A stretch of 64,000 nucleotides of DNA from Methyloversatilis sp. (GTDB lineage: Bacteria > Pseudomonadota > Gammaproteobacteria > Burkholderiales > Rhodocyclaceae): assembly GCF_030696805.1 (NCBI RefSeq), contig NZ_JAUYRO010000019.1, positions 1 through 64,000 on the forward strand. The letters are read 5' to 3'. Positions 1-64,000 of the stretch are shown one piece after another. Numbering within the stretch: position 1 is the first letter of the stretch; each line of letters begins with the position of its first letter. The notes under the pieces were generated by a model. The model was given only the letters and a program-made list of their open reading frames with translations. It was not told the origin of the DNA and made no database searches. Made by a program: the position numbers and the translations under genes.

Positions 1-314
1 CAGCAATGGGGCGGGGGGCCAATCTACGAACGAGGTCAGCCAAAGGCTGCCTCAAGGAGCGGACGGCCTCCCCGGTGATCAATCTCTGTGCAGCCATTCG
101 GCTACAGGATTAAACATACAAGGAGCGGACCCTGTCCGCGATCCGCACGCTGATCAAGCGCTGTCGCGTGTCCGAAGACCGCATCGCCTGCTGGGCAGGC
201 TCCTAAGAAAACCGCGACGGTGTTGCTTCTCGTAGGAGCGGACCCTGTCCGCGATCAGGTCTTCGCGCCTGCCATGTCGCTTGATTACGAACGCATCGCG
301 GACAGGGCTCGCTC
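1..314. other. Intergenic region with REP-like repeats, no gene
   Basis: I find no convincing coding region here. The stretch is occupied by several copies of a short GC-rich palindromic motif (listed separately) in both orientations. The copies suggest a REP/BIME-type intergenic repeat cluster downstream of the ylqF-like gene, which ends at 315. A degenerate copy lies near 54-80. Confidence 0.6.
121..142 (+). repeat. REP-like repeat copy 1
   Basis: The motif AGGAGCGGACCCTGTCCGCG is an imperfect palindrome, with CGGAC facing GTCCG. It recurs identically at 235-254 and in reverse orientation at 295-316. Dispersed extragenic palindromes of this build are common in GC-rich proteobacteria. Confidence 0.7.
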
Positions 315-318
315 CTAC
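232..318. repeat. REP-like repeat pair in inverted orientation (BIME-like)
   Basis: A 24-bp copy at 232-255 starts GTAGGAGCGGACC and ends in GTCCGCGAT. It is followed after about 40 bases by a near-perfect inverted copy at 295-318 that starts ATCGCGGACAGGG and ends in CTCCTAC. Head-to-head pairs of this kind form large hairpins and are the usual layout of bacterial interspersed mosaic elements. The second copy abuts the stop codon of the ylqF-like gene, so the transcript 3' end could fold here. Confidence 0.7.
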
Positions 319-1235
319 GGTTCCGGCGATGCCGTGTCGTCCGGCGCCTTCTGCCGTGCCTTTTCTGCCTTGGCCGCGCGGTCGGCCGCCAGCATCCGGG
401 CGCGCGATTCCGGAGTTTCGAGGCTGACGCGGCCGATGGCGCCGTCTCGGTAGTCCTGCAGCAGGGTGAACGACGCCTTTTCGTAGTCGGGCGCGCCGCC
501 CTTGATGCGGTAGCCGCGCCGGGCGGCGATGTGCTGGATGACCGACACGCCGTCCATGTCGGGCGTGCAGCCGTACCGGGCCGTCATCAGTGCCGGGTAC
601 TTCGCCTGCAGCAGATTGCCGAGAAAGGTCGCGACCTCTTCGTCGATGATGGCGTTGCGGCCGATGGCATGGCTGGCCGCCAGCATCAGACCGTCGCTTT
701 CGTGCTCGATCTTCGGCCACATCAGGCCGGGCGTGTCGTACAGCGTGAGCCGCGGTGTCAGATGGATGCGCTGGATGCTCTTGGTGATCGCCGGCTCGTC
801 GCCGGTCGCGGCCACATGCTTCTTCACCAGCGCATTCATCAGCGTCGATTTGCCGACGTTGGGGATGCCCATGATGATGAGGCGCAGCGGTTTGAGGTTG
901 TCGTCGCGGTGCGGCGCGAGCGACTGCGCAAGCTGTTCGATGCGCTTCGCGTCGCCGGGCTTGCGCGCCGAAATCGACACCGCCTTCGTGTTCGGCTGGG
1001 CGTTGAAGTGCTTCAGCCAGGCTGCCGTCGCCTCCGGGTCGGCAAGGTCGGCCTTGTTCAGCAGCTTCAGGCAGGGCCGATTGCGGTGGGTGCGGATGGC
1101 GTGGATCAGCGGATTGCTGCTCGCGTCGGGCAGGCGTGCATCGAGCACCTCGACCACCACGTCGACCGATTTCATCGCGTCGGTCGCGTGCTTGCGCGCG
1201 GCGGTCATGTGACCGGGGAACCACTGGATGGACAT
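315..1235 (-). CDS. ylqF: Ribosome biogenesis GTPase YlqF/RbgA-like
   Basis: This 306-aa protein belongs to the circularly permuted GTPase family that assists late assembly of the large ribosomal subunit. The permuted order is visible. The G4 motif NKAD comes first (about residue 60), followed by the P-loop GIPNVGKSTL (about 125) and then DTPG (about 170). The N-terminus WFPGHM is diagnostic for the family. I chose the ATG at 1235, which gives MSIQWFPGHM; an in-frame extension to 1301 adds only non-conserved Arg-rich residues. It appears monocistronic. The family assignment is firm; the exact ribosomal role is inferred from RbgA. Confidence 0.93.
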   Translation of the reverse strand: MSIQWFPGHMTAARKHATDAMKSVDVVVEVLDARLPDASSNPLIHAIRTHRNRPCLKLLNKADLADPEATAAWLKHFNAQPNTKAVSISARKPGDAKRIEQLAQSLAPHRDDNLKPLRLIIMGIPNVGKSTLMNALVKKHVAATGDEPAITKSIQRIHLTPRLTLYDTPGLMWPKIEHESDGLMLAASHAIGRNAIIDEEVATFLGNLLQAKYPALMTARYGCTPDMDGVSVIQHIAARRGYRIKGGAPDYEKASFTLLQDYRDGAIGRVSLETPESRARMLAADRAAKAEKARQKAPDDTASPEP

Positions 1236-1377
1236 GTGAGACGGACAACGGAATAAGGCCGCCATTCTACCGGTCGACCGGCTGCGGGCGTGGCGCTGCA
1301 CAATCGTTCATCGTACGGCCGCGCGAACTGCGAGAATCCTTATACACAAACCGGCAACGCGACCCGAGGAGAAATCG

Positions 1378-1468
1378 ATGCTCGTCCGACTGATCCAGGC
1401 CAGCCGCGTCCAGCCCGATGTCGGTCGAAGCGCTGTTTCACGCGCTCATCGGCGTGGCGCGCTGGAAG
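1378..1468 (+). pseudogene. Possible truncated BLUF photoreceptor N-terminus
   Basis: A strong ribosome binding site (GAGGAG, 1366-1371) precedes an ATG that opens with MLVRLIQASRVQPD. This resembles the usual start of BLUF blue-light sensor domains (M-x-x-R-L-I-Y-A-S-R), but the flavin-contacting Tyr is replaced by Gln. The similarity stops after about 15 residues. A +2 frame then reads VEALFHALIG, which could be the displaced continuation. The reading frame next runs antisense into the end of the DUF1223 gene, so no full domain can be encoded. The BLUF reading is pattern recognition only and could be chance. Confidence 0.3.
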
Positions 1469-2257
1469 TCAACGCGCTGAAGCTGGCGCTCCGCACAGCG
1501 CAAGCGAAGCACCGAGCAACGCAGCGCCGGAGTCGGCATCGGCCTGCAACAGCGCCACGCCAAGATCGGCGCGCTTCCAGGCCGGGTCGAGCGCGATGTC
1601 GCGCACCAGATTGAACTGCCCCTGTGCGTCAGGCGTGAACGGGCCGATCAGGGTGCGCACGACGAAGTCGTGCTGCAATGTGCGACCCGCATTCTCGCCG
1701 CCTGAAATCTTCGATCCCAGCATGCGTTCATACACGGCGACGTAGCCCACCGTGTCGCCGGGCAGAGCGGTGCGTGCATCGACCTTGAGCAGGTTGCCGC
1801 GCACATCGATCGACAGCATCACGTCAGCGGCCGGTGGCGGCACCTTGCGCGCCAGCATCGATTGCACCGCGTCAGCCGAGCGCCAGCCGCGAAAATCCTC
1901 GCCCGACAGCCTGACCTGCGGTGTGTAGACCACGCTGCCGCCCTCGGCGCGCGCCAGCCGTCGCTGTCGCGCCGAATGCGCGCCGGACGAGTACGGATCG
2001 CGCCAGCCGAGGTAGTCCCAGTAATCGACATGGAAGGCCAGTGGCACGACCTGCTGCGCGTCGGCCGCCTGCTTCAGCGAACGCAGCCAGTCGTCGGCCG
2101 GCGGGCAACTGCTGCAGCCTTGCGAGGTGTACAGCTCGACCACCGGCACCCAGTTGCGGGTGACCTGGCAGGTCTGGGCAACCGGTGTCGTCTCGGCGCG
2201 TGCGATCGGCGCGAGGGTGGCGGCGAGCAGGGTGAGGGTGGCAAGGCGCAGCGACAT
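1469..2257 (-). CDS. DUF1223-family secreted thioredoxin-fold protein
   Basis: This 262-aa protein has a Sec signal peptide (ending near PIARAE, about residue 22) and is probably periplasmic. The mature part begins with VELYTSQGCSSCPPADDWL, the conserved CxxC-containing start of DUF1223. That family has a thioredoxin-like fold and no established reaction. Residues HVDYWDYLGW and the VYTPQ segment are further family signatures. I chose ATG 2257 because a GGAG lies just upstream; an upstream ATG at 2281 adds eight residues before the signal. The gene reads in the same direction as the gamma-glutamyltransferase-like gene, 70 bases downstream of it. A redox role is plausible but unproven. Confidence 0.85.
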   Translation of the reverse strand: MSLRLATLTLLAATLAPIARAETTPVAQTCQVTRNWVPVVELYTSQGCSSCPPADDWLRSLKQAADAQQVVPLAFHVDYWDYLGWRDPYSSGAHSARQRRLARAEGGSVVYTPQVRLSGEDFRGWRSADAVQSMLARKVPPPAADVMLSIDVRGNLLKVDARTALPGDTVGYVAVYERMLGSKISGGENAGRTLQHDFVVRTLIGPFTPDAQGQFNLVRDIALDPAWKRADLGVALLQADADSGAALLGASLALCGAPASAR

Positions 2258-2327
2258 GAACGCACTCCGGCGGTTGGACATGCGCAGACGACCGGTTTCG
2301 GTCGGCTGTCCTTACCGGGCGTTTGCC

Positions 2328-3914
2328 TCAGGCGTACTCGACCGAACCATCCGAGCGCGGGTCGGCGGCGCCTTCGATGCGGCCGTCGGGGTGGCGCACG
2401 ATGAGGCCGGCGTGGCCGGCGCTTTCATCGAACTCGAGCAGCGACTCGACCACATGACCCCGCTTGCGCAGCGCGTCGAACACCTCGGGCGCAAAGCGCG
2501 ACTCCAGTTTCAGGGTGTCGCTGTCCGAACCCCAGGTGCGGCCCAGCAGCCAGCGCGGCGCGGCGACTGCGGCGGTCACGCTGTCACCGAACAGCAGGTG
2601 GCGCAGCAGCACGGCGGCCTGGAACTGCGGCTGTCCGTCGCCACCCATCGAACCGTAGACCACCGTGCGCCCGTCAGCCAGCTGGGCGATCGGCGGGTTG
2701 AGCGTGTGGAACGGCTTGCGGCAGGGTTCCAGCGCGTTGAGCGCGCCGATCGCCAGCGAAAAGCTGATGCCCCGGTTCTGCCACAGCACGCCGGTGTCGC
2801 CGGCGATCACGCCGCTGCCGAACTCGTGGTAGATGCTCTGGATGAAGCTCACTGCACGACCTTCAGCGTCGACCACACCCATCCACACCGTATCGCCCGG
2901 CGCACCGCTGACCCAGCCACCGGCGCGCTGCAGGTCGATGCCGTCGGCCAGCATGTCGAGGCATTCGTCCGACAGCAGCGACTGCGCGTCCGTACGCATG
3001 CGCGCCGGATCGGTCAGGTGACGGTCGCGGATCACGAACGCCTGGCGCGTCGCCTCGACCGCGCGATGGATGAATTCGGCTGACTGGCCATGCAGGCCGT
3101 CGAGTCCGAGGCGGTCGAGCTGGCCGAGTATCAGCAGCGACAGAAGACCCTGGGTGGGCGGCGGTGTGTTGTAGACGTGGCCCAGGCTGTGCTCGAGCTT
3201 CAAGGGCGTGCGCCACTGCGCGCGATGGGTCAGGAAGTCGGACAGGCGCAGCGGGCTTCCAGCCGCCCCCAGCGCGGCGGCCATGCGTCGCGCCAGGTCG
3301 CCGCGGTAGAAATCTTCAAGTCCGGCGCGCGCCAGTTGGGCGAGTGTGTCGGCAAGGCGTGGCTGGTACAGCAGGTCGCCGGCCTGTGGCACCGTTTTGT
3401 GCGTCATGAAATGCGCGGCGAAGCCGGGCTGGTGGCGCAGTTCGTCCTGTTTCGTGCGCAGGCCGTTTGCCAGGCTGCGCGAAACGTGCGTGCCGGTCCG
3501 CGCATGGTGTTCGGCATCGCGCAGCAGGCGCGACAGTGGCAGGTGCCCGCCCGCCTGAGCCGCCGCTTCAAGCGCCAGCTGCCAGCCCGACACCGTGCCG
3601 GCCATCGTCAGCGCAGCCAGCGGGCCGCGTGTCGGCAGGCGGTCGCGCACGTCGTGATCGGCGTACCAGGTGCGGCTGGCAATGACGGCGGCAGCGCCGC
3701 AGGCGTCGATCGCGCGCGGGGCCTGGCCCGGTTCGGCGATCAGCCAGAAACCGTCGCCGCCGAGCGCGTTCATGTGCGGATAGACGACGGCGATGGTCGC
3801 GGCGGCTGCGATCATGGCTTCGATTGCGTTGCCGCCTTCGCGCAGCACGTCGCGCGCCGATTCGCTGGCCAGGTGATGGGGTGCGACCGCGATGCCGCGG
3901 GCGGTGGATTTCAT
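2328..3914 (-). CDS. Gamma-glutamyltransferase-family Ntn hydrolase
   Basis: This 528-aa protein resembles the gamma-glutamyltranspeptidase/acylase family, whose members are made as a proenzyme and cleave themselves at a Thr that becomes the nucleophile. The N-terminal segment (SARDVLREGGNAIEAMIA, MNALGGDGFW) matches the large subunit. The likely processing site is GDTVWMGVVD (about residue 358), and the small subunit carries GSMGGDGQPQ. No signal peptide is obvious, so it may be cytoplasmic, unlike classical periplasmic Ggt. The substrate is unknown; it could act on glutathione conjugates or another gamma-glutamyl compound. ATG 3914 is preferred because GGAG precedes it; a longer frame starts at 4091. 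Confidence 0.85.
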   Translation of the reverse strand: MKSTARGIAVAPHHLASESARDVLREGGNAIEAMIAAAATIAVVYPHMNALGGDGFWLIAEPGQAPRAIDACGAAAVIASRTWYADHDVRDRLPTRGPLAALTMAGTVSGWQLALEAAAQAGGHLPLSRLLRDAEHHARTGTHVSRSLANGLRTKQDELRHQPGFAAHFMTHKTVPQAGDLLYQPRLADTLAQLARAGLEDFYRGDLARRMAAALGAAGSPLRLSDFLTHRAQWRTPLKLEHSLGHVYNTPPPTQGLLSLLILGQLDRLGLDGLHGQSAEFIHRAVEATRQAFVIRDRHLTDPARMRTDAQSLLSDECLDMLADGIDLQRAGGWVSGAPGDTVWMGVVDAEGRAVSFIQSIYHEFGSGVIAGDTGVLWQNRGISFSLAIGALNALEPCRKPFHTLNPPIAQLADGRTVVYGSMGGDGQPQFQAAVLLRHLLFGDSVTAAVAAPRWLLGRTWGSDSDTLKLESRFAPEVFDALRKRGHVVESLLEFDESAGHAGLIVRHPDGRIEGAADPRSDGSVEYA

Positions 3915-4135
3915 CTGGGCATCTCCATGGGTGGCCGCTGCGGCGGGTTCGAATGCCCCCGTATGGTGCATCAAGCTGCATCGCTTGCGCGGCTTTCCGG
4001 CATATTCGTGGCCATTCCGCCGCTTCAACGCGGTTACAGTCGCTATGCAGGCGTCGCGGCCGGCGGCATGCATCTTGCGTTCTGCAGGCATCCCCCGTGC
4101 CGCGCTGCGCCTTACCCTGCTTACGGATTCAAACG

Positions 4136-5563
4136 ATGCGTCAGAAGTCTTCGCTGTGGTTATCGCTGTCTGCCTTGCGCGCCCGACTGCGGCTTGCCTG
4201 GCTCGATTTCAGGTACCCGGCGCTGCGCCGGCGCAACCAGGCCTATTTCAAGGTATGGCTCGGCCGTCTCGTGCTGTGGGGTGGTGCCGTCGTGGTGGGC
4301 ATGCTGGCGGTCGGCTTTGCGCAGTTGTCGGACCTGGCCATCCACCACTTCCGGGCCATGGCAAGCGAAAACCCCTGGTGGCCCTTCCTGCTGACGCCGC
4401 TCGGCGGTGCGCTGTGCGTGTGGGCGACGCGGCGCTGGTTTCCCGGAGCCGAAGGCAGCGGCATTCCGCAGACCATTGCCGAAATGTCGCGCCCGGAAGA
4501 TCGAAGCTGGAAGCCGCTGCTGTCGCTGCGCATCATCCTCGGCAAGATCGTCATCGGCACGGCGGCTGTCGGCAGCGGATTCTCTTTGGGCCGGGAAGGC
4601 CCGACGGTACAGATCGGCGCATCGATGCTCAATGCGATGCACCGGCTGCTGCCGGGCGGCCTGCACATTCCGCGTACCCACATGCTGGTCGCCGGCGGTG
4701 CGGCCGGCATCGCTGCGGCGTTCAACACGCCGCTGGCCGGAATCGTGTTCGCCATCGAAACGCTGTCGCGCAATGTCGAGTCGCGCATGAGCGGTCTGAT
4801 CATCACCGCCATTGTGCTAGCCGGCATCGTGTCGCAGGCCTTTCTCGGCAAGGCGAGCTACTTCGGCCAGATCGCCATCGCCGGTACCGACCGTGAAATG
4901 GCGCTTGCCGTGGCCATCACCGCGCTGGTGTGCGGTGTGGCGGGCGGCCTTTTCTCGCGCATGCTCATCATCAGTTCGACGTCGTGGAAGGGACGGATGG
5001 CGGATTATCGGCGCGATCATCCGATCCGCTTTGCCGCCGCCTGCGGCCTGCTGGTCGCCGCACTGGGCTACGTCACCGGCGGCAGCAGCTTCGGCAGCGG
5101 CTACGGCGAAACACGGGCGCTGCTCGAAGGCGACACGTCGCTCGAGTGGTACTACGGCCCGGCCAAATTCCTCGCCACGCTGATCGCCTACCTGTCCGGC
5201 CTGCCGGGCGGCATCTTTGCGCCAAGCCTTGCGATCGGTGCCGGCATCGGCCACGACCTCGCGCCGCTGATCGGCCAGCAGGACGCGCCCGGCATGCTGC
5301 TGGTGCTGTGCATGGCCGGCTTTCTCGCCGCGGTGACCCAGTCGCCGATCACCTCTTTCATCATCGTGATGGAAATGGTCGACGGCTACTCGGTGGTGAT
5401 TGGCCTGATGGCGGTATCGCTGCTGTCATCGGGGGTGTCGCGCATCTTCAGCCAGCCGCTTTACGAAACAGTGGCGCGGCACATGGTGGCGCGCAACGGC
5501 GGCGCGGCGGGCACCGGCAGACCGGATGCGGGCAATACGCCGGGCGCCGCGCCACCCGGTTAG
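4136..5563 (+). CDS. ClC-family chloride channel/antiporter
   Basis: This 475-aa polytopic inner-membrane protein has all the ClC selectivity-filter signatures in order: GAEGSGIPQ (about residue 104), GSGFSLGREGPTVQ (about 145) and GLPGGIFAPSLAIGAG (about 355). The REGPTVQ segment has Glu at the gating (external glutamate) position. It lacks a C-terminal CBS domain, as bacterial ClCs usually do. Start 4136 gives MRQKSSLWLSLSALRARL, a short basic N-terminus before the first helix. It is divergent from the gamma-glutamyltransferase-like gene across about 220 bases. Whether it is a channel or an H+/Cl- exchanger cannot be settled by inspection. Confidence 0.93.
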   Translation: MRQKSSLWLSLSALRARLRLAWLDFRYPALRRRNQAYFKVWLGRLVLWGGAVVVGMLAVGFAQLSDLAIHHFRAMASENPWWPFLLTPLGGALCVWATRRWFPGAEGSGIPQTIAEMSRPEDRSWKPLLSLRIILGKIVIGTAAVGSGFSLGREGPTVQIGASMLNAMHRLLPGGLHIPRTHMLVAGGAAGIAAAFNTPLAGIVFAIETLSRNVESRMSGLIITAIVLAGIVSQAFLGKASYFGQIAIAGTDREMALAVAITALVCGVAGGLFSRMLIISSTSWKGRMADYRRDHPIRFAAACGLLVAALGYVTGGSSFGSGYGETRALLEGDTSLEWYYGPAKFLATLIAYLSGLPGGIFAPSLAIGAGIGHDLAPLIGQQDAPGMLLVLCMAGFLAAVTQSPITSFIIVMEMVDGYSVVIGLMAVSLLSSGVSRIFSQPLYETVARHMVARNGGAAGTGRPDAGNTPGAAPPG

Positions 5564-5623
5564 CGAATAGGACAATCTGCTCAAGCCTCGATCACCGTCG
5601 GCCGCTCAGATCCGTGCAGCGGT

Positions 5624-5917
5624 TCAGGGCATCAGGGGCGGTGCGTACTCGCGCGGCCCGAAGGACCGCCAACCTGCCGGAATCACCGAACACAGCGCGA
5701 ATCGCTGACCGTTGGTGACGATGATCAGATTTTCGCGCCTTGCCGTGGCGATCACGTCGGCGACGTGGTCGTCCGGCGCCACGTTGCGCATGGCTATCGT
5801 CGTCAGCGGATCGGGGTGGCGCACGCCTGCATTCACTGCGGAAAGGACCGCCGTGTTGCGGTCCTGGATCGGGTGTTCTGCGGTGCGTCTGTTTCTGCTG
5901 CGACTGGCCTGGTTCAT
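5624..5917 (-). CDS. Small hypothetical protein
   Basis: I do not recognise this 97-aa product. It is hydrophilic at its N-terminus (MNQASRSRNRRTAEHPIQD), with a central segment DPLTTIAMRNVAPDDHVADVI and a more hydrophobic tail. No signal peptide, membrane helix or metal motif is evident. ATG 5917 is chosen for a G-rich upstream sequence; the same frame stays open to 6031. It is isolated between the ClC gene and the sulfide dehydrogenase genes. Confidence 0.5.
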   Translation of the reverse strand: MNQASRSRNRRTAEHPIQDRNTAVLSAVNAGVRHPDPLTTIAMRNVAPDDHVADVIATARRENLIIVTNGQRFALCSVIPAGWRSFGPREYAPPLMP

Positions 5918-6239
5918 GGTCGCCCCCGCTTCGGTCCGGCCTCGGGCCGGTGCCCGGGGAATCCGCGCCAGCACGTTCTTGTGCGTGGTTGAGCTTGTAA
6001 CGGTTGCGTGGGCCTGCGCCTGAACCCGCAAGCGCGCCGCTCAAGCCGGATCAGCGCCGTTTTGACGTTTCTTCACGCACCGGCCGATCGTGCTGCGTGT
6101 CTTCATCGTCGACGTATGCAGTGCTGCCGCTTCCAGAGATTCCGTCTGGACAAGATTTAATCTTGCGATAACCCCTACTTAATGAAGGGTCTTTAGCTGC
6201 GTGAGACCGTTTCCCTTGTTCCAACCGAGGAGAGACGCA
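5918..6239. other. Intergenic region upstream of the flavocytochrome pair
   Basis: This 322-base gap separates the small hypothetical gene from the cytochrome gene. Its right half is AT-richer than the surroundings and contains the 15-base palindrome at 6151-6165 and presumably the fcc promoter. I see no additional gene or clear sigma-70 pair. Confidence 0.5.
6151..6165. promoter_or_regulatory. Perfect 15-bp palindrome, candidate operator for the fcc genes
   Basis: CAAGATTTAATCTTG is a perfect inverted repeat about a central T, located 75 bases before the cytochrome start codon. Size and AT content suit a dimeric repressor of the ArsR or similar class, as known for sulfide/persulfide sensors. 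The identity of the regulator is inference. Confidence 0.45.
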
Positions 6240-6644
6240 ATGCAGAAGATGGGAAAAAGTGTGGCGCTGGCGCTGTATGCATGGTCAGCGCTTGCGCTGG
6301 CTGCACCCGAGGACGACAGGCTCCTGGCGTCGCAATGCCTCGGTTGTCATGCCGCCGACCGCACCGGTCGGGGCGGATTCGACCGCCTGACCGGTGAAAC
6401 CGCGGCCGAAATCGCCGAAGAGATGCTCGAGATGCGGGCCAAGGCCGGCGCGAAGAACATCATGCATCTGCAGGCACGTGGCTACGACGACGCGCAGATC
6501 CAGCGCATTGCGCAATGGTTTGCCATCAATGCCGGTTCGCCGGTCAGCGGTGGCAGCAGTGATGACGACGAAGACGAGTCCGAGCATCGCGCCAAGGTGA
6601 AGTCGGCCAGCGGTCGGCGCGTGTCGTCGACCACGCGTCGCTGA
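6240..6644 (+). CDS. fccA: Flavocytochrome c sulfide dehydrogenase, cytochrome subunit
   Basis: This 134-aa exported class I c-type cytochrome has a Sec signal (residues 1-22, ending ALAAP). A single heme-binding CLGCH lies at about residues 33-37. A Met in the QARGYDD/EMRAK region could be the distal ligand. The acidic-then-basic C-terminal tail (DDDEDESEH then RRVSSTTRR) is unusual. The start ATG 6240 follows GAGGAGAG. It lies 8 bases upstream of the flavoprotein gene, so the two should form the periplasmic heterodimer that oxidises sulfide and reduces cytochrome c. Confidence 0.85.
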   Translation: MQKMGKSVALALYAWSALALAAPEDDRLLASQCLGCHAADRTGRGGFDRLTGETAAEIAEEMLEMRAKAGAKNIMHLQARGYDDAQIQRIAQWFAINAGSPVSGGSSDDDEDESEHRAKVKSASGRRVSSTTRR

Positions 6645-6652
6645 GGGAGAAC

Positions 6653-7954
6653 ATGTCCATGAATTTCAATCGCAGAACCTTCCTCAAGGCAGCCTCCGGA
6701 GCAACCGCATTGCCCTTGCTGGGCCATGTGCGCAACGCGCGTGCCGCGACCTCGCGGGTCGTGGTGGTCGGCGGTGGTTTCGCCGGCGCAACCGCAGCCA
6801 AATACGTTGCGCAGTGGGGCGGCCCAGGTGTGTCGGTCAGCCTGGTCGAGCCCGACGCAACGCATGTGTCGTGCATCCTCAGCAATCTGGTGCTGAACGA
6901 TCGCGTCAAGTATTCGGCGCTGGGTTTCAACCACTCGACGCTGCATCAGCGCTATGGCGTCGAACTGGTGCGCGACCGGGCGGTCGCCGCTGATCCGGTC
7001 GCCGGCAAACTCGATCTGGCCAGCGGTTCGACCCTGGCCTTCGATCGCCTCATCGTTGCGCCCGGTATCGGCTTCGATCCGGTACCCGGCCTGGGCACGC
7101 CGGCCCTGCAGGCCATGGTGCCGCACGCCTGGATTGCCGGCAGCCAGACGCTCACGCTGCGCGACCAGCTTATGAAGATGGCGAACGGCGCGACCGTCAT
7201 CCTGACGATTCCGAAAGCACCGTACCGCTGCCCGCCCGGCCCTTACGAGCGGGCCTGTGTCATTGCGGATTATCTGCAGCGCAAGAAGCCGCGCTCGAAA
7301 ATCATCGTGCTGGACGCGAACCCGGTCATCCAGGCCGAGCCTGCGGCTTTCCTGAATGCCTTCAACGTGCTGTACGCCGGCCGGCTCCAATATGTGCCGA
7401 ATGCGGAAGTGGTGCGGGTCAGCTTCGAGGGCAACCGGCGCGTGGCGTGGGTGCGCAACGGCAGCAGCGAAGTCGCCTACCGCTGCGACGTGCTCAACCA
7501 CATTCCACGCAATACCGCGGCACCGATCGTGCATCAACTCGGTCTGGCCAACGTCGGCGGGCGCTGGGCCGGCGTGGATCCGCTGTCTTTCGAATCCGAG
7601 GTCGCCCCCGGTATTCACGTCATCGGCGATGCGCAGGGCAGCGGTTTGCCGAAGGCCGGCCACATCGCCAACGGTGAAGCCAAGGTGTGCGCCGACGCGG
7701 TCGTGCGCCTGCTCAACGGCTGGCCGATCGATGAGCCGGCGAGGCTGTCCAGCCTGGTGCTCAATTCGGCCTGTTACAGCCCCATCACCTACACGACGGC
7801 CTCGTGGCTGAACGCGGTGTTCGCCTACGACGCCGGCAGCGGGCTGATGAAGCGCGTCGATGCTGCCTTCGGCGAAGCGGAACGGCATTCGACGAAGAAC
7901 TTCGAACAGATGTTCAAGTGGGCAGAACGCCTGTTCGACGACACCTTCGCCTGA
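6653..7954 (+). CDS. fccB: Sulfide dehydrogenase flavoprotein subunit
   Basis: This 433-aa FAD protein carries a twin-arginine signal (NRRTFLKAASG). It matches flavocytochrome c sulfide dehydrogenase. The FAD-binding VVVVGGGFAGATAAK is at about residues 38-52. The segment HVSCILSN holds the Cys that in the Allochromatium enzyme binds FAD covalently. The two active-site disulfide cysteines are visible in RCPPGPYERA and NSACYSPI. The C-terminal dimerisation domain is complete. Translation may begin at 6653 or at the second Met (6659), which is better spaced from GGGAG. It oxidises sulfide to polysulfide in the periplasm and hands electrons to the preceding cytochrome. Confidence 0.92.
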   Translation: MSMNFNRRTFLKAASGATALPLLGHVRNARAATSRVVVVGGGFAGATAAKYVAQWGGPGVSVSLVEPDATHVSCILSNLVLNDRVKYSALGFNHSTLHQRYGVELVRDRAVAADPVAGKLDLASGSTLAFDRLIVAPGIGFDPVPGLGTPALQAMVPHAWIAGSQTLTLRDQLMKMANGATVILTIPKAPYRCPPGPYERACVIADYLQRKKPRSKIIVLDANPVIQAEPAAFLNAFNVLYAGRLQYVPNAEVVRVSFEGNRRVAWVRNGSSEVAYRCDVLNHIPRNTAAPIVHQLGLANVGGRWAGVDPLSFESEVAPGIHVIGDAQGSGLPKAGHIANGEAKVCADAVVRLLNGWPIDEPARLSSLVLNSACYSPITYTTASWLNAVFAYDAGSGLMKRVDAAFGEAERHSTKNFEQMFKWAERLFDDTFA

Positions 7955-8020
7955 CGTCGCGGCACGACGGCGGATACCTGAGGCACAGGTGTCCGCCGGG
8001 CACCGCTCGCGGTACGCCGG

Positions 8021-8731
8021 TCAGACCCCGTCCTTCCTCGATTTCCCGGTTTCGACCATGTTTCGCGCGCCCTGAACGAAGGCGTCCGCCTTGTCGCCCT
8101 CGGGCTTTGCCAGATCAATGTCGGACGGCGGAATCACCACGCCGCGCTGCGCCGCGGGGCGCGCGTCGATGACATCGAGCCAGCGCTTGAGGTGCGGCAG
8201 TTCGTCGACGTTCAGGCCCGACCACGGATAGGTGCGCACCCACGCCCAGTTCGCGATGTCGGCGATCGAATAGTCGCCAGCCAGGAACTCGTGATCCTTC
8301 AGATGGCCGTCCAGCACGCGGAACAACCGCATCGACTCACCCTGGTAGCGGTCGATGACCTGCTGAAGCTTTTCCGGAAAATAACGGAAGAATACGTTGG
8401 CCTGACCCATCATCGGGCCGACACCACCCATCTGGAACATCAACCACTGCAGCACGCGCGAACGGCCCTTCATGTCCGACGGCATCAGCCGGCCGGTTTT
8501 TTCCGCCAGATAGATCAGGATGGCGCCCGATTCGAATACCGCGAAGTCGTCCTCCGCACGATCGATGATGGCGGGAATGCGACCGTTCGGATTGATTGCA
8601 AGGAACCACGGTTCCTTCTGGTCGCGCGCCGACAGCGACAGCGCATGCACCGTGTAGGGCAGCGCAAGTTCTTCCAGCGCGATGGAAACCTTGTGGCCGT
8701 TGGGTGTGGCCGCGGTGTAGAGATCGATCAT
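8021..8731 (-). CDS. Glutathione S-transferase family protein (YfcG/YghU-like)
   Basis: This 236-aa cytoplasmic protein has an N-terminal thioredoxin-fold domain ([22 protein letters not shown], then NPNGRIPAI and [10 protein letters not shown]) and an all-helical C-terminal domain with DYSIADIA. The TPNGHK motif in place of a catalytic Cys resembles the disulfide-bond reductase subgroup of bacterial GSTs. Start 8731 follows GGGAAC; a longer in-frame option starts at 8794. It lies downstream of fae on the same strand but beyond a strong terminator, so it should be transcribed separately. Confidence 0.9.
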
Positions 8732-8841
8732 GAAGTTCCCTTCGTTGGAATCGCTGACCTGCGGGCAGCCTCTGCGCCGCAGTGTAGCCTCCACTATGTG
8801 CCGGGGCGATCCGATGACCTTCTTTTGCCCCGGCCAAAAAA

Positions 8842-8871
8842 AACGCCTCCGGCCGCAAGGCCGGAGGCGTT
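8842..8871. terminator. Bidirectional rho-independent terminator downstream of fae
   Basis: A 13-bp perfect stem (AACGCCTCCGGCC with its complement GGCCGGAGGCGTT) around a GCAA loop is flanked by an A run on the left and a T run on the right. It can therefore stop transcription on either strand. It lies 22 bases after the fae stop codon and ends the minus-strand C1 operon. Confidence 0.92.
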
Positions 8872-8893
8872 TTTCGCAACGAAGCCGTGAAGC

Positions 8894-9403
8894 TTAGTTT
8901 GCGGCGAACGGGTGCGTGGCCGAACCCTTCTTGGCAACCACTTCAGCAGCGGTCGGGGTACCGGCAACAGCGCGAGCGATCGATTCCTTGACCGCGCGGT
9001 AGTTGTAATCCTGAATCTTTGCGTCGTCTTCGGCCATCCAGTGGATGAACACGCCAACGCAGATGAACAGGTTGTCGGCTTCGTCAGCCGGGATCGTGCC
9101 GTCAGCAACGCTGTCGGCGACGGCCATTGCAACGCCGCGCTGTGCCGGGCCAAACATCTGGACAGCCTGCTTGGCGCCCTTGATGGTGACCTTGTTGAAC
9201 ATGACCGTTGCCGGCTTGCACAGCAGGTTCGGTGCAACGACGGCCAGCAGGGACGTGAAACCGTCCTTGTTGTTGACCAGGGCGTTGGCGAAAGCGGATT
9301 CAGCAGCGCTGCCACGCGGGCCCATGATCAGGTCGATGTGAGCGACTTCATTGCCGTCACCAACCAGGGATTCACCAACACACAGACCATTAATCTTCGC
9401 CAT
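8894..9403 (-). CDS. fae: Formaldehyde-activating enzyme
   Basis: This 169-aa cytoplasmic enzyme catalyses condensation of formaldehyde with tetrahydromethanopterin to methylene-H4MPT. The start [20 protein letters not shown], the conserved [10 protein letters not shown] with its catalytic-region His, and the segment [17 protein letters not shown] are typical. The length matches the family. ATG 9403 has an excellent GAGGAG. It is the last gene of the minus-strand operon and is 152 bases from the CitG-like gene. That gap may carry an extra promoter, which would fit the high expression known for Fae in methylotrophs. Confidence 0.97.
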
Positions 9404-9434
9404 ATCGAATCTCCTCATTACTAGGCAAGTTATA

Positions 9435-9446
9435 GGGGTTTACCCC
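9435..9446. promoter_or_regulatory. fae: GGGG-TTTA-CCCC inverted repeat upstream of fae
   Basis: This short perfect inverted repeat lies about 30 bases before the fae start codon, in the gap following the CitG-like gene. On the coding strand it is followed by TATAAC, a possible -10 box. It could be an operator or a 5'-leader hairpin that protects the fae mRNA. No consensus -35 is visible. Confidence 0.35.
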
Positions 9447-9555
9447 CTGTGGTAGCCCGCGTTCCGGGGTACGAAACACAGGATAAAAACTTCGTTGTGG
9501 TGCACTTCCGGTGCCTTTGTGATGCTTTCCAGCCTTTAGTTGCGCCCTGGCTTCG

Positions 9556-10440
9556 TCATGCGCCCGCCAGTTCCAGCGCGCTGGCCAGGAAGGCCGTCAC
9601 AACCGTCAGGTCTGCGCTCGTTCCGGGATTGATGCCTGCGGTTTTCAGACGTTCATCCCATTCCATCAGCGTGTTTTGCATCATAACCGGATCATCCGCC
9701 CGTTCAAACCCGTCCAGCAGGCGTATCGCCGTGTTGCGTATCGATAGCGCCGTTTCCGGACCATGTTTGCGCATGATGTGGGTGTCGGGAATCAATGCGA
9801 GACAGAACATGAACACTGTGGCCGCTGCCCATGCTTCACTGCACCATCGTTCACGCGCCGCCAGATGGACCGGCAGCAGGTGGCGGCGCACCAGTTCGTA
9901 TCGGTTTGCGTACAGCGAAGCGATGCTGTCGCGGTGTGCAGCAAGCTGCATCGCCTGCATCAGCGTGATCCGCGCATCGCCCGCCACATCGTGATCGTTT
10001 CGCCGGCCCAGTCCGGCCGGTCGTGCCAGACGGATTGCCTCATAAGCGTGTGACGCGTCGGTGACAGTGAGGCCGGACAGCGTGCGTTGCAGCGACGCCC
10101 ACAAACCCTCGTCCGGCTCGCGGTGCAACGCAGCATGGGCGATCGGCGCGCAGCCCAGCACGATGCCCAGATTGGTGTTGCAGCCGACCGCCTGCCAGGT
10201 CGCGCGCATCGCATCCTCGATGCGTTCGCCGACCGTCGCGTCCGCGCGACAGATCGGCCCGGCGGCTGCTTCGGCGCTGGCGATGAAATCGGCCACCTGC
10301 ATGCGGTGACCGGAACCATGGTGGCCGACATTGCCCGGTTTCAGCGCCTCGACGTCCAGCCGGCAGGCGTGCACGAAGGCACTTTCCAGTTCCGTCTGAA
10401 GCGCAATCCGGACGGTGTCAGGCGGCGGCGTCATCAGCAT
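9556..10440 (-). CDS. CitG-like (triphosphoribosyl-dephospho-CoA synthase family) protein of the H4MPT cluster
   Basis: This 294-aa protein has the CitG/MdcB signature: EALKPGNVG near residue 31, then HMQVADFIASA-like and NTNLGIVLGCAPIAHA. Classical CitG joins ATP ribose to dephospho-CoA through an alpha-glycosidic bond. No citrate or malonate lyase genes are nearby. Homologs recur in bacterial H4MPT clusters, so a role in making the pterin cofactor is more likely. The start is ATG 10440 (7-base overlap with the RimK-like gene) or ATG 10434 (TGATG junction). Translational coupling ties it to the C1 operon. The exact reaction is unknown. Confidence 0.82.
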   Translation of the reverse strand: MLMTPPPDTVRIALQTELESAFVHACRLDVEALKPGNVGHHGSGHRMQVADFIASAEAAAGPICRADATVGERIEDAMRATWQAVGCNTNLGIVLGCAPIAHAALHREPDEGLWASLQRTLSGLTVTDASHAYEAIRLARPAGLGRRNDHDVAGDARITLMQAMQLAAHRDSIASLYANRYELVRRHLLPVHLAARERWCSEAWAAATVFMFCLALIPDTHIMRKHGPETALSIRNTAIRLLDGFERADDPVMMQNTLMEWDERLKTAGINPGTSADLTVVTAFLASALELAGA

Positions 10441-11360
10441 GCGATCTCGCCCGCTGCCGGGCAGCGGCGCAGCAGGTCGTCCGCCAGCGCCTGCGCGATG
10501 TTCAGGCTGGTGACGCCCTGCAGCCCCTTCCAGGCCGGGATGCTGTTGACTTCAAGCACGGTGAGCCGGCCGTGGTCGTCGCGCAGGATATCGACGCCGG
10601 CGTAGTCCATGCCGGTGGCACGGGCCGCGTCGACGGCCAGGCGGGTCAGCGCTTCGTCCGGCGGAATGGCTTCGCAGCGTCCGCCCTGCGACACATTGTT
10701 CAGCCAGCTGCGGCCCTTGCGCAGCATGCCGGCAACCGGCTTGCCGTCGATCACCATGACGCGCCAGTCGCTCCACTCGCCAAGTGCGTCGCGCGTGCGA
10801 GCGCTGTAGCGCTGCATGTACCACACGTGGCCGACGCTTTCGGCGTCGGGCAGCGCGTCGCCGGCCGTCAGACGCACGATGCCTTCACCCTGCGAGCCGA
10901 ACAGCGGCTTGACCAGCACGTCGTGACCGGCGGCGAATTCGCGCATCAGCACCGCGCGCGCCTCGCTTTCGCCCTCGGCCACCCAGGTCGGCGGCGTCGG
11001 GATGCCGGCGTGGTGCAGCAGCACGCTGGTCATCGCCTTGTCGACGCTTTTTTCGATGGCGCGGGCGTGGTTGTAGACCGGAATGCCCAGTTCGCCCAGG
11101 TAGTGCAGGAAATCCATGCGCAACACCACCTGCTGCAGCGTGCCGCCGGCCACACCGCGCACGAACACGGCCTGCGGCAACGTCTGTTCGAAGCCGGGCA
11201 TGACGACACCCGACACGCCGCGCTGCAGGTCGATGTGGCATTCGCCCAGACTGACATAGCGCGCCAGCAGGCCGCGCGCCCGGAAAGCCTCGACCAGGCG
11301 CTTGCCGTGCCAGCCCGGCTCGTCGGTGACGATGGCGATGTCGGCCTGCTGCGCACCCAT
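10434..11360 (-). CDS. RimK-family ATP-grasp ligase of the H4MPT cluster
   Basis: This 308-aa ATP-grasp enzyme is related to RimK and to the archaeal ligase MptN. Visible motifs are the KAMTSVLLHHAGIPTPPTW lid region (about residue 108), the nucleotide-binding VLVKPLFGSQGEGI (about 150), and the Mg-binding end GVDILRDDHGRLTVLEVNSIP (about 268). Such enzymes form peptide-like bonds to amino acids, often glutamate. It begins 5 bases after mch and overlaps the CitG-like gene. A likely job is glutamylation of H4MPT or of the polyglutamate tail of methylofuran; this is inference. Confidence 0.85.
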   Translation of the reverse strand: MGAQQADIAIVTDEPGWHGKRLVEAFRARGLLARYVSLGECHIDLQRGVSGVVMPGFEQTLPQAVFVRGVAGGTLQQVVLRMDFLHYLGELGIPVYNHARAIEKSVDKAMTSVLLHHAGIPTPPTWVAEGESEARAVLMREFAAGHDVLVKPLFGSQGEGIVRLTAGDALPDAESVGHVWYMQRYSARTRDALGEWSDWRVMVIDGKPVAGMLRKGRSWLNNVSQGGRCEAIPPDEALTRLAVDAARATGMDYAGVDILRDDHGRLTVLEVNSIPAWKGLQGVTSLNIAQALADDLLRRCPAAGEIAC

Positions 11361-11365
11361 GACGC

Positions 11366-12364
11366 TTACTTGCCCTCGCCGAACGAACGGGCGAGCAGTT
11401 CGGCGTTGATCTGGCCGGCGCGGAAGCTCTTGCCGGTGCGCAGGTTGCTGACGATGACACGCGCTGGGGCGAACAACATCGGGTCGATCTTGTAGAAGTC
11501 GTACTTCACTTCCTTGAACACTTCGGCGAACGGACGGCCGTAGTCGCGCGACGATGAAGACGGCAGCCTGTGCGCCAGATCGGCGGCCGAATCGTCGTCG
11601 CTGTCCACATAGAGTTGTGCCACGCCACCGAACAGGATGGCGTCGTTGGTGCGGCCCATCGCGTTGAGGAAATCGGGCGCCGGCGGCGCGACCGGTGCGC
11701 TCGCCGAACCATCGACCACCTGGGACAGCGGGAAGCCCAGCGCATGCACCTTGTGCAGCGCCACTTCGAGTACGCGGCCGACCACCTGCACCGTGCCGGC
11801 CAGGCTGCGCGTCGGCGTCAGGATGAGCGTGACGGCATCGTCGGCGACACCACAGTCGCGGCGGATCTTGGCCAGCACTTCGGTCGGCGGCTGGCGATCG
11901 ACTTCGAGCACCAGTACGGCGTGCTTCGCGTCGTCCTTGTAGCCGAGCTCGGCAAACAAGGGCTCCTTGACCGCCAGTGCGCGACCGGGGCCTGAACCGA
12001 GCGCATGGAAGGCGTCCTTGCCTTCGCCGTGCGAAAGGCTCCAGCCGGCGTACTGGCTGGCCAGGCAGGCGACGACCGGATGCGTGGAATGCACGTTGAT
12101 GGTCAGCGGCCAGTGCGCATCGCGCGTGTTGAAGGTCGCAGTGCCCAGTCCGCCCATGCAGATTTCAGTGATGCGGCGACCGGCTTCGATGCCACCGTGG
12201 CAGTGAATGCCGGCGTCGATGACGCGGCCGCCGCCGGGCAGCGGGTCAACCTTGACGCGCAGCGCGTCGGCGTCGCGCACCAGGCCTTCCACCAGATCCA
12301 TCACGTATCGGCCCACGCTGGGCTGGGCGCCGGTCAGTACCGGTCCGTGTTCTGCAGTGCTCAT
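11366..12364 (-). CDS. mch: Methenyltetrahydromethanopterin cyclohydrolase
   Basis: This 332-aa cytoplasmic enzyme hydrolyses methenyl-H4MPT to 5-formyl-H4MPT. Typical segments are [31 protein letters not shown] (residues about 44-74), [18 protein letters not shown] and the C-terminal [17 protein letters not shown]. Length agrees with the family. The ATG overlaps the stop of the upstream ATP-grasp gene by four bases and has GAGGAG in front. It works between MtdB and the Fhc complex encoded on the other strand. Confidence 0.97.
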
Positions 12365-13524
12365 GCGCTTCTCCTCGGGAGTACAAGATCTTTGTTATGG
12401 TCTGTTGCGACCGCTCTGGTGAGTGGAGCGATCCGATGCAGCACTTCACTCTCGCGTCGCTGCAACTGCGCGCGAACGCTGTTTTCGTCATGGCCCGCCG
12501 CGTAAGCGGTGCAGACCGGCGTTGCCTTCGCAACGAAGCTGCCGGCGGCCGGCAGATCGGTGCAGTCCTCGGGCCAACGGACGCCGTCGCCGACCATCAG
12601 GTCGTGCGGCGCATAGACCACGCGCAGGCCGCGCAGGGTGCGTGCCGGCGACATGGCCAGGTCGTCGAGTTGCCCGGCACAGGCGGCGACATGGGCCGCG
12701 AACAGGCCGCCTTCAACCCGGTCCTCGTACAGAGCAAGGGTCGCGGTCGGCCGCGGGTTGATCTCCAGCAACACATGCCGGCCACCCTCCAGCACCAGAT
12801 CGGCTCCGTTCAGACCGCGCAGTCCGAACGCCCGCACGATGGCATCGACGTCACGTTCCAGCGCGGCCTGCTGCACATCGTCGAGCGGCAGGTCACTCAC
12901 CGCTTCGCACCAGGCATGCGGCCCGGCAATCGCCCCGGGAAACTGCCGGCTGACACCGACGATGCGGCAGCAATGGCCGTCGGCGAGAAACAGCACCGAA
13001 GCCGGAACACCTGCGACATACGCCTGCGCGTGCCAGCCCACCGATATCGTTTCGCCGCTGCGCGCCGGGCGAACATGCGCGCCGCCGCAGGCACCGGTCT
13101 GTTTCATCAGCCAGCCGTCGGGCGCCCGGCCTTTGCTGCGCATCGTCGCAAAGCGCACGCCCGCTTGCTGCAGGCCGACGGTCAGCGTGTCCGGCGTCTT
13201 GCAGCGTTGTACGGTCACCGCAGTGTTGCCGATGCGCGGGGCCGATGCGGGGAGTACGAAGTCCAGCGCAGACAGCAGGTCCGGTCGTCGTTCGAAGCCC
13301 GAACCGGCAATGATGCCGTCCCAGTGTCCAGCCATCCCGGCGATCAGAGACGGCAGGTCGTCACCGAAGGCGCCATCGTGAAAACCGGCCCGGACGGTCC
13401 GTCGGGCAAGCGCCACCGTGTCGGTGTCAGCAAACGGGTCAATCACGTCGCAGGTCGAGCCCGCAGCGACGCACGATTGCGCCAGCGCGCGCGCGCTGCC
13501 CGACACGATGAGCCAGTGCGGCAC
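12361..13524 (-). CDS. ATP-grasp protein of the H4MPT cluster
   Basis: This 387-aa protein starts with GTG. It has an N-terminal Rossmann-like region ([15 protein letters not shown]), a poorly conserved lid, and the ATP-grasp Mg site [27 protein letters not shown] (about residue 245). It resembles an ATP-grasp gene regularly found in methylotroph H4MPT clusters (I believe the one called orf17). Archaeal MfnD, a tyramine-glutamate ligase of methanofuran synthesis, is also an ATP-grasp enzyme, so a step in methylofuran synthesis is a reasonable guess. It sits 25 bases after mtdB and overlaps mch. Its substrate is unproven. Confidence 0.8.
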
Positions 13525-13549
13525 CGGCGACGCTTCCAGCCCGGCCCGG

Positions 13550-14452
13550 TCAGGCCACCAGCTCGCGGGCGGTGGCGAAGGCGTCGCGGAAGTCGAGATA
13601 GACCGGCTTGTCGGTATTGATCATGCGCTGGAACAGTCCGCGCTGGCACAGGTACTTCACGTTGCCGATGGCCAGTGCCCCGATGCCGACCGCCTTGCCC
13701 GAACCGGATTCCAGCGGCTTGCCGTCGTCCATCACGCCCAGACCTTCGACGCCAGCCGGCGGCACCGCGTTGACGTCGGCGGCCACCAGCAGCGAGGTCG
13801 CGGACATCAGCTGCGCCTTGCTCAGCACCTGGATGCCGGCCTTCGCCGTACACAGGATGATGTTGGCCTGCGGCATCAGGTTTTCCTTCTGTTCGTTCGA
13901 ACCTGCCTCGACCGGCAGCACCGACGAACCGTAGCGGGTATTCACCACTTCGGAGGCGACGCGGGCGCGCATGGCGCTCGAATGGCTGCCGACCAGCACC
14001 TTGGCGCCGGCGCTCGAGGCGAGTACGGCTGCAGCGGTACCCACCGGGCCCGTTCCGCCCAGGACCAGCACGGTCTTGCCTTCGAGTTCGGTGTTGTGCG
14101 CCTTGCGCAGCTGCCGTTCGACACAGGCGACCAGCGCGGCGGCGGTGGTGAAGGCGCCACTCGGGTCGGCAAACACCGACACTTCGAACGGCGGCACCAT
14201 CGCATTGCGGCAGGCGTCCAGCATGTCGGCCGCCAGACCGATGTCACGGCCACCGATGAACAGGCCGGTGCGCTTCACGCCATTGGGGCCGCGCGAAAAG
14301 ATCGCGTCCTGCGTCAGGCCGTAGATCTGGTCGAGGCCGACGCCGGAGTAGGGCATCAGAACCTGGTAGCCCGCATCGCACGCCATGTTCACGTCGAACG
14401 GGCTGATGTTGTTGGTCGGGCTGAACATGTGAAGGATGTAGGGGTTTTCCAT
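13550..14452 (-). CDS. mtdB: NAD(P)-dependent methylene-tetrahydromethanopterin dehydrogenase
   Basis: This 300-aa enzyme oxidises methylene-H4MPT to methenyl-H4MPT. The N-terminus MENPYILHMFSPTNNISPFDVNMA and the C1-carrier pocket YSGVGLDQIYGLTQDAIFSRGP are typical for MtdB rather than for folate-linked MtdA or FolD. The dinucleotide fold is seen as VLVLGGTGPVGTAAAVLA (about residue 128). ATG 14452 was chosen over ATG 14464 because it gives the canonical start. It is the second gene of the minus-strand operon, 92 bases after mptG. Confidence 0.95.
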   Translation of the reverse strand: MENPYILHMFSPTNNISPFDVNMACDAGYQVLMPYSGVGLDQIYGLTQDAIFSRGPNGVKRTGLFIGGRDIGLAADMLDACRNAMVPPFEVSVFADPSGAFTTAAALVACVERQLRKAHNTELEGKTVLVLGGTGPVGTAAAVLASSAGAKVLVGSHSSAMRARVASEVVNTRYGSSVLPVEAGSNEQKENLMPQANIILCTAKAGIQVLSKAQLMSATSLLVAADVNAVPPAGVEGLGVMDDGKPLESGSGKAVGIGALAIGNVKYLCQRGLFQRMINTDKPVYLDFRDAFATARELVA

Positions 14453-14544
14453 GGTCTGTCTCACTCTTTCCGCCCGAAGGCTGCGTACTCTGGTTACGTC
14501 GTTGTCAGGTGCGTGCTTGCGTGGGCCATAAGCGAGCCCGGTAC

Positions 14545-15558
14545 TTATTCACGGCTGGTCGCGGCAGCAGTTGAAGTCTGTCGTGATGTCCATTGCGCGC
14601 CTTCGTTGCGTGCAGCACAAATCATCAGTTCGAGCCCGGGCGCATCCGCGTAGCGTTCGCGGACCGCCTTGACCATGGCCTGCGCATCAGCTTCCGATGC
14701 GGCCAGTGCGAAGCCGGTCGGCCCCCATGAACTCTGGCCGATGCAGGTCGCGCCCAGTTCCTGCAGCGTCAGCGCAACCTCGCCGGCCTGCTTGCTGGTG
14801 TATCGGCCACCCTGTGCCGGCGAGAAATAATCACCCACGCAGTGCTGCAGTTCGTTGATTGCTGCGCCGAACAGGTCGATGTCTTCTTCCGCCAGCGCCG
14901 GCAGTGCGCGCATCAGCACCAGCCGGCTGAGCCGGTCAGCCACGCCGGGCGCGTAGGGCGGCAGCACGCGGAATGCTTCCTTTTCGGCACTGCCGTGCAG
15001 GCCGCTGCAAGCGTGATCGAAAATCAGCACCATGCGCCAAGCGGCGGGAAAGCGCATCTGCGCAATGATAGGCGGCGGCGCATCCACGGCGCCGCGACCG
15101 CCATCGACGATGAAGCCGCCGCCATCGAAACTACCGATACCGATGCCCGAGCGCGCGCCGCGGTCTAGCAGGCTGGCGATTTCGCGTGAATCCAGGTTGA
15201 GACCGTACAGCCGCGCCAGTGCCATGCCGACCGCGAGGGCAAGCTGGGTGCCGGAGCCCAGGCCCGAATGCGACGGAATGGCATCGGTAAGCGTGATGCG
15301 TGCCGGCGGCAGGTCGAAGCGCGTGCTCAGGTCAAGAGCGTAGCGGTGGGCGCGTTCGGCATCGTGGCCAATCACCTGAAGCGTGTCGGAGGGCTCGATC
15401 TCGACCACGGTGCTCAGCCCGTTCAGCGTCAGGCCGACGCTGCCGAAGCGCCGCCCCATGCTGCCATCGAGATCGATGAAGCCCAGGTGCAGACGCGCGG
15501 GGGCCCGGACGGTCAGGGCGGCGGCGGTTGCATTTCTTGGGTTCATCGCGTCAATCAT
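14545..15558 (-). CDS. mptG: Beta-ribofuranosylaminobenzene 5'-phosphate synthase
   Basis: This 337-aa GHMP-fold enzyme makes the first committed intermediate of methanopterin synthesis from 4-hydroxybenzoate or 4-aminobenzoate and PRPP. Conserved parts are APARLHLGFIDLDGSMGRRFGSVG (about residues 19-42), the IPSHSGLGSGTQLALAVG loop (about 100) and GIGSFDGGGFIVDGG. The start is ATG 15558 (MIDAMNPR) or ATG 15546; neither has a strong ribosome site. The frame stays open far upstream, but that extension is antisense to fhcB and unconserved. As first gene of the minus operon it faces fhcB across a 261-base divergent promoter region. Confidence 0.92.
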   Translation of the reverse strand: MIDAMNPRNATAAALTVRAPARLHLGFIDLDGSMGRRFGSVGLTLNGLSTVVEIEPSDTLQVIGHDAERAHRYALDLSTRFDLPPARITLTDAIPSHSGLGSGTQLALAVGMALARLYGLNLDSREIASLLDRGARSGIGIGSFDGGGFIVDGGRGAVDAPPPIIAQMRFPAAWRMVLIFDHACSGLHGSAEKEAFRVLPPYAPGVADRLSRLVLMRALPALAEEDIDLFGAAINELQHCVGDYFSPAQGGRYTSKQAGEVALTLQELGATCIGQSSWGPTGFALAASEADAQAMVKAVRERYADAPGLELMICAARNEGAQWTSRQTSTAAATSRE

Positions 15559-15819
15559 GGTCCGGAGAGCACCGATTATCCCAAATTCGCCCGCAACACA
15601 GGGAAGGCTTGGATGATGTGGTGCAGCAGCGGAGTCTGGTGCTGCCGGGCGACGTCGTTTTCGGATCGTGCTGTATCGCATGTGAAACAGACTGATCTCA
15701 CGCGTTCGTCGTGGCTCCGATGCTGCACTGCGGCACCGGAAGGTCGGTCCGCAACGGCTTTTTGCATGTTGTATCGTGACGAGTGCTGCGTACGACCCAA
15801 CTGATGAAACGGATGATTC
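15559..15819. promoter_or_regulatory. Divergent promoter region between mptG and fhcB
   Basis: These 261 bases must hold the promoters of both C1 operons. The sequence is locally AT-richer near 15760-15780 (TTTTTGCATGTTGTATCG), a possible promoter for fhcB. I cannot assign consensus boxes or an operator with confidence. No small gene is convincing here. Confidence 0.5.
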
Positions 15820-17118
15820 ATGACCCATGAAGCGACTTCGACTGTCGTCACCGAGGTGGCGTGTCCGCTGTGCGGACATGCCTGCGACGACCTGAGCGTC
15901 GATACCGCCGGCGCTGCGCTGGCGGTGGTGGCCCATGGCTGCGATCGGGCGGTAAGCGGTTTTGCTCGCCTGAGCGCGGAATCGAGCGCCGCGACGCCGC
16001 GCATTGCCGGGCGTGCGGCCTCGCTGGACGAAGCCTGTGCCGAAGCGGCCCGTCTGCTCGCCGCGTCGGCCCAGCCGGTGTTCGGCGGCATGGCGCTCGA
16101 TGTGAGCGGCGCGCGCGGTGCGATGGAACTGGTCGATCAGGCCGGTGGTGTCATCGACCACATGAACAATGAATTCGGCTGGCGCGCCAGCCGCGTGGTC
16201 CAGGACGGCGGCGGCATCATCACCACGCTGGCCGAAGTGAAGAATCGCGCCGACCTGATCCTGCTGGTCGGCACCGATGCGGTCAGCGTGCAGCCGCGCT
16301 TCTTCGAGCGCTGCGTGTGGGTAAAGGAAACCATGTTCGACCTGCAGCCGGCCAGTCGGCGCATCGTCTATCTCGGCGGCGCACTTGATACGACGCCGGG
16401 TCGCTCGCCGGATGGGCGTGCGCCCGATGTGTTCGACTTCGACTGCAGTCGCATGCCCGAGGCGCTGTCGGTGCTCAACGCGCTGGTGGCGCAGCAGCCG
16501 GTGGACGGTGACGCACCGCTGGGCATCGCGCTGGCGCGCTGGCAGGAGCTTGCCGACGCGTTGCTGGGCGCGAAGTACAGCGTGGTCGTGTGGGAGGGTT
16601 CGACGTTCGACATGTCGCAGCTCGATCTCAACGTGGGCGCCATCGGGTCGCTGGTGCGTCGGCTCAATGTCATCACCCGCTGCAACAGCCTGCCGCTGGC
16701 CGGCAACGATGGCGACCTGTCGATGGCGGCCGTGCATATCTGGCAGACCGGCTATCCGATGCGCACCAGTTACGCCAGCGGCGCGCCGAAGTTCGACCCG
16801 CTGCACAACGGCATCGAGCGCCTGCTGGCGACCGGTGAAGCGGATGCACTGGTGTGGCTGTCCAGCCTGAATGACCTGCAGGCGCCTCCGGTCACCGGCA
16901 TGCCGACCATCGTGATTGCCCCACCATCGCTGAAGCTGGCGAGCGAACCGCAGGTCTACATTCCGGTCGCCACGCCGGGCATGCATCACACCGGTCATTT
17001 TGTGCGTACCGACAAGGTCGTGACGCTGCCGCTGCAGGCGCTGCGCAAGAGCGCGCTGCCGGCAGCCGGCGAAGTGGCGGTTGCCATCGCAACCCGTATG
17101 AAGGAGGTGCAGTCGTGA
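15820..17118 (+). CDS. fhcB: Formyltransferase/hydrolase complex subunit B
   Basis: This 432-aa homolog of the archaeal tungsten formylmethanofuran dehydrogenase subunit B is part of the bacterial FhcABCD complex that converts formyl-H4MPT to formate. The N-terminus VACPLCGHACDDLSV keeps the Cys cluster motif of FwdB. The tungstopterin-ligating Cys region is not apparent, in line with the view that bacterial FhcB has lost the redox reaction and serves a structural role. ATG 15820 starts the plus-strand C1 operon, and the end overlaps fhcA by four bases. Confidence 0.94.
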   Translation: MTHEATSTVVTEVACPLCGHACDDLSVDTAGAALAVVAHGCDRAVSGFARLSAESSAATPRIAGRAASLDEACAEAARLLAASAQPVFGGMALDVSGARGAMELVDQAGGVIDHMNNEFGWRASRVVQDGGGIITTLAEVKNRADLILLVGTDAVSVQPRFFERCVWVKETMFDLQPASRRIVYLGGALDTTPGRSPDGRAPDVFDFDCSRMPEALSVLNALVAQQPVDGDAPLGIALARWQELADALLGAKYSVVVWEGSTFDMSQLDLNVGAIGSLVRRLNVITRCNSLPLAGNDGDLSMAAVHIWQTGYPMRTSYASGAPKFDPLHNGIERLLATGEADALVWLSSLNDLQAPPVTGMPTIVIAPPSLKLASEPQVYIPVATPGMHHTGHFVRTDKVVTLPLQALRKSALPAAGEVAVAIATRMKEVQS

Positions 17119-18785
17119 GCGTCATCAAGCTGACCGGCGGCCGGGTGATCGATCCGGCAAATGGCGTCGACGACCAGGTGCGCGACCTCTACATCCGCGA
17201 CGGCCGGTTGATCGCCGCGCCGGATGCACACGACAGGATCAGCGCCGAGTACAACATTTCCGGCCGCATCGTCATGTCGGGCGCGATCGACATGCACAGC
17301 CACATCGGCGGCGGAAAGGTGAACATCGCACGCGAAATGCTGCCGGAAGACCATGGTGGCGACCCGGTCGAGCGCACCGACTTGACGCGTTCAAGCTGCG
17401 GTCACGCCGCACCGGGCACGCTGGCGGCCGGCTACCGTTATGCCGAAATGGGCTACACCGCGGCGTTTGAACCGGCGTTGCTGCCGGTCAATGCGCGCCA
17501 GGCCCACATGGAAATGGGCGACACGCCGATGCTGGACACCGGCGGCTACGCCATGCTCGGCAGCGACGACTTCCTGCTGCGAATGCTGGCGGCAAAGGAA
17601 GACCAGCAGGCGATCAACGACTACGTGGCATGGACGCTGCACGCGACGCAGACGGTCGGCATCAAGGTGGTGAACCCGGGTGCGATCTCCGCCTTCAAGT
17701 TCAACCAGCGCAAGCTCGACCTCGACGAGCAGAACGCCTTCTACGGCATCACGCCGCGCGAGATCGTGAAGGTGCTGTCGCGCGCGGTGCATGACCTCGG
17801 GGTGGCCAAGCCGCTGCACGTGCATGCCAGCAATCTGGGCGTGCCGGGCAATGTGGATACCACGCTGGGCACCATGGATGCTGCGGAAGGCCTGCCCGTC
17901 CATCTGACGCACATCCAGTTCCACAGCTACGGCACCGAGGGCGAGCGCAAGTTTTCCAGCGCCGCCGCGCGCATCGCCGAGGCGATCAACCAGAAGAAGA
18001 ACGTGTCGGCCGACGTCGGCCAGATCCTGTTCGGCCAGACGGTGACCGCGTCCGGCGACAACATGGTGCAGTACCGCAATGCCGGTCACGGCTCGCCGAA
18101 GAAGTCGGTCATCATGGACATCGAGTGCGACGCCGGCTGCGGCGTCGTGCCGTTCAAGTACAAGGACCAGAACTTCGTCAATGCACTACAGTGGGCCATC
18201 GGCCTGGAAATCTTCCTGATGGTCGATGACCCGTGGCGCATTTTCCTGACCACCGATCACCCGAATGGCGCACCGTTCACGACCTATCCGCACCTGATCA
18301 AGCTGCTGATGGACCGCAGCTTCCGCAGCGCGATGCTCGACACGATCAACCCGGATGCGCGCGCGATGAGCAATCTGGCGGGTCTCGACCGCGAATATTC
18401 GCTGTACGAGATCGCAATCATGACGCGCGCCGGTCCGGCGAAGCTGATCGGCCTGGCGGATCGCGGCCATCTGGCGCCGGGCGCTGCTGCCGACATCGTG
18501 GTCTACAAGGAAGACGCCGACCGCGAGCGCATGTTCGAAAAACCGGAACTGGTGTTCAAGGACGGCGAACTGGTGGTGCGTGACGGCCGTATCGTCAAGG
18601 TGGTGCGCGGCGGCACGCATGCCGTGAAGCCCGAATTCGATATCGGTATCGAAAAGAAGATCAAACCCTATTTCGAACGTTTCCATTCGATGCGCATGAA
18701 TAATTTCAAGATCAGTGACGATGAACTGTGCGAGTGTGGCGGCGGCTCCAGGCTGATGGCCCATGCCTGCAGGAAGCGGGGTTGA
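17115..18785 (+). CDS. fhcA: Formyltransferase/hydrolase complex subunit A
   Basis: This 556-aa amidohydrolase-fold subunit hydrolyses the formyl group from formyl-methylofuran to formate. Metal-binding DMHSHIGGGKVNIARE appears near residue 59, KPLHVHASNLG near 234 and LTTDHPNGAPF near 377. It is close to archaeal FwdA/FmdA in overall order. The start codon is GTG 17115, overlapping the fhcB stop (GTGA), which implies coupling. The C-terminus carries two Cys (CECGG). Four bases separate it from fhcD. Confidence 0.96.
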   Translation: MSVIKLTGGRVIDPANGVDDQVRDLYIRDGRLIAAPDAHDRISAEYNISGRIVMSGAIDMHSHIGGGKVNIAREMLPEDHGGDPVERTDLTRSSCGHAAPGTLAAGYRYAEMGYTAAFEPALLPVNARQAHMEMGDTPMLDTGGYAMLGSDDFLLRMLAAKEDQQAINDYVAWTLHATQTVGIKVVNPGAISAFKFNQRKLDLDEQNAFYGITPREIVKVLSRAVHDLGVAKPLHVHASNLGVPGNVDTTLGTMDAAEGLPVHLTHIQFHSYGTEGERKFSSAAARIAEAINQKKNVSADVGQILFGQTVTASGDNMVQYRNAGHGSPKKSVIMDIECDAGCGVVPFKYKDQNFVNALQWAIGLEIFLMVDDPWRIFLTTDHPNGAPFTTYPHLIKLLMDRSFRSAMLDTINPDARAMSNLAGLDREYSLYEIAIMTRAGPAKLIGLADRGHLAPGAAADIVVYKEDADRERMFEKPELVFKDGELVVRDGRIVKVVRGGTHAVKPEFDIGIEKKIKPYFERFHSMRMNNFKISDDELCECGGGSRLMAHACRKRG

Positions 18786-18789
18786 GGCG

Positions 18790-19686
18790 ATGATCATCAA
18801 TGGCGTAGCAATCGACGATACCTTTGCCGAAGCATTCGGCATGCGCGGCATCCGTCTCATCATCACCGCCTACAACGAAACCTGGGCGCTGCATTCGGCC
18901 AATGCGCTGACCGGCTTCGCGACCTCGGTCATCGCCTGCGGAGCCGAGGCGGGCATCGAACGCATGATGTCACCGGAAGAAACGCCGGACGGACGTCCGG
19001 GCGTGTCGGTGCTGCTGTTCGCAGTGTCGAGCAAGGAAATGATCAAGCAGATCGAGCGGCGCGTCGGCCAGTGCGTGCTGACCAGCCCGACCAGCGCCAT
19101 CTTCGCCGGGCTGGACGAAGGCGATCCGGTGCCCATGGGCAAGACGCTGCGCTATTTTGGCGACGGCTTCCAGACCTCGAAGCAGATTGCCGGCAAGCGC
19201 TACTGGCGCATCCCGGTCATGGATGGCGAATTCCTGGTGCAGGATACCGCGCGCATGGTAAAGGCGATCGGTGGCGGCAATTTCCTGGTGCTCGCCGATA
19301 CCCAGGTGCAGGCGCTCGAAGCCTGCGAGGCGGCCATTGCCGACATGCGCAAGCTGCGCGAAATCGTCATGCCCTTCCCGGGTGGCGTCGTGCGTTCCGG
19401 CTCCAAGGTGGGCTCGAAATACAAGGCGCTGTCGGCCTCGACCAATGACGCCTTCTGCCCGACGCTGCGCGGTGCGACCAAGTCCGAGCTGGACGAACGC
19501 ATCGGTGCGGTGCTCGAAATCGTCATCGACGGCCTGACCGACGCGTCGGTCAAGAAGGCGATGGAGGTCGGCATGCGCGCGGTGTGCCGGATTGGTGCCG
19601 CCGGCGGCATCCGCCGCCTGTCGGCGGGCAATTACGGCGGCAAGCTCGGCCAGTACCAGTACCACCTGCGGGAGATCCTGAAATGA
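18790..19686 (+). CDS. fhcD: Formyltransferase/hydrolase complex subunit D (formylmethanofuran:H4MPT formyltransferase)
   Basis: This 298-aa homolog of archaeal Ftr moves the formyl group between H4MPT and methylofuran. It begins MIINGVAIDDTFAEAFGMRG and carries the typical GDGFQTSKQIAGKRYWRIPVMDGEF (about residue 122) and PFPGGVVRSGSKVGSKYKAL segments. I used ATG 18790 rather than an upstream ATG at 18763 that would overlap fhcA. The stop overlaps the fhcC start (ATGA). Confidence 0.96.
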   Translation: MIINGVAIDDTFAEAFGMRGIRLIITAYNETWALHSANALTGFATSVIACGAEAGIERMMSPEETPDGRPGVSVLLFAVSSKEMIKQIERRVGQCVLTSPTSAIFAGLDEGDPVPMGKTLRYFGDGFQTSKQIAGKRYWRIPVMDGEFLVQDTARMVKAIGGGNFLVLADTQVQALEACEAAIADMRKLREIVMPFPGGVVRSGSKVGSKYKALSASTNDAFCPTLRGATKSELDERIGAVLEIVIDGLTDASVKKAMEVGMRAVCRIGAAGGIRRLSAGNYGGKLGQYQYHLREILK

Positions 19687-20498
19687 GCGCCCTGACATTC
19701 ACGTTGCGTAGCGCACCGGCCCAGCGCGTCGATGTCGGCGCGCTGAGTCCCGCTGCACTCGCGGGTGGGGCAGTGTCCGACATTGCGGCCATCGTGCTTC
19801 ACGTCGGCAAGCGCGCCGTGCGCGCAGACCAACTGTTCGAGATTGCCGGCGACGATACGACCGACATCGTGTTCCGCGGCGACTGCAGCAAGCTCGAACG
19901 CATCGGCGCCGGCATGAAGTCCGGCCGCATCACCGTCGAAGGCGACGCCGGACCGTATGTCGGTCAGGGACTGCTCGGCGGCACGATCACGGTCGCTGGT
20001 TCGACCGGGGCCTTCTGCGCGACCGGCATGAAGGGCGGTCGCATCGACATCGCCGGTGACGTTGGCGAATCGGCTGGCGGCGCCATCCCGGGCGAGATGA
20101 AAGGCATGGCCGGCGGCCTGCTGCTGGTCGGCGGCAACGCCGGCGACCGTCTGGGCGATCGCATGCGGCGCGGCCAGATACTCGTCAGCGGCAACGCTGG
20201 CGACTACTGCGGCACCCGCATGATCGCCGGCACCATCGCGGTGGCCGGCATGCCGGGCGCGTATCCGGCATACGGCATGAAGCGCGGCACGCTGATCCTC
20301 AGTGCCCTGCCGGCGCGGATGCTGCCCACCGTCGTCGACTGCGGCGCGCACCGGCTTGGCTTCCTCAGCCTGCTGTACGCGAGCTGGAAAGGCCTGCCCG
20401 GACCGTTCGGCGCGCTTGATGCCGGCGCCTGCACCGTACGCCGCTACATGGGCGACATGGCGGTCAGCGGACGCGGCGAACTGCTCGTCCGCGGCTGA
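19683..20498 (+). CDS. fhcC: Formyltransferase/hydrolase complex subunit C
   Basis: This 271-aa subunit folds as a right-handed beta helix, like archaeal FwdC and the C-terminal domain of glutamate synthase. It shows the repeated G-x-x-G-x-x-x-G rungs (for example GAGMKSGRITVEGDAG, GTGMKGG-like and GDRLGDRMRRGQILVSGNAG). It completes the FhcABCD complex. It overlaps fhcD by four bases at its start, and its stop shares one base with the next ATG (TGATG). Confidence 0.95.
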   Translation: MSALTFTLRSAPAQRVDVGALSPAALAGGAVSDIAAIVLHVGKRAVRADQLFEIAGDDTTDIVFRGDCSKLERIGAGMKSGRITVEGDAGPYVGQGLLGGTITVAGSTGAFCATGMKGGRIDIAGDVGESAGGAIPGEMKGMAGGLLLVGGNAGDRLGDRMRRGQILVSGNAGDYCGTRMIAGTIAVAGMPGAYPAYGMKRGTLILSALPARMLPTVVDCGAHRLGFLSLLYASWKGLPGPFGALDAGACTVRRYMGDMAVSGRGELLVRG

Positions 20499-21535
20499 TG
20501 CCGGCGGCCGGCTGGTGGCCTGACTCGGCCTTCGGGCGGGTCAGGCGCAACGCAGCCGGGCGCCTCGTCGTGACCGACGCACTGCTGCGCGACTGGCTGG
20601 CACGGCCCGAACTGGCGCTCGTGGCGGACAGCTGCAACGCCGAGCGCGCGCTGGTTTCGCGCCTGCTCGATGAGCCGGCGCGCATTGTCGCCCATGACGA
20701 CATCGCATCGATTGCCGACGAAGACGCGCGCGACAACTGGTTTGCCTTCATCGCCTTGCGCGACCGCGTGCTCGCCCGACCGGACATCGAGTCGGCCTGG
20801 CTTGAGCTGTTTCTCGACGGCCCGAGCGGCATCGCGCCGCTGTTCTTGCCACAACTCACGCAGCTCATCCTGCACGGCCTGCTCGAAGACTGCACCGGCA
20901 ATGACGGCGCGCTGATGTGGCGGGCAGCCGAACTGTTCTTCCGCAACCAGCGCGCGACGCCGCACGCCGGTCGCATCCTGATGGCCGACGCCGAAACGCT
21001 CGGCGACTACGCCGAAACCGGTGGTTTCGGCAATATCGGCCGCCTGATCCGGCAGGCCGGGGCGATACCGCGCGCGGCCGAGCTCGACGTGCTCGATGCC
21101 GGCAACGCCGCTGAACTGTATGCGCGCACCGGGCGTCGGGCCGTGCTGCCGCTGAATTTCGGCCAGCCGGCGCTCGAGGCGCTGTGTCGTGTGATGGAGC
21201 GCTGGATCGCCCACTTTTACGGCTCGGCCGTCCGCATCACGCCGCAGCAGGACATCCGCGACGAACAGTGGGCGTGGCACATCGGACTTGACCGCGAGGC
21301 GATGGACCTTCTGAACACGCTGTATGAAGGCGGCGAACTGGCGCCGGACCGCCTGTCGCGCATCGTCGCGCTGTTCCGGCTCGACTTCCTCGATGCGCGC
21401 GACATGCGCGCCGAATTGCGCCGTGACGGTACGGCGCGTCCGGTCTGGCTGGCGCTGGCCATGGATGAAGATGGTCTGGTACGGATGAAGCCGCAGAATC
21501 TGCTGCTCAACCTGCCGCTCACGGGTACACACTGA
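20498..21535 (+). CDS. Conserved uncharacterised protein of the fhc operon
   Basis: This 345-aa soluble protein has no signal peptide or membrane helix. I believe it belongs to a family of unknown function (possibly DUF6352) that accompanies fhc genes in betaproteobacterial methylotrophs. Visible landmarks are ALRDRVLARPDIESAWLELF, a region with conserved LFFRNQ-A, GDYAETGGFGNIGRLIRQAG, and the end LVRMKPQNLLLNLPL. It starts on the last base of the fhcC stop codon, so it is almost certainly translated with the Fhc complex. It could be an assembly factor or a methylofuran-loading protein; I cannot name a reaction. Confidence 0.8.
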   Translation: MPAAGWWPDSAFGRVRRNAAGRLVVTDALLRDWLARPELALVADSCNAERALVSRLLDEPARIVAHDDIASIADEDARDNWFAFIALRDRVLARPDIESAWLELFLDGPSGIAPLFLPQLTQLILHGLLEDCTGNDGALMWRAAELFFRNQRATPHAGRILMADAETLGDYAETGGFGNIGRLIRQAGAIPRAAELDVLDAGNAAELYARTGRRAVLPLNFGQPALEALCRVMERWIAHFYGSAVRITPQQDIRDEQWAWHIGLDREAMDLLNTLYEGGELAPDRLSRIVALFRLDFLDARDMRAELRRDGTARPVWLALAMDEDGLVRMKPQNLLLNLPLTGTH

Positions 21536-21926
21536 TACGTGTATCGGGGTGCGCAGGCCGCCGTCGTGGTTCCCTGGTTTTCAGCCCTTTCTTGACCCCC
21601 CTCAAGCTTGCGTGCATTTGCTGAGCGTGCAAATGAAATCGTCGCGTACCGCGTTTAGCATTGCATTGAACCTGAAAACCTCAGTTGATCGGCTTCGTGG
21701 GCATGGTGGGCGGGGTGTACGGCAAGGCGCGAGGACGCGGCAGGATGGCACCCTGCAAGGACGAGCAACGCAGCCGGGCGCCCGCCGGCCGTGCACGCGA
21801 GGTCGAAGCGGTGTCGCCTGGACGGCAAGCGAGCAAAAAGTGCCGATCTCCTTGATGCGCAGGGCTTTTTGCGCGATGGCAAGCGGTCATCCGAGGTTTT
21901 CAGGTTGAACCCGAAGGAGTCTTGAA
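21536..21926. other. Intergenic region between the C1 island and the ion-transport operon
   Basis: This 391-base gap is dominated by the inverted-repeat-bounded element at 21669-21906. The left part (21536-21668) has no gene or terminator hairpin that I can defend. The right end holds a good GGAG ribosome site for the P-type ATPase gene. The ATPase promoter must lie in or beside the element. Confidence 0.55.
21669..21906. repeat. 238-bp MITE-like element with 14-bp perfect terminal inverted repeats
   Basis: The ends AACCTGAAAACCTC (21669-21682) and GAGGTTTTCAGGTT (21893-21906) are exact complements. The interior is GC-rich, has local inverted repeats (GCAGG..CCTGC near 21740), and carries no protein-coding signal. 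No clear target-site duplication flanks it. It looks like a non-autonomous mobile element or a structured dispersed repeat; copy number elsewhere is unknown. Confidence 0.5.
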
Positions 21927-24659
21927 ATGCGGCATCAGACGGACAATCCGGTGCGGCCGGAAAGCTGGCACGCGCTCACCGGCGCAGCGACGCTGACTTC
22001 GGTCGGCAGCGTACGCGATGCCGGACTGACAGCCGACGAGGCGGCGCGCCGACTCTTGGCCGATGGCGCCAATAGCCTGCCCGTGCCGGCGGGGCGCAGT
22101 GTTTTGCAACGCATGCTTGCGCAATTCGAGAACGTGCTCATTCGCGTACTGATCGCCGCCGCCGTGGTGACGGCGCTGCTCGGGCACCTGCTGGACAGCG
22201 CAGTCATCGCTGGCGTGGTGCTCATCAATGCTTTGATCGGCTTTCTGCAGGAGGGCAAGGCCGAAGCGGCGCTCGACGCCATACGGAAGATGCTTTCGCC
22301 GCGCGCGCAGGTGCTGCGCGGCGGACGCCGGATCGATCTGCCGGCTGCGGAACTGGTCCGGGGCGACATCGTGTTTCTCGCGTCCGGCGACCGCGTTCCA
22401 GCCGATCTGCGACTGCTGGACGTGCGCAACCTGCGCATCGACGAGTCTGCGCTCACCGGCGAGTCGGTGGCGGTCGACAAGCACACGGAGATCTGTGCCG
22501 ACGAGGCGGCGCTCGGCGATCGCCGGTCGATGGCTTTTTCCGGCACGCTGGTGACCTACGGCCAGGGCACAGGCGTTGTGGTCGCGACCGGCGCAAGCAC
22601 CGAGATCGGCCACATCAGCACCCTGCTTGCCGGGGTGCAGGAACTGGCCACGCCGCTGACGCGCAGGATGGCAGCCTTCAGTGCATGGCTGACCTGGACC
22701 ATCCTCGGCGTGGCTGCCGTGGCGTTTGCCTTCGGCATCCTGGTCCATGATTTTTCAATCGCAGACATGTTCCTCGCCGCGGTGGGTATCGCCGTCGCGG
22801 CAATCCCGGAAGGGCTGCCCGCCATCATGACCGTGACGCTGGCCATCGGCGTCCAGCGCATGGCGAAGCGTCACGCGATCATCCGGCGCCTGCCGGCAGT
22901 CGAAGCGCTGGGTTCGGTCACGGTCATCTGTTCGGACAAGACGGGCACGCTGACGCGAAACGAAATGACCGTGCAGCGCGTGACGACAGCGCGCGACACC
23001 TTCCGGGTAAGCGGTGCCGGTTATGCACCGCAAGGCGGGTTTTCGCGCGACGACGGCGAATGCGAACTGATCGATTGCCCCGAACTGGTCGAGATCGGCC
23101 GTACCGCGCTGCTGTGCAATGACGCCGCGCTGAACCGGGATGCGGAAGGCAGATGGGTGCTGGCGGGCGATCCGACCGAAGGTGCGCTGATCACGCTGGC
23201 GCTCAAGGTCGGTCTCGATGCGCATCGCGAAGCGGACATGCTGCCGCGCATCGACACCATTCCGTTCGAATCCGAACACCGCTTCATGGCTACCCTCCAT
23301 CACGATCATCAGGGCCGCGCATTCATGCTGCTCAAGGGCGCGCCCGAGCGCGTGTTCGAACTGTGTCGCGAACAGCGCGAGGGCGGTGATGCGCAGCCGC
23401 TTCAGCCGGCCTACTGGCATGCCTGCAGCGAAGCCGTGGCGAGCGAGGGCATGCGTCTGCTCGCGCTGGCAATCAAGCCGATGGACACGTCGTTGAGCGC
23501 GCTGACATTTGCCGACGTCGAGGCCGGCGGCTTCACACTGCTTGCGCTGCTCGGCCTTGCCGATCCGCCGCGTGAGGAGGCGGTTGCCGCAGTGGCGCGC
23601 TGCCGCGGTGCCGGCATCTCCGTGCGCATGATCACCGGAGATCATGCCGTCACCGCCCGCGCGATCGGCGAACAGCTGGGTCTGGGTGACACGGTACGCG
23701 TGCTGGCCGGCCCGCAGATCGAACGGATGGATGACTTGCAGCTGCGCGTCGCAGTGGCCGACACCGAAATCTTTGCGCGCGCCAGCCCGGAGCACAAGCT
23801 GCGCATCGTTCAGGCGCTGCAGGCCAATGGCGAAGTGGTGGCGATGACCGGCGACGGCGTCAATGACGCACCTGCGCTGAAACGTGCCGACGTCGGCGTG
23901 GCCATGGGTGACAAGGGCACCGAAGCCGCCAAGGAGGCGGCCGAAATGGTACTGGCCGACGACAATTTCGCGTCGATTGCCGCCGCGGTGGAAGAGGGCC
24001 GCACGGTATTCGACAATATCCGCAAGGCGGTCATTTTCATCCTGCCGACCGGGGGCGGGCAGGCCGGCATCCTGGTCACGGCCATCCTGCTCGGCCTGAC
24101 GCTGCCGATCACGCCCGCGCAAATTCTGTGGGTGAACATGGTGACTGCCGTCACCCTGTCGCTCGCACTGGCGTTCGAAACACCGGAATCGGACATCATG
24201 CGCCGCCCGCCGAGAAGCCCGGACGAACCGCTGCTGACCGGGTTCCTGCTGTGGCGCATAGCGTTCGTGTCGCTGCTGCTGGTGACCGGCGGTCTGACCC
24301 TGTTCCTGCGCACACTCGATGAAGGGGGCTCAATGGAACTGGCGCGCACGGTCGCCGTAAACACGCTGGTGTTCGGTGAAATGGTCTATCTGTTCAATGT
24401 GCGCCACCTCACCGCAAGTTCGCTGACCGTCGAAGGTGTCACGGGCAACCGCTATGTGCTGCTCGCCATTCTTTTGCTGCTGGTGCTGCAGGGGCTGTTC
24501 AACTATCTGCCAGCAGCACAGATGCTGTTCGGCACCGCTCCTCCGCAGATGAGCGACTGGTGGCCGGTTCTGGTGTTCGGCGCCCTCCTGTTGGTCATCA
24601 TCGAACTGGAAAAGCTGGCGGTTCGCTCCTGGGCACGCCGCCGGCAGCAGAGCGGCTGA
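21927..24659 (+). CDS. P-type cation-transporting ATPase (P2A/CtpF-like)
   Basis: This 910-aa inner-membrane pump has all P-type hallmarks: actuator ALTGES (about residue 175), M4 [12 protein letters not shown] (about 291), phosphorylation site CSDKTGTLT (about 334) and hinge [17 protein letters not shown] (about 640). PEGLP places it with calcium/sodium-type pumps. M6 reads [17 protein letters not shown], lacking the Asp seen in SERCA, as in mycobacterial CtpF-like pumps. The ion is therefore uncertain. ATG 21927 follows GGAG. It leads an operon with a Na/Pi symporter-like gene 4 bases downstream. Confidence 0.93.
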
Positions 24660-24663
24660 CCTC

Positions 24664-26304
24664 ATGGAACCGCTCTTTCACCTCCTTGGCGGTCTCGGCC
24701 TGTTCCTGCTCGGCATGGGCTTCATGACGGACGGACTCAAACTGGCTGCCGGCCCCGCGCTGGAGCGCATTCTGTCGGACTGGACGCGCACCCGACTGCG
24801 CGCGCTGCTGTCCGGCGTGCTGGTGACCGGGCTGGTGCAATCGTCGAGCGCTGTGACGGTCGCCACCATCGGCTTCGTCAATGCGGGCCTGCTGACACTC
24901 GGTCAGTCAATGTGGGTCATTTTCGGCAGCAATGTAGGCACGACGATGACCGGCTGGCTGGTTGCGCTGGTCGGTTTCAAGATGCCGATCGAGCTGTTCG
25001 CGCTGCCGCTCATCGGGGTCGGCATGCTGCTGCGTCTGACCGGCGAAGGGTCGCGCCGGGCGGCGATCGGCATGACGATCGCCGGCTTCGGGGCGCTGTT
25101 TCTGGGTATCGATGTGTTGCGGGAGGCATTCGGAGGTCTCGGATCCGCTGTCAATTTCGACGCCTGGGCAGCCGGTGGAGCCGGCGGTGTGCTGTCCGCC
25201 GTACTCGTCGGGATCGTATTGACCACACTCATGCAGTCATCGAGTGCCGCGATGGCCGTCGTGCTGACGGCCGTGGCGGGTGGCGTGGTGCCCTTGTCGG
25301 TGGCCGCTGCCGGCGTGATAGGCGTCAACCTCGGTACCACCATCACGGCGATCATCGCCGCACTGGGCGCGACACCGAATGCCCGACGCACCGCTGCGGC
25401 GCATGTGGCGTTCAATCTGATCACCGCAGTCGTTGCCCTGCTGTGCCTTCCGGTATTGCTTGCGCTGGTCGCATGGATGACGGATGTGCTGGAACTCGAG
25501 CCGACGGCGACCACCGTTCTCGCGACGTTTCACACCACGTTCAATGTGCTCGGCGTGTTGCTGATGTGGCCCCTGTCCATGCGGCTGGAGCGGGCCCTGT
25601 CGGCGCGCTTCGTTACACCCGACGAAGACGCCGGACGTCCGCAGCACCTCGACGCGAACGTGCTTTCGGTACCGACGCTCGCGCTTGATGCACTGGCGCT
25701 GGAGGCGCGCCGGGTCGGCGCGATGGCCAGGGGGATGGTGCTGTCGGCGCTGGATGGCGCCGCACCCGAATCGATCGCCCATCAGCGTGACGCATTCGAC
25801 CGGCTCACCCGGGCAGTCGCAGGATTTGTCGTCAGCATCCACCGCAGCACGATGAGTGCAGCCAGCGGCGAGCGCCTGCCGCGCGTCCTGCGCGAGTTGC
25901 GGTACTACGAAACGGTCGCCCGCATGGGAGCCGTGATCGCTGAACCGGTTCCTTCGGGACCGCTTCCGGACGACGTGGTCCGCTGCGAGACGCACTTTCG
26001 CACACAGGTACGCGACTGGCTCGCGTTGGTGCTGCCCGCGGGGGATGCGGCGAGTCTGCCAGCTGCCGCAGTGCTGCCCGATGCGCTGGTTGCCGGCTAT
26101 GCTGCCCTGAAGGACGCGATTCTGCGTGCCGCCGCCGCCGACGCACTCGATATTGCCCGCATGGATGCCCTGCTGGAGCGCGCACGCGCCATGCGGCTTG
26201 CAGCGGAACAGGCCGGAAAGGCGCTGCAGCTCCTGCACCGGATCGAGATGAATGACGATGCAATAAGTCCGGATGAAAGCCGGATGCATCTGATTGCCGA
26301 ATGA
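24664..26304 (+). CDS. Na/Pi cotransporter family protein with C-terminal PhoU-like region
   Basis: This 546-aa membrane protein has two copies of the NptA-type Na/Pi repeat. Each carries the QSSSA signature (GLVQSSSAVTVATIGFV near residue 57; LMQSSSAAMAVVLTAV near 190). Other motifs are FGSNVGTTMTG and GVNLGTTITAI. The last 200 residues are soluble and helical, as in PhoU-like tails of YjbB-type proteins. It should move phosphate, probably out or in with sodium. It starts 4 bases after the ATPase stop. Confidence 0.9.
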   Translation: MEPLFHLLGGLGLFLLGMGFMTDGLKLAAGPALERILSDWTRTRLRALLSGVLVTGLVQSSSAVTVATIGFVNAGLLTLGQSMWVIFGSNVGTTMTGWLVALVGFKMPIELFALPLIGVGMLLRLTGEGSRRAAIGMTIAGFGALFLGIDVLREAFGGLGSAVNFDAWAAGGAGGVLSAVLVGIVLTTLMQSSSAAMAVVLTAVAGGVVPLSVAAAGVIGVNLGTTITAIIAALGATPNARRTAAAHVAFNLITAVVALLCLPVLLALVAWMTDVLELEPTATTVLATFHTTFNVLGVLLMWPLSMRLERALSARFVTPDEDAGRPQHLDANVLSVPTLALDALALEARRVGAMARGMVLSALDGAAPESIAHQRDAFDRLTRAVAGFVVSIHRSTMSAASGERLPRVLRELRYYETVARMGAVIAEPVPSGPLPDDVVRCETHFRTQVRDWLALVLPAGDAASLPAAAVLPDALVAGYAALKDAILRAAAADALDIARMDALLERARAMRLAAEQAGKALQLLHRIEMNDDAISPDESRMHLIAE

Positions 26305-26415
26305 GGCAGCATGCAGGCGTCGTCGTGGCGCGTTGAAGAGGGTCGTTTCCGTCGGCGATTCCGTCTGCCGGATGCCGGATCGACAGGGAGTCAGTGATGC
26401 GGGAGAAGATGTTTC

Positions 26416-28098
26416 ATGGTGACTGAAGGGATGCAATCCAGCGTGTTTGCCGAAATGGCGCTGCTGCTCGGGCTGACCACGGCTGCCGGTGCGCTGGCCG
26501 TACGTCTGCGCCAGCCCGTGCTGATCGCCTACATCGTGGTCGGCATACTGGCCGGGCCGGCGGCATTCGGATTTGTCCAGGCGCATGACCAGATCGATCT
26601 GCTGGCGCAGATCGGTGTGGCGGTGCTGTTGTTCGTGGTCGGACTCAAGCTGGATCTTTCGCATGTCAGGCGTATCGGTCCCGTTGCGCTGGCGACCGGC
26701 CTGGGTCAGCTGTGCTTCACGATATTCTTCGGATTCATCCTGGTGCTGCTGCTCGGCAGGGGCGCGATGGAAGCGCTTTATGTCGCGGTTGCACTGACTT
26801 TCTCCAGCACCATCATCATCGTCAAGCTGCTGTCCGATAAACGGGAGCTCGATTCGCTGCACGGGCGCATCGCGGTCGGCTTCCTGATCGTGCAGGACAT
26901 CGCCGTCGTGCTCGCCATGATGGCCATGAGCGCGCTGCGCGGTGCCGGCGATGCGGGCGCAACGGAAGTCGTGCTGTCGCTGCTCGCGCGGGTGTCCGGC
27001 GCCGCGCTGATAATCTTCGTGCTGATGCGCTACATCCTGCCGCCGCTGGTGCGCACCATGGCGCGCTCGCAGGAACTGTTGCTGCTGTTTGCGATTGCCT
27101 GGGGAACCGGCCTTGCCGCACTGGGCGAGTGGGCCGGCTTCTCGAAAGAGGCCGGCGCCTTCGTCGCGGGCTTTTCGCTGGCGTCGACCCCTTACCGTGA
27201 AGCCATGAGCGCCCGCCTGACCGGCGTGCGCGACTTCCTGCTGTTGTTCTTCTTCATCGATCTCGGCGCCCGGCTCGATCTGTCGACGCTGGGCGATGAA
27301 GTTGTGCCGGCGCTTGTGCTCAGCGCCTTCGTACTGATCGGTAACCCGCTGATCGTGATGGCCATCATGGGGTATATGGGCTACAGAAAGCGCACCGGCT
27401 TTCTGGCCGGTCTGACCGTTGCACAGATCAGCGAGTTTTCAATCGTGTTCGTTGCCATGGGCATCACGCTGGGCCACATCGGCCGCGAGGCGCTGGGGCT
27501 GACGACGCTGGTCGGGCTGGTCACCATCGCGCTGTCTACCTACATGATCATTCATGCACAGCCGCTGTTCGAGAGGCTGTCACCCTGGCTGTCGATATTC
27601 GAGCGCAAGCATCCATATCGCGAGGTGACAGTCGAAAGCGGGGTCGAGCGCTCCGGTACGACTGACGTGATGGTGTTCGGGCTCGGGCGCTACGGCAAAC
27701 GGCTTGCGCTGCAACTTGCCGACGCAGGCTTGACCGTGCGCGGCATCGACTTCGATCCGGAGGTGGTGCTTGAGTTGCGCGGGCGCGGAGTACAGGTGGA
27801 TTTCGGCGATGCGCAGGATCCCCATTTCCTCGACAGCCTGCCGCTCGACACAGTCCAGTGGGCGATCAGCACGCTGCCTGATTTCGAATCGAACCGCGAG
27901 TGGCTGGCGGCGCTGAGGGCGCGCCAGTTTGCCGGCGAGGTGGCGATCGTGGCGCGTGACGATGGGCAGGGTGAGCAGCTCAAGCGCGCGGGTGCCCCGA
28001 TCGTGCTGTATCCGTTCCGCAATGCGGTGGATTATGTTGCGGAGCACCTGTCCGAATTGATACGCAAGAAGGAGGAGCGACATGAAGCCAATCCGTAA
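26416..28098 (+). CDS. CPA2-family monovalent cation:proton antiporter with TrkA-N domain (KefB/C-like)
   Basis: This 560-aa protein has about twelve membrane helices. Typical CPA2 segments are LRQPVLIAYIVVGILAGP, LLFVVGLKLDLS, VALTFSSTIIIVKLL and GFLIVQDIAVV (the QD pair is the ion site). They are followed by a cytosolic NAD-binding RCK/TrkA-N domain, DVMVFGLGRYGKRLALQLADAG, near residue 416. It probably exchanges K+ or Na+ for H+. The gap to the previous gene is 111 bases. Its end overlaps the universal stress protein gene by 17 bases, indicating a regulatory or structural link. Confidence 0.92.
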   Translation: MVTEGMQSSVFAEMALLLGLTTAAGALAVRLRQPVLIAYIVVGILAGPAAFGFVQAHDQIDLLAQIGVAVLLFVVGLKLDLSHVRRIGPVALATGLGQLCFTIFFGFILVLLLGRGAMEALYVAVALTFSSTIIIVKLLSDKRELDSLHGRIAVGFLIVQDIAVVLAMMAMSALRGAGDAGATEVVLSLLARVSGAALIIFVLMRYILPPLVRTMARSQELLLLFAIAWGTGLAALGEWAGFSKEAGAFVAGFSLASTPYREAMSARLTGVRDFLLLFFFIDLGARLDLSTLGDEVVPALVLSAFVLIGNPLIVMAIMGYMGYRKRTGFLAGLTVAQISEFSIVFVAMGITLGHIGREALGLTTLVGLVTIALSTYMIIHAQPLFERLSPWLSIFERKHPYREVTVESGVERSGTTDVMVFGLGRYGKRLALQLADAGLTVRGIDFDPEVVLELRGRGVQVDFGDAQDPHFLDSLPLDTVQWAISTLPDFESNREWLAALRARQFAGEVAIVARDDGQGEQLKRAGAPIVLYPFRNAVDYVAEHLSELIRKKEERHEANP

Positions 28099-28978
28099 CA
28101 TTCTCGCGGCAACTGATCTTTCAGCCCCGGCCCGGGAGGCGCTTGCCCGTGCATTCCAGCTCGCTGCGGAGACGGGTGCCCGGCTGACGCTGATGCATGC
28201 AGTCAGCAGCGGGGTGATGGCGACGTTGCATGAGTTGCTCGGCACGAGCGCGCCGACGGTCGAACAGCGCATCGTCGATGATGCCTGCAACACGCTGCGT
28301 GACCTCGCCGACGAACTGGGGCGGGCGCATGGGGTATCCGCCGCTGTGCGGATATCGACCGGCGCCGTCGTGCAGGAAATCATCGGCCAGCTCGATGAGC
28401 TTGACGCCGATCTGCTGGTGCTGGGCGCGCGCGGTGAGGATTTCATGCGCCACCTGATGCTGGGTTCGACCGCAGAGCGCATGCTCGGGGTGATGACAAA
28501 GCCGGTGCTGGTGGTTCGCCAGCCACCTCATGCGGCGTACCGGCGCGTGCTCGTGCCGGTTGATTTCTCGATGGCTTCGGAACCGTCGTTGCAGGCTGTA
28601 CACGTGCTCGCTCCGCGCGCCGAAATCATTCTGCTGCACGCCTTCGAACTGCCATTCGAAGGCAAGCTGCGTTATGCAGGCATCGACGACGCGGCAATAC
28701 ATGCGCTGCGGATTGCCGAGCGCAGCTCGGCTTTCCAGCACATGGAAGCGCTGCAGGCAAGCGCCGGGATTGCCGACCAGTCGCGCATCATCGTTCGCCA
28801 CGGAGATGCGTGTTCACTCATTCGCGAAGTACAGCAGCAGGAACACTGTGATCTGATTGCGCTCGGCAAGCAGGGTCGCAACCGCATCAAGGAAATGCTG
28901 CTGGGCAGCGTGACCCGTCATGTCCTTTCGGAATCCGACTGTGATGTGCTGGTCGTCGGCGATTCGAGCGCAGGGTGA
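28082..28978 (+). CDS. Tandem universal stress protein (UspA family)
   Basis: This 298-aa protein has two UspA domains. Each has the ATP-binding pattern G-x2-G-x9-G-S/T: LVLGARGEDFMRHLMLGSTAE near residue 130 and ALGKQGRNRIKEMLLGSVTRH near 275. It starts inside the antiporter gene (17-base overlap, GGAGGAG before ATG 28082). In other transport operons, UspA proteins fused or linked to antiporters sense nucleotides and adjust transport; that role here is inference. Confidence 0.92.
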   Translation: MKPIRNILAATDLSAPAREALARAFQLAAETGARLTLMHAVSSGVMATLHELLGTSAPTVEQRIVDDACNTLRDLADELGRAHGVSAAVRISTGAVVQEIIGQLDELDADLLVLGARGEDFMRHLMLGSTAERMLGVMTKPVLVVRQPPHAAYRRVLVPVDFSMASEPSLQAVHVLAPRAEIILLHAFELPFEGKLRYAGIDDAAIHALRIAERSSAFQHMEALQASAGIADQSRIIVRHGDACSLIREVQQQEHCDLIALGKQGRNRIKEMLLGSVTRHVLSESDCDVLVVGDSSAG

Positions 28979-29051
28979 GCTGGACGCGATTCGGGTGGCC
29001 GTCTCGGAAGGCACCCCGATGCGTGTCGGCAATGAGCGGGGTGTATCCACA

Positions 29052-29070
29052 ACGGATGGTCGTCATCCGT
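29052..29070. terminator. Weak hairpin between convergent usp and pga genes
   Basis: ACGGATG and CATCCGT form a 7-bp stem with a 5-base loop, 74 bases past the usp stop, in the 231-base convergent gap. No T run follows, so intrinsic termination is doubtful. Confidence 0.25.
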
Positions 29071-29209
29071 CCGAAAGAAGCGCGGTGCGGAGCCGAAGTC
29101 GGAATTTGCACCGGATGCCAGGTAATCGGGCGCGCACCGGTGCCCACCGCATGGTCGGATCGGGGAACATCCACACGCGCGAGTCGTAATCCGGGCTGGG
29201 TTAGGATGA

Positions 29210-31288
29210 TCAGAACCAGGCGTTGAGCGTGACGCTGCCGAAGCGGCGCCAGTAGCCGCTTCCGCCGCCCGGCGAGCCTGCTTCGCTGTCGGAAATGCCG
29301 GCTGCCGCACGCAGCTGCCAGCCGGGCCCGATGTCGTAGGCCACCCAACCTTCGAGCAGATAGTTGCGGCCGGATGCGCCGTTGCCATCGCCGTCGGTTT
29401 CGTCGTAGCGGCCGAACGCGGCCTTCGCGTAGTAGCTCCACGGGCGGACGTCGTCGTAGATCGACATGAAGGCCCGGTATTCGAGATAGCGATCCGGGTT
29501 GTAGTAGCCGCGATTGGCGCGGCTGACGTCCCAGGGCCGGCTGTTTTCGAACCGGTTGCCTTCGATACCCAGCCGGATCTGCGGACGCGTCCACAGCGCG
29601 TAGTCGCCACGCCAGGCGATGCGGGAGCGCTGGTTGTCGTCATCGAATTCTAGCCGCGCGACGCTGCCGGCGAAGCTCCAGCGCGGCGTCGGCGTATAGG
29701 TCGCACCGACCGAAATGTCGCGGAAATTCACTTCGTTGCGCAGGGCACTGATGGTGTCGATGATGCCGCTGCCGGTTTCCGCGTCGATGCGCCACAGATC
29801 CGCGGGAACGTAGCGCACACGTGCTCGCCACACCGTGCTCTGCCAACCGTCATAGTCGCGTCGGCCGAGCGTGAAACCGGGCCACAGCGTGCCGCGGCCG
29901 CCGCGCACCTCGCCCAGACGCAAGCCGTAGGTTGCGCTGATTTCGCTGCCGCTGACCGTGCGGCGCGGCGAACGTGTTCCGGTTTCGTAGCCGCTGATCT
30001 GCGGCAGGCGCACGCCGACCTCGAACAGTTCGGTCGGCGAACGTCGCCAGCCGGCCAGCGCGAACGGCGTGACGATGCGCAACCGGTCGGCGTCGTCCGA
30101 CCAGTCAATGCCGGCCGAGGCGTAGTGCTGCGTATCGCGCCGGATGCGGTAATCGCGCAGCCACTGCGCGCCCTCGTCAGTGACATCGGTCAGCAGCGGC
30201 ATGGCTTCGTCGGCATAGCCGGCCCAGTAGAGGGCGCGCGCCTTCGCCACGTTCATGCCGGGATCTGTAGACGTATCCAGCCGGTCGAATTCGCCGACCG
30301 CTGCGCGATGCCGACCGGAGAAGTTTTCGGACTGCGCCAGACCGAGCTGCGCATCGGCATCGCCCGGATCGGCCTGCAGCAGGGCAGCGTAGATCGCCCG
30401 CGCACCGGCCGGGTCGTCCGACCAAAGCAGCGCGCGTGCAAGGCCGCGCTGTGCTCCGCGGTCGTCCGGCTGGTTGGCGAGCAGCTTGCGCCACGCTTCG
30501 GCAGCGCAGGGATGGCGGTCCAGCGCGGCACAGGCCTGCGCAAGACCACGCCAGATTTCGGGCAGGCCAATCCCTTCGGCATGCGCTTGCGAGAACAGCG
30601 TACGGGCGCCCGCGGCATCGCCCGACCACAAGGTCTGCCAGGCCATCGGAAGCAACCACTCGGTGCGTCGTTCAGGCGCAAGCTGCAGCGCCAGCCGATA
30701 CGTCACCGCCGACTCGGCGTTGCGGTCGGCATAACCCAGCACGCGCGCCACCTCCGCCGTGCGCGTCGCATCCGCACGGTCGACCTGTGCCAGTTGTGCA
30801 TAGGTGTCGAGCGCACCGGCGTAGTCCTGCGCTGCAGTACGCGAACGCGCCAGGCCGAGCAGGGATTCGATCAGGCCGCGCCGGCTGTCGCTGACTGATG
30901 TCGCGTTGGACCAGCCATTCATCCGCTGCCGGAACAGCGTCGCGGCGCGTTCGAAGCGGCCCGCCCATAACGACTGCCAGGCGAGTGAAGGGAGGATGTC
31001 TGCCTGCCGGGCCGGTGCACTGCGCAGCGCGCGCTCGTACAGTTCCGCAGCCGCCTCGTTGCGGTCGGCAAACCCTTCGACCCGGGCGGCTTCGATCAAC
31101 AGGTCCGTGTCGTCCGGAAACTGGCTCACCAGCCCGCGGTAGAGCTCGATCGCCGGCGCATAGTCACGCGCCTCGACCAGCCGGCGCGCTTCGTCGCGCT
31201 GCGGATGGACCGCGAAAGCGGGCTGCGCTGCGACCAGCGAAAGTGTCAGCGTCAGGGCGAGCGTCAGGGCAGGCAGTGCACGCGTCAT
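29210..31288 (-). CDS. PgaA-like outer-membrane porin with N-terminal TPR region
   Basis: This 692-aa exported protein begins with a signal peptide (MTRALPALTLALTLTLSLVAA). Roughly residues 25-390 form tetratricopeptide-type helical repeats (LVEARDYAPAIELYRGLV and similar). The last 300 residues are rich in alternating aromatic strands and end in LNAWF, a beta-barrel terminus. This two-part design is that of PgaA, which exports poly-N-acetylglucosamine. It follows the PgaC-like synthase gene by 38 bases. Start 31288 gives a clean signal; an in-frame extension to 31360 overlaps pgaC. Confidence 0.82.
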   Translation of the reverse strand: MTRALPALTLALTLTLSLVAAQPAFAVHPQRDEARRLVEARDYAPAIELYRGLVSQFPDDTDLLIEAARVEGFADRNEAAAELYERALRSAPARQADILPSLAWQSLWAGRFERAATLFRQRMNGWSNATSVSDSRRGLIESLLGLARSRTAAQDYAGALDTYAQLAQVDRADATRTAEVARVLGYADRNAESAVTYRLALQLAPERRTEWLLPMAWQTLWSGDAAGARTLFSQAHAEGIGLPEIWRGLAQACAALDRHPCAAEAWRKLLANQPDDRGAQRGLARALLWSDDPAGARAIYAALLQADPGDADAQLGLAQSENFSGRHRAAVGEFDRLDTSTDPGMNVAKARALYWAGYADEAMPLLTDVTDEGAQWLRDYRIRRDTQHYASAGIDWSDDADRLRIVTPFALAGWRRSPTELFEVGVRLPQISGYETGTRSPRRTVSGSEISATYGLRLGEVRGGRGTLWPGFTLGRRDYDGWQSTVWRARVRYVPADLWRIDAETGSGIIDTISALRNEVNFRDISVGATYTPTPRWSFAGSVARLEFDDDNQRSRIAWRGDYALWTRPQIRLGIEGNRFENSRPWDVSRANRGYYNPDRYLEYRAFMSIYDDVRPWSYYAKAAFGRYDETDGDGNGASGRNYLLEGWVAYDIGPGWQLRAAAGISDSEAGSPGGGSGYWRRFGSVTLNAWF

Positions 31289-31326
31289 AAAAGAGGATGC
31301 TGCGGGGGATTCGTATAACAAAAGTA

Positions 31327-32598
31327 TCAGGCCTCGCGCCCGGTGCGCGGCGTGTTCCACGTGATCGACTGTCGCGCAGGCGCAACAAACAGGTGGTGCA
31401 GCGACATGCAGGTGGTGACGGCAAGGAAGGCCCAGTAAACAAGGGGATAGAACACGGCGTATGGAAAGTAGCGCCAGATTCCGCGGTCATACCGGTGGTC
31501 GATCAGCGTGCCCAGGGCCAGCTGCACCAGGCACAGGGTGGCGATCACCATGCCCCACAGATTGGGCAGTGGCGACGCGCCGACCGGTGGAAAGCCGATC
31601 GCCCACGATGCGATCCACAACATCGTCATCGCCACGAACACAATGGCCCAGCAGATCGACAGCACCGACTCGATGAACATCGGCCACATGCGACGGTAAC
31701 GCCAGTGCAGGATGACGTCGTGATGGCGGCGCAGCACCTGCATCAGGCCGCGTGCCCAGCGCAGCCGCTGCCGGAACAGCGCCCGGAAGTGCGTCGGCAC
31801 CGTCATCCACACGATGGCGTGCGGCTCGTAGCGGATGTCGTGAAAGTGGCGCTGCAGCTTCCACGTCAGTTCGATGTCTTCGGTCGGCATGTCGGGCGAA
31901 AAACCGCCGACCGACTGCACGGCGCTCTTGCGGAAGGCGGCCACCACGCCTGACACCGTCACGATGCGGCCCCAGATGCGCTGCGAGCGTCGCAGCAGGC
32001 TGACGATGGACGTGAATTCGATCGCCTGCAGGCGGCTCAGGAAGTTGTCGACGTTGCGCACCCGCGGGTTGCCCGTGACGGCTGCGACGCGGGCGCTCAT
32101 GAAGTGCGGGACCAGGTGCCACAGGATGTCGGGTTCGGGTTCGGCATCCGCATCCATGATGAGCACGATGTCGCCGCGCAGCATCGGCAGCGCGTCGTTC
32201 AGCGCCATCGCCTTGCCTTCGTTGATGCGCTTGTCGATCAGGCGCACCCGGCCCGTCTGCACGAAGGGCAGCACCTGGCGCACCGTGCTGTCGCTGGAGC
32301 CGTCATTGACCACCACGATTTCGTAGTCCGGGTAGTCGACGGCGCACACCGCGACCAGTGAGCGTGCGATCACCGCGTCTTCGTTGTGCGCCGGAATGAG
32401 GATGCTGACCGGCGGAGCGAAGTTGCGCTCGGGCGGCGCCGCACCCGGCTCGTCGCGTTCCCAGCGGAACACGAAAAACAGCGACGTGGTGATCCACACC
32501 AGGCTGGAAATGATGGGGTAGGCCGCGAAGAAGAACAGCGCAACCGAGTAGGTCCCGGTGTACTGAATGCCGATCAGCAGTCCTTCAAGCGCGTGCAT
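31327..32598 (-). CDS. Poly-beta-1,6-N-acetylglucosamine synthase-like GT2 (PgaC/IcaA-like)
   Basis: This 423-aa processive family 2 glycosyltransferase sits in the inner membrane. It has an N-terminal membrane pair, then VSILIPAHNEDAVI, VVNDGSSDST, LIMDADAEPEPDI (the DxD site, about residue 150), TEDIELTWKLQ (catalytic Asp) and QRLRWARG (the Q/RxxRW acceptor motif), followed by three or four C-terminal helices. This order is that of PgaC. It lies between the PgaD-like and PgaA-like genes. The polymer is assumed, not shown, to be PNAG-like. Confidence 0.88.
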   Translation of the reverse strand: MHALEGLLIGIQYTGTYSVALFFFAAYPIISSLVWITTSLFFVFRWERDEPGAAPPERNFAPPVSILIPAHNEDAVIARSLVAVCAVDYPDYEIVVVNDGSSDSTVRQVLPFVQTGRVRLIDKRINEGKAMALNDALPMLRGDIVLIMDADAEPEPDILWHLVPHFMSARVAAVTGNPRVRNVDNFLSRLQAIEFTSIVSLLRRSQRIWGRIVTVSGVVAAFRKSAVQSVGGFSPDMPTEDIELTWKLQRHFHDIRYEPHAIVWMTVPTHFRALFRQRLRWARGLMQVLRRHHDVILHWRYRRMWPMFIESVLSICWAIVFVAMTMLWIASWAIGFPPVGASPLPNLWGMVIATLCLVQLALGTLIDHRYDRGIWRYFPYAVFYPLVYWAFLAVTTCMSLHHLFVAPARQSITWNTPRTGREA

Positions 32599-32607
32599 GA
32601 CTGCGGG

Positions 32608-33021
32608 TCAGCCCTTGCCGAACAGTCGCGACACTCCTGGATCGACGCTGCGCGGCGCGAGACAGCGGTACAGCTTTCGGGAATCGACGACGCCGATCAC
32701 CGTGATATTTGCGGTGCGCAGCGTGTCCCAGTCGGCCACTACCGGCCGCCCGGCCCAGTCATGCAGGTAGTCGGCCTTTACGTCCGGCAGCTGGCGCCGG
32801 GGACCCTTAAGCTTGAAAATCGCCAGATTGTGCAGCACCCAATAAAGCGTCACCGCCGGGCTGATGACCAGTGTGGCAACGATCATCCAGGCCAGTACGC
32901 CGTAGTCGGGCAGGTCGCGACCGACCAGCAGCCAGGCCCATCCGAACAGGAACCACCCCGCAGCGACGACGACGACATGCACCAGTCGCTGACCCGCGCC
33001 GCGCAGGGGCTCACGGCGCAT
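32608..33021 (-). CDS. PgaD-like small membrane protein
   Basis: This 137-aa protein has two predicted membrane helices (VVVVAAGWFLFGWAWLLVG and LAWMIVATLVISPAVTLYWV) and a cytosolic tail, the layout of PgaD, which together with PgaC binds c-di-GMP to activate synthesis. Sequence similarity in this family is low, so the call rests on topology and position. The ATG overlaps the stop of the PEP-CTERM gene (ATGA) and the gene lies 9 bases before the synthase. Confidence 0.7.
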   Translation of the reverse strand: MRREPLRGAGQRLVHVVVVAAGWFLFGWAWLLVGRDLPDYGVLAWMIVATLVISPAVTLYWVLHNLAIFKLKGPRRQLPDVKADYLHDWAGRPVVADWDTLRTANITVIGVVDSRKLYRCLAPRSVDPGVSRLFGKG

Positions 33022-33833
33022 CAGGCACGTCGCCGGGCTGCGACGGCGATCAGGCCCAGCCCACCCAGCAGCATCCACCAGGTCGCAGGTTCGGGTACCG
33101 GCAGCGGCTGGGTCAGGCTGAGCAGGTTTTCGGTCGGCACGAGCGTCCAGTCGGCAGCGCCTTCACGCGACCAGCGCAGGTCGACGACGCCGGCCTCAAG
33201 CCGGTTGTAGGCACCAAGCTGGAAGCGATACAGGCCGACGTCGAGCAGGATGTCCTGCTCGAAGCCGAGCCGGTCGCGGGGATTCACGCCGTCCTTGGCC
33301 AGCGACAGCACCGCGCCGTCTGCACCGTACAGGTTGAAGAAGAATCCGTCGTCATACAGCACGCCGAAGTTGTAGAGACTTTTTTCGGTGATGCGGATGT
33401 AGCCATCGAAGCGCGACAGCCAGTTGGTCTGTGGCGCGCTCAGCGGCAGCGGCAATGCGCTGCCCCACTGAGACGAATACATCGCGTTGTAAAGCGTATT
33501 GCCGAAATTCACCTGGCTCGCGATGCCGGTCCAGCGCTCGATGACACCGGACTGGCCCTGCGGCTGGTCGATCAGCGCATGCCAGTCGGCGATGCCCCAG
33601 ATGCCGGTGCCCCAGGCAAAGTCGGATATCGGTTGTCCACTGCCGTAGGTGAGTGTGGCTTCATCCCACAGCACGGTGCTGCCCTGCCAGTTGTCATCGA
33701 TTTTGACGAACAGCGCATCCGAGCCGCCACCGGTGCCATAACTTCCGGGCAGTGCAGGGGCCAGGTCGACGGCGAAGGCGGCAAGCGGTGCCGCCAAGGC
33801 CGTCGCCAGCAATGACGAGAGTGATTTTTTCAT
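33021..33833 (-). CDS. PEP-CTERM sorted protein of the pga-like operon
   Basis: This 270-aa exported protein has a signal peptide (MKKSLSSLLATALAAPLAAF). At its end is a canonical exosortase sorting signal: VPEPATWWMLLGGLGLI then ARRRA. The body contains FDGYIRITEKSLYNFGVLYDDGFFF and YRFQLGAYNR, reminiscent of PA14-like beta-sandwich domains that bind carbohydrate. It is the first gene of the pga-like operon and shares four bases with the PgaD-like gene. It could attach the polymer to the cell surface or modify it. No exosortase gene is in this window. Confidence 0.85.
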   Translation of the reverse strand: MKKSLSSLLATALAAPLAAFAVDLAPALPGSYGTGGGSDALFVKIDDNWQGSTVLWDEATLTYGSGQPISDFAWGTGIWGIADWHALIDQPQGQSGVIERWTGIASQVNFGNTLYNAMYSSQWGSALPLPLSAPQTNWLSRFDGYIRITEKSLYNFGVLYDDGFFFNLYGADGAVLSLAKDGVNPRDRLGFEQDILLDVGLYRFQLGAYNRLEAGVVDLRWSREGAADWTLVPTENLLSLTQPLPVPEPATWWMLLGGLGLIAVAARRRA

Positions 33834-34221
33834 GACTGTAGTGTCCGGATTGGGCGAAGTCCTGCAGCATCGGACGCGTGCGTTACTGCGCCATGACTGC
33901 GTTTCAGACCGATTATGTAATACAACTTAAGTTATGTGTCTGCCGGAAGGCAGGACACCCGTCACACCCGTCGTCGTGCAGGTCTGCGGGAATGCCAACT
34001 ATTGTTACAACGGGCCTTCCGTTCAGGGTGCAGGCGCAGTTGTCCGGCGCGGCAGCGCATGCTCGCACAACACCTTCGAGCACTGGCCTTGCCCGTTCGG
34101 CGTTGCAGCGACGCTGCCGCTATACTTCGCCGCGATTTATGCGTACCCGGCGCATTCAGGCGCCGGGCAGGCCGGAATGTCCGCGCCAATTCACCGTTCA
34201 ACATCGAGTGACCGTGACACC
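33834..34221. other. Divergent intergenic region upstream of pga-like and serC genes
   Basis: This 388-base region has no credible gene; an open frame continues upstream of serC to 33934 but looks non-coding. Around 33912-33940 it is AT-rich and contains the 10-bp palindrome AACTTAAGTT (33924-33933), a candidate operator. TATACT at 34121-34126 could be a -10 box for serC, without a good -35. Confidence 0.45.
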
Positions 34222-35388
34222 ATGACTGCCGAGAAGCCCCTGATCCGCCCGTTGCGGCCCTCGTTTTCCTCCGGGCCTTGCGTGAAGCGTCCTGGCTGGA
34301 CACTGGCGGCGCTGGGCGATGCGTTCATCGGGCGTTCGCACCGCGCACCGCACGGCCTCGCCAAACTTAAAGAAGTCATCGACCTCAGCCGCGCGGTGCT
34401 CGGCGTGCCGGACGACTACCGGATCGCCATCGTGCCCGGTTCGGATACCGGCGCGGTCGAAATGGCTTTGTGGTCGCTGCTCGGCGATCGCATAGTCGAT
34501 TGTCTGGCGTGGGAAACCTTCGGCCAGAGCTGGGTGACGGACGTCGACAGCGTGTTGAAACTGGCCGGCGCCCGTACGTTTGTCGCACCGTTCGGCAGCC
34601 TGCCCGACCTGAACGCCGTCAGCTGGGATCACGATGTCGTGTTCACGTGGAATGGCACGAGCGGTGGCGTGCGCGTACCCGATGGCGACTGGATTGCCGA
34701 CGACCGCAGCGGCCTGTCGATCTGCGACGCCACGTCGGCCGCCTTTGCGATGGAGCTGCCGTGGCCGAAGCTCGACGTGACAACGTGGTCGTGGCAGAAG
34801 GTGCTGGGTGGCGAAGCCGCGCACGGCATGATCGTGCTCAGCCCGCGCGCAGTCGAGCGACTTGAACGTCACGCGCCGTCGTGGCCGGTGCCCAAGCTGT
34901 TCCGCATGACCAACAAGGCGGGCCTGATCGAAGACCTGTTTGCCGGCAGCACGATCAATACGCCGTCGATGCTGTGTGTCGAAGATCAGATCGATGCGCT
35001 GCGCTGGGCGGCGTCCGTCGGCGGTCTGCCGGGTCTGATTGCGCGCAGCATGGCCAGCTTCGACGTGCTGGCGCGCTGGATCGATGGCAGTCACTGGGCG
35101 GCTTTCCTTGCCGAGGATCCGGTGACCCGCTCGAATACCTCGGTCTGCATGAAGATTGTTGATCCTTGGTTCACCATGCAGCCGCCAGCCACGCAGTGGG
35201 CGCGGGTGCGCCGCATGTGCGCGCTGCTCGAACAGGAAGAGGCCGCCTTCGACGTTGCGGCCTACCGCGATGCGCCACCGGGCTTCCGCATCTGGTGCGG
35301 CGCCACGGTCGACGCTGCGGATGTCGCCGCCCTGACGCCCTGGCTGGACTGGGCCTATGAAACCGTGAAGCAGGAATCCTCCGAATGA
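34222..35388 (+). CDS. serC: Phosphoserine aminotransferase
   Basis: This 388-aa PLP enzyme converts 3-phosphohydroxypyruvate plus glutamate to phosphoserine. The N-terminus (RPSFSSGPCVKRPGW) and GRSHRAPHGLAKLKEVIDLSR fit the archaeal/alphaproteobacterial-type SerC rather than the enterobacterial one. The PLP lysine is in TTWSWQKVLGGEAAHGM (about residue 193). Start 34222 gives a protein of normal length; upstream in-frame codons are unconserved. The stop overlaps the next gene (ATGA), the phosphatase for the following step. Confidence 0.9.
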   Translation: MTAEKPLIRPLRPSFSSGPCVKRPGWTLAALGDAFIGRSHRAPHGLAKLKEVIDLSRAVLGVPDDYRIAIVPGSDTGAVEMALWSLLGDRIVDCLAWETFGQSWVTDVDSVLKLAGARTFVAPFGSLPDLNAVSWDHDVVFTWNGTSGGVRVPDGDWIADDRSGLSICDATSAAFAMELPWPKLDVTTWSWQKVLGGEAAHGMIVLSPRAVERLERHAPSWPVPKLFRMTNKAGLIEDLFAGSTINTPSMLCVEDQIDALRWAASVGGLPGLIARSMASFDVLARWIDGSHWAAFLAEDPVTRSNTSVCMKIVDPWFTMQPPATQWARVRRMCALLEQEEAAFDVAAYRDAPPGFRIWCGATVDAADVAALTPWLDWAYETVKQESSE

Positions 35389-36062
35389 ACCGCGCCATCC
35401 TGTTCGACTGTGACAGCACGCTGTCGACGATAGAAGGCATCGACGTGCTGGCCGAGCAGGCCGGTGTGGTCGATCAGGTCGTGCCGCTGACCACCGCGGC
35501 GATGGACGGCCGACTGAAGCTCGAAGACGCCTACGCGGCGCGGCTGGACCTGATCCGGCCGGACGCTGCGGCCATCGAGGCGCTCGGCCAGCGCTACATC
35601 GATACGCGGGTGGAGGGGGCGTGCAAGGCGGTGGCCGCACTTCGTGCGTTGGGCTGGCAGGTGCATGTGGTCAGTGGTGGCATCCGTCAGGCGGTGCTGG
35701 CGCTGGCGCGCCACCTTGGCGTGCCGGATGAGCGGGTGCATGCGGTCGACCTGCAGTTCGACGACGCCGGTGCATACGCCGGTTTCGATCGCTCATCGCC
35801 GCTGGCGCGCAGCGGCGGCAAGGCCGATGTGTGCCGGGCGGTGCTGGGCGAGGTAGACAGCGTCGTCATGGTGGGTGACGGCATCACCGATCTGGAAGCT
35901 GGCGACGCCGGCGCGACGGTGATCGGCTTCGGCGGTGTCGTGCGACGCGACATCGTGGCGCGCCGCGCGCATCACTTCATCGAGCGTGCCGACCTGCGGG
36001 AAGTCGTGAAGCTGGTCGCCACGCCGGAAGAATTCGACCGCGTCGACCTGCTGCTGCGCTGA
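35385..36062 (+). CDS. serB: Phosphoserine phosphatase-like HAD hydrolase
   Basis: This 225-aa HAD-superfamily enzyme has motif I FDCDSTLS (the first Asp at about residue 8 is the nucleophile), motif II VVSGGIRQAV (about 99), and motif III/IV KADVCRAV and MVGDGITDLEAG (about 165). The context with serC makes phosphoserine the likely substrate. It overlaps serC by four bases, so the two genes give serine in a coupled module. Confidence 0.88.
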   Translation: MNRAILFDCDSTLSTIEGIDVLAEQAGVVDQVVPLTTAAMDGRLKLEDAYAARLDLIRPDAAAIEALGQRYIDTRVEGACKAVAALRALGWQVHVVSGGIRQAVLALARHLGVPDERVHAVDLQFDDAGAYAGFDRSSPLARSGGKADVCRAVLGEVDSVVMVGDGITDLEAGDAGATVIGFGGVVRRDIVARRAHHFIERADLREVVKLVATPEEFDRVDLLLR

Positions 36063-36065
36063 CCG

Positions 36066-36518
36066 TCAGCGCGCTACGCCGGTGCGGCGCAGCGGTCCGA
36101 AGCAGTGTTTAAGCTCCGGCGCCACGCACACGACGTGCTGGTCACCTTCCGGGTTGAATTTTACGTACACGGTGTAAAGCTTGTTCGTGTCGTCTTCCTT
36201 CGAGCCGGCACAGTCGGTGCCGCCGTGGTCCTTCAGGATGGTCGCCTCCAGCTTGTAGAAGCCCGTGTCCGAACCTTTCGGATCGAACACATAGGCCATT
36301 TCGCTGCGCTCTTCGCCGCTCTGCACCGAACCGCTGCCATCGACGCGGTACTCGTAGGTTTCGCTGCACTGCGCCGGATCGGTCCAGCTCCATGCGCCGG
36401 TGAGCTGCGGCACGGGCGATGCGGCGCGCTCGGCATCGGCCGGGACGGCCTGCGCGGTCTGTGCGGCAAACAGGCTCAGGGACAGCAGACAGGCGCACTT
36501 CAGGGAAGGTGAGGGCAT
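36066..36518 (-). CDS. Small secreted protein of unknown function
   Basis: This 150-aa protein has a clear signal peptide (MPSPSLKCACLLSLSLFAAQTAQA). The mature part has four Cys (QCSETYEY, TDCAGS, VVCVAP, KHCFGP) that could form two disulfides, and a lipocalin-like feel (GAWSWTDPAQC, FYKLEATI, LYTVYVKFN). I do not recognise the family. It is convergent with serB (3 bases apart). Start 36518 was chosen for the signal sequence; the frame is open to 36737. Confidence 0.65.
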   Translation of the reverse strand: MPSPSLKCACLLSLSLFAAQTAQAVPADAERAASPVPQLTGAWSWTDPAQCSETYEYRVDGSGSVQSGEERSEMAYVFDPKGSDTGFYKLEATILKDHGGTDCAGSKEDDTNKLYTVYVKFNPEGDQHVVCVAPELKHCFGPLRRTGVAR

Positions 36519-36721
36519 GGCGGACTCCGTGCGGGGGCGTAAGGGTGATCGGCTGGATGACGCATTGTCGCCATCGCTGCGTTTTCCGACACGGGCGCCG
36601 TGCCCGAGTTCTTCCGGAACGGAACGATTTCGCGCGGCGATGTCGAAATGCCCGGATATCTTTCCAGACATTGCGCTGATTGCCCGGACCGGGCGCCCAA
36701 CGCGCCTCGAAGGACTTTGAC

Positions 36722-37273
36722 ATGGTCGACAGCGCAATCATTGCCCACCTGTTCAGCGTGGCGGCAGCCCTGTCGGGTTACCCGGCGATAGCCGAACCGG
36801 ATCGACCGCTGCTGAGGCTGATGACGCCCGCGGCTCTGGTCGAAGAAGTTTGCCCGGATGCGCCGTCGGACTGCGAAGAGCTGGTTGCGCTGTACGACCG
36901 CGAACGCCATCAGGTGCTGATGCGCTCGGATCTCGACCTGCAGGACGCGGCCGACAACTCCTTCCTGGTGCACGAGTTTGTCCATGTGCTCGAAGCGCGC
37001 CTCAAGGGGGCAGCTTATCAGCAGGACTGCATGGCCACGCTGCGTTCCGAGCGTGAAGCCTACCGCGTGCAGAACATCTATCTGGACCGCGAGGGGCGCC
37101 CGGAACGGCATGGCGGCATGCTTGCCCACCGTGTGTGTGCGGCGGATCAGCCGGGCGGCAGCGGCACCATGAAGCTCGAAATGGCACCCGCCGGCCCGCG
37201 TGATGAACAGGCGCTCGAAGCCTTCATGCAGGACCTGAGCCGGCGCGACGCGTCACCGGCGCAGCGCCGGTGA
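36722..37273 (+). CDS. HExxH-motif putative metallopeptidase
   Basis: This 183-aa protein has HEFVH at residues 84-88 and a glutamate in SEREAYRVQN (E112), the spacing of gluzincin-type zinc sites (HExxH plus a downstream Glu). Two Cys (CPDAPSDCEE) and a C-terminal CAADQPGG segment may form disulfides. The N-terminus (AIIAHLFSVAAALSGYPAIA) could be a weak export signal. ATG 36722 follows AAGGA. The catalytic role is inferred from the motif only. It is divergent from the small secreted protein gene. Confidence 0.65.
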   Translation: MVDSAIIAHLFSVAAALSGYPAIAEPDRPLLRLMTPAALVEEVCPDAPSDCEELVALYDRERHQVLMRSDLDLQDAADNSFLVHEFVHVLEARLKGAAYQQDCMATLRSEREAYRVQNIYLDREGRPERHGGMLAHRVCAADQPGGSGTMKLEMAPAGPRDEQALEAFMQDLSRRDASPAQRR

Positions 37274-37289
37274 CGGTCGACCGGCGGCG

Positions 37290-40200
37290 TCACAGCAGTA
37301 CGCGCTCGATGCCGCCGTTGTTGGCCTGCTCGATGTAGCGTTCGGCCCAGTCGCCACCGAGCAGGTGGCGCGCCATTTCGACCACGATGTAATCGGCCTG
37401 CGTCGCGCTGTCGTTGTCGTAGCGTGACAGGCCCTGCAGGCAGGACGGACACGACGTCAGCACTTTCACTTCGCCGGTGTAGCCGTCGGCGCGCAGCGCG
37501 CCCGCACCCTTGCGCATTTCTTCTTCCTTGCGGAAGCGCACCTGGGTGGAAATGTCCGGCCGGCTGACGGCCAGCGTGCCGCTCTCGCCGCAGCAGCGCT
37601 CGTTCAGCGCGACCTTGGAACCGTCCGCCGTGCCGATCAGCTGATTGACCACCTTGAGCGGCGCGTGGGTCTTCATCGGCGTGTGGCAGGGGTCGTGATA
37701 CATATAGCGCACGCCTTCGACGCCCTCGAGCTTGATGCCCTTTTCCATCAGGTACTCGTGGATGTCGAGCAGCCGGCAGCCGGGGAAGATCTTGTCGAAT
37801 TCGTACTTCTGCAGCTGGTCCATGCAGGTGCCGCAGGACACGATGACCGTCTTGATGTCGAGGTAATTCAGCGTGTTGGCCACGCGGTGGAACAGCACTC
37901 GGTTCGACGTGCTGATCTGCTGGCCCTTTTCGGCTTCGCCGCCGGCCGTCTGCGGGTAACCGCAGCACAGATAGCCTGGCGGCAGCACGGTCTGCGCACC
38001 GACGTGGTACAGCATGGCCTGCGTGGCCAGACCAACCTGCGAAAACAGCCGTTCCGAACCGCAGCCCGGGAAGTAGAACACCGCTTCCTGCTCTTCCGAC
38101 GCGCGCTTCGGATTGCGGATGACCGGCACGATGGCGGCATCCTCGATGTCGAGCAGCGCGCGCGAAGTGCGTTTCGGCAACTTGCCCGGCATCGGCTTGT
38201 TGATGAAGTGGATCACCTGCGCCTTGATGGGCGGTCGGCCGAGCGTCGGCGGCGGGTTCTTCGTCTGCCGGTCGATCAGGCCGAGTGCCTTGCCAACCGC
38301 ATGGCCGAGCCGCTGTGCCTTGTAGCCCACGCCCATCATCGCCACGCGCAGCGCCTTGATGGTGGCCGGGTCGGTCGCATTCAGGAAGGCCATCGACGCC
38401 GCCGTACCCGGATTGAACTTGCGCTTGCCCTGCTTGCGCAAGGCGTTGCGCATGGCGATCGACACGTCGCCGAAATCGATGTCGACCGGACAGGGGTTGG
38501 CGCACTTGTGGCACACCGTGCAATGGTCGGCGACGTCGCTGAATTCGTCGAAGTGGCGCAGCGACACGCCGCGCCGCGTCTGTTCTTCGTACAGGAAGGC
38601 CTCGATCAGCAGCGACGTGGCGAGGATCTTGTTGCGAGGTGAGTAGAGCAGATTGGCGCGCGGCACATGGGTCGAACAGACCGGCTTGCACTTGCCGCAA
38701 CGCAGGCAGTCCTTGATCGACGTGGCGATCTGGCCGACGTCGCTCATTTCCATGATCAGCGATTCGGTGCCGAGCAGCGAGAATGACGGCGTGTAGGCGC
38801 GCGCGAGATCGCCACCGGGCAGCAGCTTGCCGGCGTTGAAATGGCCGTCCGGATCGACCCGCCGCTTGTAATCGATGAAAGGAGCGAGTTCTTCGTCGGT
38901 CAGGAATTCCAGCTTGGTGATGCCGATGCCGTGCTCGCCCGAAATGACACCGCCGAGCGAACGCGCCAGCGCCATGATGCGGGCGACCGCCGCATTGGCT
39001 TCCTGCAGCATGTCGTAGTTGTCGGAATTCACCGGGATGTTGGTGTGAACGTTTCCGTCGCCCGCATGCATGTGCAGCGCGACAAACACCCGGCTGCGCA
39101 GCACCGCCTTCTGCTCGGCCTCGATGCGCTCGAGGGTGGGCCGGTACATCGCGCCGTCGAAAATCTCTTCCAGCAGCGGCTTGAGTTCGCGCTTCCACGA
39201 CACGCGCACCGAGTAGTCCTGCAGCCGGTGGAACAGCGTCGGCGAGGCGGCGCGGTTCACCAGCGGACCGACTTCGACACCGAGCGAGCGGGCGACTGCC
39301 TCGGCCCGCTCCAGCGGCATGTCGAGGTTGTCGCGCAGCCACTGCCAGCGACCGCGTACCGCGGCCACCTGCTGCAGCGCCTGCGTGCGGCGGTCGCCGA
39401 GCAGCTGGTCGGCGTCGATGTTGGCGTCGCCGGCGTGCAGCGGCAGCTCGCCGCGCAGCAGCGTCACCAGCGCATCGCACAAGCGCAGCTTGCTGGCGAT
39501 CGACAGTTCGATGTTGATGTGTTCGATGCCGTCGCAGTAGTCGCCCATGCGCGGCAGCGGAATCACCACGTCTTCGTTGATCTTGAACGCGTTGGTGTGG
39601 CGCGCGATGGCTGCGGTGCGTGCGCGGTCGAGCCAGAAGGTCTTGCGCGACTCGGCAGACACCGCGATGAAGCCTTCGGCGCCGCGCTGGTTGCACAGGC
39701 GTACGACGTCCGATGCGGCGGCCATCACCGTCGTTTCGTCGTCGCCGACGATGTCGCCGATCAGCACCATCTTCGGCCGGCCGTGGCGGCGCGCCTTGGT
39801 GGCGTAGCCGACCGCGCGCACATAGCGCTCGTCCAGGTGTTCCAGGCCGGCGAGCAGCACGCGCGCGTTTCCGGCCTTGGGCAGGGCGTCGAGGTAATCC
39901 TTGATTTCGACGATGGCCGGCACCGCCTCGCGCACCTGACCGAAGAACTCGAGACAGACGGTGCGGGTGACCGGTGGGAGCTTGTGCAGTATCCAGCGCG
40001 CGCTCGTGATCAGACCGTCGCAACCTTCCTTCTGCACGCCGGGCAGGCCGGACAGGAACTTGTCGGTGACGTCTTTGCCCAGACCTTCCTTGCGAAAACG
40101 CGCGCCTGGCACTTCAAGCGTTTCGGCGTCGCCGCGCGGCGTCCTGCCATCGGCCTCGAAGTGCTGGATGGAAAAGCGCACCAGCGCCGCATCGTGGATC

Positions 40201-41225
40201 TTGCCGAGGTTGTGGTCGAGCCGGGTCACTTCGAGCGGAAAGCCGTCGGCATCGACCATGCGCCAGCTCGCCAGATTGTCGAGCGCTGTGCCCCACAACA
40301 CGGCCTTCTTGCCACCGGCATTGGTCGCGATGTTGCCGCCGATGCACGAGGCGTCGGCTGACGTCGGATCACAGGCGAACACCAGTCCGGCGTGCTCCGC
40401 CGCATCCATCACTCGCCGCGTCACCACGCCGGCACCGGTGCGGATGGAGGCGTAGGGCGTTGCCAGACCGGGCAACACGGTCGATTCAACCGGCCCGATG
40501 TCGATCAGTTTTTCGGTGTTGATGACGGCCGACGTCGCGGTCAGCGGCACGGCGCTGCCCGTGTAGCCGGTGCCGCCGCCGCGCGGGATGATGGTCAGCC
40601 CGAGTTCGATGCAGCCGCGTACCAGCGGTGCGATTTCATCCTCGGTATCCGGGTACAGCACGACCATCGGGTATTCGACCCGCCAGTCGGTGGCGTCGGT
40701 CACGTGCGACACGCGCGCCAGGCCGTCGAAGGCGATGTTCGTTTCGCGCGTGTGGCGGCCGAGCACCTTGACGATGCGCCGGCGCATCGCGCGCACGGTG
40801 GCGAAGTGGGCAGCGAAGGCGTCTACCGCTGCGCGCGCGCCGAGCAGCAACTCGCCGACCTTGCGGTCGCGTTCCAGCGCTGCCGCATCACCGCTGCGCT
40901 GGCGGCGCTGCTCGATTTCGCCCAGTCGATGGTGCATCGCACCGACCAGCGCGGCCTGCCGCTTCGGATTGTCGAGCAGGTCGTCTTCGAGGTAGGGATT
41001 GCGCTGCACGACCCAGATGTCGCCCAGGACTTCGTACAACATGCGCGCCGAGCGGCCGGTCAGACGTTCGCCGCGCAGGCTGGCGAGTATGTCCCACAGC
41101 GGCGCACCGAGCAGCCGGATCACGATTTCGCGATCGGACAGCGACGTGTAGTTGTACGGTATTTCGCGCAGTCGGGTAGGTTCGCGCGAAACTTGCAAAT
41201 CGATGAGCGCGGTAGCGGATTCCAT
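37290..41225 (-). CDS. Large FAD-linked oxidase / iron-sulfur dehydrogenase fusion (DUF3683-type, GlcD-GlcF-like)
   Basis: This 1311-aa protein joins several parts. An N-terminal DUF3683-like region spans about residues 1-180. A VAO-type FAD domain follows ([22 protein letters not shown], about 185-330) with its FAD-linked C-terminal domain ([21 protein letters not shown]). Next are two 4Fe-4S motifs ([11 protein letters not shown] near 838; [12 protein letters not shown] near 908) and two CCG domains ([33 protein letters not shown]). The set equals glycolate or D-2-hydroxyacid dehydrogenase subunits fused. The substrate is unknown. ATG 41225 is preferred over TTG 41231. Confidence 0.88.
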
Positions 41226-41389
41226 CAACAAGCCGTGTAGAGGTTCGGGGACGCATTATACGTCCGTCGGTTGTGCACTGCGCCAGACTGGAAACGATAT
41301 GCGCCGATAACCGTCCACCGGCAGTCCGCATTCCCGCCCGCACCGGACTTTCGCCGGTTCGCCGCTTCACTTCAACTTCAGGATGTTTC

Positions 41390-42466
41390 TTGGATACCCT
41401 TACTCACGCCCTGTCCGGCGCACTGCTCGGACGCCTGATCGCCCGCCCCCCGGACCCCGCAAAACCGGGGCCGGAACCTTGGCAGATGGTGGTCGCCGGC
41501 GCAGCGGCCGCGACCTTTCCCGATCTCGATTTCGTGCTCGGCTATGTGTCGGAGCTGACCTATCTGCGCGGCCACCGCGGCGTGACGCATTCCTTTGTGC
41601 TGCTGCCGCTGTGGGGGCTGCTGATCGCCTGGCTGCTGGCGCGGGTGCCGAAAATGCGCGCGCAAGGCGTCGACTGGCGTTCCTTTTATGTCGTGGTGTG
41701 TGCCGGCATCGGCATCCACATCCTCGGCGACCTGATCACGCAGTTCGGCACGATGATCCTGGCGCCCTTCTCGGATCGTCGCTTCGGCTGGGGCACCACC
41801 TTCATCATCGATCTGCCGCTGACCGGGCTGCTGATTGCAGGTCTGGCAGCGAGCGCACTGTGGCGACGTCGCCGCGCTCCGGCCGCAATCGGGCTGGTGG
41901 CGGTGTGCGCGTGGGTCGGCGTCGGCGCAGTCGGAAAGTCGGAAGCCATCGATGCCGCGCGGCACCATGCGGTGGAGCAGGGCATCGTCGCGGTCGCGGT
42001 TGACGCGATTCCCCGCCCGGCTTCGCCTTTCAACTGGACCGCAGTGATCGACGACGGCGAGCGCTTCCATACCGCACACATCAACACGCGGCGAACGGGA
42101 ATCCTGGAGGCCGGGCCGGACGACAACCTGATCCGTCGCTTCTCGTCGCATTACCGGCCGGTGGCGATGGCGCAGTGGCAGGTGCGCGAGCGCTTTGGCA
42201 ATGGCGACTACGGCGCCGTGCAGGAACAGGTGCGCGCCGTCTGGTCGGCGCCGGACTTCGCAGTATTCCGCTGGTTCGCGATGTTTCCGGTGCTCGACAG
42301 CGTCGGCGGCGCAGCGGGTGGCGCCTGCATCAGCTTTCGCGACCTGCGCTTCGAAACCCCGGGGCGCGACAACCTGCCGTTCCGCTATGGATTGTGCGAG
42401 AGCGGCTCCGGATGGGCGCTGGTCGAACGGACGATGGCGGGCTGGCGCACGTTGTCCGGTCGTTGA
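41390..42466 (+). CDS. Membrane-bound metal-dependent hydrolase (YdjM/DUF457-like)
   Basis: This 358-aa protein starts DTLTHALSGALLGR and contains FPDLDFVLGY and LRGHRGVTHSFVLLPLW, the His/Asp pattern of YdjM-type membrane hydrolases. It is followed by three or four helices (FYVVVCAGIGIHILGDLI; TFIIDLPLTGLLIAGL) and a soluble C-terminal domain. I chose the TTG at 41390, which follows AGGA at a proper distance and gives the conserved N-terminus. Upstream in-frame ATG 41273 adds a non-conserved stretch. The reaction is not known. Confidence 0.8.
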   Translation: MDTLTHALSGALLGRLIARPPDPAKPGPEPWQMVVAGAAAATFPDLDFVLGYVSELTYLRGHRGVTHSFVLLPLWGLLIAWLLARVPKMRAQGVDWRSFYVVVCAGIGIHILGDLITQFGTMILAPFSDRRFGWGTTFIIDLPLTGLLIAGLAASALWRRRRAPAAIGLVAVCAWVGVGAVGKSEAIDAARHHAVEQGIVAVAVDAIPRPASPFNWTAVIDDGERFHTAHINTRRTGILEAGPDDNLIRRFSSHYRPVAMAQWQVRERFGNGDYGAVQEQVRAVWSAPDFAVFRWFAMFPVLDSVGGAAGGACISFRDLRFETPGRDNLPFRYGLCESGSGWALVERTMAGWRTLSGR

Positions 42467-42469
42467 ACG

Positions 42470-42510
42470 AAAAAAAGCCGGGCCGGCAGTCGAAAGACCA
42501 CCGGCCCGGC
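42470..42510 (-). terminator. Terminator of the siderophore receptor gene
   Basis: GCCGGGCCGG (42477-42486) pairs with CCGGCCCGGC (42501-42510). On the minus strand the stem is followed by a run of seven T (A run at 42470-42476). It lies 19 bases past the receptor stop and separates it from the convergent hydrolase gene. Confidence 0.85.
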
Positions 42511-42528
42511 CTTCACTGGGCCGACAGC

Positions 42529-44724
42529 TCAGTACCTCACCGCCACCGTCAGCTGGACGGCGCGTTCGGTGCCTGGAACCACCATGCTGCCGTTTTCGTA
42601 GATGCCATCGTAGTAACGCTTGTCGAACAAGTTGAGGACGTTCAGACGTACATCGTAGTTCCGCTGTTCGTAAGCCAGCATCAGGTCAGTGCGCACATAG
42701 CTTGGTGCCATGGCGATAGCCTGGTTGGTGCCGCCGGTGCTGTAGGCAAGGCGATTGCCCTTGGCTTCAATGCCACCACCAATGCGCCAGGATGGAGCAA
42801 GGCGATAGGTGGTCCACAAATTGCCTGTGTAGCGTGGCGTGTTACGTGGGCGCAACCCTACGATGTTCGGGTTATTGGCAGCAAACACTTCGTCGATTTC
42901 GGCCCGCATCAGCGCGATACCGCCGAACACATCCCACTTCGAAGTAATACGGCCTGCTGCCTCGAACTCGAGTCCGTCAGTGTGGCGTTCCTTCGACAGG
43001 ACTGAAGTGTTCGCCTGCTCGAGATCCGTATTGCGCTCGTTGAACTTGGTTGCGCGGTAAGCCGCGGTGCGCAGCGACAGCGCCCCGTCCAGCAATTCCC
43101 ACTTCGAGCCCAGCTCCACCGTGCGGCTGCGTTCGGCATCGTAGCGCGTGCCGTTATTGAGTTGGTACAGGTCAGCAGTCGGGTTGAACGAGTCGCTCCA
43201 CGCGAAGTAATAGGTCGAGGTGTCGTTCGGCTGGAAAAGCAGGCCGCTTCGATAGCTCCATTCGTTGTACTTCAAGCGGAACTCAGGATTGGTCGCCGTG
43301 TAGTAATCGGCGTCCATGCGGTCGTGGCGCAGACCGAGCAGAAGCTTCCAGTGCGGCATGAATTCGATCTGGTCCTGCGCATACACGCCGAGCGAGTCGC
43401 CTTCGTAGCCGGCCCGGTTGGTACGGGTGCGGTTGCCATAGTTCGCCGGAAGGGCGGGGTCCGGGTTGGCATTGCCCACGGTGGTGGCAGGCGCAGCAGC
43501 GGCGACGTAGTTCCAGCGGTCTTGCTTCTCGTTCAGGAGTTCAATGCCCATCAGCAGTTCATGCTTCATCCCTGCGGCCTGGAACTTTGTGGTCAGATCG
43601 CTCTGCAGTGTAACGGTCTGCTCATGCGCGCCGCGCGCATGGGTTCGGCGGGTGACCGCAGTGGCATCCGAGACATTCGTCGTGTTGACGCTGCCGCCCA
43701 ATGTGGGCTGTGTGGCCCAAAGCGCACGCTTGTAGTCAGCCACGCGCAGCACCGTGCGTATTTCAGTGTCCTGCGAGAAACGATGGGTCCACATACCGGT
43801 GCTGATATTGGTGTCGTTACGTTCGTAATCGGACGGCGTGCCATAGAAGCGGCTGACCGGCACATCGAGCGGACGGCGCGTGACTTGCGGGCGGGTTACC
43901 GTACCTGCACGGCTGATGAAGGGGACACCGAAGTCAGGAACGTCATCAGTCGAGAGATAAAGATGGCCGATCGAAAATTCATTCGCCGTACCGATGCCCC
44001 AGCGCAAGGTGGGTGCGATACCTTCGCGCTTGGTTTCAACTCCGTTGCGCGAGCTTTCGGCGTCGGTTTTCATCGCGCTGATCCGCAGTGCGGCGTTTTC
44101 GCCGACGACCTTGTTCACATCCGCGGTGACCCGGCCGTAATCGTAGCTGCCGACGGTGGCCGACACTTCGGTGCGATCGACCAGACCCGGCTGCTTGCTG
44201 ACGCGGTTGATGACGCCACCGGCCTGACCGCGACCGAACAGCATGGCGGCAGATCCGCGCAGCACGTCGATCTGCTCGACGTGGAACACCTCGCGGTTGT
44301 ACTGGGCGACGTCGCGGATGCCGTCCATATACAGGTCGCCGAACGAATAGAAGCCACGCAGCATGATGTTGTCGCCGATGCGCCCGCCTTCGCCCGAATT
44401 GAACGTGAGGCCGGCGACGTGACGCAGCGCGTTCTTCATCGTGTCGGAGTTGCTGTCCAGCATGAGCTGTTCGGTGACGGTGGTGATCGCCTGCGGGATG
44501 TCCTTGGACAGCTGATTCGTCCTGGCTGAACGGACGATGCCCGACTGGTAGCCGTTGTTCGGTGAATTCGCGCGTTCGCGCGCGTCGATCACCTTGACTT
44601 CAGGCAGTACGGGCGTCGTGCCGGCGGGCGGCGTCTGTTGCGCCTGGGCGGGATTGCCGGTCGACAGCGCCATCAGCATGGCGGCCGCCAGCGACAGCGG
44701 CTGCTGTGGGGGAGTGCGGGTCAT
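42529..44724 (-). CDS. TonB-dependent siderophore receptor
   Basis: This 731-aa outer-membrane receptor has a signal peptide (LSLAAAMLMALSTGNPAQAQ), a plug domain (DIPQAITTVTEQLM, GLTFNSGEGGRIGDNIMLRGF, DVLRGSAAMLFGRGQAGGVINRVSK) and a 22-strand barrel ending RAVQLTVAVRY. The plug pattern is that of catecholate/hydroxamate receptors such as Fiu or FoxA-type. ATG 44724 gives the signal. A Fur-box-like sequence lies about 105 bases upstream, so iron repression is expected. It should work with the TonB-ExbBD set encoded at 57.7-59.8 kb. Confidence 0.93.
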   Translation of the reverse strand: MTRTPPQQPLSLAAAMLMALSTGNPAQAQQTPPAGTTPVLPEVKVIDARERANSPNNGYQSGIVRSARTNQLSKDIPQAITTVTEQLMLDSNSDTMKNALRHVAGLTFNSGEGGRIGDNIMLRGFYSFGDLYMDGIRDVAQYNREVFHVEQIDVLRGSAAMLFGRGQAGGVINRVSKQPGLVDRTEVSATVGSYDYGRVTADVNKVVGENAALRISAMKTDAESSRNGVETKREGIAPTLRWGIGTANEFSIGHLYLSTDDVPDFGVPFISRAGTVTRPQVTRRPLDVPVSRFYGTPSDYERNDTNISTGMWTHRFSQDTEIRTVLRVADYKRALWATQPTLGGSVNTTNVSDATAVTRRTHARGAHEQTVTLQSDLTTKFQAAGMKHELLMGIELLNEKQDRWNYVAAAAPATTVGNANPDPALPANYGNRTRTNRAGYEGDSLGVYAQDQIEFMPHWKLLLGLRHDRMDADYYTATNPEFRLKYNEWSYRSGLLFQPNDTSTYYFAWSDSFNPTADLYQLNNGTRYDAERSRTVELGSKWELLDGALSLRTAAYRATKFNERNTDLEQANTSVLSKERHTDGLEFEAAGRITSKWDVFGGIALMRAEIDEVFAANNPNIVGLRPRNTPRYTGNLWTTYRLAPSWRIGGGIEAKGNRLAYSTGGTNQAIAMAPSYVRTDLMLAYEQRNYDVRLNVLNLFDKRYYDGIYENGSMVVPGTERAVQLTVAVRY

Positions 44725-45043
44725 CTGAGTCAGTCCTGGAGTGAAGTTGTCGGGACTGGCTTGCAGAGAGGCTGGCTCGTCCGCGGTCTGTCCGGTGAGA
44801 ACACCGGCAGCGACGCGAGGCGGACTATAATCGAGAATGATTCTTGTTAAAATTAGTGCTGTAATCATCTGATGCGTGAACGCAACTCGGGCCGACCTGC
44901 GGCGGATGGGTAGCCGCGCCTCACCCGGCTCGTTCGCTTGCGCGATTTGTGCGGCAGCCCTGCGGTCGCGCGAGAATGGCGCGCTTCGCCGCACACTTCA
45001 CAACCTGCGCCTTGCCTCTGCTACCGGATCACGGACACCTTGA
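44725..45043. other. Divergent intergenic region between siderophore receptor and feoA
   Basis: This 319-base region holds a Fur-box-like sequence at 44830-44848 and presumably both promoters. The rest is GC-rich and shows no gene I can support. Confidence 0.55.
44830..44848. promoter_or_regulatory. Fur-box-like site
   Basis: ATCGAGAATGATTCTTGTT contains the AATGATTCT core and GAGAAT..ATTCTT symmetry of a Fur box. It lies in an AT-rich patch 105 bases before the siderophore receptor and about 195 before feoA, and could control both. Confidence 0.7.
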
Positions 45044-45310
45044 ATGACCCTGCCTGACAATGAAATGCGGCTGAGCGATGCGGAAACCGGCGCACCCATG
45101 GTGGTGATCGGTCTCGATGACCGTGCCGGACTGCCGGATCTGCAGATGCGCCTGCGCGAGCTGGGCTTCATGGAGGGTGAAGCGGTGTGCGTACTGCGTC
45201 GCGGGCAGCCCGGCGGCGAGCCGCTGGCGGTGCGTATCGGCGTGTCGACCTTTGCACTGCGCCGCATCGAGGCGGCCTGTGTGCGCGTCGCTGCCAGGCC
45301 AGTCAAGTGA
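45044..45310 (+). CDS. feoA: Ferrous iron transport protein FeoA
   Basis: This 88-aa SH3-fold accessory protein of ferrous uptake has RLRELGFMEGEAVCVLRRG and LAVRIGVSTFALRRIEAACV, both typical. It shares one base with feoB (TGATG), so the two are coupled. It helps FeoB in the inner membrane. Confidence 0.93.
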   Translation: MTLPDNEMRLSDAETGAPMVVIGLDDRAGLPDLQMRLRELGFMEGEAVCVLRRGQPGGEPLAVRIGVSTFALRRIEAACVRVAARPVK

Positions 45311-47178
45311 TGACCGCAATACCCATCGAAAGCCGCCGCCTCGCACCGCCGATGCTGGCGCTGGTGGGCAATCCGAATTGCGGCAAGACGGCGCTGTTCA
45401 ATCTGCTGACGGGCAGTCACCAGAAGGTGGCCAATTACGCCGGTGTCACGGTCGAGCGCAAGGAAGGCTGGCTGCGCACGCCGGCCGGCACACGCCTGGC
45501 CGTGCTCGATCTGCCCGGTACCTACAGCCTGGCGCCGAATTCGCCCGACGAACAGGTGACCTGCGACGTGCTCGCCGGCCGGCTGCCAGGTGAGCGTCGC
45601 CCCGATCTGGTGCTGGCGGTGGTCGATGCGACCCAGCTGGCGCGCCAGCTGCGACTGGTGCTGGGCCTGAAGCGGCTCGGTCTGCCGCTGGTCGTCGTGC
45701 TCAACATGGCCGACCTCGCGCGAGCGCGCGGCGTCGACATCGACGTCGAGGCGCTGGCGCACGCGCTTGGCGTCCCGGTCGTATCGACCGTCGCGGTACG
45801 CGGCGGCGGTGCCGATGCGCTGTTCGGATTGCTGGATGCGGCACTGCCTCCGGTGCCGCCTGCAGAATCGGCCGGCAGCATGGTCGATGACCACCGGCAG
45901 GTGAAGCACATCCTCGCGACGCTGGGCCTCGATCGCCTGCCAGCGCATGCGTTCACCGACCGTGCCGACCGCGTGCTGCTGCATCCACTGGCCGGTCCGC
46001 TGCTGCTGTTCGCGCTGCTGTTCCTGATTTTCCAGGCGGTGTTCGCGTGGGCAGAGGCGCCGATGGGCTGGATCGAAGCGGCGACGGCGCTGCTCGGCGA
46101 TGCGGTGGGCCGGATATTGCCGGACGGTCTGCTGCGCAGCCTGCTGACCGACGGCCTGATCGCAGGTCTGGGCGGCGTGCTGGTGTTCCTGCCGCAGATC
46201 GTCATCCTGTTCTTCTTCATCCTGCTGCTCGAAGAGTCCGGCTACCTGCCGCGTGCCGCCTTCCTGCTCGACCGGCTGATGGGCGGCGTCGGGCTGTCCG
46301 GGCGCGCCTTCATCCCGCTGCTGTCGAGCTTTGCCTGCGCGATTCCCGGCATCATGGCCACGCGCACCATCCAGAATCCGCGCGACCGCTGGGTGACCAT
46401 CATGATTGCGCCGCTGATGACCTGTTCCGCCCGGCTGCCCGTTTACGCGCTGCTGATCGGCGCCTTCATTCCGGCGCGCCGCGTGGCCGGCGGACTGGAA
46501 CTGCAGGGGCTGGTGCTGTTCGCGCTCTATCTCGCCGGCATCGTGTCGGCGGTGGCAGTGGCCTGGCTGCTCAAGCGGCTGGGCTCGAAAGGCCGCCAGC
46601 ACACGCTGCTGATGGAATTGCCGGACTACCACTGGCCGTCGTTGCGCAATCTGGCGATCGGCCTGTGGCAGCGCGTGCTCATTTTCCTGCGGCGGGTCGG
46701 CGGCATCATTCTCGCGCTCACCGTGCTGCTGTGGTTTCTGGCCAGCTTCCCGGCCGCGCCCGCTGATTTCGCAGGCGCGCCGATCGAATACAGCTTCGCC
46801 GGCCGGCTCGGGCATTTCCTGCTGCCACTGTTCGAGCCCATCGGTTTCAACTGGCAGATCGCGGTGGCGCTGGTACCCGGCATGGCGGCGCGTGAGGTCG
46901 CGGTGAGCGCACTCGGCACGGTGTATGCGTTGTCGGCCACGGCCGACGATACCGCGCAGGCGCTGGTACCGTTGATCGTTGCCGGCTGGAGTCTGCCGAC
47001 CGCGCTGTCGCTGCTCGCCTGGTATGTGTTCGCGCCGCAGTGCCTGTCGACACTCGCCACGGTACGGCGCGAAACCGGCGGCTGGAGCGCGCCGCTCTTG
47101 ATGGCCGGCTATCTGTTCGCGCTGGCGTATGCAGCGTCGTTCGTCACCTACCGCATTGCGCTGGCCTGCTGCACATGA
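45310..47178 (+). CDS. feoB: Ferrous iron transporter FeoB
   Basis: This 622-aa inner-membrane Fe2+ transporter has an N-terminal G domain: GNPNCGKTALFN (about residue 19), GVTVERKEG, DLPGTYSL and NMAD. A helical linker is followed by a membrane domain with the Gate motifs LEESGYLPRAAFLLDR and SFACAIPGIMATRTI, each with a conserved Cys or charged residue. It is shorter than the E. coli protein but typical of the compact type. It begins on the feoA stop, and its stop overlaps the next small gene. Confidence 0.95.
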   Translation: MTAIPIESRRLAPPMLALVGNPNCGKTALFNLLTGSHQKVANYAGVTVERKEGWLRTPAGTRLAVLDLPGTYSLAPNSPDEQVTCDVLAGRLPGERRPDLVLAVVDATQLARQLRLVLGLKRLGLPLVVVLNMADLARARGVDIDVEALAHALGVPVVSTVAVRGGGADALFGLLDAALPPVPPAESAGSMVDDHRQVKHILATLGLDRLPAHAFTDRADRVLLHPLAGPLLLFALLFLIFQAVFAWAEAPMGWIEAATALLGDAVGRILPDGLLRSLLTDGLIAGLGGVLVFLPQIVILFFFILLLEESGYLPRAAFLLDRLMGGVGLSGRAFIPLLSSFACAIPGIMATRTIQNPRDRWVTIMIAPLMTCSARLPVYALLIGAFIPARRVAGGLELQGLVLFALYLAGIVSAVAVAWLLKRLGSKGRQHTLLMELPDYHWPSLRNLAIGLWQRVLIFLRRVGGIILALTVLLWFLASFPAAPADFAGAPIEYSFAGRLGHFLLPLFEPIGFNWQIAVALVPGMAAREVAVSALGTVYALSATADDTAQALVPLIVAGWSLPTALSLLAWYVFAPQCLSTLATVRRETGGWSAPLLMAGYLFALAYAASFVTYRIALACCT

Positions 47179-47384
47179 TCCTTTCCGTTACCGATCTGCT
47201 GGCACTGGTCATCGTCGGCCTGGCCGCATGGAAGGTGATGCGCGTCGCCCGGGCGCGGCTGCGTCCGCCTGGCGTGTCGGGAAGCAATCCGGGAAGCAAG
47301 TCGGATGCAGACGCGGGCAAGGATGGAAGCGATGATGGCTGCAGCGATTGCCGCCAGTGCGCCGGGCGCGCGTCGCGCCGCTGA
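47175..47384 (+). CDS. FeoB-associated small Cys-rich membrane protein
   Basis: This 69-aa protein has one N-terminal membrane helix (MILSVTDLLALVIVGLAAW), a basic/acidic linker and a C-terminal CSDCRQC motif. This is the layout of the FeoB-associated Cys-rich family. It overlaps feoB by four bases (ATGA). It takes the position that feoC has in enterobacteria and may bind Fe2+ or sense redox. Confidence 0.75.
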   Translation: MILSVTDLLALVIVGLAAWKVMRVARARLRPPGVSGSNPGSKSDADAGKDGSDDGCSDCRQCAGRASRR

Positions 47385-47398
47385 GCGCGCGCCGTGCC

Positions 47399-48187
47399 TC
47401 AGGCGGCCGGCTCGGCCATCAGCAGCGGGCGCGACGTGTGCGGGTCGATCCAGACGCGGCAATCCAGTCCGAAGGCATCGGCCAGCGCGGCCGATTGCAG
47501 CACTTCGAACGGCGCACCGTCGGCCCGGATTCGGCCGTCGGCCAGCAGCACCAGCCGGTCGGCATAGCGGGCCGCAAGATTGAGGTCGTGCACGATGGCC
47601 AGCACGCCGGTCATGCGGCTGTGTGCGCGATCGCGCGCGCAGGCCAGCACGCGGTGCTGCCAGGCGATGTCGAGGGCGGCGACCGGTTCATCGAGCAGCA
47701 GGAAGTGCGCGCCGGGTGTGCCGCGCCAGATCTGTGCCAGCGCGCGCGCCAGATGCACGCGCGCCTGTTCGCCGCCGGACAGCGTGCTGCACAGCCGATC
47801 GGCCATCGCTTCGCAGCCGGTCAGCGCCATGGCGGCGCGCGCGATGGCGCGGTCGTCGGCGCCCGGTCGCCCGCCGTGATGCGGAAATCGGCCGAGGGCG
47901 ACCACCTGCTGCGCGGTGTAGTCGAGATCGCTGCGCTGGTGCTGGGCGTGCACCGCGCGCAGCGTGGCCAGTTCGGCCGCCGGAATGTGGCGCAACGGCC
48001 GGCCGTTGCACGACACGGCATCGCAGGCGGCGTCGATGTCGCCGGACAGCGCGCGCAGCAGTGTGGTCTTGCCAGCGCCATTCGGGCCGATCAGCGCCAG
48101 CATTTCGCCGGGTCGCACGTCGATCGACACGTCGTCGATCAGTCTGCGCTGACCGGCCATGACAGTGAGGTGGCGGGCGCTCAGCAT
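47399..48187 (-). CDS. hmuV: Heme ABC transporter ATP-binding protein
   Basis: This 262-aa ATPase has Walker A GPNGAGKTTLL (about residue 35), signature LSGGEQARVHLARAL, Walker B FLLLDEPVAALD and the switch VHDLN. It powers heme transfer across the inner membrane with HmuU. The gene starts one base after hmuU and ends the hmu operon, convergent with the Feo genes (14 bases). Confidence 0.93.
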   Translation of the reverse strand: MLSARHLTVMAGQRRLIDDVSIDVRPGEMLALIGPNGAGKTTLLRALSGDIDAACDAVSCNGRPLRHIPAAELATLRAVHAQHQRSDLDYTAQQVVALGRFPHHGGRPGADDRAIARAAMALTGCEAMADRLCSTLSGGEQARVHLARALAQIWRGTPGAHFLLLDEPVAALDIAWQHRVLACARDRAHSRMTGVLAIVHDLNLAARYADRLVLLADGRIRADGAPFEVLQSAALADAFGLDCRVWIDPHTSRPLLMAEPAA

Positions 48188-48188
48188 G

Positions 48189-49238
48189 TCAGTGTTCCTG
48201 CGCGGCGCGCCGGCGCAGCAGCAGCATGAAAAAGGGCGCGCCGAACAGCGCGGTCAAGACGCCGATCGGCAGCTCAGCCGGACTGACCCAGGTGCGTGCC
48301 GCACTGTCGGCCAGCACGACCAGCAAGGCGCCGGCCAGCGCACTGGCCGGCAGCAGCATGTGGTGCGACGGCCCGGCCAGACGGCGCGCCAGATGGGGCG
48401 CAATCAGGCCGATGAAACCGATGGTGCCGGTCAGCGCAGTGGTGGCGCCGACCGACAGTGCGATCAACACCACACAGGCGCGATTCAGCGTGCCGACCGC
48501 CACGCCCAGGTGCGCCGCCTGGGCTTCGCCCAGCGCCAGCGCATCGAGTGGCCCGGCCTTGCGAAGCAGCAGCGCGAGTGCCACGCCGACTGCGACGGCG
48601 GCGGCGATGACGCCCGGCCAGGTGGCGCCGGCCAGGCTGCCCAGCGTCCAGAACGTGAATTGTCGAACCTGGGCGTCGCTGCCCATGAACAGCAGCAGGC
48701 CGATGCCCGACATGGCGAGCGCGTTGATGGCGATGCCCGACAGCAGCATCAGCGTGACCGAACTGCGGCCATTGCGGCGCGAGGCGGCATAGACCAGCGC
48801 CGTGGTCAGCGCCGCGCCAGCGAAGGCGGTCAGCGGCAGCAACGCACTGGCGGCCCAGCCCCCCGTGCTCATGGCGCGCTCGCCAAGGATGACGACGGCG
48901 GCTGCGGCCAGTGCAGCGCCACTGCTGACGCCGACCAGACCGGGGTCGGCGAGCGGGTTGCGCATCAGGCCCTGCATGGCGGCACCGGCGATGCCCATGC
49001 CGGCGCCGGCGATTACGCCGAGCAGCACGCGCGGCAGACGTAGCGTCCAGATCACCAGATCGGCGTCCGACCCGACCTGCTGCCCGAGCAGTGCGCTGAC
49101 GACGGTCGCCGCCGGCAGGTCCACCGCACCACTGCCCAGCGCATGGACGACGGCGCCGATCAGCGCGACCGCCAGCAGCCAGAGCGTCATGCCGGCGGGC
49201 GGGCCGATGCGCGGCAACTCGACACTGCGCAGGTTCAT
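48189..49238 (-). CDS. hmuU: Heme ABC transporter permease
   Basis: This 349-aa FecCD-type permease has about ten helices. Recognisable parts are RLPRVLLGVIAGAGMGIAGAAMQGLMRNPLADPGLVG, WTLGSLAGATW, and TGTIGFIGLIAPHLAR with the coupling-helix Gly. Start 49238 overlaps the hmuT stop (ATGA). The frame is open far upstream, but that part is antisense-like filler. It forms the membrane channel for heme. Confidence 0.94.
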   Translation of the reverse strand: MNLRSVELPRIGPPAGMTLWLLAVALIGAVVHALGSGAVDLPAATVVSALLGQQVGSDADLVIWTLRLPRVLLGVIAGAGMGIAGAAMQGLMRNPLADPGLVGVSSGAALAAAAVVILGERAMSTGGWAASALLPLTAFAGAALTTALVYAASRRNGRSSVTLMLLSGIAINALAMSGIGLLLFMGSDAQVRQFTFWTLGSLAGATWPGVIAAAVAVGVALALLLRKAGPLDALALGEAQAAHLGVAVGTLNRACVVLIALSVGATTALTGTIGFIGLIAPHLARRLAGPSHHMLLPASALAGALLVVLADSAARTWVSPAELPIGVLTALFGAPFFMLLLRRRAAQEH

Positions 49239-50074
49239 GGCGTGCGCATCCGCTGCGCCAGATCGAGCACCGCAGCCGGCAGACGTGGCCCGAAACCGAG
49301 CAGACGCAGCGCATCCAGTGTCACCAGCCGGCCGGCTCGCGCCGCGGGCAGGGCGGCCAGACCGGGTCGGGCGAGGAAGGCGTTGCGTCCACCGGCGGTG
49401 GCGATCGCTTCGTCGGTCGTGACGATGAGGTCGGGGGCCGCCGCCAGGGCCGCTTCCAGCGTCAGCGGGCGGTAGCCGTTGAAGCGGCCGGCCATGACAT
49501 TGACCGCACCTGCATAGTCGATCATGGCTGCGGCGGCCGTGCCGTCGCCGGCGACCATCGGGCTGGCACCACCATGATCGAGAATGAACAGCGCACGCGG
49601 GCGCCCCGGCAAGGCCGCGACCCGTTGCCGCGCCGCCGCCCAGTCGGCGTCGAAGCGCTCGGCCAGCGTGCGGCCGGCGTCGTCCAGCGCGAGCGAGGCC
49701 GCGATGGCGCGGATGGTGCGACCGACCTGATCGGCACGGTGGCCGGCGTCGAGCTGCAGCACGCGCACGCCGGCGCCCTGCAGCTGGGTCAGCGCAACCG
49801 GCGGACCGGCGTCGGCGGTGGCGATCAGCAGCGTCGGGCGCATCGACAACACGCCTTCGGCCGCCAGCGCACGCTGGTAGCCGACCCGGGGCAGTGCCTG
49901 CGCCGCCGCGGGAAAGGTGCTGGTGGTGTCGGTCGCGACCACGCGGGCACCGGCGCCGAGCGCGTAGACGATTTCGGTCACCGCACCGCCGACCGTGACC
50001 AGACGCTGTGCGCTGTCGGCCAGCGCCGGGCCGCACAAAGCGGCCACAACACTCAGCAGGGCGAGACGCTTCAT
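49235..50074 (-). CDS. hmuT: Periplasmic heme-binding protein
   Basis: This 279-aa periplasmic binding protein has a Sec signal (MKRLALLSVVAALCGPALA). The fold of class III binding proteins is seen in RLVTVGGAVTEIVYALGAG, LPRVGYQRALAAEGVLSMRPTLLIA and NAFLARPGLAALPAAR. HmuT/ShuT proteins bind heme through a Tyr; GYQRAL may hold it. The ATG overlaps the hmuS stop. Confidence 0.92.
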   Translation of the reverse strand: MKRLALLSVVAALCGPALADSAQRLVTVGGAVTEIVYALGAGARVVATDTTSTFPAAAQALPRVGYQRALAAEGVLSMRPTLLIATADAGPPVALTQLQGAGVRVLQLDAGHRADQVGRTIRAIAASLALDDAGRTLAERFDADWAAARQRVAALPGRPRALFILDHGGASPMVAGDGTAAAAMIDYAGAVNVMAGRFNGYRPLTLEAALAAAPDLIVTTDEAIATAGGRNAFLARPGLAALPAARAGRLVTLDALRLLGFGPRLPAAVLDLAQRMRTP

Positions 50075-51135
50075 GCGGCGACAGTGTCGGACGACTGGCA
50101 GACCTGACCCACCAGCGCACGCCAGTCCTCGCGTTCCGGCTTGCCCGGTTTGCGTTCGCCGAAGAACAGCGCAATCGTTTCGCCACTGGCGTCGAGCAAT
50201 TCGACCGAAGTGACGATGCCATCTGCCGTCGGCTTGCGCACCAGCCAGGTTTCCGCCACCAGATCGTGCCGCAAGTGCAGGTTGAATCCGGGGTCGAGCA
50301 CGTTCAGCCAGTCGCCCATGACTTCGATGCGATGCACCGGCCCGGTATGTATCTGGATCATGCCCGGGTTGCCGACGAAGCACATGATGGATACCGACTG
50401 CGCCGCCGCCTGTTCCAGCAGCGGGCGCGACAGCGCGTTGTCCAGCCGTTCGGCATGGCCGTCCGGTGCCAGCTGCATGGCCTGTCGGCGCGACACCTTG
50501 TGACGGCGCAGCAGCGGGAAGAAGTCGTGCGTGTCCTGCATGGCCAGCCAGTCGCGACGGAAGGCGTCGGCGTCGATGTCGGCCAGGGGCGTTTCCGCTT
50601 CCGGCGCTGCGTTGCGCAGTTCGACCTGTTCACCTGCCTGCTGGTCGTCAGCCGTGTAGGTCGCCACCAGTGCGTGCCAGGCGTCGAGCTTCGTGCCGGC
50701 GCGCGAGAACACCTTGTGCACGGCGTCGCCGTGGCGGTCGTAGAACTGGAAGCTGAGCGAGGTGCCGCGCGGCGTTTCGTCGGTCACGGCATAACCATGC
50801 GTCCATTGACCGTAGAAGATGCGCAGGTCGATCACGCTGCCCAGTGCCAGCCCGACATGGGCGTTGCCTGACATCTGTTCGAAGCTGCCGGTCTTTTCAT
50901 GCACGGCGGATTCATTGCGGGTCAGCACCATGACTTCGCCCAGTTGCGGCATGCGCTGGAACAGGGCATCGAACGGACCGTGCAGGCGTATGGCATCGCG
51001 ACCGACGCCGCAGGCAATGGCTTCCCCTTCGCTGACGCCCAGTGCTGCCGCGGCGTCGCGGTTGCGCAGGCGCCGTTCGGCTTTCAGGGCGTGGAAGGTG
51101 TGGTAAAGGCTTTCGGGATCGGCAGTGCGGGTCAT
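50071..51135 (-). CDS. hmuS: Heme utilisation/degradation protein
   Basis: This 354-aa cytoplasmic HmuS/HemS/ChuX-type protein has two tandem repeats (LTRNESAVHEKTGSFEQMSGNAHVGLALG; MCFVGNPGMIQIHTGPVHRIEVMGDWLNVLDP). It accepts heme from the transporter and releases iron or passes heme on. ATG 51135 has a GGAGA site. It lies 35 bases after the PEP-CTERM gene and overlaps hmuT by four bases. Confidence 0.93.
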   Translation of the reverse strand: MTRTADPESLYHTFHALKAERRLRNRDAAAALGVSEGEAIACGVGRDAIRLHGPFDALFQRMPQLGEVMVLTRNESAVHEKTGSFEQMSGNAHVGLALGSVIDLRIFYGQWTHGYAVTDETPRGTSLSFQFYDRHGDAVHKVFSRAGTKLDAWHALVATYTADDQQAGEQVELRNAAPEAETPLADIDADAFRRDWLAMQDTHDFFPLLRRHKVSRRQAMQLAPDGHAERLDNALSRPLLEQAAAQSVSIMCFVGNPGMIQIHTGPVHRIEVMGDWLNVLDPGFNLHLRHDLVAETWLVRKPTADGIVTSVELLDASGETIALFFGERKPGKPEREDWRALVGQVCQSSDTVAA

Positions 51136-51170
51136 GGAAATCTCCGGTTCGGGGTGGGCGGGGCGGCGCG

Positions 51171-51818
51171 TCAGGCGCGGCGGCGGGCGAGGGTGCCAAG
51201 CAGGCCGAGGCCGGCCAGCAGCGACAGCCAGGTGGCGGGTTCGGGCACCGGTGCGGCGAGCACGGCCAGCTGGTCGAGGCTCAGGTGGGCCGCCGGGCTG
51301 GCGAAGGCGAATTGCAGGGCGAGCGGATCGGTCACCGTCCAGCGCCACCAGGCTTCTTCCTCGCTGCCACCGAAGCCGCCCAGCGTGGCGCTGAACGACA
51401 CCACCTTGCTGGCTGCAACGCCATTGAGCGTTGCGATGTCGTTGGCCGCAGTGCCCTGGGTGGCGATGCGCAGCCACACGTCGTACGTGCCCGCGGCCGG
51501 GGCGGCGAGATCGACGATGAAGTTCGCAGCGCCGCCACTGCTGTACAGGTTGCCGCTGCCGGTCAGGAAGGATCCGGCAGCCGGATTGGTCTGGCTCAGC
51601 GAGCCGCTGCCGGCGATGTCGGGGGTAGCGTCAACGCTGATGTTGTCGAATACATTCCATTCGGCATAAACGTCGGCGCTGGCCCAGGGCGTGGCGGAGG
51701 TGGCACCGTTGCCGTCAAAACCGGCCAGTGGGGTATCCCAGACCGCTCCGGCGGCGAACACGGAAGAAGAAGACAGCACGCACAGCGCGCCGGTCGAGCA
51801 CAGACGACGGAAAGACAT
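51171..51818 (-). CDS. PEP-CTERM sorted protein in the hmu operon
   Basis: This 215-aa exported protein has a signal peptide (LCVLSSSSVFAAG), a beta-sandwich-like body (AGTYDVWLRIATQG, EEEAWWRWTVTDP) and the exosortase sorting signal VPEPATWLSLLAGLGLL followed by ARRRA. It sits only 35 bases before hmuS, in the same direction, within the Fur-controlled heme operon. The body has few His, Met or Tyr, so heme coordination is not obvious; it might bind a host protein, heme stacked on Trp, or a partner receptor. Confidence 0.85.
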   Translation of the reverse strand: MSFRRLCSTGALCVLSSSSVFAAGAVWDTPLAGFDGNGATSATPWASADVYAEWNVFDNISVDATPDIAGSGSLSQTNPAAGSFLTGSGNLYSSGGAANFIVDLAAPAAGTYDVWLRIATQGTAANDIATLNGVAASKVVSFSATLGGFGGSEEEAWWRWTVTDPLALQFAFASPAAHLSLDQLAVLAAPVPEPATWLSLLAGLGLLGTLARRRA

Positions 51819-51938
51819 GATGGGCCTCGTTCAGAGCCATGCATCCCTTCCCCGCGAAGGCGACTGCTCAGGTGTTGTTTCGGATGATGTGAGTCCGCGG
51901 CCCCGCGCCGCCGGACTGTGCTGCACGAACGGTTCCGT

Positions 51939-52142
51939 TCAGCCGGCGGCGAAATCGATCACGTAGCGGTACTGCTTGCCGCAATCGATGATCACTTCCT
52001 TCTGCCCGCGTTTGAGCAGGCGCACTTCCACGCTGAGCGACCCGAATCCGTCATGCCGTATCAGCTCGTCGAGCAGGCCGGCAAGTCGGGATTTCAGGGC
52101 GTCTGAAGATGAAGCGTTCAGACCTGACGTGGCGTCGTGCAT
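51939..52142 (-). CDS. Small protein at the head of the heme operon
   Basis: This 67-aa product is rich in charged residues: LKSRLAGLLDELIRHDGFG and EVRLLKRGQKEVIIDCGKQYRYVIDF. It has one Cys and no signal or membrane helix. The final part resembles the beta hairpin of HemP-like proteins in shape (EVIIDCGKQYRYVIDF) but not in sequence. It begins 51 bases after a Fur-box-like site and leads the hmu genes. I do not know its family. Confidence 0.6.
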   Translation of the reverse strand: MHDATSGLNASSSDALKSRLAGLLDELIRHDGFGSLSVEVRLLKRGQKEVIIDCGKQYRYVIDFAAG

Positions 52143-52192
52143 GGTGACCGGAATGTCCGTCGCGGCAGCGCCGCGCTGTGTTGAACCGGTTC

Positions 52193-52211
52193 AAATAATA
52201 ATGATTCTCAG
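52193..52211. promoter_or_regulatory. Fur-box-like site upstream of the heme operon
   Basis: On the minus strand the site reads GAGAATCATTATTATTT within an AT-rich island, close to the Fur consensus GATAATGATAATCATTATC. It lies 51 bases upstream of the 67-aa gene, so iron-repressed expression of the hmu operon is expected. Confidence 0.78.
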
Positions 52212-52277
52212 TTCGGTGTCAAGCGAAACAGCTGGAGGGCGGCGGGAGCTTGTCCCACCGGCGCGCAGTGCGCAGGC

Positions 52278-52649
52278 TCAACTGGCGTGCGGACGCAACA
52301 CGAAGCGGTCGGTCAGGGCGGGCGTGCCGTGCGGCGTGACCGAGGGGTTGAGCACGTCGAGCAGATACGCGCCTTCGCCCAGTCGCGCAAAAGTCGATGC
52401 GTCGAGCCAGTATTCGCAACCGGCGATCTCGCCCAGCTTCACGTCGGAGTCGCCGAGCGCGATCGAGCCGATTGGCCGACACAGCGGCTGCACGCTTTCG
52501 GCCATCGCACCGTGGCGGAACATCAGCGGGCCGTAGCGCGCAGACAGCCGGATGATGAGCATGACGGCGTCAATGCTGGCGGTCAGCGATACGACCGGAA
52601 CATGACCGGCACCGTGGGGCGAGCATTCAGGGTCGGAGGAATGTGGCAT
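52278..52649 (-). CDS. DUF779-like protein lacking the usual Cys pair
   Basis: This 123-aa protein matches my memory of DUF779: LIIRLSARYGPLMF then LCRP, GDSDVKLGEIAGCEYWLD and LDVLNPS near the end. Family members normally carry a CC pair after the MFHQSGG stretch; here it is replaced by MFRHGAMAESVQPLCRP. The function of DUF779 is unknown; members often lie next to aldehyde dehydrogenase genes, but none is here. ATG 52649 is uncertain (no strong ribosome site). It lies between the heme receptor and the hmu operon on the same strand. Confidence 0.6.
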   Translation of the reverse strand: MPHSSDPECSPHGAGHVPVVSLTASIDAVMLIIRLSARYGPLMFRHGAMAESVQPLCRPIGSIALGDSDVKLGEIAGCEYWLDASTFARLGEGAYLLDVLNPSVTPHGTPALTDRFVLRPHAS

Positions 52650-52972
52650 GTGCGGATGTCGAGGCGCGACGTGTGGGTCATGTGCAATGGTTCGTGTGCG
52701 TCGCACCTGCAGGCCGGCTCACACGACGGTTGAATCAGCAAATCCTGCGCCATGTCAGGCGATGCGCTGCAGGATACGGGCGGGAAAGGAAAACTGCGGA
52801 ATTCTCCGGATGGCCGTTTGCGCGGGTGTCCAGTAACGGTGCACCGGACTGTCCATGGCTGAAACGTCACCCTGCTGAAATACCAGTAAATGCGCGGATT
52901 TTGTCAGCCTCGCACGATAGTCGGAATATGAAAAACAGTTCCGGTTTGTGCGATGACGAGGCATCGGCATGA
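52650..52972. other. Gap between the heme receptor and the DUF779-like gene
   Basis: These 323 bases contain no clear terminator. A very small frame on the minus strand (52755-52856, 33 aa, starting MDSPVHRYWTPAQTAIRR) has weak ribosome-site support. An AT-richer zone at 52880-52960 could hold the promoter for the DUF779-like gene. Confidence 0.4.
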
Positions 52973-55420
52973 TCAGAAGCGCAGCGTCAGCGACAGCTTC
53001 GCGCTGCGGCCCGGCGCCTGCACGCCGACCGCGCCGGCGAAGCCGTCCTGCAGGCAATACACCTCGTCGGTCAGATTGTCGATGTTGAGCCGCAGCACGG
53101 CGTCAGGTGTCACACGCCAACTGGCGAACAGGTCGAACACCCGCGCACCAAACTGGGTACCGATACGACCGATGCCTTCGATGAACAGCGTGCCCGGGCG
53201 TGAGCACACGGTGGGTTCGGTGCCTGCGCTGGCGCGCCGCTCGCCGATGTCGCGCATGCGCAGACCGGCTTCGACCCGTCCGTCGAAGCCGCGCACGCCG
53301 GCGCTGGCGCTCAGCGTGTCGCCTGGCACACCATAGATCGCGTAGTCGGTGCCGGCGACCGGGTTCGTGATGCGGCCGTCGATCTGCGACCAGGCGAGTG
53401 TGGCGAAGCTGCGCAGTCCGTCGTAGGACACCTCGAGTTCGCTGCCCTTGCGTCGTTCGCGACCTGGCTGACCCACACTGCCGCCAATATTCGAGATGGA
53501 TTGCAGCAGATGACGGGTGTGGATGTCGTACCAGGTCGCGCGTGCCTGCCAGCGCCCGTCGGCGGCACTCGTCGGCTGCGGCGACCACGCGATCGTCAGT
53601 TCGTGGTTGGACGATTCCTGCGGCCGATAGAGCCCGCCGCAGATTTCGTTTGCCGGCGCCAGATCGAGCGCCGCGTTGTAAGGAAGGCCAATGCCCGACG
53701 GGTCATACAGCGGATTAGCGGCCGTGACCGGGCTGTTGGCGGGGCCCAGGTCAAGAGGGGTGCTTTTCGCGCAGCGGCTGGCAAAACTGCCGCGCGCGAA
53801 ATATTCGTCGACCAATGGCGGCCGGAAGGCTTCGTTGTAGCGTGCGGTGAGCGATACATCACTGGCCGGTATGCGCCAGGTCAGCGCGAGCGCTGGCGAC
53901 ACCTTGACAAAGCGCAGGTCGGGCGACTGGCCGGCGGCAATCATGTTGGTGCGCGTCTGGCCTTCGGCGCTCACGTGGTAGCGGTCGATGCGCGCACCCG
54001 GCGTCAGCGTGAACGCGCCGTAGGTCATCGCGTTCTCGATGATCAGCGCGTCGGACACCTTGTCGCCGGGCGGCTGTGCTTCGTTGAAACCGCCAGGATA
54101 ATTATTCGCATTGGTGTTGGCGTTCGACGTCACGCGCACGATGTCGCGGCTGTTGCGGATGCCCTGGTAACCCACGGTCAGCACGCCGCGCAGCTCGCCC
54201 AGCGTGTAGCGCAGGTCATTGAACAGTTCGCCGGTCCAGATGGCATAGCGCCAGTCGTCGTTGCAGCGGTCGACCCGGAAGGCGGCCGGCAGCAGTCGCG
54301 ACGGTGACACGCAGATGCGGCTCTGGCCGATCAGGTGCAGGTCGGCCAGTTCGGTCGTTTCGTAGGCCAGCGTGCCGCGCAGTGCGATCCATGAATCCGG
54401 CGGCAGATAGCGCAGCGACAGATTGGTCGTGGTGTCGTCGATGCTGCGCTGGACGATGCCGAAGCCGCCGGCACCGCTTGCGGTCGCGTCGTATGGCGCG
54501 CGCTCGGGCCCTCCGGTGTAGCGCGTCTGGCTCAGTTCGATCAGCAGATCGTCGGTGGCGTAGAAACTCGCCTTGACAAAGCGGCTTTCCGACGATGTGG
54601 CGGTCAGGTCGAGGCGCTCGCCGTCGGGCAGGCGGAAGTCATCGGAATCGCGCCGCGCGACCGACACGATGAGGTCGAGGTGGGCGTTCGGCCGGCCATA
54701 GACGGTCACCATGCGCAACCGCTCGCGGCTGTTCCAGTTGTAGCCGTATTTCACCTCGCTGCCGAAGGTCTGGCCCGGCTTCAGGAAGTCAGACGCCGAT
54801 TTGGTGGTGGCCGATACAGTGCCGCCAAGTGCGCCCGACCCGGCGGTAACTGACGGGCCGCGCTCGACCTGCAGTGCCTTGAGCAGTTCAGGCTCGATGA
54901 ACACACCGCTTCCGAAGCGGTACTTTTCGAAGCCCTTGACCGCGCCGTCGACCTTGAACAGCACGTCCTCGTTGTCGGAAAAGCCGCGCAGATTGAATTT
55001 CATGCCGCTGGCGCGCGGTCCGCCATCGACTGCCACGCCGGGTATGTCCTTGAGGATGTCGAAAATGGTGCTGGCCTGGCGCCGCTCGATTGCGGCGGCA
55101 TTGATGACGGTGACCGGGCGGTCCGGCGGCAGTTCTATCTCGACCGGGCGCTGCAGCTCGCGTTCGTCGGTCACCTCGACTTCGGGCAGCACGGTCGGGT
55201 CGTCGCTGATTGCCTCGGCGACTTTCCGTACGTCGGGCAGCGCAGCGGACGGTGCAGTCGATCGGGCACTCTGTTCCCGGGTGACGCGGTCGGGTGCGCT
55301 CGTGCCCTGTGCACCGGCCGCCGACGCGGCGAGACAGGCGAACGCGCACAGTCCGGCGGCAGGCCAGGAGGCGGAGCGGCGGAAGATTCGCCTTGCGGCT
55401 GTGGAGGGCTGGGGTGTCAC
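52973..55420 (-). CDS. TonB-dependent heme/hemoglobin receptor
   Basis: This 815-aa outer-membrane receptor has a signal peptide (SWPAAGLCAFACLAASAAGAQ), a long proline/acid linker, a plug domain (FDILKDIPGVAVDGGPRASGMKFNLRGF, VERGPSVTAGSGALGGTVSATTKSA) and a barrel ending RSAKLSLTLRF. The plug fits heme/lactoferrin-type receptors (HemR/TdhA). The heme receptor signature appears only in altered form (NEAFRPPLVDEYFARG instead of FRAP..NPNL). Position beside hmu and PEP-CTERM genes supports heme. The start codon is GTG 55420, with poor ribosome-site support. Confidence 0.85.
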   Translation of the reverse strand: MTPQPSTAARRIFRRSASWPAAGLCAFACLAASAAGAQGTSAPDRVTREQSARSTAPSAALPDVRKVAEAISDDPTVLPEVEVTDERELQRPVEIELPPDRPVTVINAAAIERRQASTIFDILKDIPGVAVDGGPRASGMKFNLRGFSDNEDVLFKVDGAVKGFEKYRFGSGVFIEPELLKALQVERGPSVTAGSGALGGTVSATTKSASDFLKPGQTFGSEVKYGYNWNSRERLRMVTVYGRPNAHLDLIVSVARRDSDDFRLPDGERLDLTATSSESRFVKASFYATDDLLIELSQTRYTGGPERAPYDATASGAGGFGIVQRSIDDTTTNLSLRYLPPDSWIALRGTLAYETTELADLHLIGQSRICVSPSRLLPAAFRVDRCNDDWRYAIWTGELFNDLRYTLGELRGVLTVGYQGIRNSRDIVRVTSNANTNANNYPGGFNEAQPPGDKVSDALIIENAMTYGAFTLTPGARIDRYHVSAEGQTRTNMIAAGQSPDLRFVKVSPALALTWRIPASDVSLTARYNEAFRPPLVDEYFARGSFASRCAKSTPLDLGPANSPVTAANPLYDPSGIGLPYNAALDLAPANEICGGLYRPQESSNHELTIAWSPQPTSAADGRWQARATWYDIHTRHLLQSISNIGGSVGQPGRERRKGSELEVSYDGLRSFATLAWSQIDGRITNPVAGTDYAIYGVPGDTLSASAGVRGFDGRVEAGLRMRDIGERRASAGTEPTVCSRPGTLFIEGIGRIGTQFGARVFDLFASWRVTPDAVLRLNIDNLTDEVYCLQDGFAGAVGVQAPGRSAKLSLTLRF

Positions 55421-55501
55421 GGGAGGTCTGCAACGGATGCGGCGCGCAGCGCGCGCCGCAGGGTGGGCCGCCGGACCTGATCGTCCGGCGGTGGGCGGCG
55501 A

Positions 55502-56257
55502 TCAGCCTTTCGTGATGCGGCGACGCGCGCTCAGCGTGATCAGCCCCAGACCGCCCAGCATCAGCGCCCAGGTTTCCGGTTCGGGCACCGGTGCCGTCAC
55601 CAGCTGGTCCAGTTGAAAGGCTTCGGTCTGCGAGTGGGTGTCGGTCCCGAAGGTGATGCGGAAGCTGTCGACCGGCACGGCGACGCCCAATGCCGCGAGA
55701 TTCCACGTGAAGGTGGCGTGGTTCGGGTTGTTCGGGTCCGAAGCCACGACCTGACCGGTGAAGAAGTCGGTGTAGCTGAGGTTTTCGGTTTCCACCAGCG
55801 AGGCAGTCAGGAACTGAGTGCCGTTGTTGTAGCTCAGGCGGGGCTCGTAACCGGGTTCGAACAGGCCATCGACGCCATTGGCGCCACGGCTGATGTTGAT
55901 ATAGCTCTGGAACACGATGCTGGTCAGTCCTTCGACCGCGTCGGCGACCTTCATTTCGAAGCTCGAACCTGCGCCGCTGAACTGATAGAGCCCGGCCGAC
56001 GCCGGGTAGGCACCACCCGACATCTTGCGGAATATCGTGTCGCCCGCGCTGCCGTCGACGTTGGCGACCAGGCCGGCGATCAGTTGCGCGGTCGTGATGC
56101 GGCCAGCCGTCAGATTGTTGAAACCGTCGCTGGCGACCGAATCGGCCAGTGAGGTGAAGGATTCGTGCGCGGTGGCCGCGACCGACTGACCGGCGAATGC
56201 AAAGGAGAGTACGGCGGCGGTGGTGAGGGCTGCGCTGGGCAGGCGTGACGTGATCAT
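55502..56257 (-). CDS. PEP-CTERM sorted protein adjacent to the heme receptor
   Basis: This 251-aa exported protein has a signal peptide (AALTTAAVLSFAFAGQSVAA). It ends with the exosortase signal VPEPETWALMLGGLGLI and then SARRR. The mature domain has segments FNNLTAGRITTAQLIAGLV, SSFEMKVADAVEGLTSIVF and PRLSYNNGTQFLTASLVETENLSYTDFF, which look beta-rich; I do not recognise the fold. It lies 81 bases before the receptor gene on the same strand. ATG 56257 follows GAGAGG. A surface-exposed partner of the receptor is the natural guess. Confidence 0.85.
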   Translation of the reverse strand: MITSRLPSAALTTAAVLSFAFAGQSVAATAHESFTSLADSVASDGFNNLTAGRITTAQLIAGLVANVDGSAGDTIFRKMSGGAYPASAGLYQFSGAGSSFEMKVADAVEGLTSIVFQSYINISRGANGVDGLFEPGYEPRLSYNNGTQFLTASLVETENLSYTDFFTGQVVASDPNNPNHATFTWNLAALGVAVPVDSFRITFGTDTHSQTEAFQLDQLVTAPVPEPETWALMLGGLGLITLSARRRITKG

Positions 56258-56567
56258 GGTTGACCTCTCGAAGCGGGTTGAAGATGTGGAGCCGGCGCGG
56301 ATGCGCGGCCGTTGACAGGTGACGCTCCCGGTTGCCGCAGGACAGCGATGGGAACCGGTGATGCAGATCGATGAAGCGAACAGCGACATGTCAGCGTCTC
56401 CTGAAGATGCGTGACTGGCTGGATCGCGTGAGCGGATCTGGCTGGCAGCCCCGGCCGCGGCGCGGGCGGGGGAAAGGGAAAGCAGCAGCGAAGAACAAGC
56501 AGCAGCTGGAAAGCCACGGCAGGCGGATCGGGGCAGGGCGCCCGATCAACCTTGGCCAGGCGCGAGA
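56258..56567. other. Gap between S4 paralog and PEP-CTERM gene
   Basis: This 310-base region is GC-rich with a purine-rich patch near 56466-56510. I see no Fur box, no perfect terminator and no gene. It probably holds the promoter for the PEP-CTERM and receptor genes. Confidence 0.4.
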
Positions 56568-57182
56568 TCAGACGCGCAGGGCGTAGAACTCGACCACCTT
56601 CTGAGCTTCGAATGCGAAGGGCGTCGCATCGCCCGGCGGCAGATGAACGAGGCGCAGGCTCAGCGTTGCGGCGTCGAAGGCGATCCATTCAGCCCGTTCG
56701 AGCGGCGGTGTCTGCAGCGCATCGACCACGCTCTGGACGGTGCGACCCCTGTCGGTCAGGGTGATGGTGTCGCCGACGCGCAGCCGGATTGACGGAATGT
56801 TCACGCGCCGTCCGTTGAGCAGGACATGCTTGTGGCGTACCAGCTGGCGTGCCGCCGGAATCGTCGGTGCCAGGCCGCCGCGGAACACGATGTTGTCGAT
56901 CCGACGCTCGAGCAGTTCGACCAGTTTTTCGCCGGTCGGCAGTTTCGAGCGTTCGGCTTCACGGAACACGCCGCGTAGTTGCGTTTCGTTGAGGCCGTAG
57001 TTGTAGCGCAGCTTCTGCTTTTCCATCAGCTGGGCGCCGAATTCCGATTTGCGGCGGTTCGGACGGGCGCCATGCTGGCCGGGCGGCGAGGTGCGGTTTT
57101 CGATGTTCTTGCGGGTCAGACCGGGCAGGTCGGTGCCCAGTGCGCGCAGCACGCGCAGGCGGGGGCCGGTGTAGCGGGACAT
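56568..57182 (-). CDS. Ribosomal protein S4 paralog, Cys-free cyanobacterial/plastid type
   Basis: This 204-aa protein is clearly S4. It starts MSRYTGPRLRVLR and continues LPGLTRKNIENRTSPPGQHG, SEFGAQLMEKQKLRYNYGL, LLERRIDNIVFR and APTIPAARQLVRHKHVLLNGRRVNIPS. These segments resemble cyanobacterial and chloroplast S4 more than the housekeeping betaproteobacterial S4 as I remember it. It lacks zinc-binding Cys. It sits between iron-uptake genes, 17 bases after an 81-aa gene whose promoter has a Fur-box-like site. It is probably an iron-responsive spare S4 or an RNA regulator; the main rpsD should be in a ribosomal operon elsewhere. Confidence 0.9.
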   Translation of the reverse strand: MSRYTGPRLRVLRALGTDLPGLTRKNIENRTSPPGQHGARPNRRKSEFGAQLMEKQKLRYNYGLNETQLRGVFREAERSKLPTGEKLVELLERRIDNIVFRGGLAPTIPAARQLVRHKHVLLNGRRVNIPSIRLRVGDTITLTDRGRTVQSVVDALQTPPLERAEWIAFDAATLSLRLVHLPPGDATPFAFEAQKVVEFYALRV

Positions 57183-57199
57183 GTTCGGGGTTCTCCGGA

Positions 57200-57445
57200 T
57201 CAGTGGGCGGCGCGCCGGCCGGCATCGCCGACGGCATGCAGGCTCCAGCGGCCGATGAGTGCGTCGCACACCTCTCGCATCAGGGGATCGGCGCGCTCGT
57301 CCTCGGCCACCACTTCGAGATGGCGGATCACCATCTGGGCGACTTCCGGGCACGGACGTTCCGCAAACCGGGTCATGACGAACAGCGTGGCCGCGGCCAG
57401 CATGTTCGGACTGGCGTCGCCAGTGGCACTGTGTTCGGTCGTCAT
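57200..57445 (-). CDS. Small helical protein upstream of the S4 paralog
   Basis: This 81-aa protein reads LAAATLFVMTRFAERPCPEVAQMVIRHLEVVAED and ends in an Arg/Ala-rich tail. It is helical and has two Cys (RPCPEV, EVCDALIG). I have seen similar short proteins near iron genes in betaproteobacteria but cannot name the family. ATG 57445 has an excellent GGAGGAT site. It is the first gene after a Fur-box-like sequence and lies 17 bases before the S4 paralog. Confidence 0.65.
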   Translation of the reverse strand: MTTEHSATGDASPNMLAAATLFVMTRFAERPCPEVAQMVIRHLEVVAEDERADPLMREVCDALIGRWSLHAVGDAGRRAAH

Positions 57446-57544
57446 ACCTGCATCCTCCGGCGGTTGGGCGTGCGGTGCACGGGGTGGCTGGCGGGTGGCT
57501 GCCGGGGCAGCAGGCTGGCGCATGTCCTGTTCGGTAATGAATAG

Positions 57545-57563
57545 GAATGATTCGCATTCAATC
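57545..57563. promoter_or_regulatory. Fur-box-like site upstream of the S4 paralog operon
   Basis: GAATGATTCGCATTCAATC contains a symmetric GAATG-ATTCG-CATTC core within an AT-rich patch, 100 bases before the 81-aa gene. It fits a Fur box about as well as the sites at the other iron genes here. Confidence 0.7.
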
Positions 57564-57641
57564 ACGCAGGTTGCGGCGTGTCAAGCGTCGCCGTGCGTGC
57601 AGCCGGTGAAGCAATGTGTCGGCAGCCGGCCGGTCGCGACG

Positions 57642-57668
57642 AAAAAAAACCGCCGGTCAGGGCGGTTT
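57642..57668 (-). terminator. Terminator after exbD
   Basis: On the minus strand AAACCGCC and GGCGGTTT form an 8-bp stem with a 6-base loop, followed by a run of T (A run at 57642-57649). It lies 19 bases past the exbD stop and closes the hemP-to-exbD operon. Confidence 0.85.
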
Positions 57669-57687
57669 CTTTCAGGGCGCAGACGCC

Positions 57688-58107
57688 TTACTTCGCGCTG
57701 GAAGGATCCGTCACGAAGCCGATGCGGGTGAGGCCGAGCCGTGCCGCCTCGCTCATGACGTATGCCACCGAGCGGTAGGGTACGTTCTGGTCGGCACGCA
57801 GCTGGATCTCTGCGCTCTTGTCGCGCGCAGCCGCCTCCTGCAGCTTCACCTTCAGCGTTTCCTTGTCGATCTTCTCGCCCGACCAGAACAGCTGCTCGTC
57901 GGCACCGATCGCAATCTGGATGTTCTCCGGTGGCAGTTCGTTCGCGGAGGTCGATTCCTTGGGCAGGTCGACTTTCACCGCGTGGGTCAGCAGCGGTGCG
58001 GTCACCATGAAGATGATCAGCAGCACCAGCATCACGTCGATCAGCGGAATCATGTTGATTTCCGCCATCGGCCCGTCGTCTTCCTGTTCGAAACTTGCAA
58101 AGGCCAT
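57688..58107 (-). CDS. exbD: Biopolymer transport protein ExbD
   Basis: This 139-aa inner-membrane protein has one helix (MIPLIDVMLVLLIIFMVTAPL) with the proton-path Asp in PLIDVMLVLL, and a periplasmic domain (LRADQNVPYRSVAYVM). With ExbB it uses the proton gradient to energise TonB. It lies 14 bases after exbB. Confidence 0.94.
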   Translation of the reverse strand: MAFASFEQEDDGPMAEINMIPLIDVMLVLLIIFMVTAPLLTHAVKVDLPKESTSANELPPENIQIAIGADEQLFWSGEKIDKETLKVKLQEAAARDKSAEIQLRADQNVPYRSVAYVMSEAARLGLTRIGFVTDPSSAK

Positions 58108-58121
58108 GACCGTGCTCCCGC

Positions 58122-58892
58122 TCAGTGCGCCGGACGCGCGGCGTCGCGGCCGTGCTCGACCAGCGACAGCACGCGGTCGCCGGTGGCTTTCGGATCATTC
58201 GTGCCGACGTCCTTGATGCCCGTGGACAGCATGACGAACACGTCGTGCGCGAAGCTGTTCAGTTCGGCCATGACATTGCGCGTCGAACGGGCGAAAAAGT
58301 TGAATGCCAGCGCCGCCGGGATGGCGGTGGCCAGACCGATGGCGGTCATGATGAGCGCCTCGCCGACCGGGCCGGCCACCTTGTCCAGCGTGCCCTGACC
58401 GGACATGCCGATCGCCAGCAGCGCGTGATAGATCCCCCACACCGTGCCCAGCAGACCGATGAAGGGCGCGCTTGACGCGACCGATGCGAGAAAGGTCTGG
58501 CCGTACTCCATGCGACTGCGGTCGCGTTCGATCGAACGCTTCAGCGCACGGGTCAGGAATTCGTCGGCGCTGCCGGTGGCGATCAGGCCGCGCGCGCCTG
58601 CCTTGCCGTTGCGCAGCGTTTCGATTGCGCTGAAACCCTCATGCACCAGATGCGAAAAAGGGTCGGTGACGCCATTGGAACGCATGTCGCGCGCCACGTC
58701 TTCCAGTGACGATGCGTTCCAGAAGCGGTCCATGAACTGGCCGCTGGCACTGCGCTGGCGCAGTGCGACGATGCCCTTGAGCACGATCAGGAACCAGGTG
58801 CCGATGGAGGCGAGCGCCATCAGCACGACGATGGTGATTGCGACAGCATCCGCGTTCGACAGGAAGTGCGCAAAACCCAGTGATTCATTCAT
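58122..58892 (-). CDS. exbB: Biopolymer transport protein ExbB
   Basis: This 256-aa MotA/TolQ/ExbB proton-channel family member has three helices (AITIVVLMALASIGTWFLIV; VASSAPFIGLLGTVWGIYHALLAI; GEALIMTAIGLATAIPAALAFNFF). The GLLGTVWGI and ATAIPA motifs are diagnostic. ATG 58892 has GGAGA; an in-frame longer start exists at 58934. It lies between tonB and exbD. Confidence 0.95.
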   Translation of the reverse strand: MNESLGFAHFLSNADAVAITIVVLMALASIGTWFLIVLKGIVALRQRSASGQFMDRFWNASSLEDVARDMRSNGVTDPFSHLVHEGFSAIETLRNGKAGARGLIATGSADEFLTRALKRSIERDRSRMEYGQTFLASVASSAPFIGLLGTVWGIYHALLAIGMSGQGTLDKVAGPVGEALIMTAIGLATAIPAALAFNFFARSTRNVMAELNSFAHDVFVMLSTGIKDVGTNDPKATGDRVLSLVEHGRDAARPAH

Positions 58893-58979
58893 CAAGACTC
58901 TCCATGTGAAGCCAGATTCAAAGCCATAGTGCAAAAAAGGATCGCCGCGCAGTGTACGCCAGCGGTTGCGCCGGTCAAA

Positions 58980-59792
58980 TCATCGCGGCAGGCCGAAGCT
59001 GAGCGGCACCAGAACCGATTCTGCAACGGCTTCGGTACCGCGCCGTGCCGGCACGAACTTCCACTTGCGCACCGCTTCCAGCGCAGCCTCATCCAGTCGG
59101 GGGTAGCCGCTCGATTTTTCGATATCGACCTTCGATGGCAGGCCGTTTGCCTCGACCATCACCCGTAGCATCACCCGGCCTTCTTCTCCGCTACGGCGCG
59201 AAAGCATCGGGTAGGCCGGTTTCGGGTTCGACAGGTAGGCGGCGTCGAAGCGCGGCGGTTCCGATGGTGGAGCGGCGGCCACTGGTGCTGCCGTGACTGC
59301 GGCGGGCGCCGGCGCGGCCGCGGGTACGGCGTCGATCGCAACCGGTTCCGGCGGCGCAGGTTCCTGTACCGGGGCGCTCTCGGCGCTCGGCGAATCTGCT
59401 GCTGCAGTCAGCTTCGGCAGTACGACTTCCTTGCGCCGGGGCACCGGTCTGGTGACCGGCTTCGGCGGCTCGGGCTCCACCTTCGGTTGCTCGCGCACCG
59501 GTTCGATCTCAGCCATCGGCAGCGGTTCCGGCGCAATCAGCGTCGCCAGCATGAGGGTGGCGGGCGCGCTGGGCAGCGGCAGCTGGACGTGCATCAGCCA
59601 GAACAGCGCGAGGGCATGCAGCAGCAGTACGGTGCCGAATGAAAAGATGCGCGCCGGCGCGCCGGCATCGGGCAGGCCGGACCACCGGCCCGACCGGGTA
59701 TCCGGCGTCGCAGCAAGGCGGAAGGCGGGTGGCAGATGCGGTGGCAGCGTTCCGGCACCACCCGCAAGCGCTGCGCTGCTCATGGCGCGCAT
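58980..59792 (-). CDS. tonB: TonB energy transducer
   Basis: This 270-aa protein has one N-terminal helix (FGTVLLLHALALFWLMHV), a long Pro/Glu/Ala-rich periplasmic spacer (PEPPKPVTRPVPRRKEVV) and a C-terminal TonB domain (NPKPAYPMLSRRSGEEGRVMLRVMV, SSGYPRLDEAALEAVRKWKFVPARRG). It links ExbBD to the receptors encoded nearby. The start may be ATG 59792 or 59783. It lies 170 bases after bfr. Confidence 0.93.
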   Translation of the reverse strand: MRAMSSAALAGGAGTLPPHLPPAFRLAATPDTRSGRWSGLPDAGAPARIFSFGTVLLLHALALFWLMHVQLPLPSAPATLMLATLIAPEPLPMAEIEPVREQPKVEPEPPKPVTRPVPRRKEVVLPKLTAAADSPSAESAPVQEPAPPEPVAIDAVPAAAPAPAAVTAAPVAAAPPSEPPRFDAAYLSNPKPAYPMLSRRSGEEGRVMLRVMVEANGLPSKVDIEKSSGYPRLDEAALEAVRKWKFVPARRGTEAVAESVLVPLSFGLPR

Positions 59793-59961
59793 ACGGGTGA
59801 CGACCGGCGGACAGGGGCCATCAAGGGGCGGGCGGGCAACGTCACGGCAGGCATTGTGGGAAGGAACATCAGTGCTACTTCAACGTCGGTTGAGGGCCGT
59901 AGTCGTGACGGGAAGGGAGCGGCGGGCTGCTATTACCCATCCCGCCCCTCTGAAAGGCAGC

Positions 59962-60441
59962 TCAGCTGCCGATTTCTCCCATCGCGGCCTGCGTGTAATT
60001 CTGCAATCCCATCTTGTCGATCAGATCAATCTGGGTTTCCAGCCAGTCGATATGTTCTTCGGTATCCGCCAGGATCGAACGGAACAGGTCGCGCGACACG
60101 TAATCACCAACCGTTTCGCTGCAGGCGATCGCTTCCTTCAGCGTCGTGTGCGATATGTGCTCGATCTTCAGGTCACAGCCCAGCATTTCCGGCACGTTCT
60201 CGCCGATCAGCAGCTTGTGCAGATCCTGCAGGTTGGGCAGGCCTTCGAGCAGAAGAATGCGTTCAATCAACGCATCCGCATGCTTCATTTCCTCGATCGA
60301 CTCGTGGTGTTCGTGGTCGCCAAGCTGCTTCAGGCCCCAGCTCTTGTACATTTTAGCGTGCAGGAAATACTGGTTGATCGCCGTCAGTTCATTCACCAGC
60401 TGCTTGTTCAGATACTGCAGAACCTTTTTGTCGCCCTTCAT
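59962..60441 (-). CDS. bfr: Bacterioferritin
   Basis: This 159-aa iron-storage ferritin binds heme between subunits. The ferroxidase ligands are visible ([39 protein letters not shown]), and Met52 in IEEMKHAD is the heme ligand. ATG 60441 has GGAGAC. It is third in the hemP operon and should be mobilised by the preceding Bfd ferredoxin. Confidence 0.96.
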
Positions 60442-60529
60442 GTGCCGTCTCCTGTTCAGGCGGTGTCACTGGCGTGACGCCTGATCGTATTCTAGGCCAC
60501 ACGAACGATTGTGTTGCACAGCATCAATT

Positions 60530-60745
60530 TCAGGCGGCGCAGGCAGACGCCAGCGGCGTGTGCGCAACAAGCGCTCTCAGATCTGCCCGGGCGGCGTCGA
60601 TCACTTCCTTTGCGGCGCGCACGCACTTGCCGCAATCCCGGCAGCAGCCAAGCTGTCCTGCCACGTCCCGCACGCTGCGGCAACCGGTGCTGACCGCGGC
60701 CTTGATGTCCCGGTCGGTGACCGGTTCGCACAGACAGATGTACAT
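60530..60745 (-). CDS. bfd: Bacterioferritin-associated ferredoxin
   Basis: This 71-aa [2Fe-2S] protein has the four ligands in MYICLCEPVTD (C4, C6) and LGCCRDCGKC. It donates electrons to bacterioferritin to release stored iron. It is placed between hemP (8 bases upstream) and bfr. Confidence 0.93.
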   Translation of the reverse strand: MYICLCEPVTDRDIKAAVSTGCRSVRDVAGQLGCCRDCGKCVRAAKEVIDAARADLRALVAHTPLASACAA

Positions 60746-60752
60746 GGCGACC

Positions 60753-60938
60753 CTATTTGGTAAGTATCAACTTGCCGTTGCGCGTGAGGCGCAATGAGTA
60801 AAGCTCGCCACCGTGACTGATGGCAACCTGCTTGCGGCCACCCAGCAGCGTTGCCGAATCGAGCGTCGGCGACGGATCGGGTGACGCGACGGATGCGTTG
60901 GCGGGTGTCTGCGGCAGCGGAAGTGCAGGCGTATTCAT
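60753..60938 (-). CDS. hemP: Hemin uptake protein HemP
   Basis: This 61-aa protein ends in GELYSLRLTRNGKLILTK, the signature of HemP, a small regulator or partner of heme uptake. It is the first gene after a Fur-box-like site and is followed by bfd, bfr, tonB, exbB and exbD, which likely form one iron-controlled unit. Confidence 0.93.
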   Translation of the reverse strand: MNTPALPLPQTPANASVASPDPSPTLDSATLLGGRKQVAISHGGELYSLRLTRNGKLILTK

Positions 60939-60952
60939 GTGCCAACAAACAA

Positions 60953-60978
60953 ATAAGAATGAGAATGGTTCGTATTAA
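60953..60978. promoter_or_regulatory. Fur-box-like site upstream of hemP
   Basis: The site has overlapping repeats AAGAATGAGAATGG and TTCGTATTAATA in an AT-rich island 15 to 40 bases upstream of the hemP start, which fits a Fur operator over the promoter. Confidence 0.75.
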
Positions 60979-61090
60979 TACAGAACGCCGTTCCTGTGTC
61001 AAGCGTTCGCTGCGCGCGCGTGCGACACACCCGGCCAACCGGTTTGCACTGCGTGCTCACCACGCCGGGCAGCAATCGCATCAGCGCGAT

Positions 61091-61119
61091 GTCACAGGGT
61101 CAGCGTCGCACCCTACAAT
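61091..61119 (+). promoter_or_regulatory. Candidate promoter of the cation efflux gene
   Basis: GTCACA (61091-61096) and TACAAT (61114-61119) are 17 bases apart. Predicted transcription would start at about 61126, the A of the ATG, and no ribosome site is present, so the mRNA may be leaderless. Confidence 0.4.
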
Positions 61120-61125
61120 CGCCCG

Positions 61126-62109
61126 ATGAACACACCTCACCGCGACGTACAGGACACGAACGTGTCGTCCTGCCCGACACGTCAGCCCGACTTCCTGGTT
61201 TCGCAACGTCAGGCTGAAAGGGCGGTCGGCCATGTGCTGTGGCTGAGTGCGATCGCCATGTTGACGGAAATCGTCGCCGGCCATCTGACCGGGTCGATGG
61301 CGTTGCTGGCCGACGGCTGGCATATGGCGACGCATGTGGCCGCCATGGGCATCAGCGCATTTGCGTACATGTATATGCGCAGGCATGCCGGTCAGGCGCA
61401 CTACAGTTTCGGACCGGGCAAGGTGTCCTATCTGGCGGCCTACTCGTCCAGCCTGCTGCTCGCCGGTGTTGCGCTTGCCATGCTGTACGAGGCGGCGTCG
61501 CGGCTGCAGGCGCCGCATGTCATCCATTACGACGAAGCGCTCGCGGTCGCGGTGCTCGGGCTGGTCGTCAATCTCCTCAGCGCATGGCTTTTGCACGGCC
61601 ACGATCATGACCACGACCACGACCATGACCATGACGGAGACGAGCAAGCGCACGGGCACGCAGACCAGAATCTGCGCGCCGCCTATATTCACGTGGTGGC
61701 CGACGCGATCACGTCGGTCGCCGCCATCGTGGCGCTGATTGCCGGCAAGTGGGCCGGCATGGCCTGGCTGGACCCGGTCATGGCGGCGCTCGGCGGCGTG
61801 CTCATCCTGCGCTGGGCCTGGCGACTGGCCGGCGAGAGTGCCGGCGTGCTGCTGGATCGTCAGATTGACAGTCATCTGATGCACGACATCCACGCCTGCC
61901 TCGCACGACACGGCGTGCGCGCGCTCGACCTGCACCTTTGGCTGCTTGCCCCGGGGCGCCATGCGCTGCTGCTGACGCTCGCGGGCGCGCCGGAGCTGGA
62001 TGCTGACCGTTTGCGGCATGAACTGGGTGCCATGGCGACGCTGGCCCATGTGACACTGGATGTCGTGTCGCGGGAGGTATCTTCTGTTGCGCCGCAACAA
62101 TCGTTATAA
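61126..62109 (+). CDS. Cation diffusion facilitator (DmeF/CzcD-like)
   Basis: This 327-aa inner-membrane exporter of Zn2+, Co2+ or similar has six helices. Metal-site motifs are MLTEIVAGHLTGSMALLADGWHMATHV (HxxxD/D pattern, about residue 46) and HVVADAITSVAAI (about 190). Between them lies a His/Asp repeat loop (HGHDHDHDHDHDHDG), a cytosolic metal sensor. N-terminal Cys is in SSCPTR. It appears to stand alone and divergent from hemP. Substrate specificity cannot be told from sequence. Confidence 0.92.
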   Translation: MNTPHRDVQDTNVSSCPTRQPDFLVSQRQAERAVGHVLWLSAIAMLTEIVAGHLTGSMALLADGWHMATHVAAMGISAFAYMYMRRHAGQAHYSFGPGKVSYLAAYSSSLLLAGVALAMLYEAASRLQAPHVIHYDEALAVAVLGLVVNLLSAWLLHGHDHDHDHDHDHDGDEQAHGHADQNLRAAYIHVVADAITSVAAIVALIAGKWAGMAWLDPVMAALGGVLILRWAWRLAGESAGVLLDRQIDSHLMHDIHACLARHGVRALDLHLWLLAPGRHALLLTLAGAPELDADRLRHELGAMATLAHVTLDVVSREVSSVAPQQSL

Positions 62110-62110
62110 T
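62082..62110 (+). promoter_or_regulatory. ppa: Candidate promoter of ppa
   Basis: A perfect -10 box TATAAT (62105-62110) is preceded at 17 bases by TTCTGT, a weak -35. The pair overlaps the 3' end of the efflux gene and lies 26 bases before ppa. Confidence 0.5.
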
Positions 62111-62136
62111 CGCGGGCTTTTCAAAAGGAGCGAGAC

Positions 62137-62685
62137 ATGGGTCTGGAACGAGTTCCGTCGGGCAAGGATCTGCCCAACGATTTCAACGTGGTCATCGAAA
62201 TCCCGATGCATTCGGACCCGGTCAAGTACGAAGTGGACAAAGAGTCCGGTGCCGTCTTCGTCGACCGCTTCATGTCGACCGCGATGCACTACCCGTGCAA
62301 CTACGGCTACATCCCGCACACCATCGCCGGCGACGGCGATCCGGTCGACGTGCTCGTACTGGCGCAGTTCGCGCTGCCGCCTGGCGTGGTGGTTCGCTGC
62401 CGCCCGATCGGCATGTTGAAGATGGTCGACGAAGCCGGCGAAGATGCCAAGCTGCTGGCGGTGCCGGTGGACAAGCTCACGCCCATGTACCGCTCGGTGC
62501 AGAGCCCGCGCGATCTGCCGCAGATCCTGCTGGACCAGATTTCGCACTTCTTCGAGCACTACAAGGATCTGGAACCCGGCAAGTTCGTCAAGGTTCAGGG
62601 CTGGGGCGACATCGAAGATGCCAAGCGCGAAATCATGTCGGGTGTCGACGCCTACCAGACAGCGGCAGACAAGCCGGCGTTCTAG
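62137..62685 (+). CDS. ppa: Inorganic pyrophosphatase
   Basis: This 182-aa family I soluble pyrophosphatase splits PPi to phosphate. The metal/substrate motifs are clear: [46 protein letters not shown] (DxDPxD at about 68-73) and the C-terminal [24 protein letters not shown] precedes ATG 62137. Confidence 0.97.
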
Positions 62686-62690
62686 TATCG

Positions 62691-62731
62691 GCCGACTTTG
62701 AATCGAAGGCGGCTTGCGATTCGATGTCGGC
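62691..62731. terminator. Interrupted hairpin between ppa and the GNAT-like gene
   Basis: GCCGAC (62691-62696) and GAATCG (62700-62705) pair with CGATTC (62717-62722) and GTCGGC (62726-62731), giving a long hairpin with a 3-base internal bulge in the 70-base convergent gap. There is no T run, so termination strength is uncertain. Confidence 0.45.
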
Positions 62732-62755
62732 TCACCCCGGTCGCCCAACGCACGC

Positions 62756-63892
62756 TCACACCGCCTGTCGGTAGGGCGTGCGCTCTTCGAGTTCGTCGAT
62801 GTGCAGCGCCACGCCGGCGCGCTCCCGTTCCAGGTAGCGCGCCACGGCTTCGGCAAAATCCGCGTCGCGCAGCCAGTGCGCCGACCAGGTAGTTTCCGGC
62901 ACAAAACCGCGTGCCATCTTGTGTTCGCCCTGGGCGCCGCCTTCGAACACCTCAAGCTTGCGCTCGATCGCATATTCGATGCCCTGGTGGTAGCAGGCCT
63001 CGAAGTGCAGGCAGGGCCGATGTTCGAGCTCGCCCCAGTAACGACCATACAGCCGCCTGTCGTCGCGCAGGTTCAGTGCACAGGCGATGTCGCGCCCGCC
63101 TGCAGCTGCCACAACCAGCATCAGCGCATGCGGCACACGTTCGCGCAGCAACTCAAAAAAGCGGAAGTTCAGATAGGGGCGCTGGCCGCGCACGCGATAG
63201 GTATTGCTGTAGCACTTGAAGAACAGCGCAAGGTCGGCGTCGCGGATGTCCGGTCCGTCGATGCGCCGCAGCGTCACGCCGGCGTCGGCCACGCGGCGCC
63301 GCTCCTGCCGGATCTTCTTTCGCTTGTCGCGCGCCAGCGACGACAGGAAGGTTTCGTAGCTGTCGTAGCCGGCGTTGTACCAATGAAACTGCACCGACTG
63401 GCGCAACAGCAGCGACGTATGCCGGAGCGCGGCCAATGAGTCAGCATCCGGGAACAGCAGGTGGGCGGACGACACGTCGCTGTCGCGCGCATGGGCCAGC
63501 CAGGCGTCGAGCAGCGCGGTGCGCGCCGTCGTGTCGCGCGCCAGCAGCCGCGGGCCGGGCACCGGCGTGAACGGAATGGCGCTCAGCAGCTTGGGGTAGT
63601 AGGGGCGCCCGGTCCGTTCAAGCGCTTCGGCCCATGACCAATCGAACACGTACTCGCCATAGCTGTGCAACTTGCGGTAGCCGGGCAGCGCGGCGATCAG
63701 TCGCCCGCCCTCGTGGATCGAAAGGTGGTCCGGCTGCCAGCCGGATGCTTCGCTGACGCAACCGGAACTTTCGAAAGCGTCCAGCAGCGCGTGCGACAGC
63801 GTGGCGTGGCCGCCGGTCAGTGCGTCCCACTGCGCCGCGTCGAGCTCGGCGATCGCGTCATGGCGCTCGACGCGCAGAACCGGTCCGCTCAC
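62756..63892 (-). CDS. FemAB/GNAT-fold protein (DUF482-like)
   Basis: This 378-aa protein resembles the family of proteins with two GNAT folds that NCBI names peptidoglycan biosynthesis proteins. Landmarks are GYRKLHSYGEYVFDWSWAEA, ARDKRKKIRQERRRVADAG, and near the end HFEACYHQGIEYAIERKLEVFEGGAQGEHKMARGF. The start codon is GTG 63892, which directly follows the stop of the upstream gene (TGAGTG), so the two are coupled. The chemistry is not established. Confidence 0.85.
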   Translation of the reverse strand: MSGPVLRVERHDAIAELDAAQWDALTGGHATLSHALLDAFESSGCVSEASGWQPDHLSIHEGGRLIAALPGYRKLHSYGEYVFDWSWAEALERTGRPYYPKLLSAIPFTPVPGPRLLARDTTARTALLDAWLAHARDSDVSSAHLLFPDADSLAALRHTSLLLRQSVQFHWYNAGYDSYETFLSSLARDKRKKIRQERRRVADAGVTLRRIDGPDIRDADLALFFKCYSNTYRVRGQRPYLNFRFFELLRERVPHALMLVVAAAGGRDIACALNLRDDRRLYGRYWGELEHRPCLHFEACYHQGIEYAIERKLEVFEGGAQGEHKMARGFVPETTWSAHWLRDADFAEAVARYLERERAGVALHIDELEERTPYRQAV

Positions 63893-64000
63893 TCAGTCGT
63901 ACTTGATGTACTTGAAGCGCGGGTCGTCAGGCGTGCCGGCCAGCGCCGAGCCTTCCGTCAGCGCGGGCTGCCACATGACGACCTCTTCGATCTTCCTCGC
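63893..64000 (-). CDS. C-terminal end of an unidentified gene (cut by window edge)
   Basis: The last 35 codons before a TGA stop read IEEVVMWQPALTEGSALA and end RFKYIKYD. The upstream part lies beyond the window. I cannot identify the protein from this end. Its stop touches the GTG of the GNAT-like gene, so they are likely one operon. Confidence 0.55.
   Translation of the reverse strand, partial: ARKIEEVVMWQPALTEGSALAGTPDDPRFKYIKYD

Follow-up and report, generated by a model that had tools for sequence, protein, structure and literature searches.

A PEP-CTERM protein family linked to an unusual branch of heme-type TonB-dependent receptors suggests an undescribed two-part system for heme capture

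The Isd proteins of Gram-positive bacteria, which carry a sortase LPXTG tag and NEAT domains, are tagged surface proteins whose genes accompany those for heme uptake and are controlled by iron. In HmuY/HmuR and HpuA/HpuB, a surface partner is encoded beside its own TonB receptor, the partners being lipoproteins of other folds. Most proteins with a PEP-CTERM tag have, to our knowledge, no known job. The roles given to PEP-CTERM proteins and exosortase in published abstracts include floc formation, motility, biofilm and scytonemin production. The closest precedent for the proteins considered here is ZepA (All3515), a PEP-CTERM exoprotein for zinc uptake under the FUR-family regulator Zur; some ZepA neighbourhoods contain TonB receptors and other PEP-CTERM genes, and the word heme is absent from the main text of the paper that describes it (PMC10957091). 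The ChuPRSTUV operon, as outlined in PMC9131926, consists of a Fur box, a small first gene, a receptor and then STUV, with no PEP-CTERM gene among the genes set out there.

Here we describe a locus from Methyloversatilis sp., lying in a window (the whole stretch of DNA that was analysed) of 64,000 nucleotides, in which two PEP-CTERM proteins are encoded among heme uptake genes. All the genes named lie on the minus strand. A complete HmuSTUV set sits in one cluster: the heme-degrading/carrier protein HmuS (50071-51135; PF05171 at 271.7 bits, PF06228 at 200.4 bits) is followed downstream by the periplasmic binding protein HmuT (49235-50074; PF01497, 119.3 bits), the permease HmuU (48189-49238; PF01032, 288.6 bits) and the heme ABC ATPase HmuV (47399-48187; NF010068, 290.2 bits against a cut-off of 261). 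The first PEP-CTERM protein, PEP2 (51171-51818, 215 amino acids, with a beta-rich body), ends 35 nt before hmuS, and the second, PEP1 (55502-56257, 251 amino acids), ends 81 nt before a TonB-dependent receptor (52973-55420), in agreement with a sequence-only reading of this DNA. That reading was also right about their tails, both ORFs exceeding the PF07589 cut-off of 20.7 (30.8 and 32.1 bits); the signal peptides of both were assigned by eye. Between PEP2 and the receptor lie a conserved 67 amino acid protein, here called 'small' (51939-52142), and a DUF779 protein (52278-52706) that is kept in nine of ten same-genus loci. Further upstream are genes which we take, on sequence features, to be exbD (57688-58107), exbB (58122-58934) and tonB (58980-59792), a probable energising complex.

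The genome is rich in PEP-CTERM proteins, with 71 matches at E <=0.05 in 4.19 Mb, 32 of them over the cut-off. In 8.9 kb, 0.15 matches would be expected, giving a probability of two or more of ~0.01, uncorrected for the other places that were looked at. With some 71 matches, two at a heme locus could be chance hitch-hiking, and so we turned to conservation, on which the case rests.

Conservation of the neighbourhood, the check that the sequence-only reading had itself named, speaks strongly for PEP2, whilst PEP1 is kept at the locus only within the genus. PEP2 searches identified an intact homologue in 32 genomes or records, and in all 32 a copy is found in a heme-type receptor cluster. The taxa concerned include Methylophilus, Methylobacillus, Methylovorus, Aquabacterium, MAGs of Burkholderiales and distant gammaproteobacteria, linkage being seen in four of four distant genomes. 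The conserved core comprises 'small', one to four copies of PEP2 and the receptor; hmuSTUV is often close by, and a Fur-box-like site usually stands upstream of the core. Sixteen loci were taken from a search of genome contigs: the receptor is clustered with PEP2 at every one, 'small' also at 14 and HmuS also at nine. Within the genus, PEP2 is present in 11 of 13 genomes, both genomes without it being without HmuS also, and the full gene order is seen at nine of ten loci, the tenth (in genome G310) lacking PEP1 and the DUF779 gene. The single PEP2 match among plasmids, in A. olei, is a complete small-PEP2-receptor-hmuSTUV cluster; a plasmid search with the window receptor gave no match at E 1e-60. 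Gene order varies between groups, showing that the linkage has outlived rearrangement, and for PEP2 we therefore reject chance arising from PEP-CTERM abundance. PEP2-like paralogues also occur away from heme loci (two in G116 and one in G381), and the sole PEP2-like match in G175 is weak (E 9e-4), interrupted by stops and distant from its heme locus.

Beyond the abundance of PEP-CTERM proteins, hitch-hiking draws support from PEP1, whose four distant homologues, one pair in G025 and another in G072, have no hmu or heme-receptor match around them; with PEP2 linked in 32 of 32 across several gene orders, we nonetheless regard it as extremely improbable as an account of the locus. At one of these sites (L039), a gene with weak likeness to siderophore receptors (23% to the receptor at 42529-44994) is found ~4 kb from the PEP1 homologue. 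Because of where its distant homologues lie, we reject PEP1 as an equal partner of PEP2. Profile comparison of the two gave a probability of 0.8% and the predicted structure of PEP1 was useless (pLDDT 39, from two sequences), and PEP1 is thus treated as a genus-level addition, which may do a job similar to that of PEP2. One point in favour of partnership is that, whilst PEP1 is found in nine of ten same-genus loci, a PEP2 paralogue fills its slot in the tenth, G310.

PEP2 also follows exosortase. It was found in seven of 23 sampled genomes with both exosortase and HmuS, compared with 0/92 with exosortase only (p 6e-6) and 0/29 with HmuS only (p 0.002), a count of PEP2-search matches only that leaves out G005, found by another route. 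No usable match was seen in the remaining 16 of the 23 (15 counting G005). A PF09721 search for exosortase gave two matches in the genome of the window itself (G000) and matches in G005, G025, G029, G072, G116, G157 and G254. A generic count found tagged ORFs in 10 of the 23 genomes that have both exosortase and HmuS against 0/29 without exosortase, G116 being counted at its PEP2 locus; since this includes G175, where a ZepA-family member (273 bits against NF040463) is among the tagged genes, and G297, which is probably unrelated, we rely on the PEP2 count instead.

What kind of protein is PEP2? All 23 aligned members match the PEP-CTERM model (E <=1) and the C-terminal tag is nearly always PEP-CTERM or VPLPA-CTERM-like, although no tag model was matched by one of the G381 copies, and the PEP2 domain of G558, joined to a kelch-like domain, has no sorting tag. 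The body contains a conserved G-N-[ILV]-Y-[ST]-like motif in which Tyr92 is invariant in 23/23; among residue types that commonly serve as ligands it alone is invariant, the alignment containing no invariant His, Met or Cys. Structure prediction, proposed for both bodies, was informative for PEP2 alone, where a structure search revealed a weak likeness to a CBM-type sandwich. Short WGG..PW lectin repeats, brought up by a PEP2-profile search of solved structures, were taken as chance (best E 0.0081). The likeness to Isd that the sequence-only reading had drawn is accordingly functional and does not extend to the family level: no NEAT domain was detected in the 23 members by profile scan or among the best 50 listed fold matches, an LPXTG tag is replaced by a PEP-CTERM tail, and PEP2 belongs to Gram-negative bacteria with an outer-membrane receptor. 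ZepA shares with PEP2 its signal peptide, PEP-CTERM tag and metal uptake setting, but is tied to zinc and Zur in the account cited above, and PEP1, PEP2 and two PEP2 homologues gave no match to the ZepA/all3515 model NF040463 at E <=1. The floc protein PepA has the same kind of tag, but PEP2 falls under the cut-off of its model (NF033554).

The weak CBM-like fold makes a glycan ligand possible. PEP2 might then be an accessory that binds no heme, its sandwich attaching to exopolysaccharide or to the receptor so as to position receptor or hemoproteins, or to gate the receptor, which alone would bind heme. The lack of an invariant His, Met or Cys would suit this, as would the abstracts that tie PEP-CTERM proteins and exosortase to exopolysaccharide or flocs. 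However, the fold match is weak and a fold says little about ligand, and Methylobacillus clusters contain tandem, diversified PEP2 copies with two receptors, a pattern better fitted to ligand-binding variants. We consider such an accessory role rather unlikely and prefer a PEP2 that itself probably catches heme or a hemoprotein, a view drawn from sequence comparison.

Like the partners in HmuY/HmuR and HpuA/HpuB, PEP2 would be a surface protein encoded beside its own TonB receptor, the difference being that those partners are lipoproteins and PEP2 bears an exosortase-type tag. The window receptor had been called heme-type; heme/hemoglobin models are indeed its best matches, but it scores under both curated cut-offs (TIGR01785, 246.9 against 316.85; TIGR01786, 215.9 against 323.75). 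In a tree of 47 receptors retrieved with the window receptor, nearly all PEP2-linked receptors fall in one clade, with three changes of PEP2 label compared with 15.9 in shuffles, a test run with locus L178 labelled 'no' before its diverged PEP2 was recognised; just 21 of 45 other HmuS loci yielded a receptor, so distant receptors are missing from this tree. After hand correction of L178, every one of the clade's 24 rows belongs to a PEP2 locus, L164, on a long branch, being placed just outside. In place of the usual NPDL-type box, the clade has a loop, unlike that of other heme-locus receptors, with a Cys and a Tyr found in 24/24 PEP2-clade receptors and 0/23 others (columns chosen because they differ, with clade lists taken from the tree). 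The A. olei receptor keeps the Cys but has Phe for Tyr.

None of five PEP2-clade receptors scanned passes either curated cut-off, whereas ten of ten scanned from the other clade (23 receptors) pass at least one. It could thus be that receptor and PEP2 import some other iron or metal chelate, hmuSTUV being merely adjacent. ZepA offers a zinc precedent; HmuS, HmuT and HmuU gave no match in the locus DNA covered for four Methylophilus and two Methylovorus loci, and in G116 HmuS is on a different contig from PEP2. Against this, hmuS is in the cluster not only at the nine loci mentioned but in all 11 PEP2-bearing genus genomes and on the A. olei plasmid, the heme models remain the best matches of the clade receptors, and the PEP2 loci of G005 and G558 have ordinary-clade receptors that pass a heme cut-off. 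A ligand other than heme is, in our judgement, distinctly improbable.

The Fur-box-like site of the earlier reading is present (52191-52215, overlapping 13/19 matches at 52191-52209 and 52197-52215), but the first gene beyond it is 'small', unmentioned in that reading, which separates it from PEP2. Three places in the window reach 13/19 on either strand, the others being 44833-44851 and 54097-54115; the last falls within the receptor gene. Of 15 loci scanned for a site no more than 100 nt from 'small', 11 have one of 13-16/19 and four have none; genus loci have one of 13-15/19 in ten of ten (one genome being shared with the 15-locus set), and A. olei one of 14/19. The order Fur box, small first gene, receptor and STUV recalls ChuPRSTUV as outlined in its source, from which the locus differs in having a PEP-CTERM gene and a 'small' without a Pfam family: the 13 members scanned, considered also as candidate HemP/HmuP regulators, had no credible Pfam match. 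'Small' occurs in eight of 300 genomes of the order, seven with PEP2 by search and the eighth G005, which has a diverged PEP2 copy. The export tag and copy amplification of PEP2 would also suit a sponge binding surplus extracellular heme against toxicity and not feeding the receptor; as the upstream site suggests expression in iron shortage, when a sink is unneeded, we think this very improbable.

Of the heme-capture interpretation, kinship to the Isd family is not supported, and what stands is the conserved PEP2 locus, with the recurrent Fur-box-like site, exosortase co-occurrence and a matching receptor clade altered in an outer loop supporting an extracellular role in heme uptake. We judge it somewhat probable that PEP2, processed by exosortase, serves outside the cytoplasm as the partner of one specialised branch of heme-type TonB-dependent receptors. 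Iron shortage would lead Fur to release the small-PEP2-receptor unit; PEP2 would be exported, lose its tag to exosortase and remain on the cell surface or within the exopolysaccharide, where it would bind heme or a hemoprotein, possibly close to Tyr92, for transfer to the receptor, which would admit heme for HmuTUV and HmuS. M10-like proteases with sorting-tag-like tails are present in two genomes, where they might free heme from hemoproteins; among four genomes of the G005 family and 51 of the G429 order, homologues were confined to the one query genome in each set, and the cassette is thus known from two genomes only. More tentatively, and with slightly less than even confidence, we propose an exosortase-sorted, two-part system for capturing heme or hemoproteins, in which the CBM-like protein at the surface and its receptor clade evolved together, the heme loop of the receptors being rebuilt for docking, and in which surface metalloproteases that digest hemoproteins help in some lineages. 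This would be a Gram-negative system working on the principle of Isd and, alongside the zinc of ZepA, would link a second nutrient with exosortase.

Exopolysaccharide and flocs are the usual context in which exosortase is discussed. The link by gene order between PEP2 and its receptor clade would give a PEP-CTERM family a concrete function, extracellular heme capture in environmental bacteria, and, if true, exosortase itself would gain an assay, growth on heme, whilst the remodelled receptor loop would sharply predict which receptors need a partner.

The heme genes of the Methyloversatilis window lie on the minus strand in the order tonB-exbB-exbD, a gene that we take from its likeness to be ribosomal S4-like (about 56577-57200, the only gene between exbD and PEP1), PEP1 (55502-56257), a TonB-dependent heme-type receptor (52973-55420), a DUF779 gene (52278-52706), a Fur-box-like site (52191-52215), a 67-aa gene here called small (51939-52142), PEP2 (51171-51818) and hmuS, hmuT, hmuU and hmuV (47399-51135). 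The sequence-only reading saw two PEP-CTERM proteins here, PEP2 35 nt before hmuS and PEP1 81 nt before the receptor; both gaps are correct on re-reading, and both proteins score above the PEP-CTERM cut-off. The genome has two exosortase matches and 71 PEP-CTERM matches at E up to 0.05 (32 above cut-off), and with such abundance the closeness of PEP proteins to heme genes is by itself little proof. The wider iron region (42529-60441) also includes a siderophore receptor (42529-44994, above the TIGR01783 cut-off) and, presumably, FeoB-like, exbBD-tonB and bacterioferritin-like genes, the last at 59962-60441.

A stronger line of evidence would be a neighbourhood conserved in related genomes, the check proposed earlier, and this was sought for PEP2. 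When the body of PEP2 was searched with its tail left off, eight of 300 genomes of the order gave a match. One match (G175, E 9e-4) was set aside, having stops inside the sequence; the remaining seven genomes, the window genome among them, all have a PEP2 copy in a heme-type receptor cluster, that of G116 consisting of receptor and small, with HmuS on a separate contig. PEP2 is present in 11 of 13 genomes of the genus, and the two without it likewise lack HmuS. The whole arrangement is kept in nine of the ten genus loci fetched, while the tenth (G310) lacks the DUF779 gene and carries another PEP2 in place of PEP1. In two genus loci (L074 and L080) the HmuV match is split into two pieces, perhaps through a frameshift or an error of assembly. 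Scanning species genomes with one peptide pattern, which is not exhaustive, gave at least 16 PEP2 loci (six from genomes already counted), with a receptor in the cluster in 16/16. Profile searching across 369 genomes of the class brought in four more, distant ones, again with a receptor cluster in all four, and the plasmid collection yielded one record, Aquabacterium olei pTB101, which carries a full small-PEP2-receptor-hmuSTUV cluster (11623-18897 of locus L182). The searches thus total 32 distinct genomes or records, each with one or more copies clustered with a heme-type receptor (32/33 if G175 is included). Additional to these is G005, where small led to a heme cluster with a PEP2 copy that has diverged (38% over 174 aa). 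Paralogues outside heme loci number two in G116 and one in G381.

Co-occurrence tells a similar story. Exosortase is found in 115 of the 300 order genomes, HmuS in 52 and both in 23; the PEP2 search of the order found it in seven of these 23, against 0/29 with HmuS only (p 0.002) and 0/92 with exosortase only (p 6e-6), p-values that are optimistic because the genomes share kinship.

Gene order varies. The window genus has receptor ... small-PEP2-hmuSTUV; L044 and L049 have hmuSTUV-small-PEP2-receptor, as does L052 but without a small match; L045 and L046 have small-PEP2-receptor-tonB-hmuSTUV, L055 small-PEP2 x2-receptor-hmuSTUV and L179 receptor-small-PEP2-hmuSTUV. Methylobacillus L053 and L057 (PEP2-receptor-small-PEP2 x3-receptor-hmuSTUV) carry three paralogues in tandem and a fourth adjoining another receptor. 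Four Methylophilus loci and Methylovorus L054 and L056 have small-PEP2-receptor, with no HmuS, HmuT or HmuU within the locus DNA examined. Across these orders small-PEP2-receptor is the most constant part.

The receptors themselves are distinctive. In a tree of 47 found with the window receptor as query, the PEP2-linked receptors fall into a single well-supported clade of 24, apart from those of G005 and G558, which are placed among ordinary receptors; the PEP2 label changes three times, against a mean of 15.9 when shuffled, in a test run with the label of L178, where PEP2 has since been found, uncorrected. A Cys and a Tyr follow what we take to be the FRAP box in 24/24 clade receptors and 0/23 others, and the presumed NPDL-type box is absent from the clade and present in nearly all other receptors. 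The A. olei receptor keeps the loop Cys, with Phe in place of Tyr. None of five clade receptors scanned reached a curated heme cut-off, whereas all ten scanned from outside the clade passed at least one. Judged from these motifs, PEP2's receptor would mostly be the one with a rebuilt outer heme loop, a pairing to be expected if the partner protein, PEP2, were to bring ligand to it.

Fur-like sites suggest possible iron control. In 11 of 15 loci small has a site of at least 13/19 no more than 100 nt away, and for these 11 the proportion of equally long stretches of the respective locus with as good a score is 0.016 to 0.081; L045 and L046 have a 12/19 site at about -260 to -280, and none was found near small in L044 and L049, where small follows hmuV as part of a longer cluster. 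In the genus a site of 13-15/19 stands at -73 to -85 in 10/10 loci, most of which have equally good sites elsewhere; in A. olei the site at -65 scores 14/19, the top score of the scanned strand. Other 13/19 places in the window are 54097 and 44833, the latter (44833-44851) at the 5' end of the siderophore receptor ORF. Each site is singly weak, and it is their recurrence that hints at iron control.

All 23 aligned PEP2 members have a PEP-CTERM tail. Among distant copies, L178 and the first of L176 exceed the VPLPA-CTERM cut-off, and no tag model matched another copy in L176. That of L179 (9447-11225) lacks the tag, its PEP2-like domain being joined to a kelch-like propeller with, by eye, an EF-hand-like end. 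The model built from 23 sequences has a mean pLDDT of 76.5, with most core blocks at 81-95, and predicts a beta-sandwich-like body followed by a tail helix. Nothing in the PDB matched it at E 0.001 or better; the first entries were a GH98 endoxylanase (3.8e-3) and the CBM35 2w1w (4.9e-3), with many CBM35/CBM6 below and TM-scores to the query of 0.20-0.36. All 23 share Tyr92, three Trp, Glu155 and Gln183, and the Tyr is present in the distant copies inspected as well.

Other tailed proteins occur at some heme loci. Between small and receptor, G005 has four genes with PEP-CTERM-like tails. They code for the PEP2 copy, for an unknown protein and for two metalloprotease-like ones (PF00413 24.2 bits, cut-off 24; NF038122 48.2 bits, under the cut-off of 80), the second of which has a tail under the Pfam cut-off. 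By eye, G429, from another order, has counterparts of all four beside its receptor, with VPLPA-like tails of which PEP2's alone reaches cut-off. The similar cassette in these two orders (L090 9979-12425, L178 11262-13732) combines a protein weakly like DNRLRE with two M10-like metalloproteases, and their tails are tag-like; such protease genes were found in G005 and G429 only among the genomes searched. In G175, PEP-CTERM genes adjoin an ordinary heme locus (L120, 1616-6490), one a strong member (273 bits) of the ZepA/all3515 family, so surface proteins for zinc and for heme may be neighbours.

No exosortase-linked heme system was described in the titles or abstract openings found for PEP-CTERM or exosortase with heme, hemin, or TonB and iron, or for PEP-CTERM with exosortase since 2018, nor among the entries listed by broader searches, in mainly open literature, so absence is not proven. 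In passages of PMC11072679 the heme wording is unrelated to such a link. The main text on ZepA (PMC10957091), a PEP-CTERM exoprotein for zinc uptake, does not contain the word heme, and the heme uptake operon ChuPRSTUV (PMC9131926) has no PEP-CTERM gene. Taken together, these results identify PEP2 as a real, conserved partner family of a heme-receptor branch, undescribed in the literature searched. It very probably works with the receptor, and we lean slightly towards PEP2 itself catching heme or a hemoprotein.
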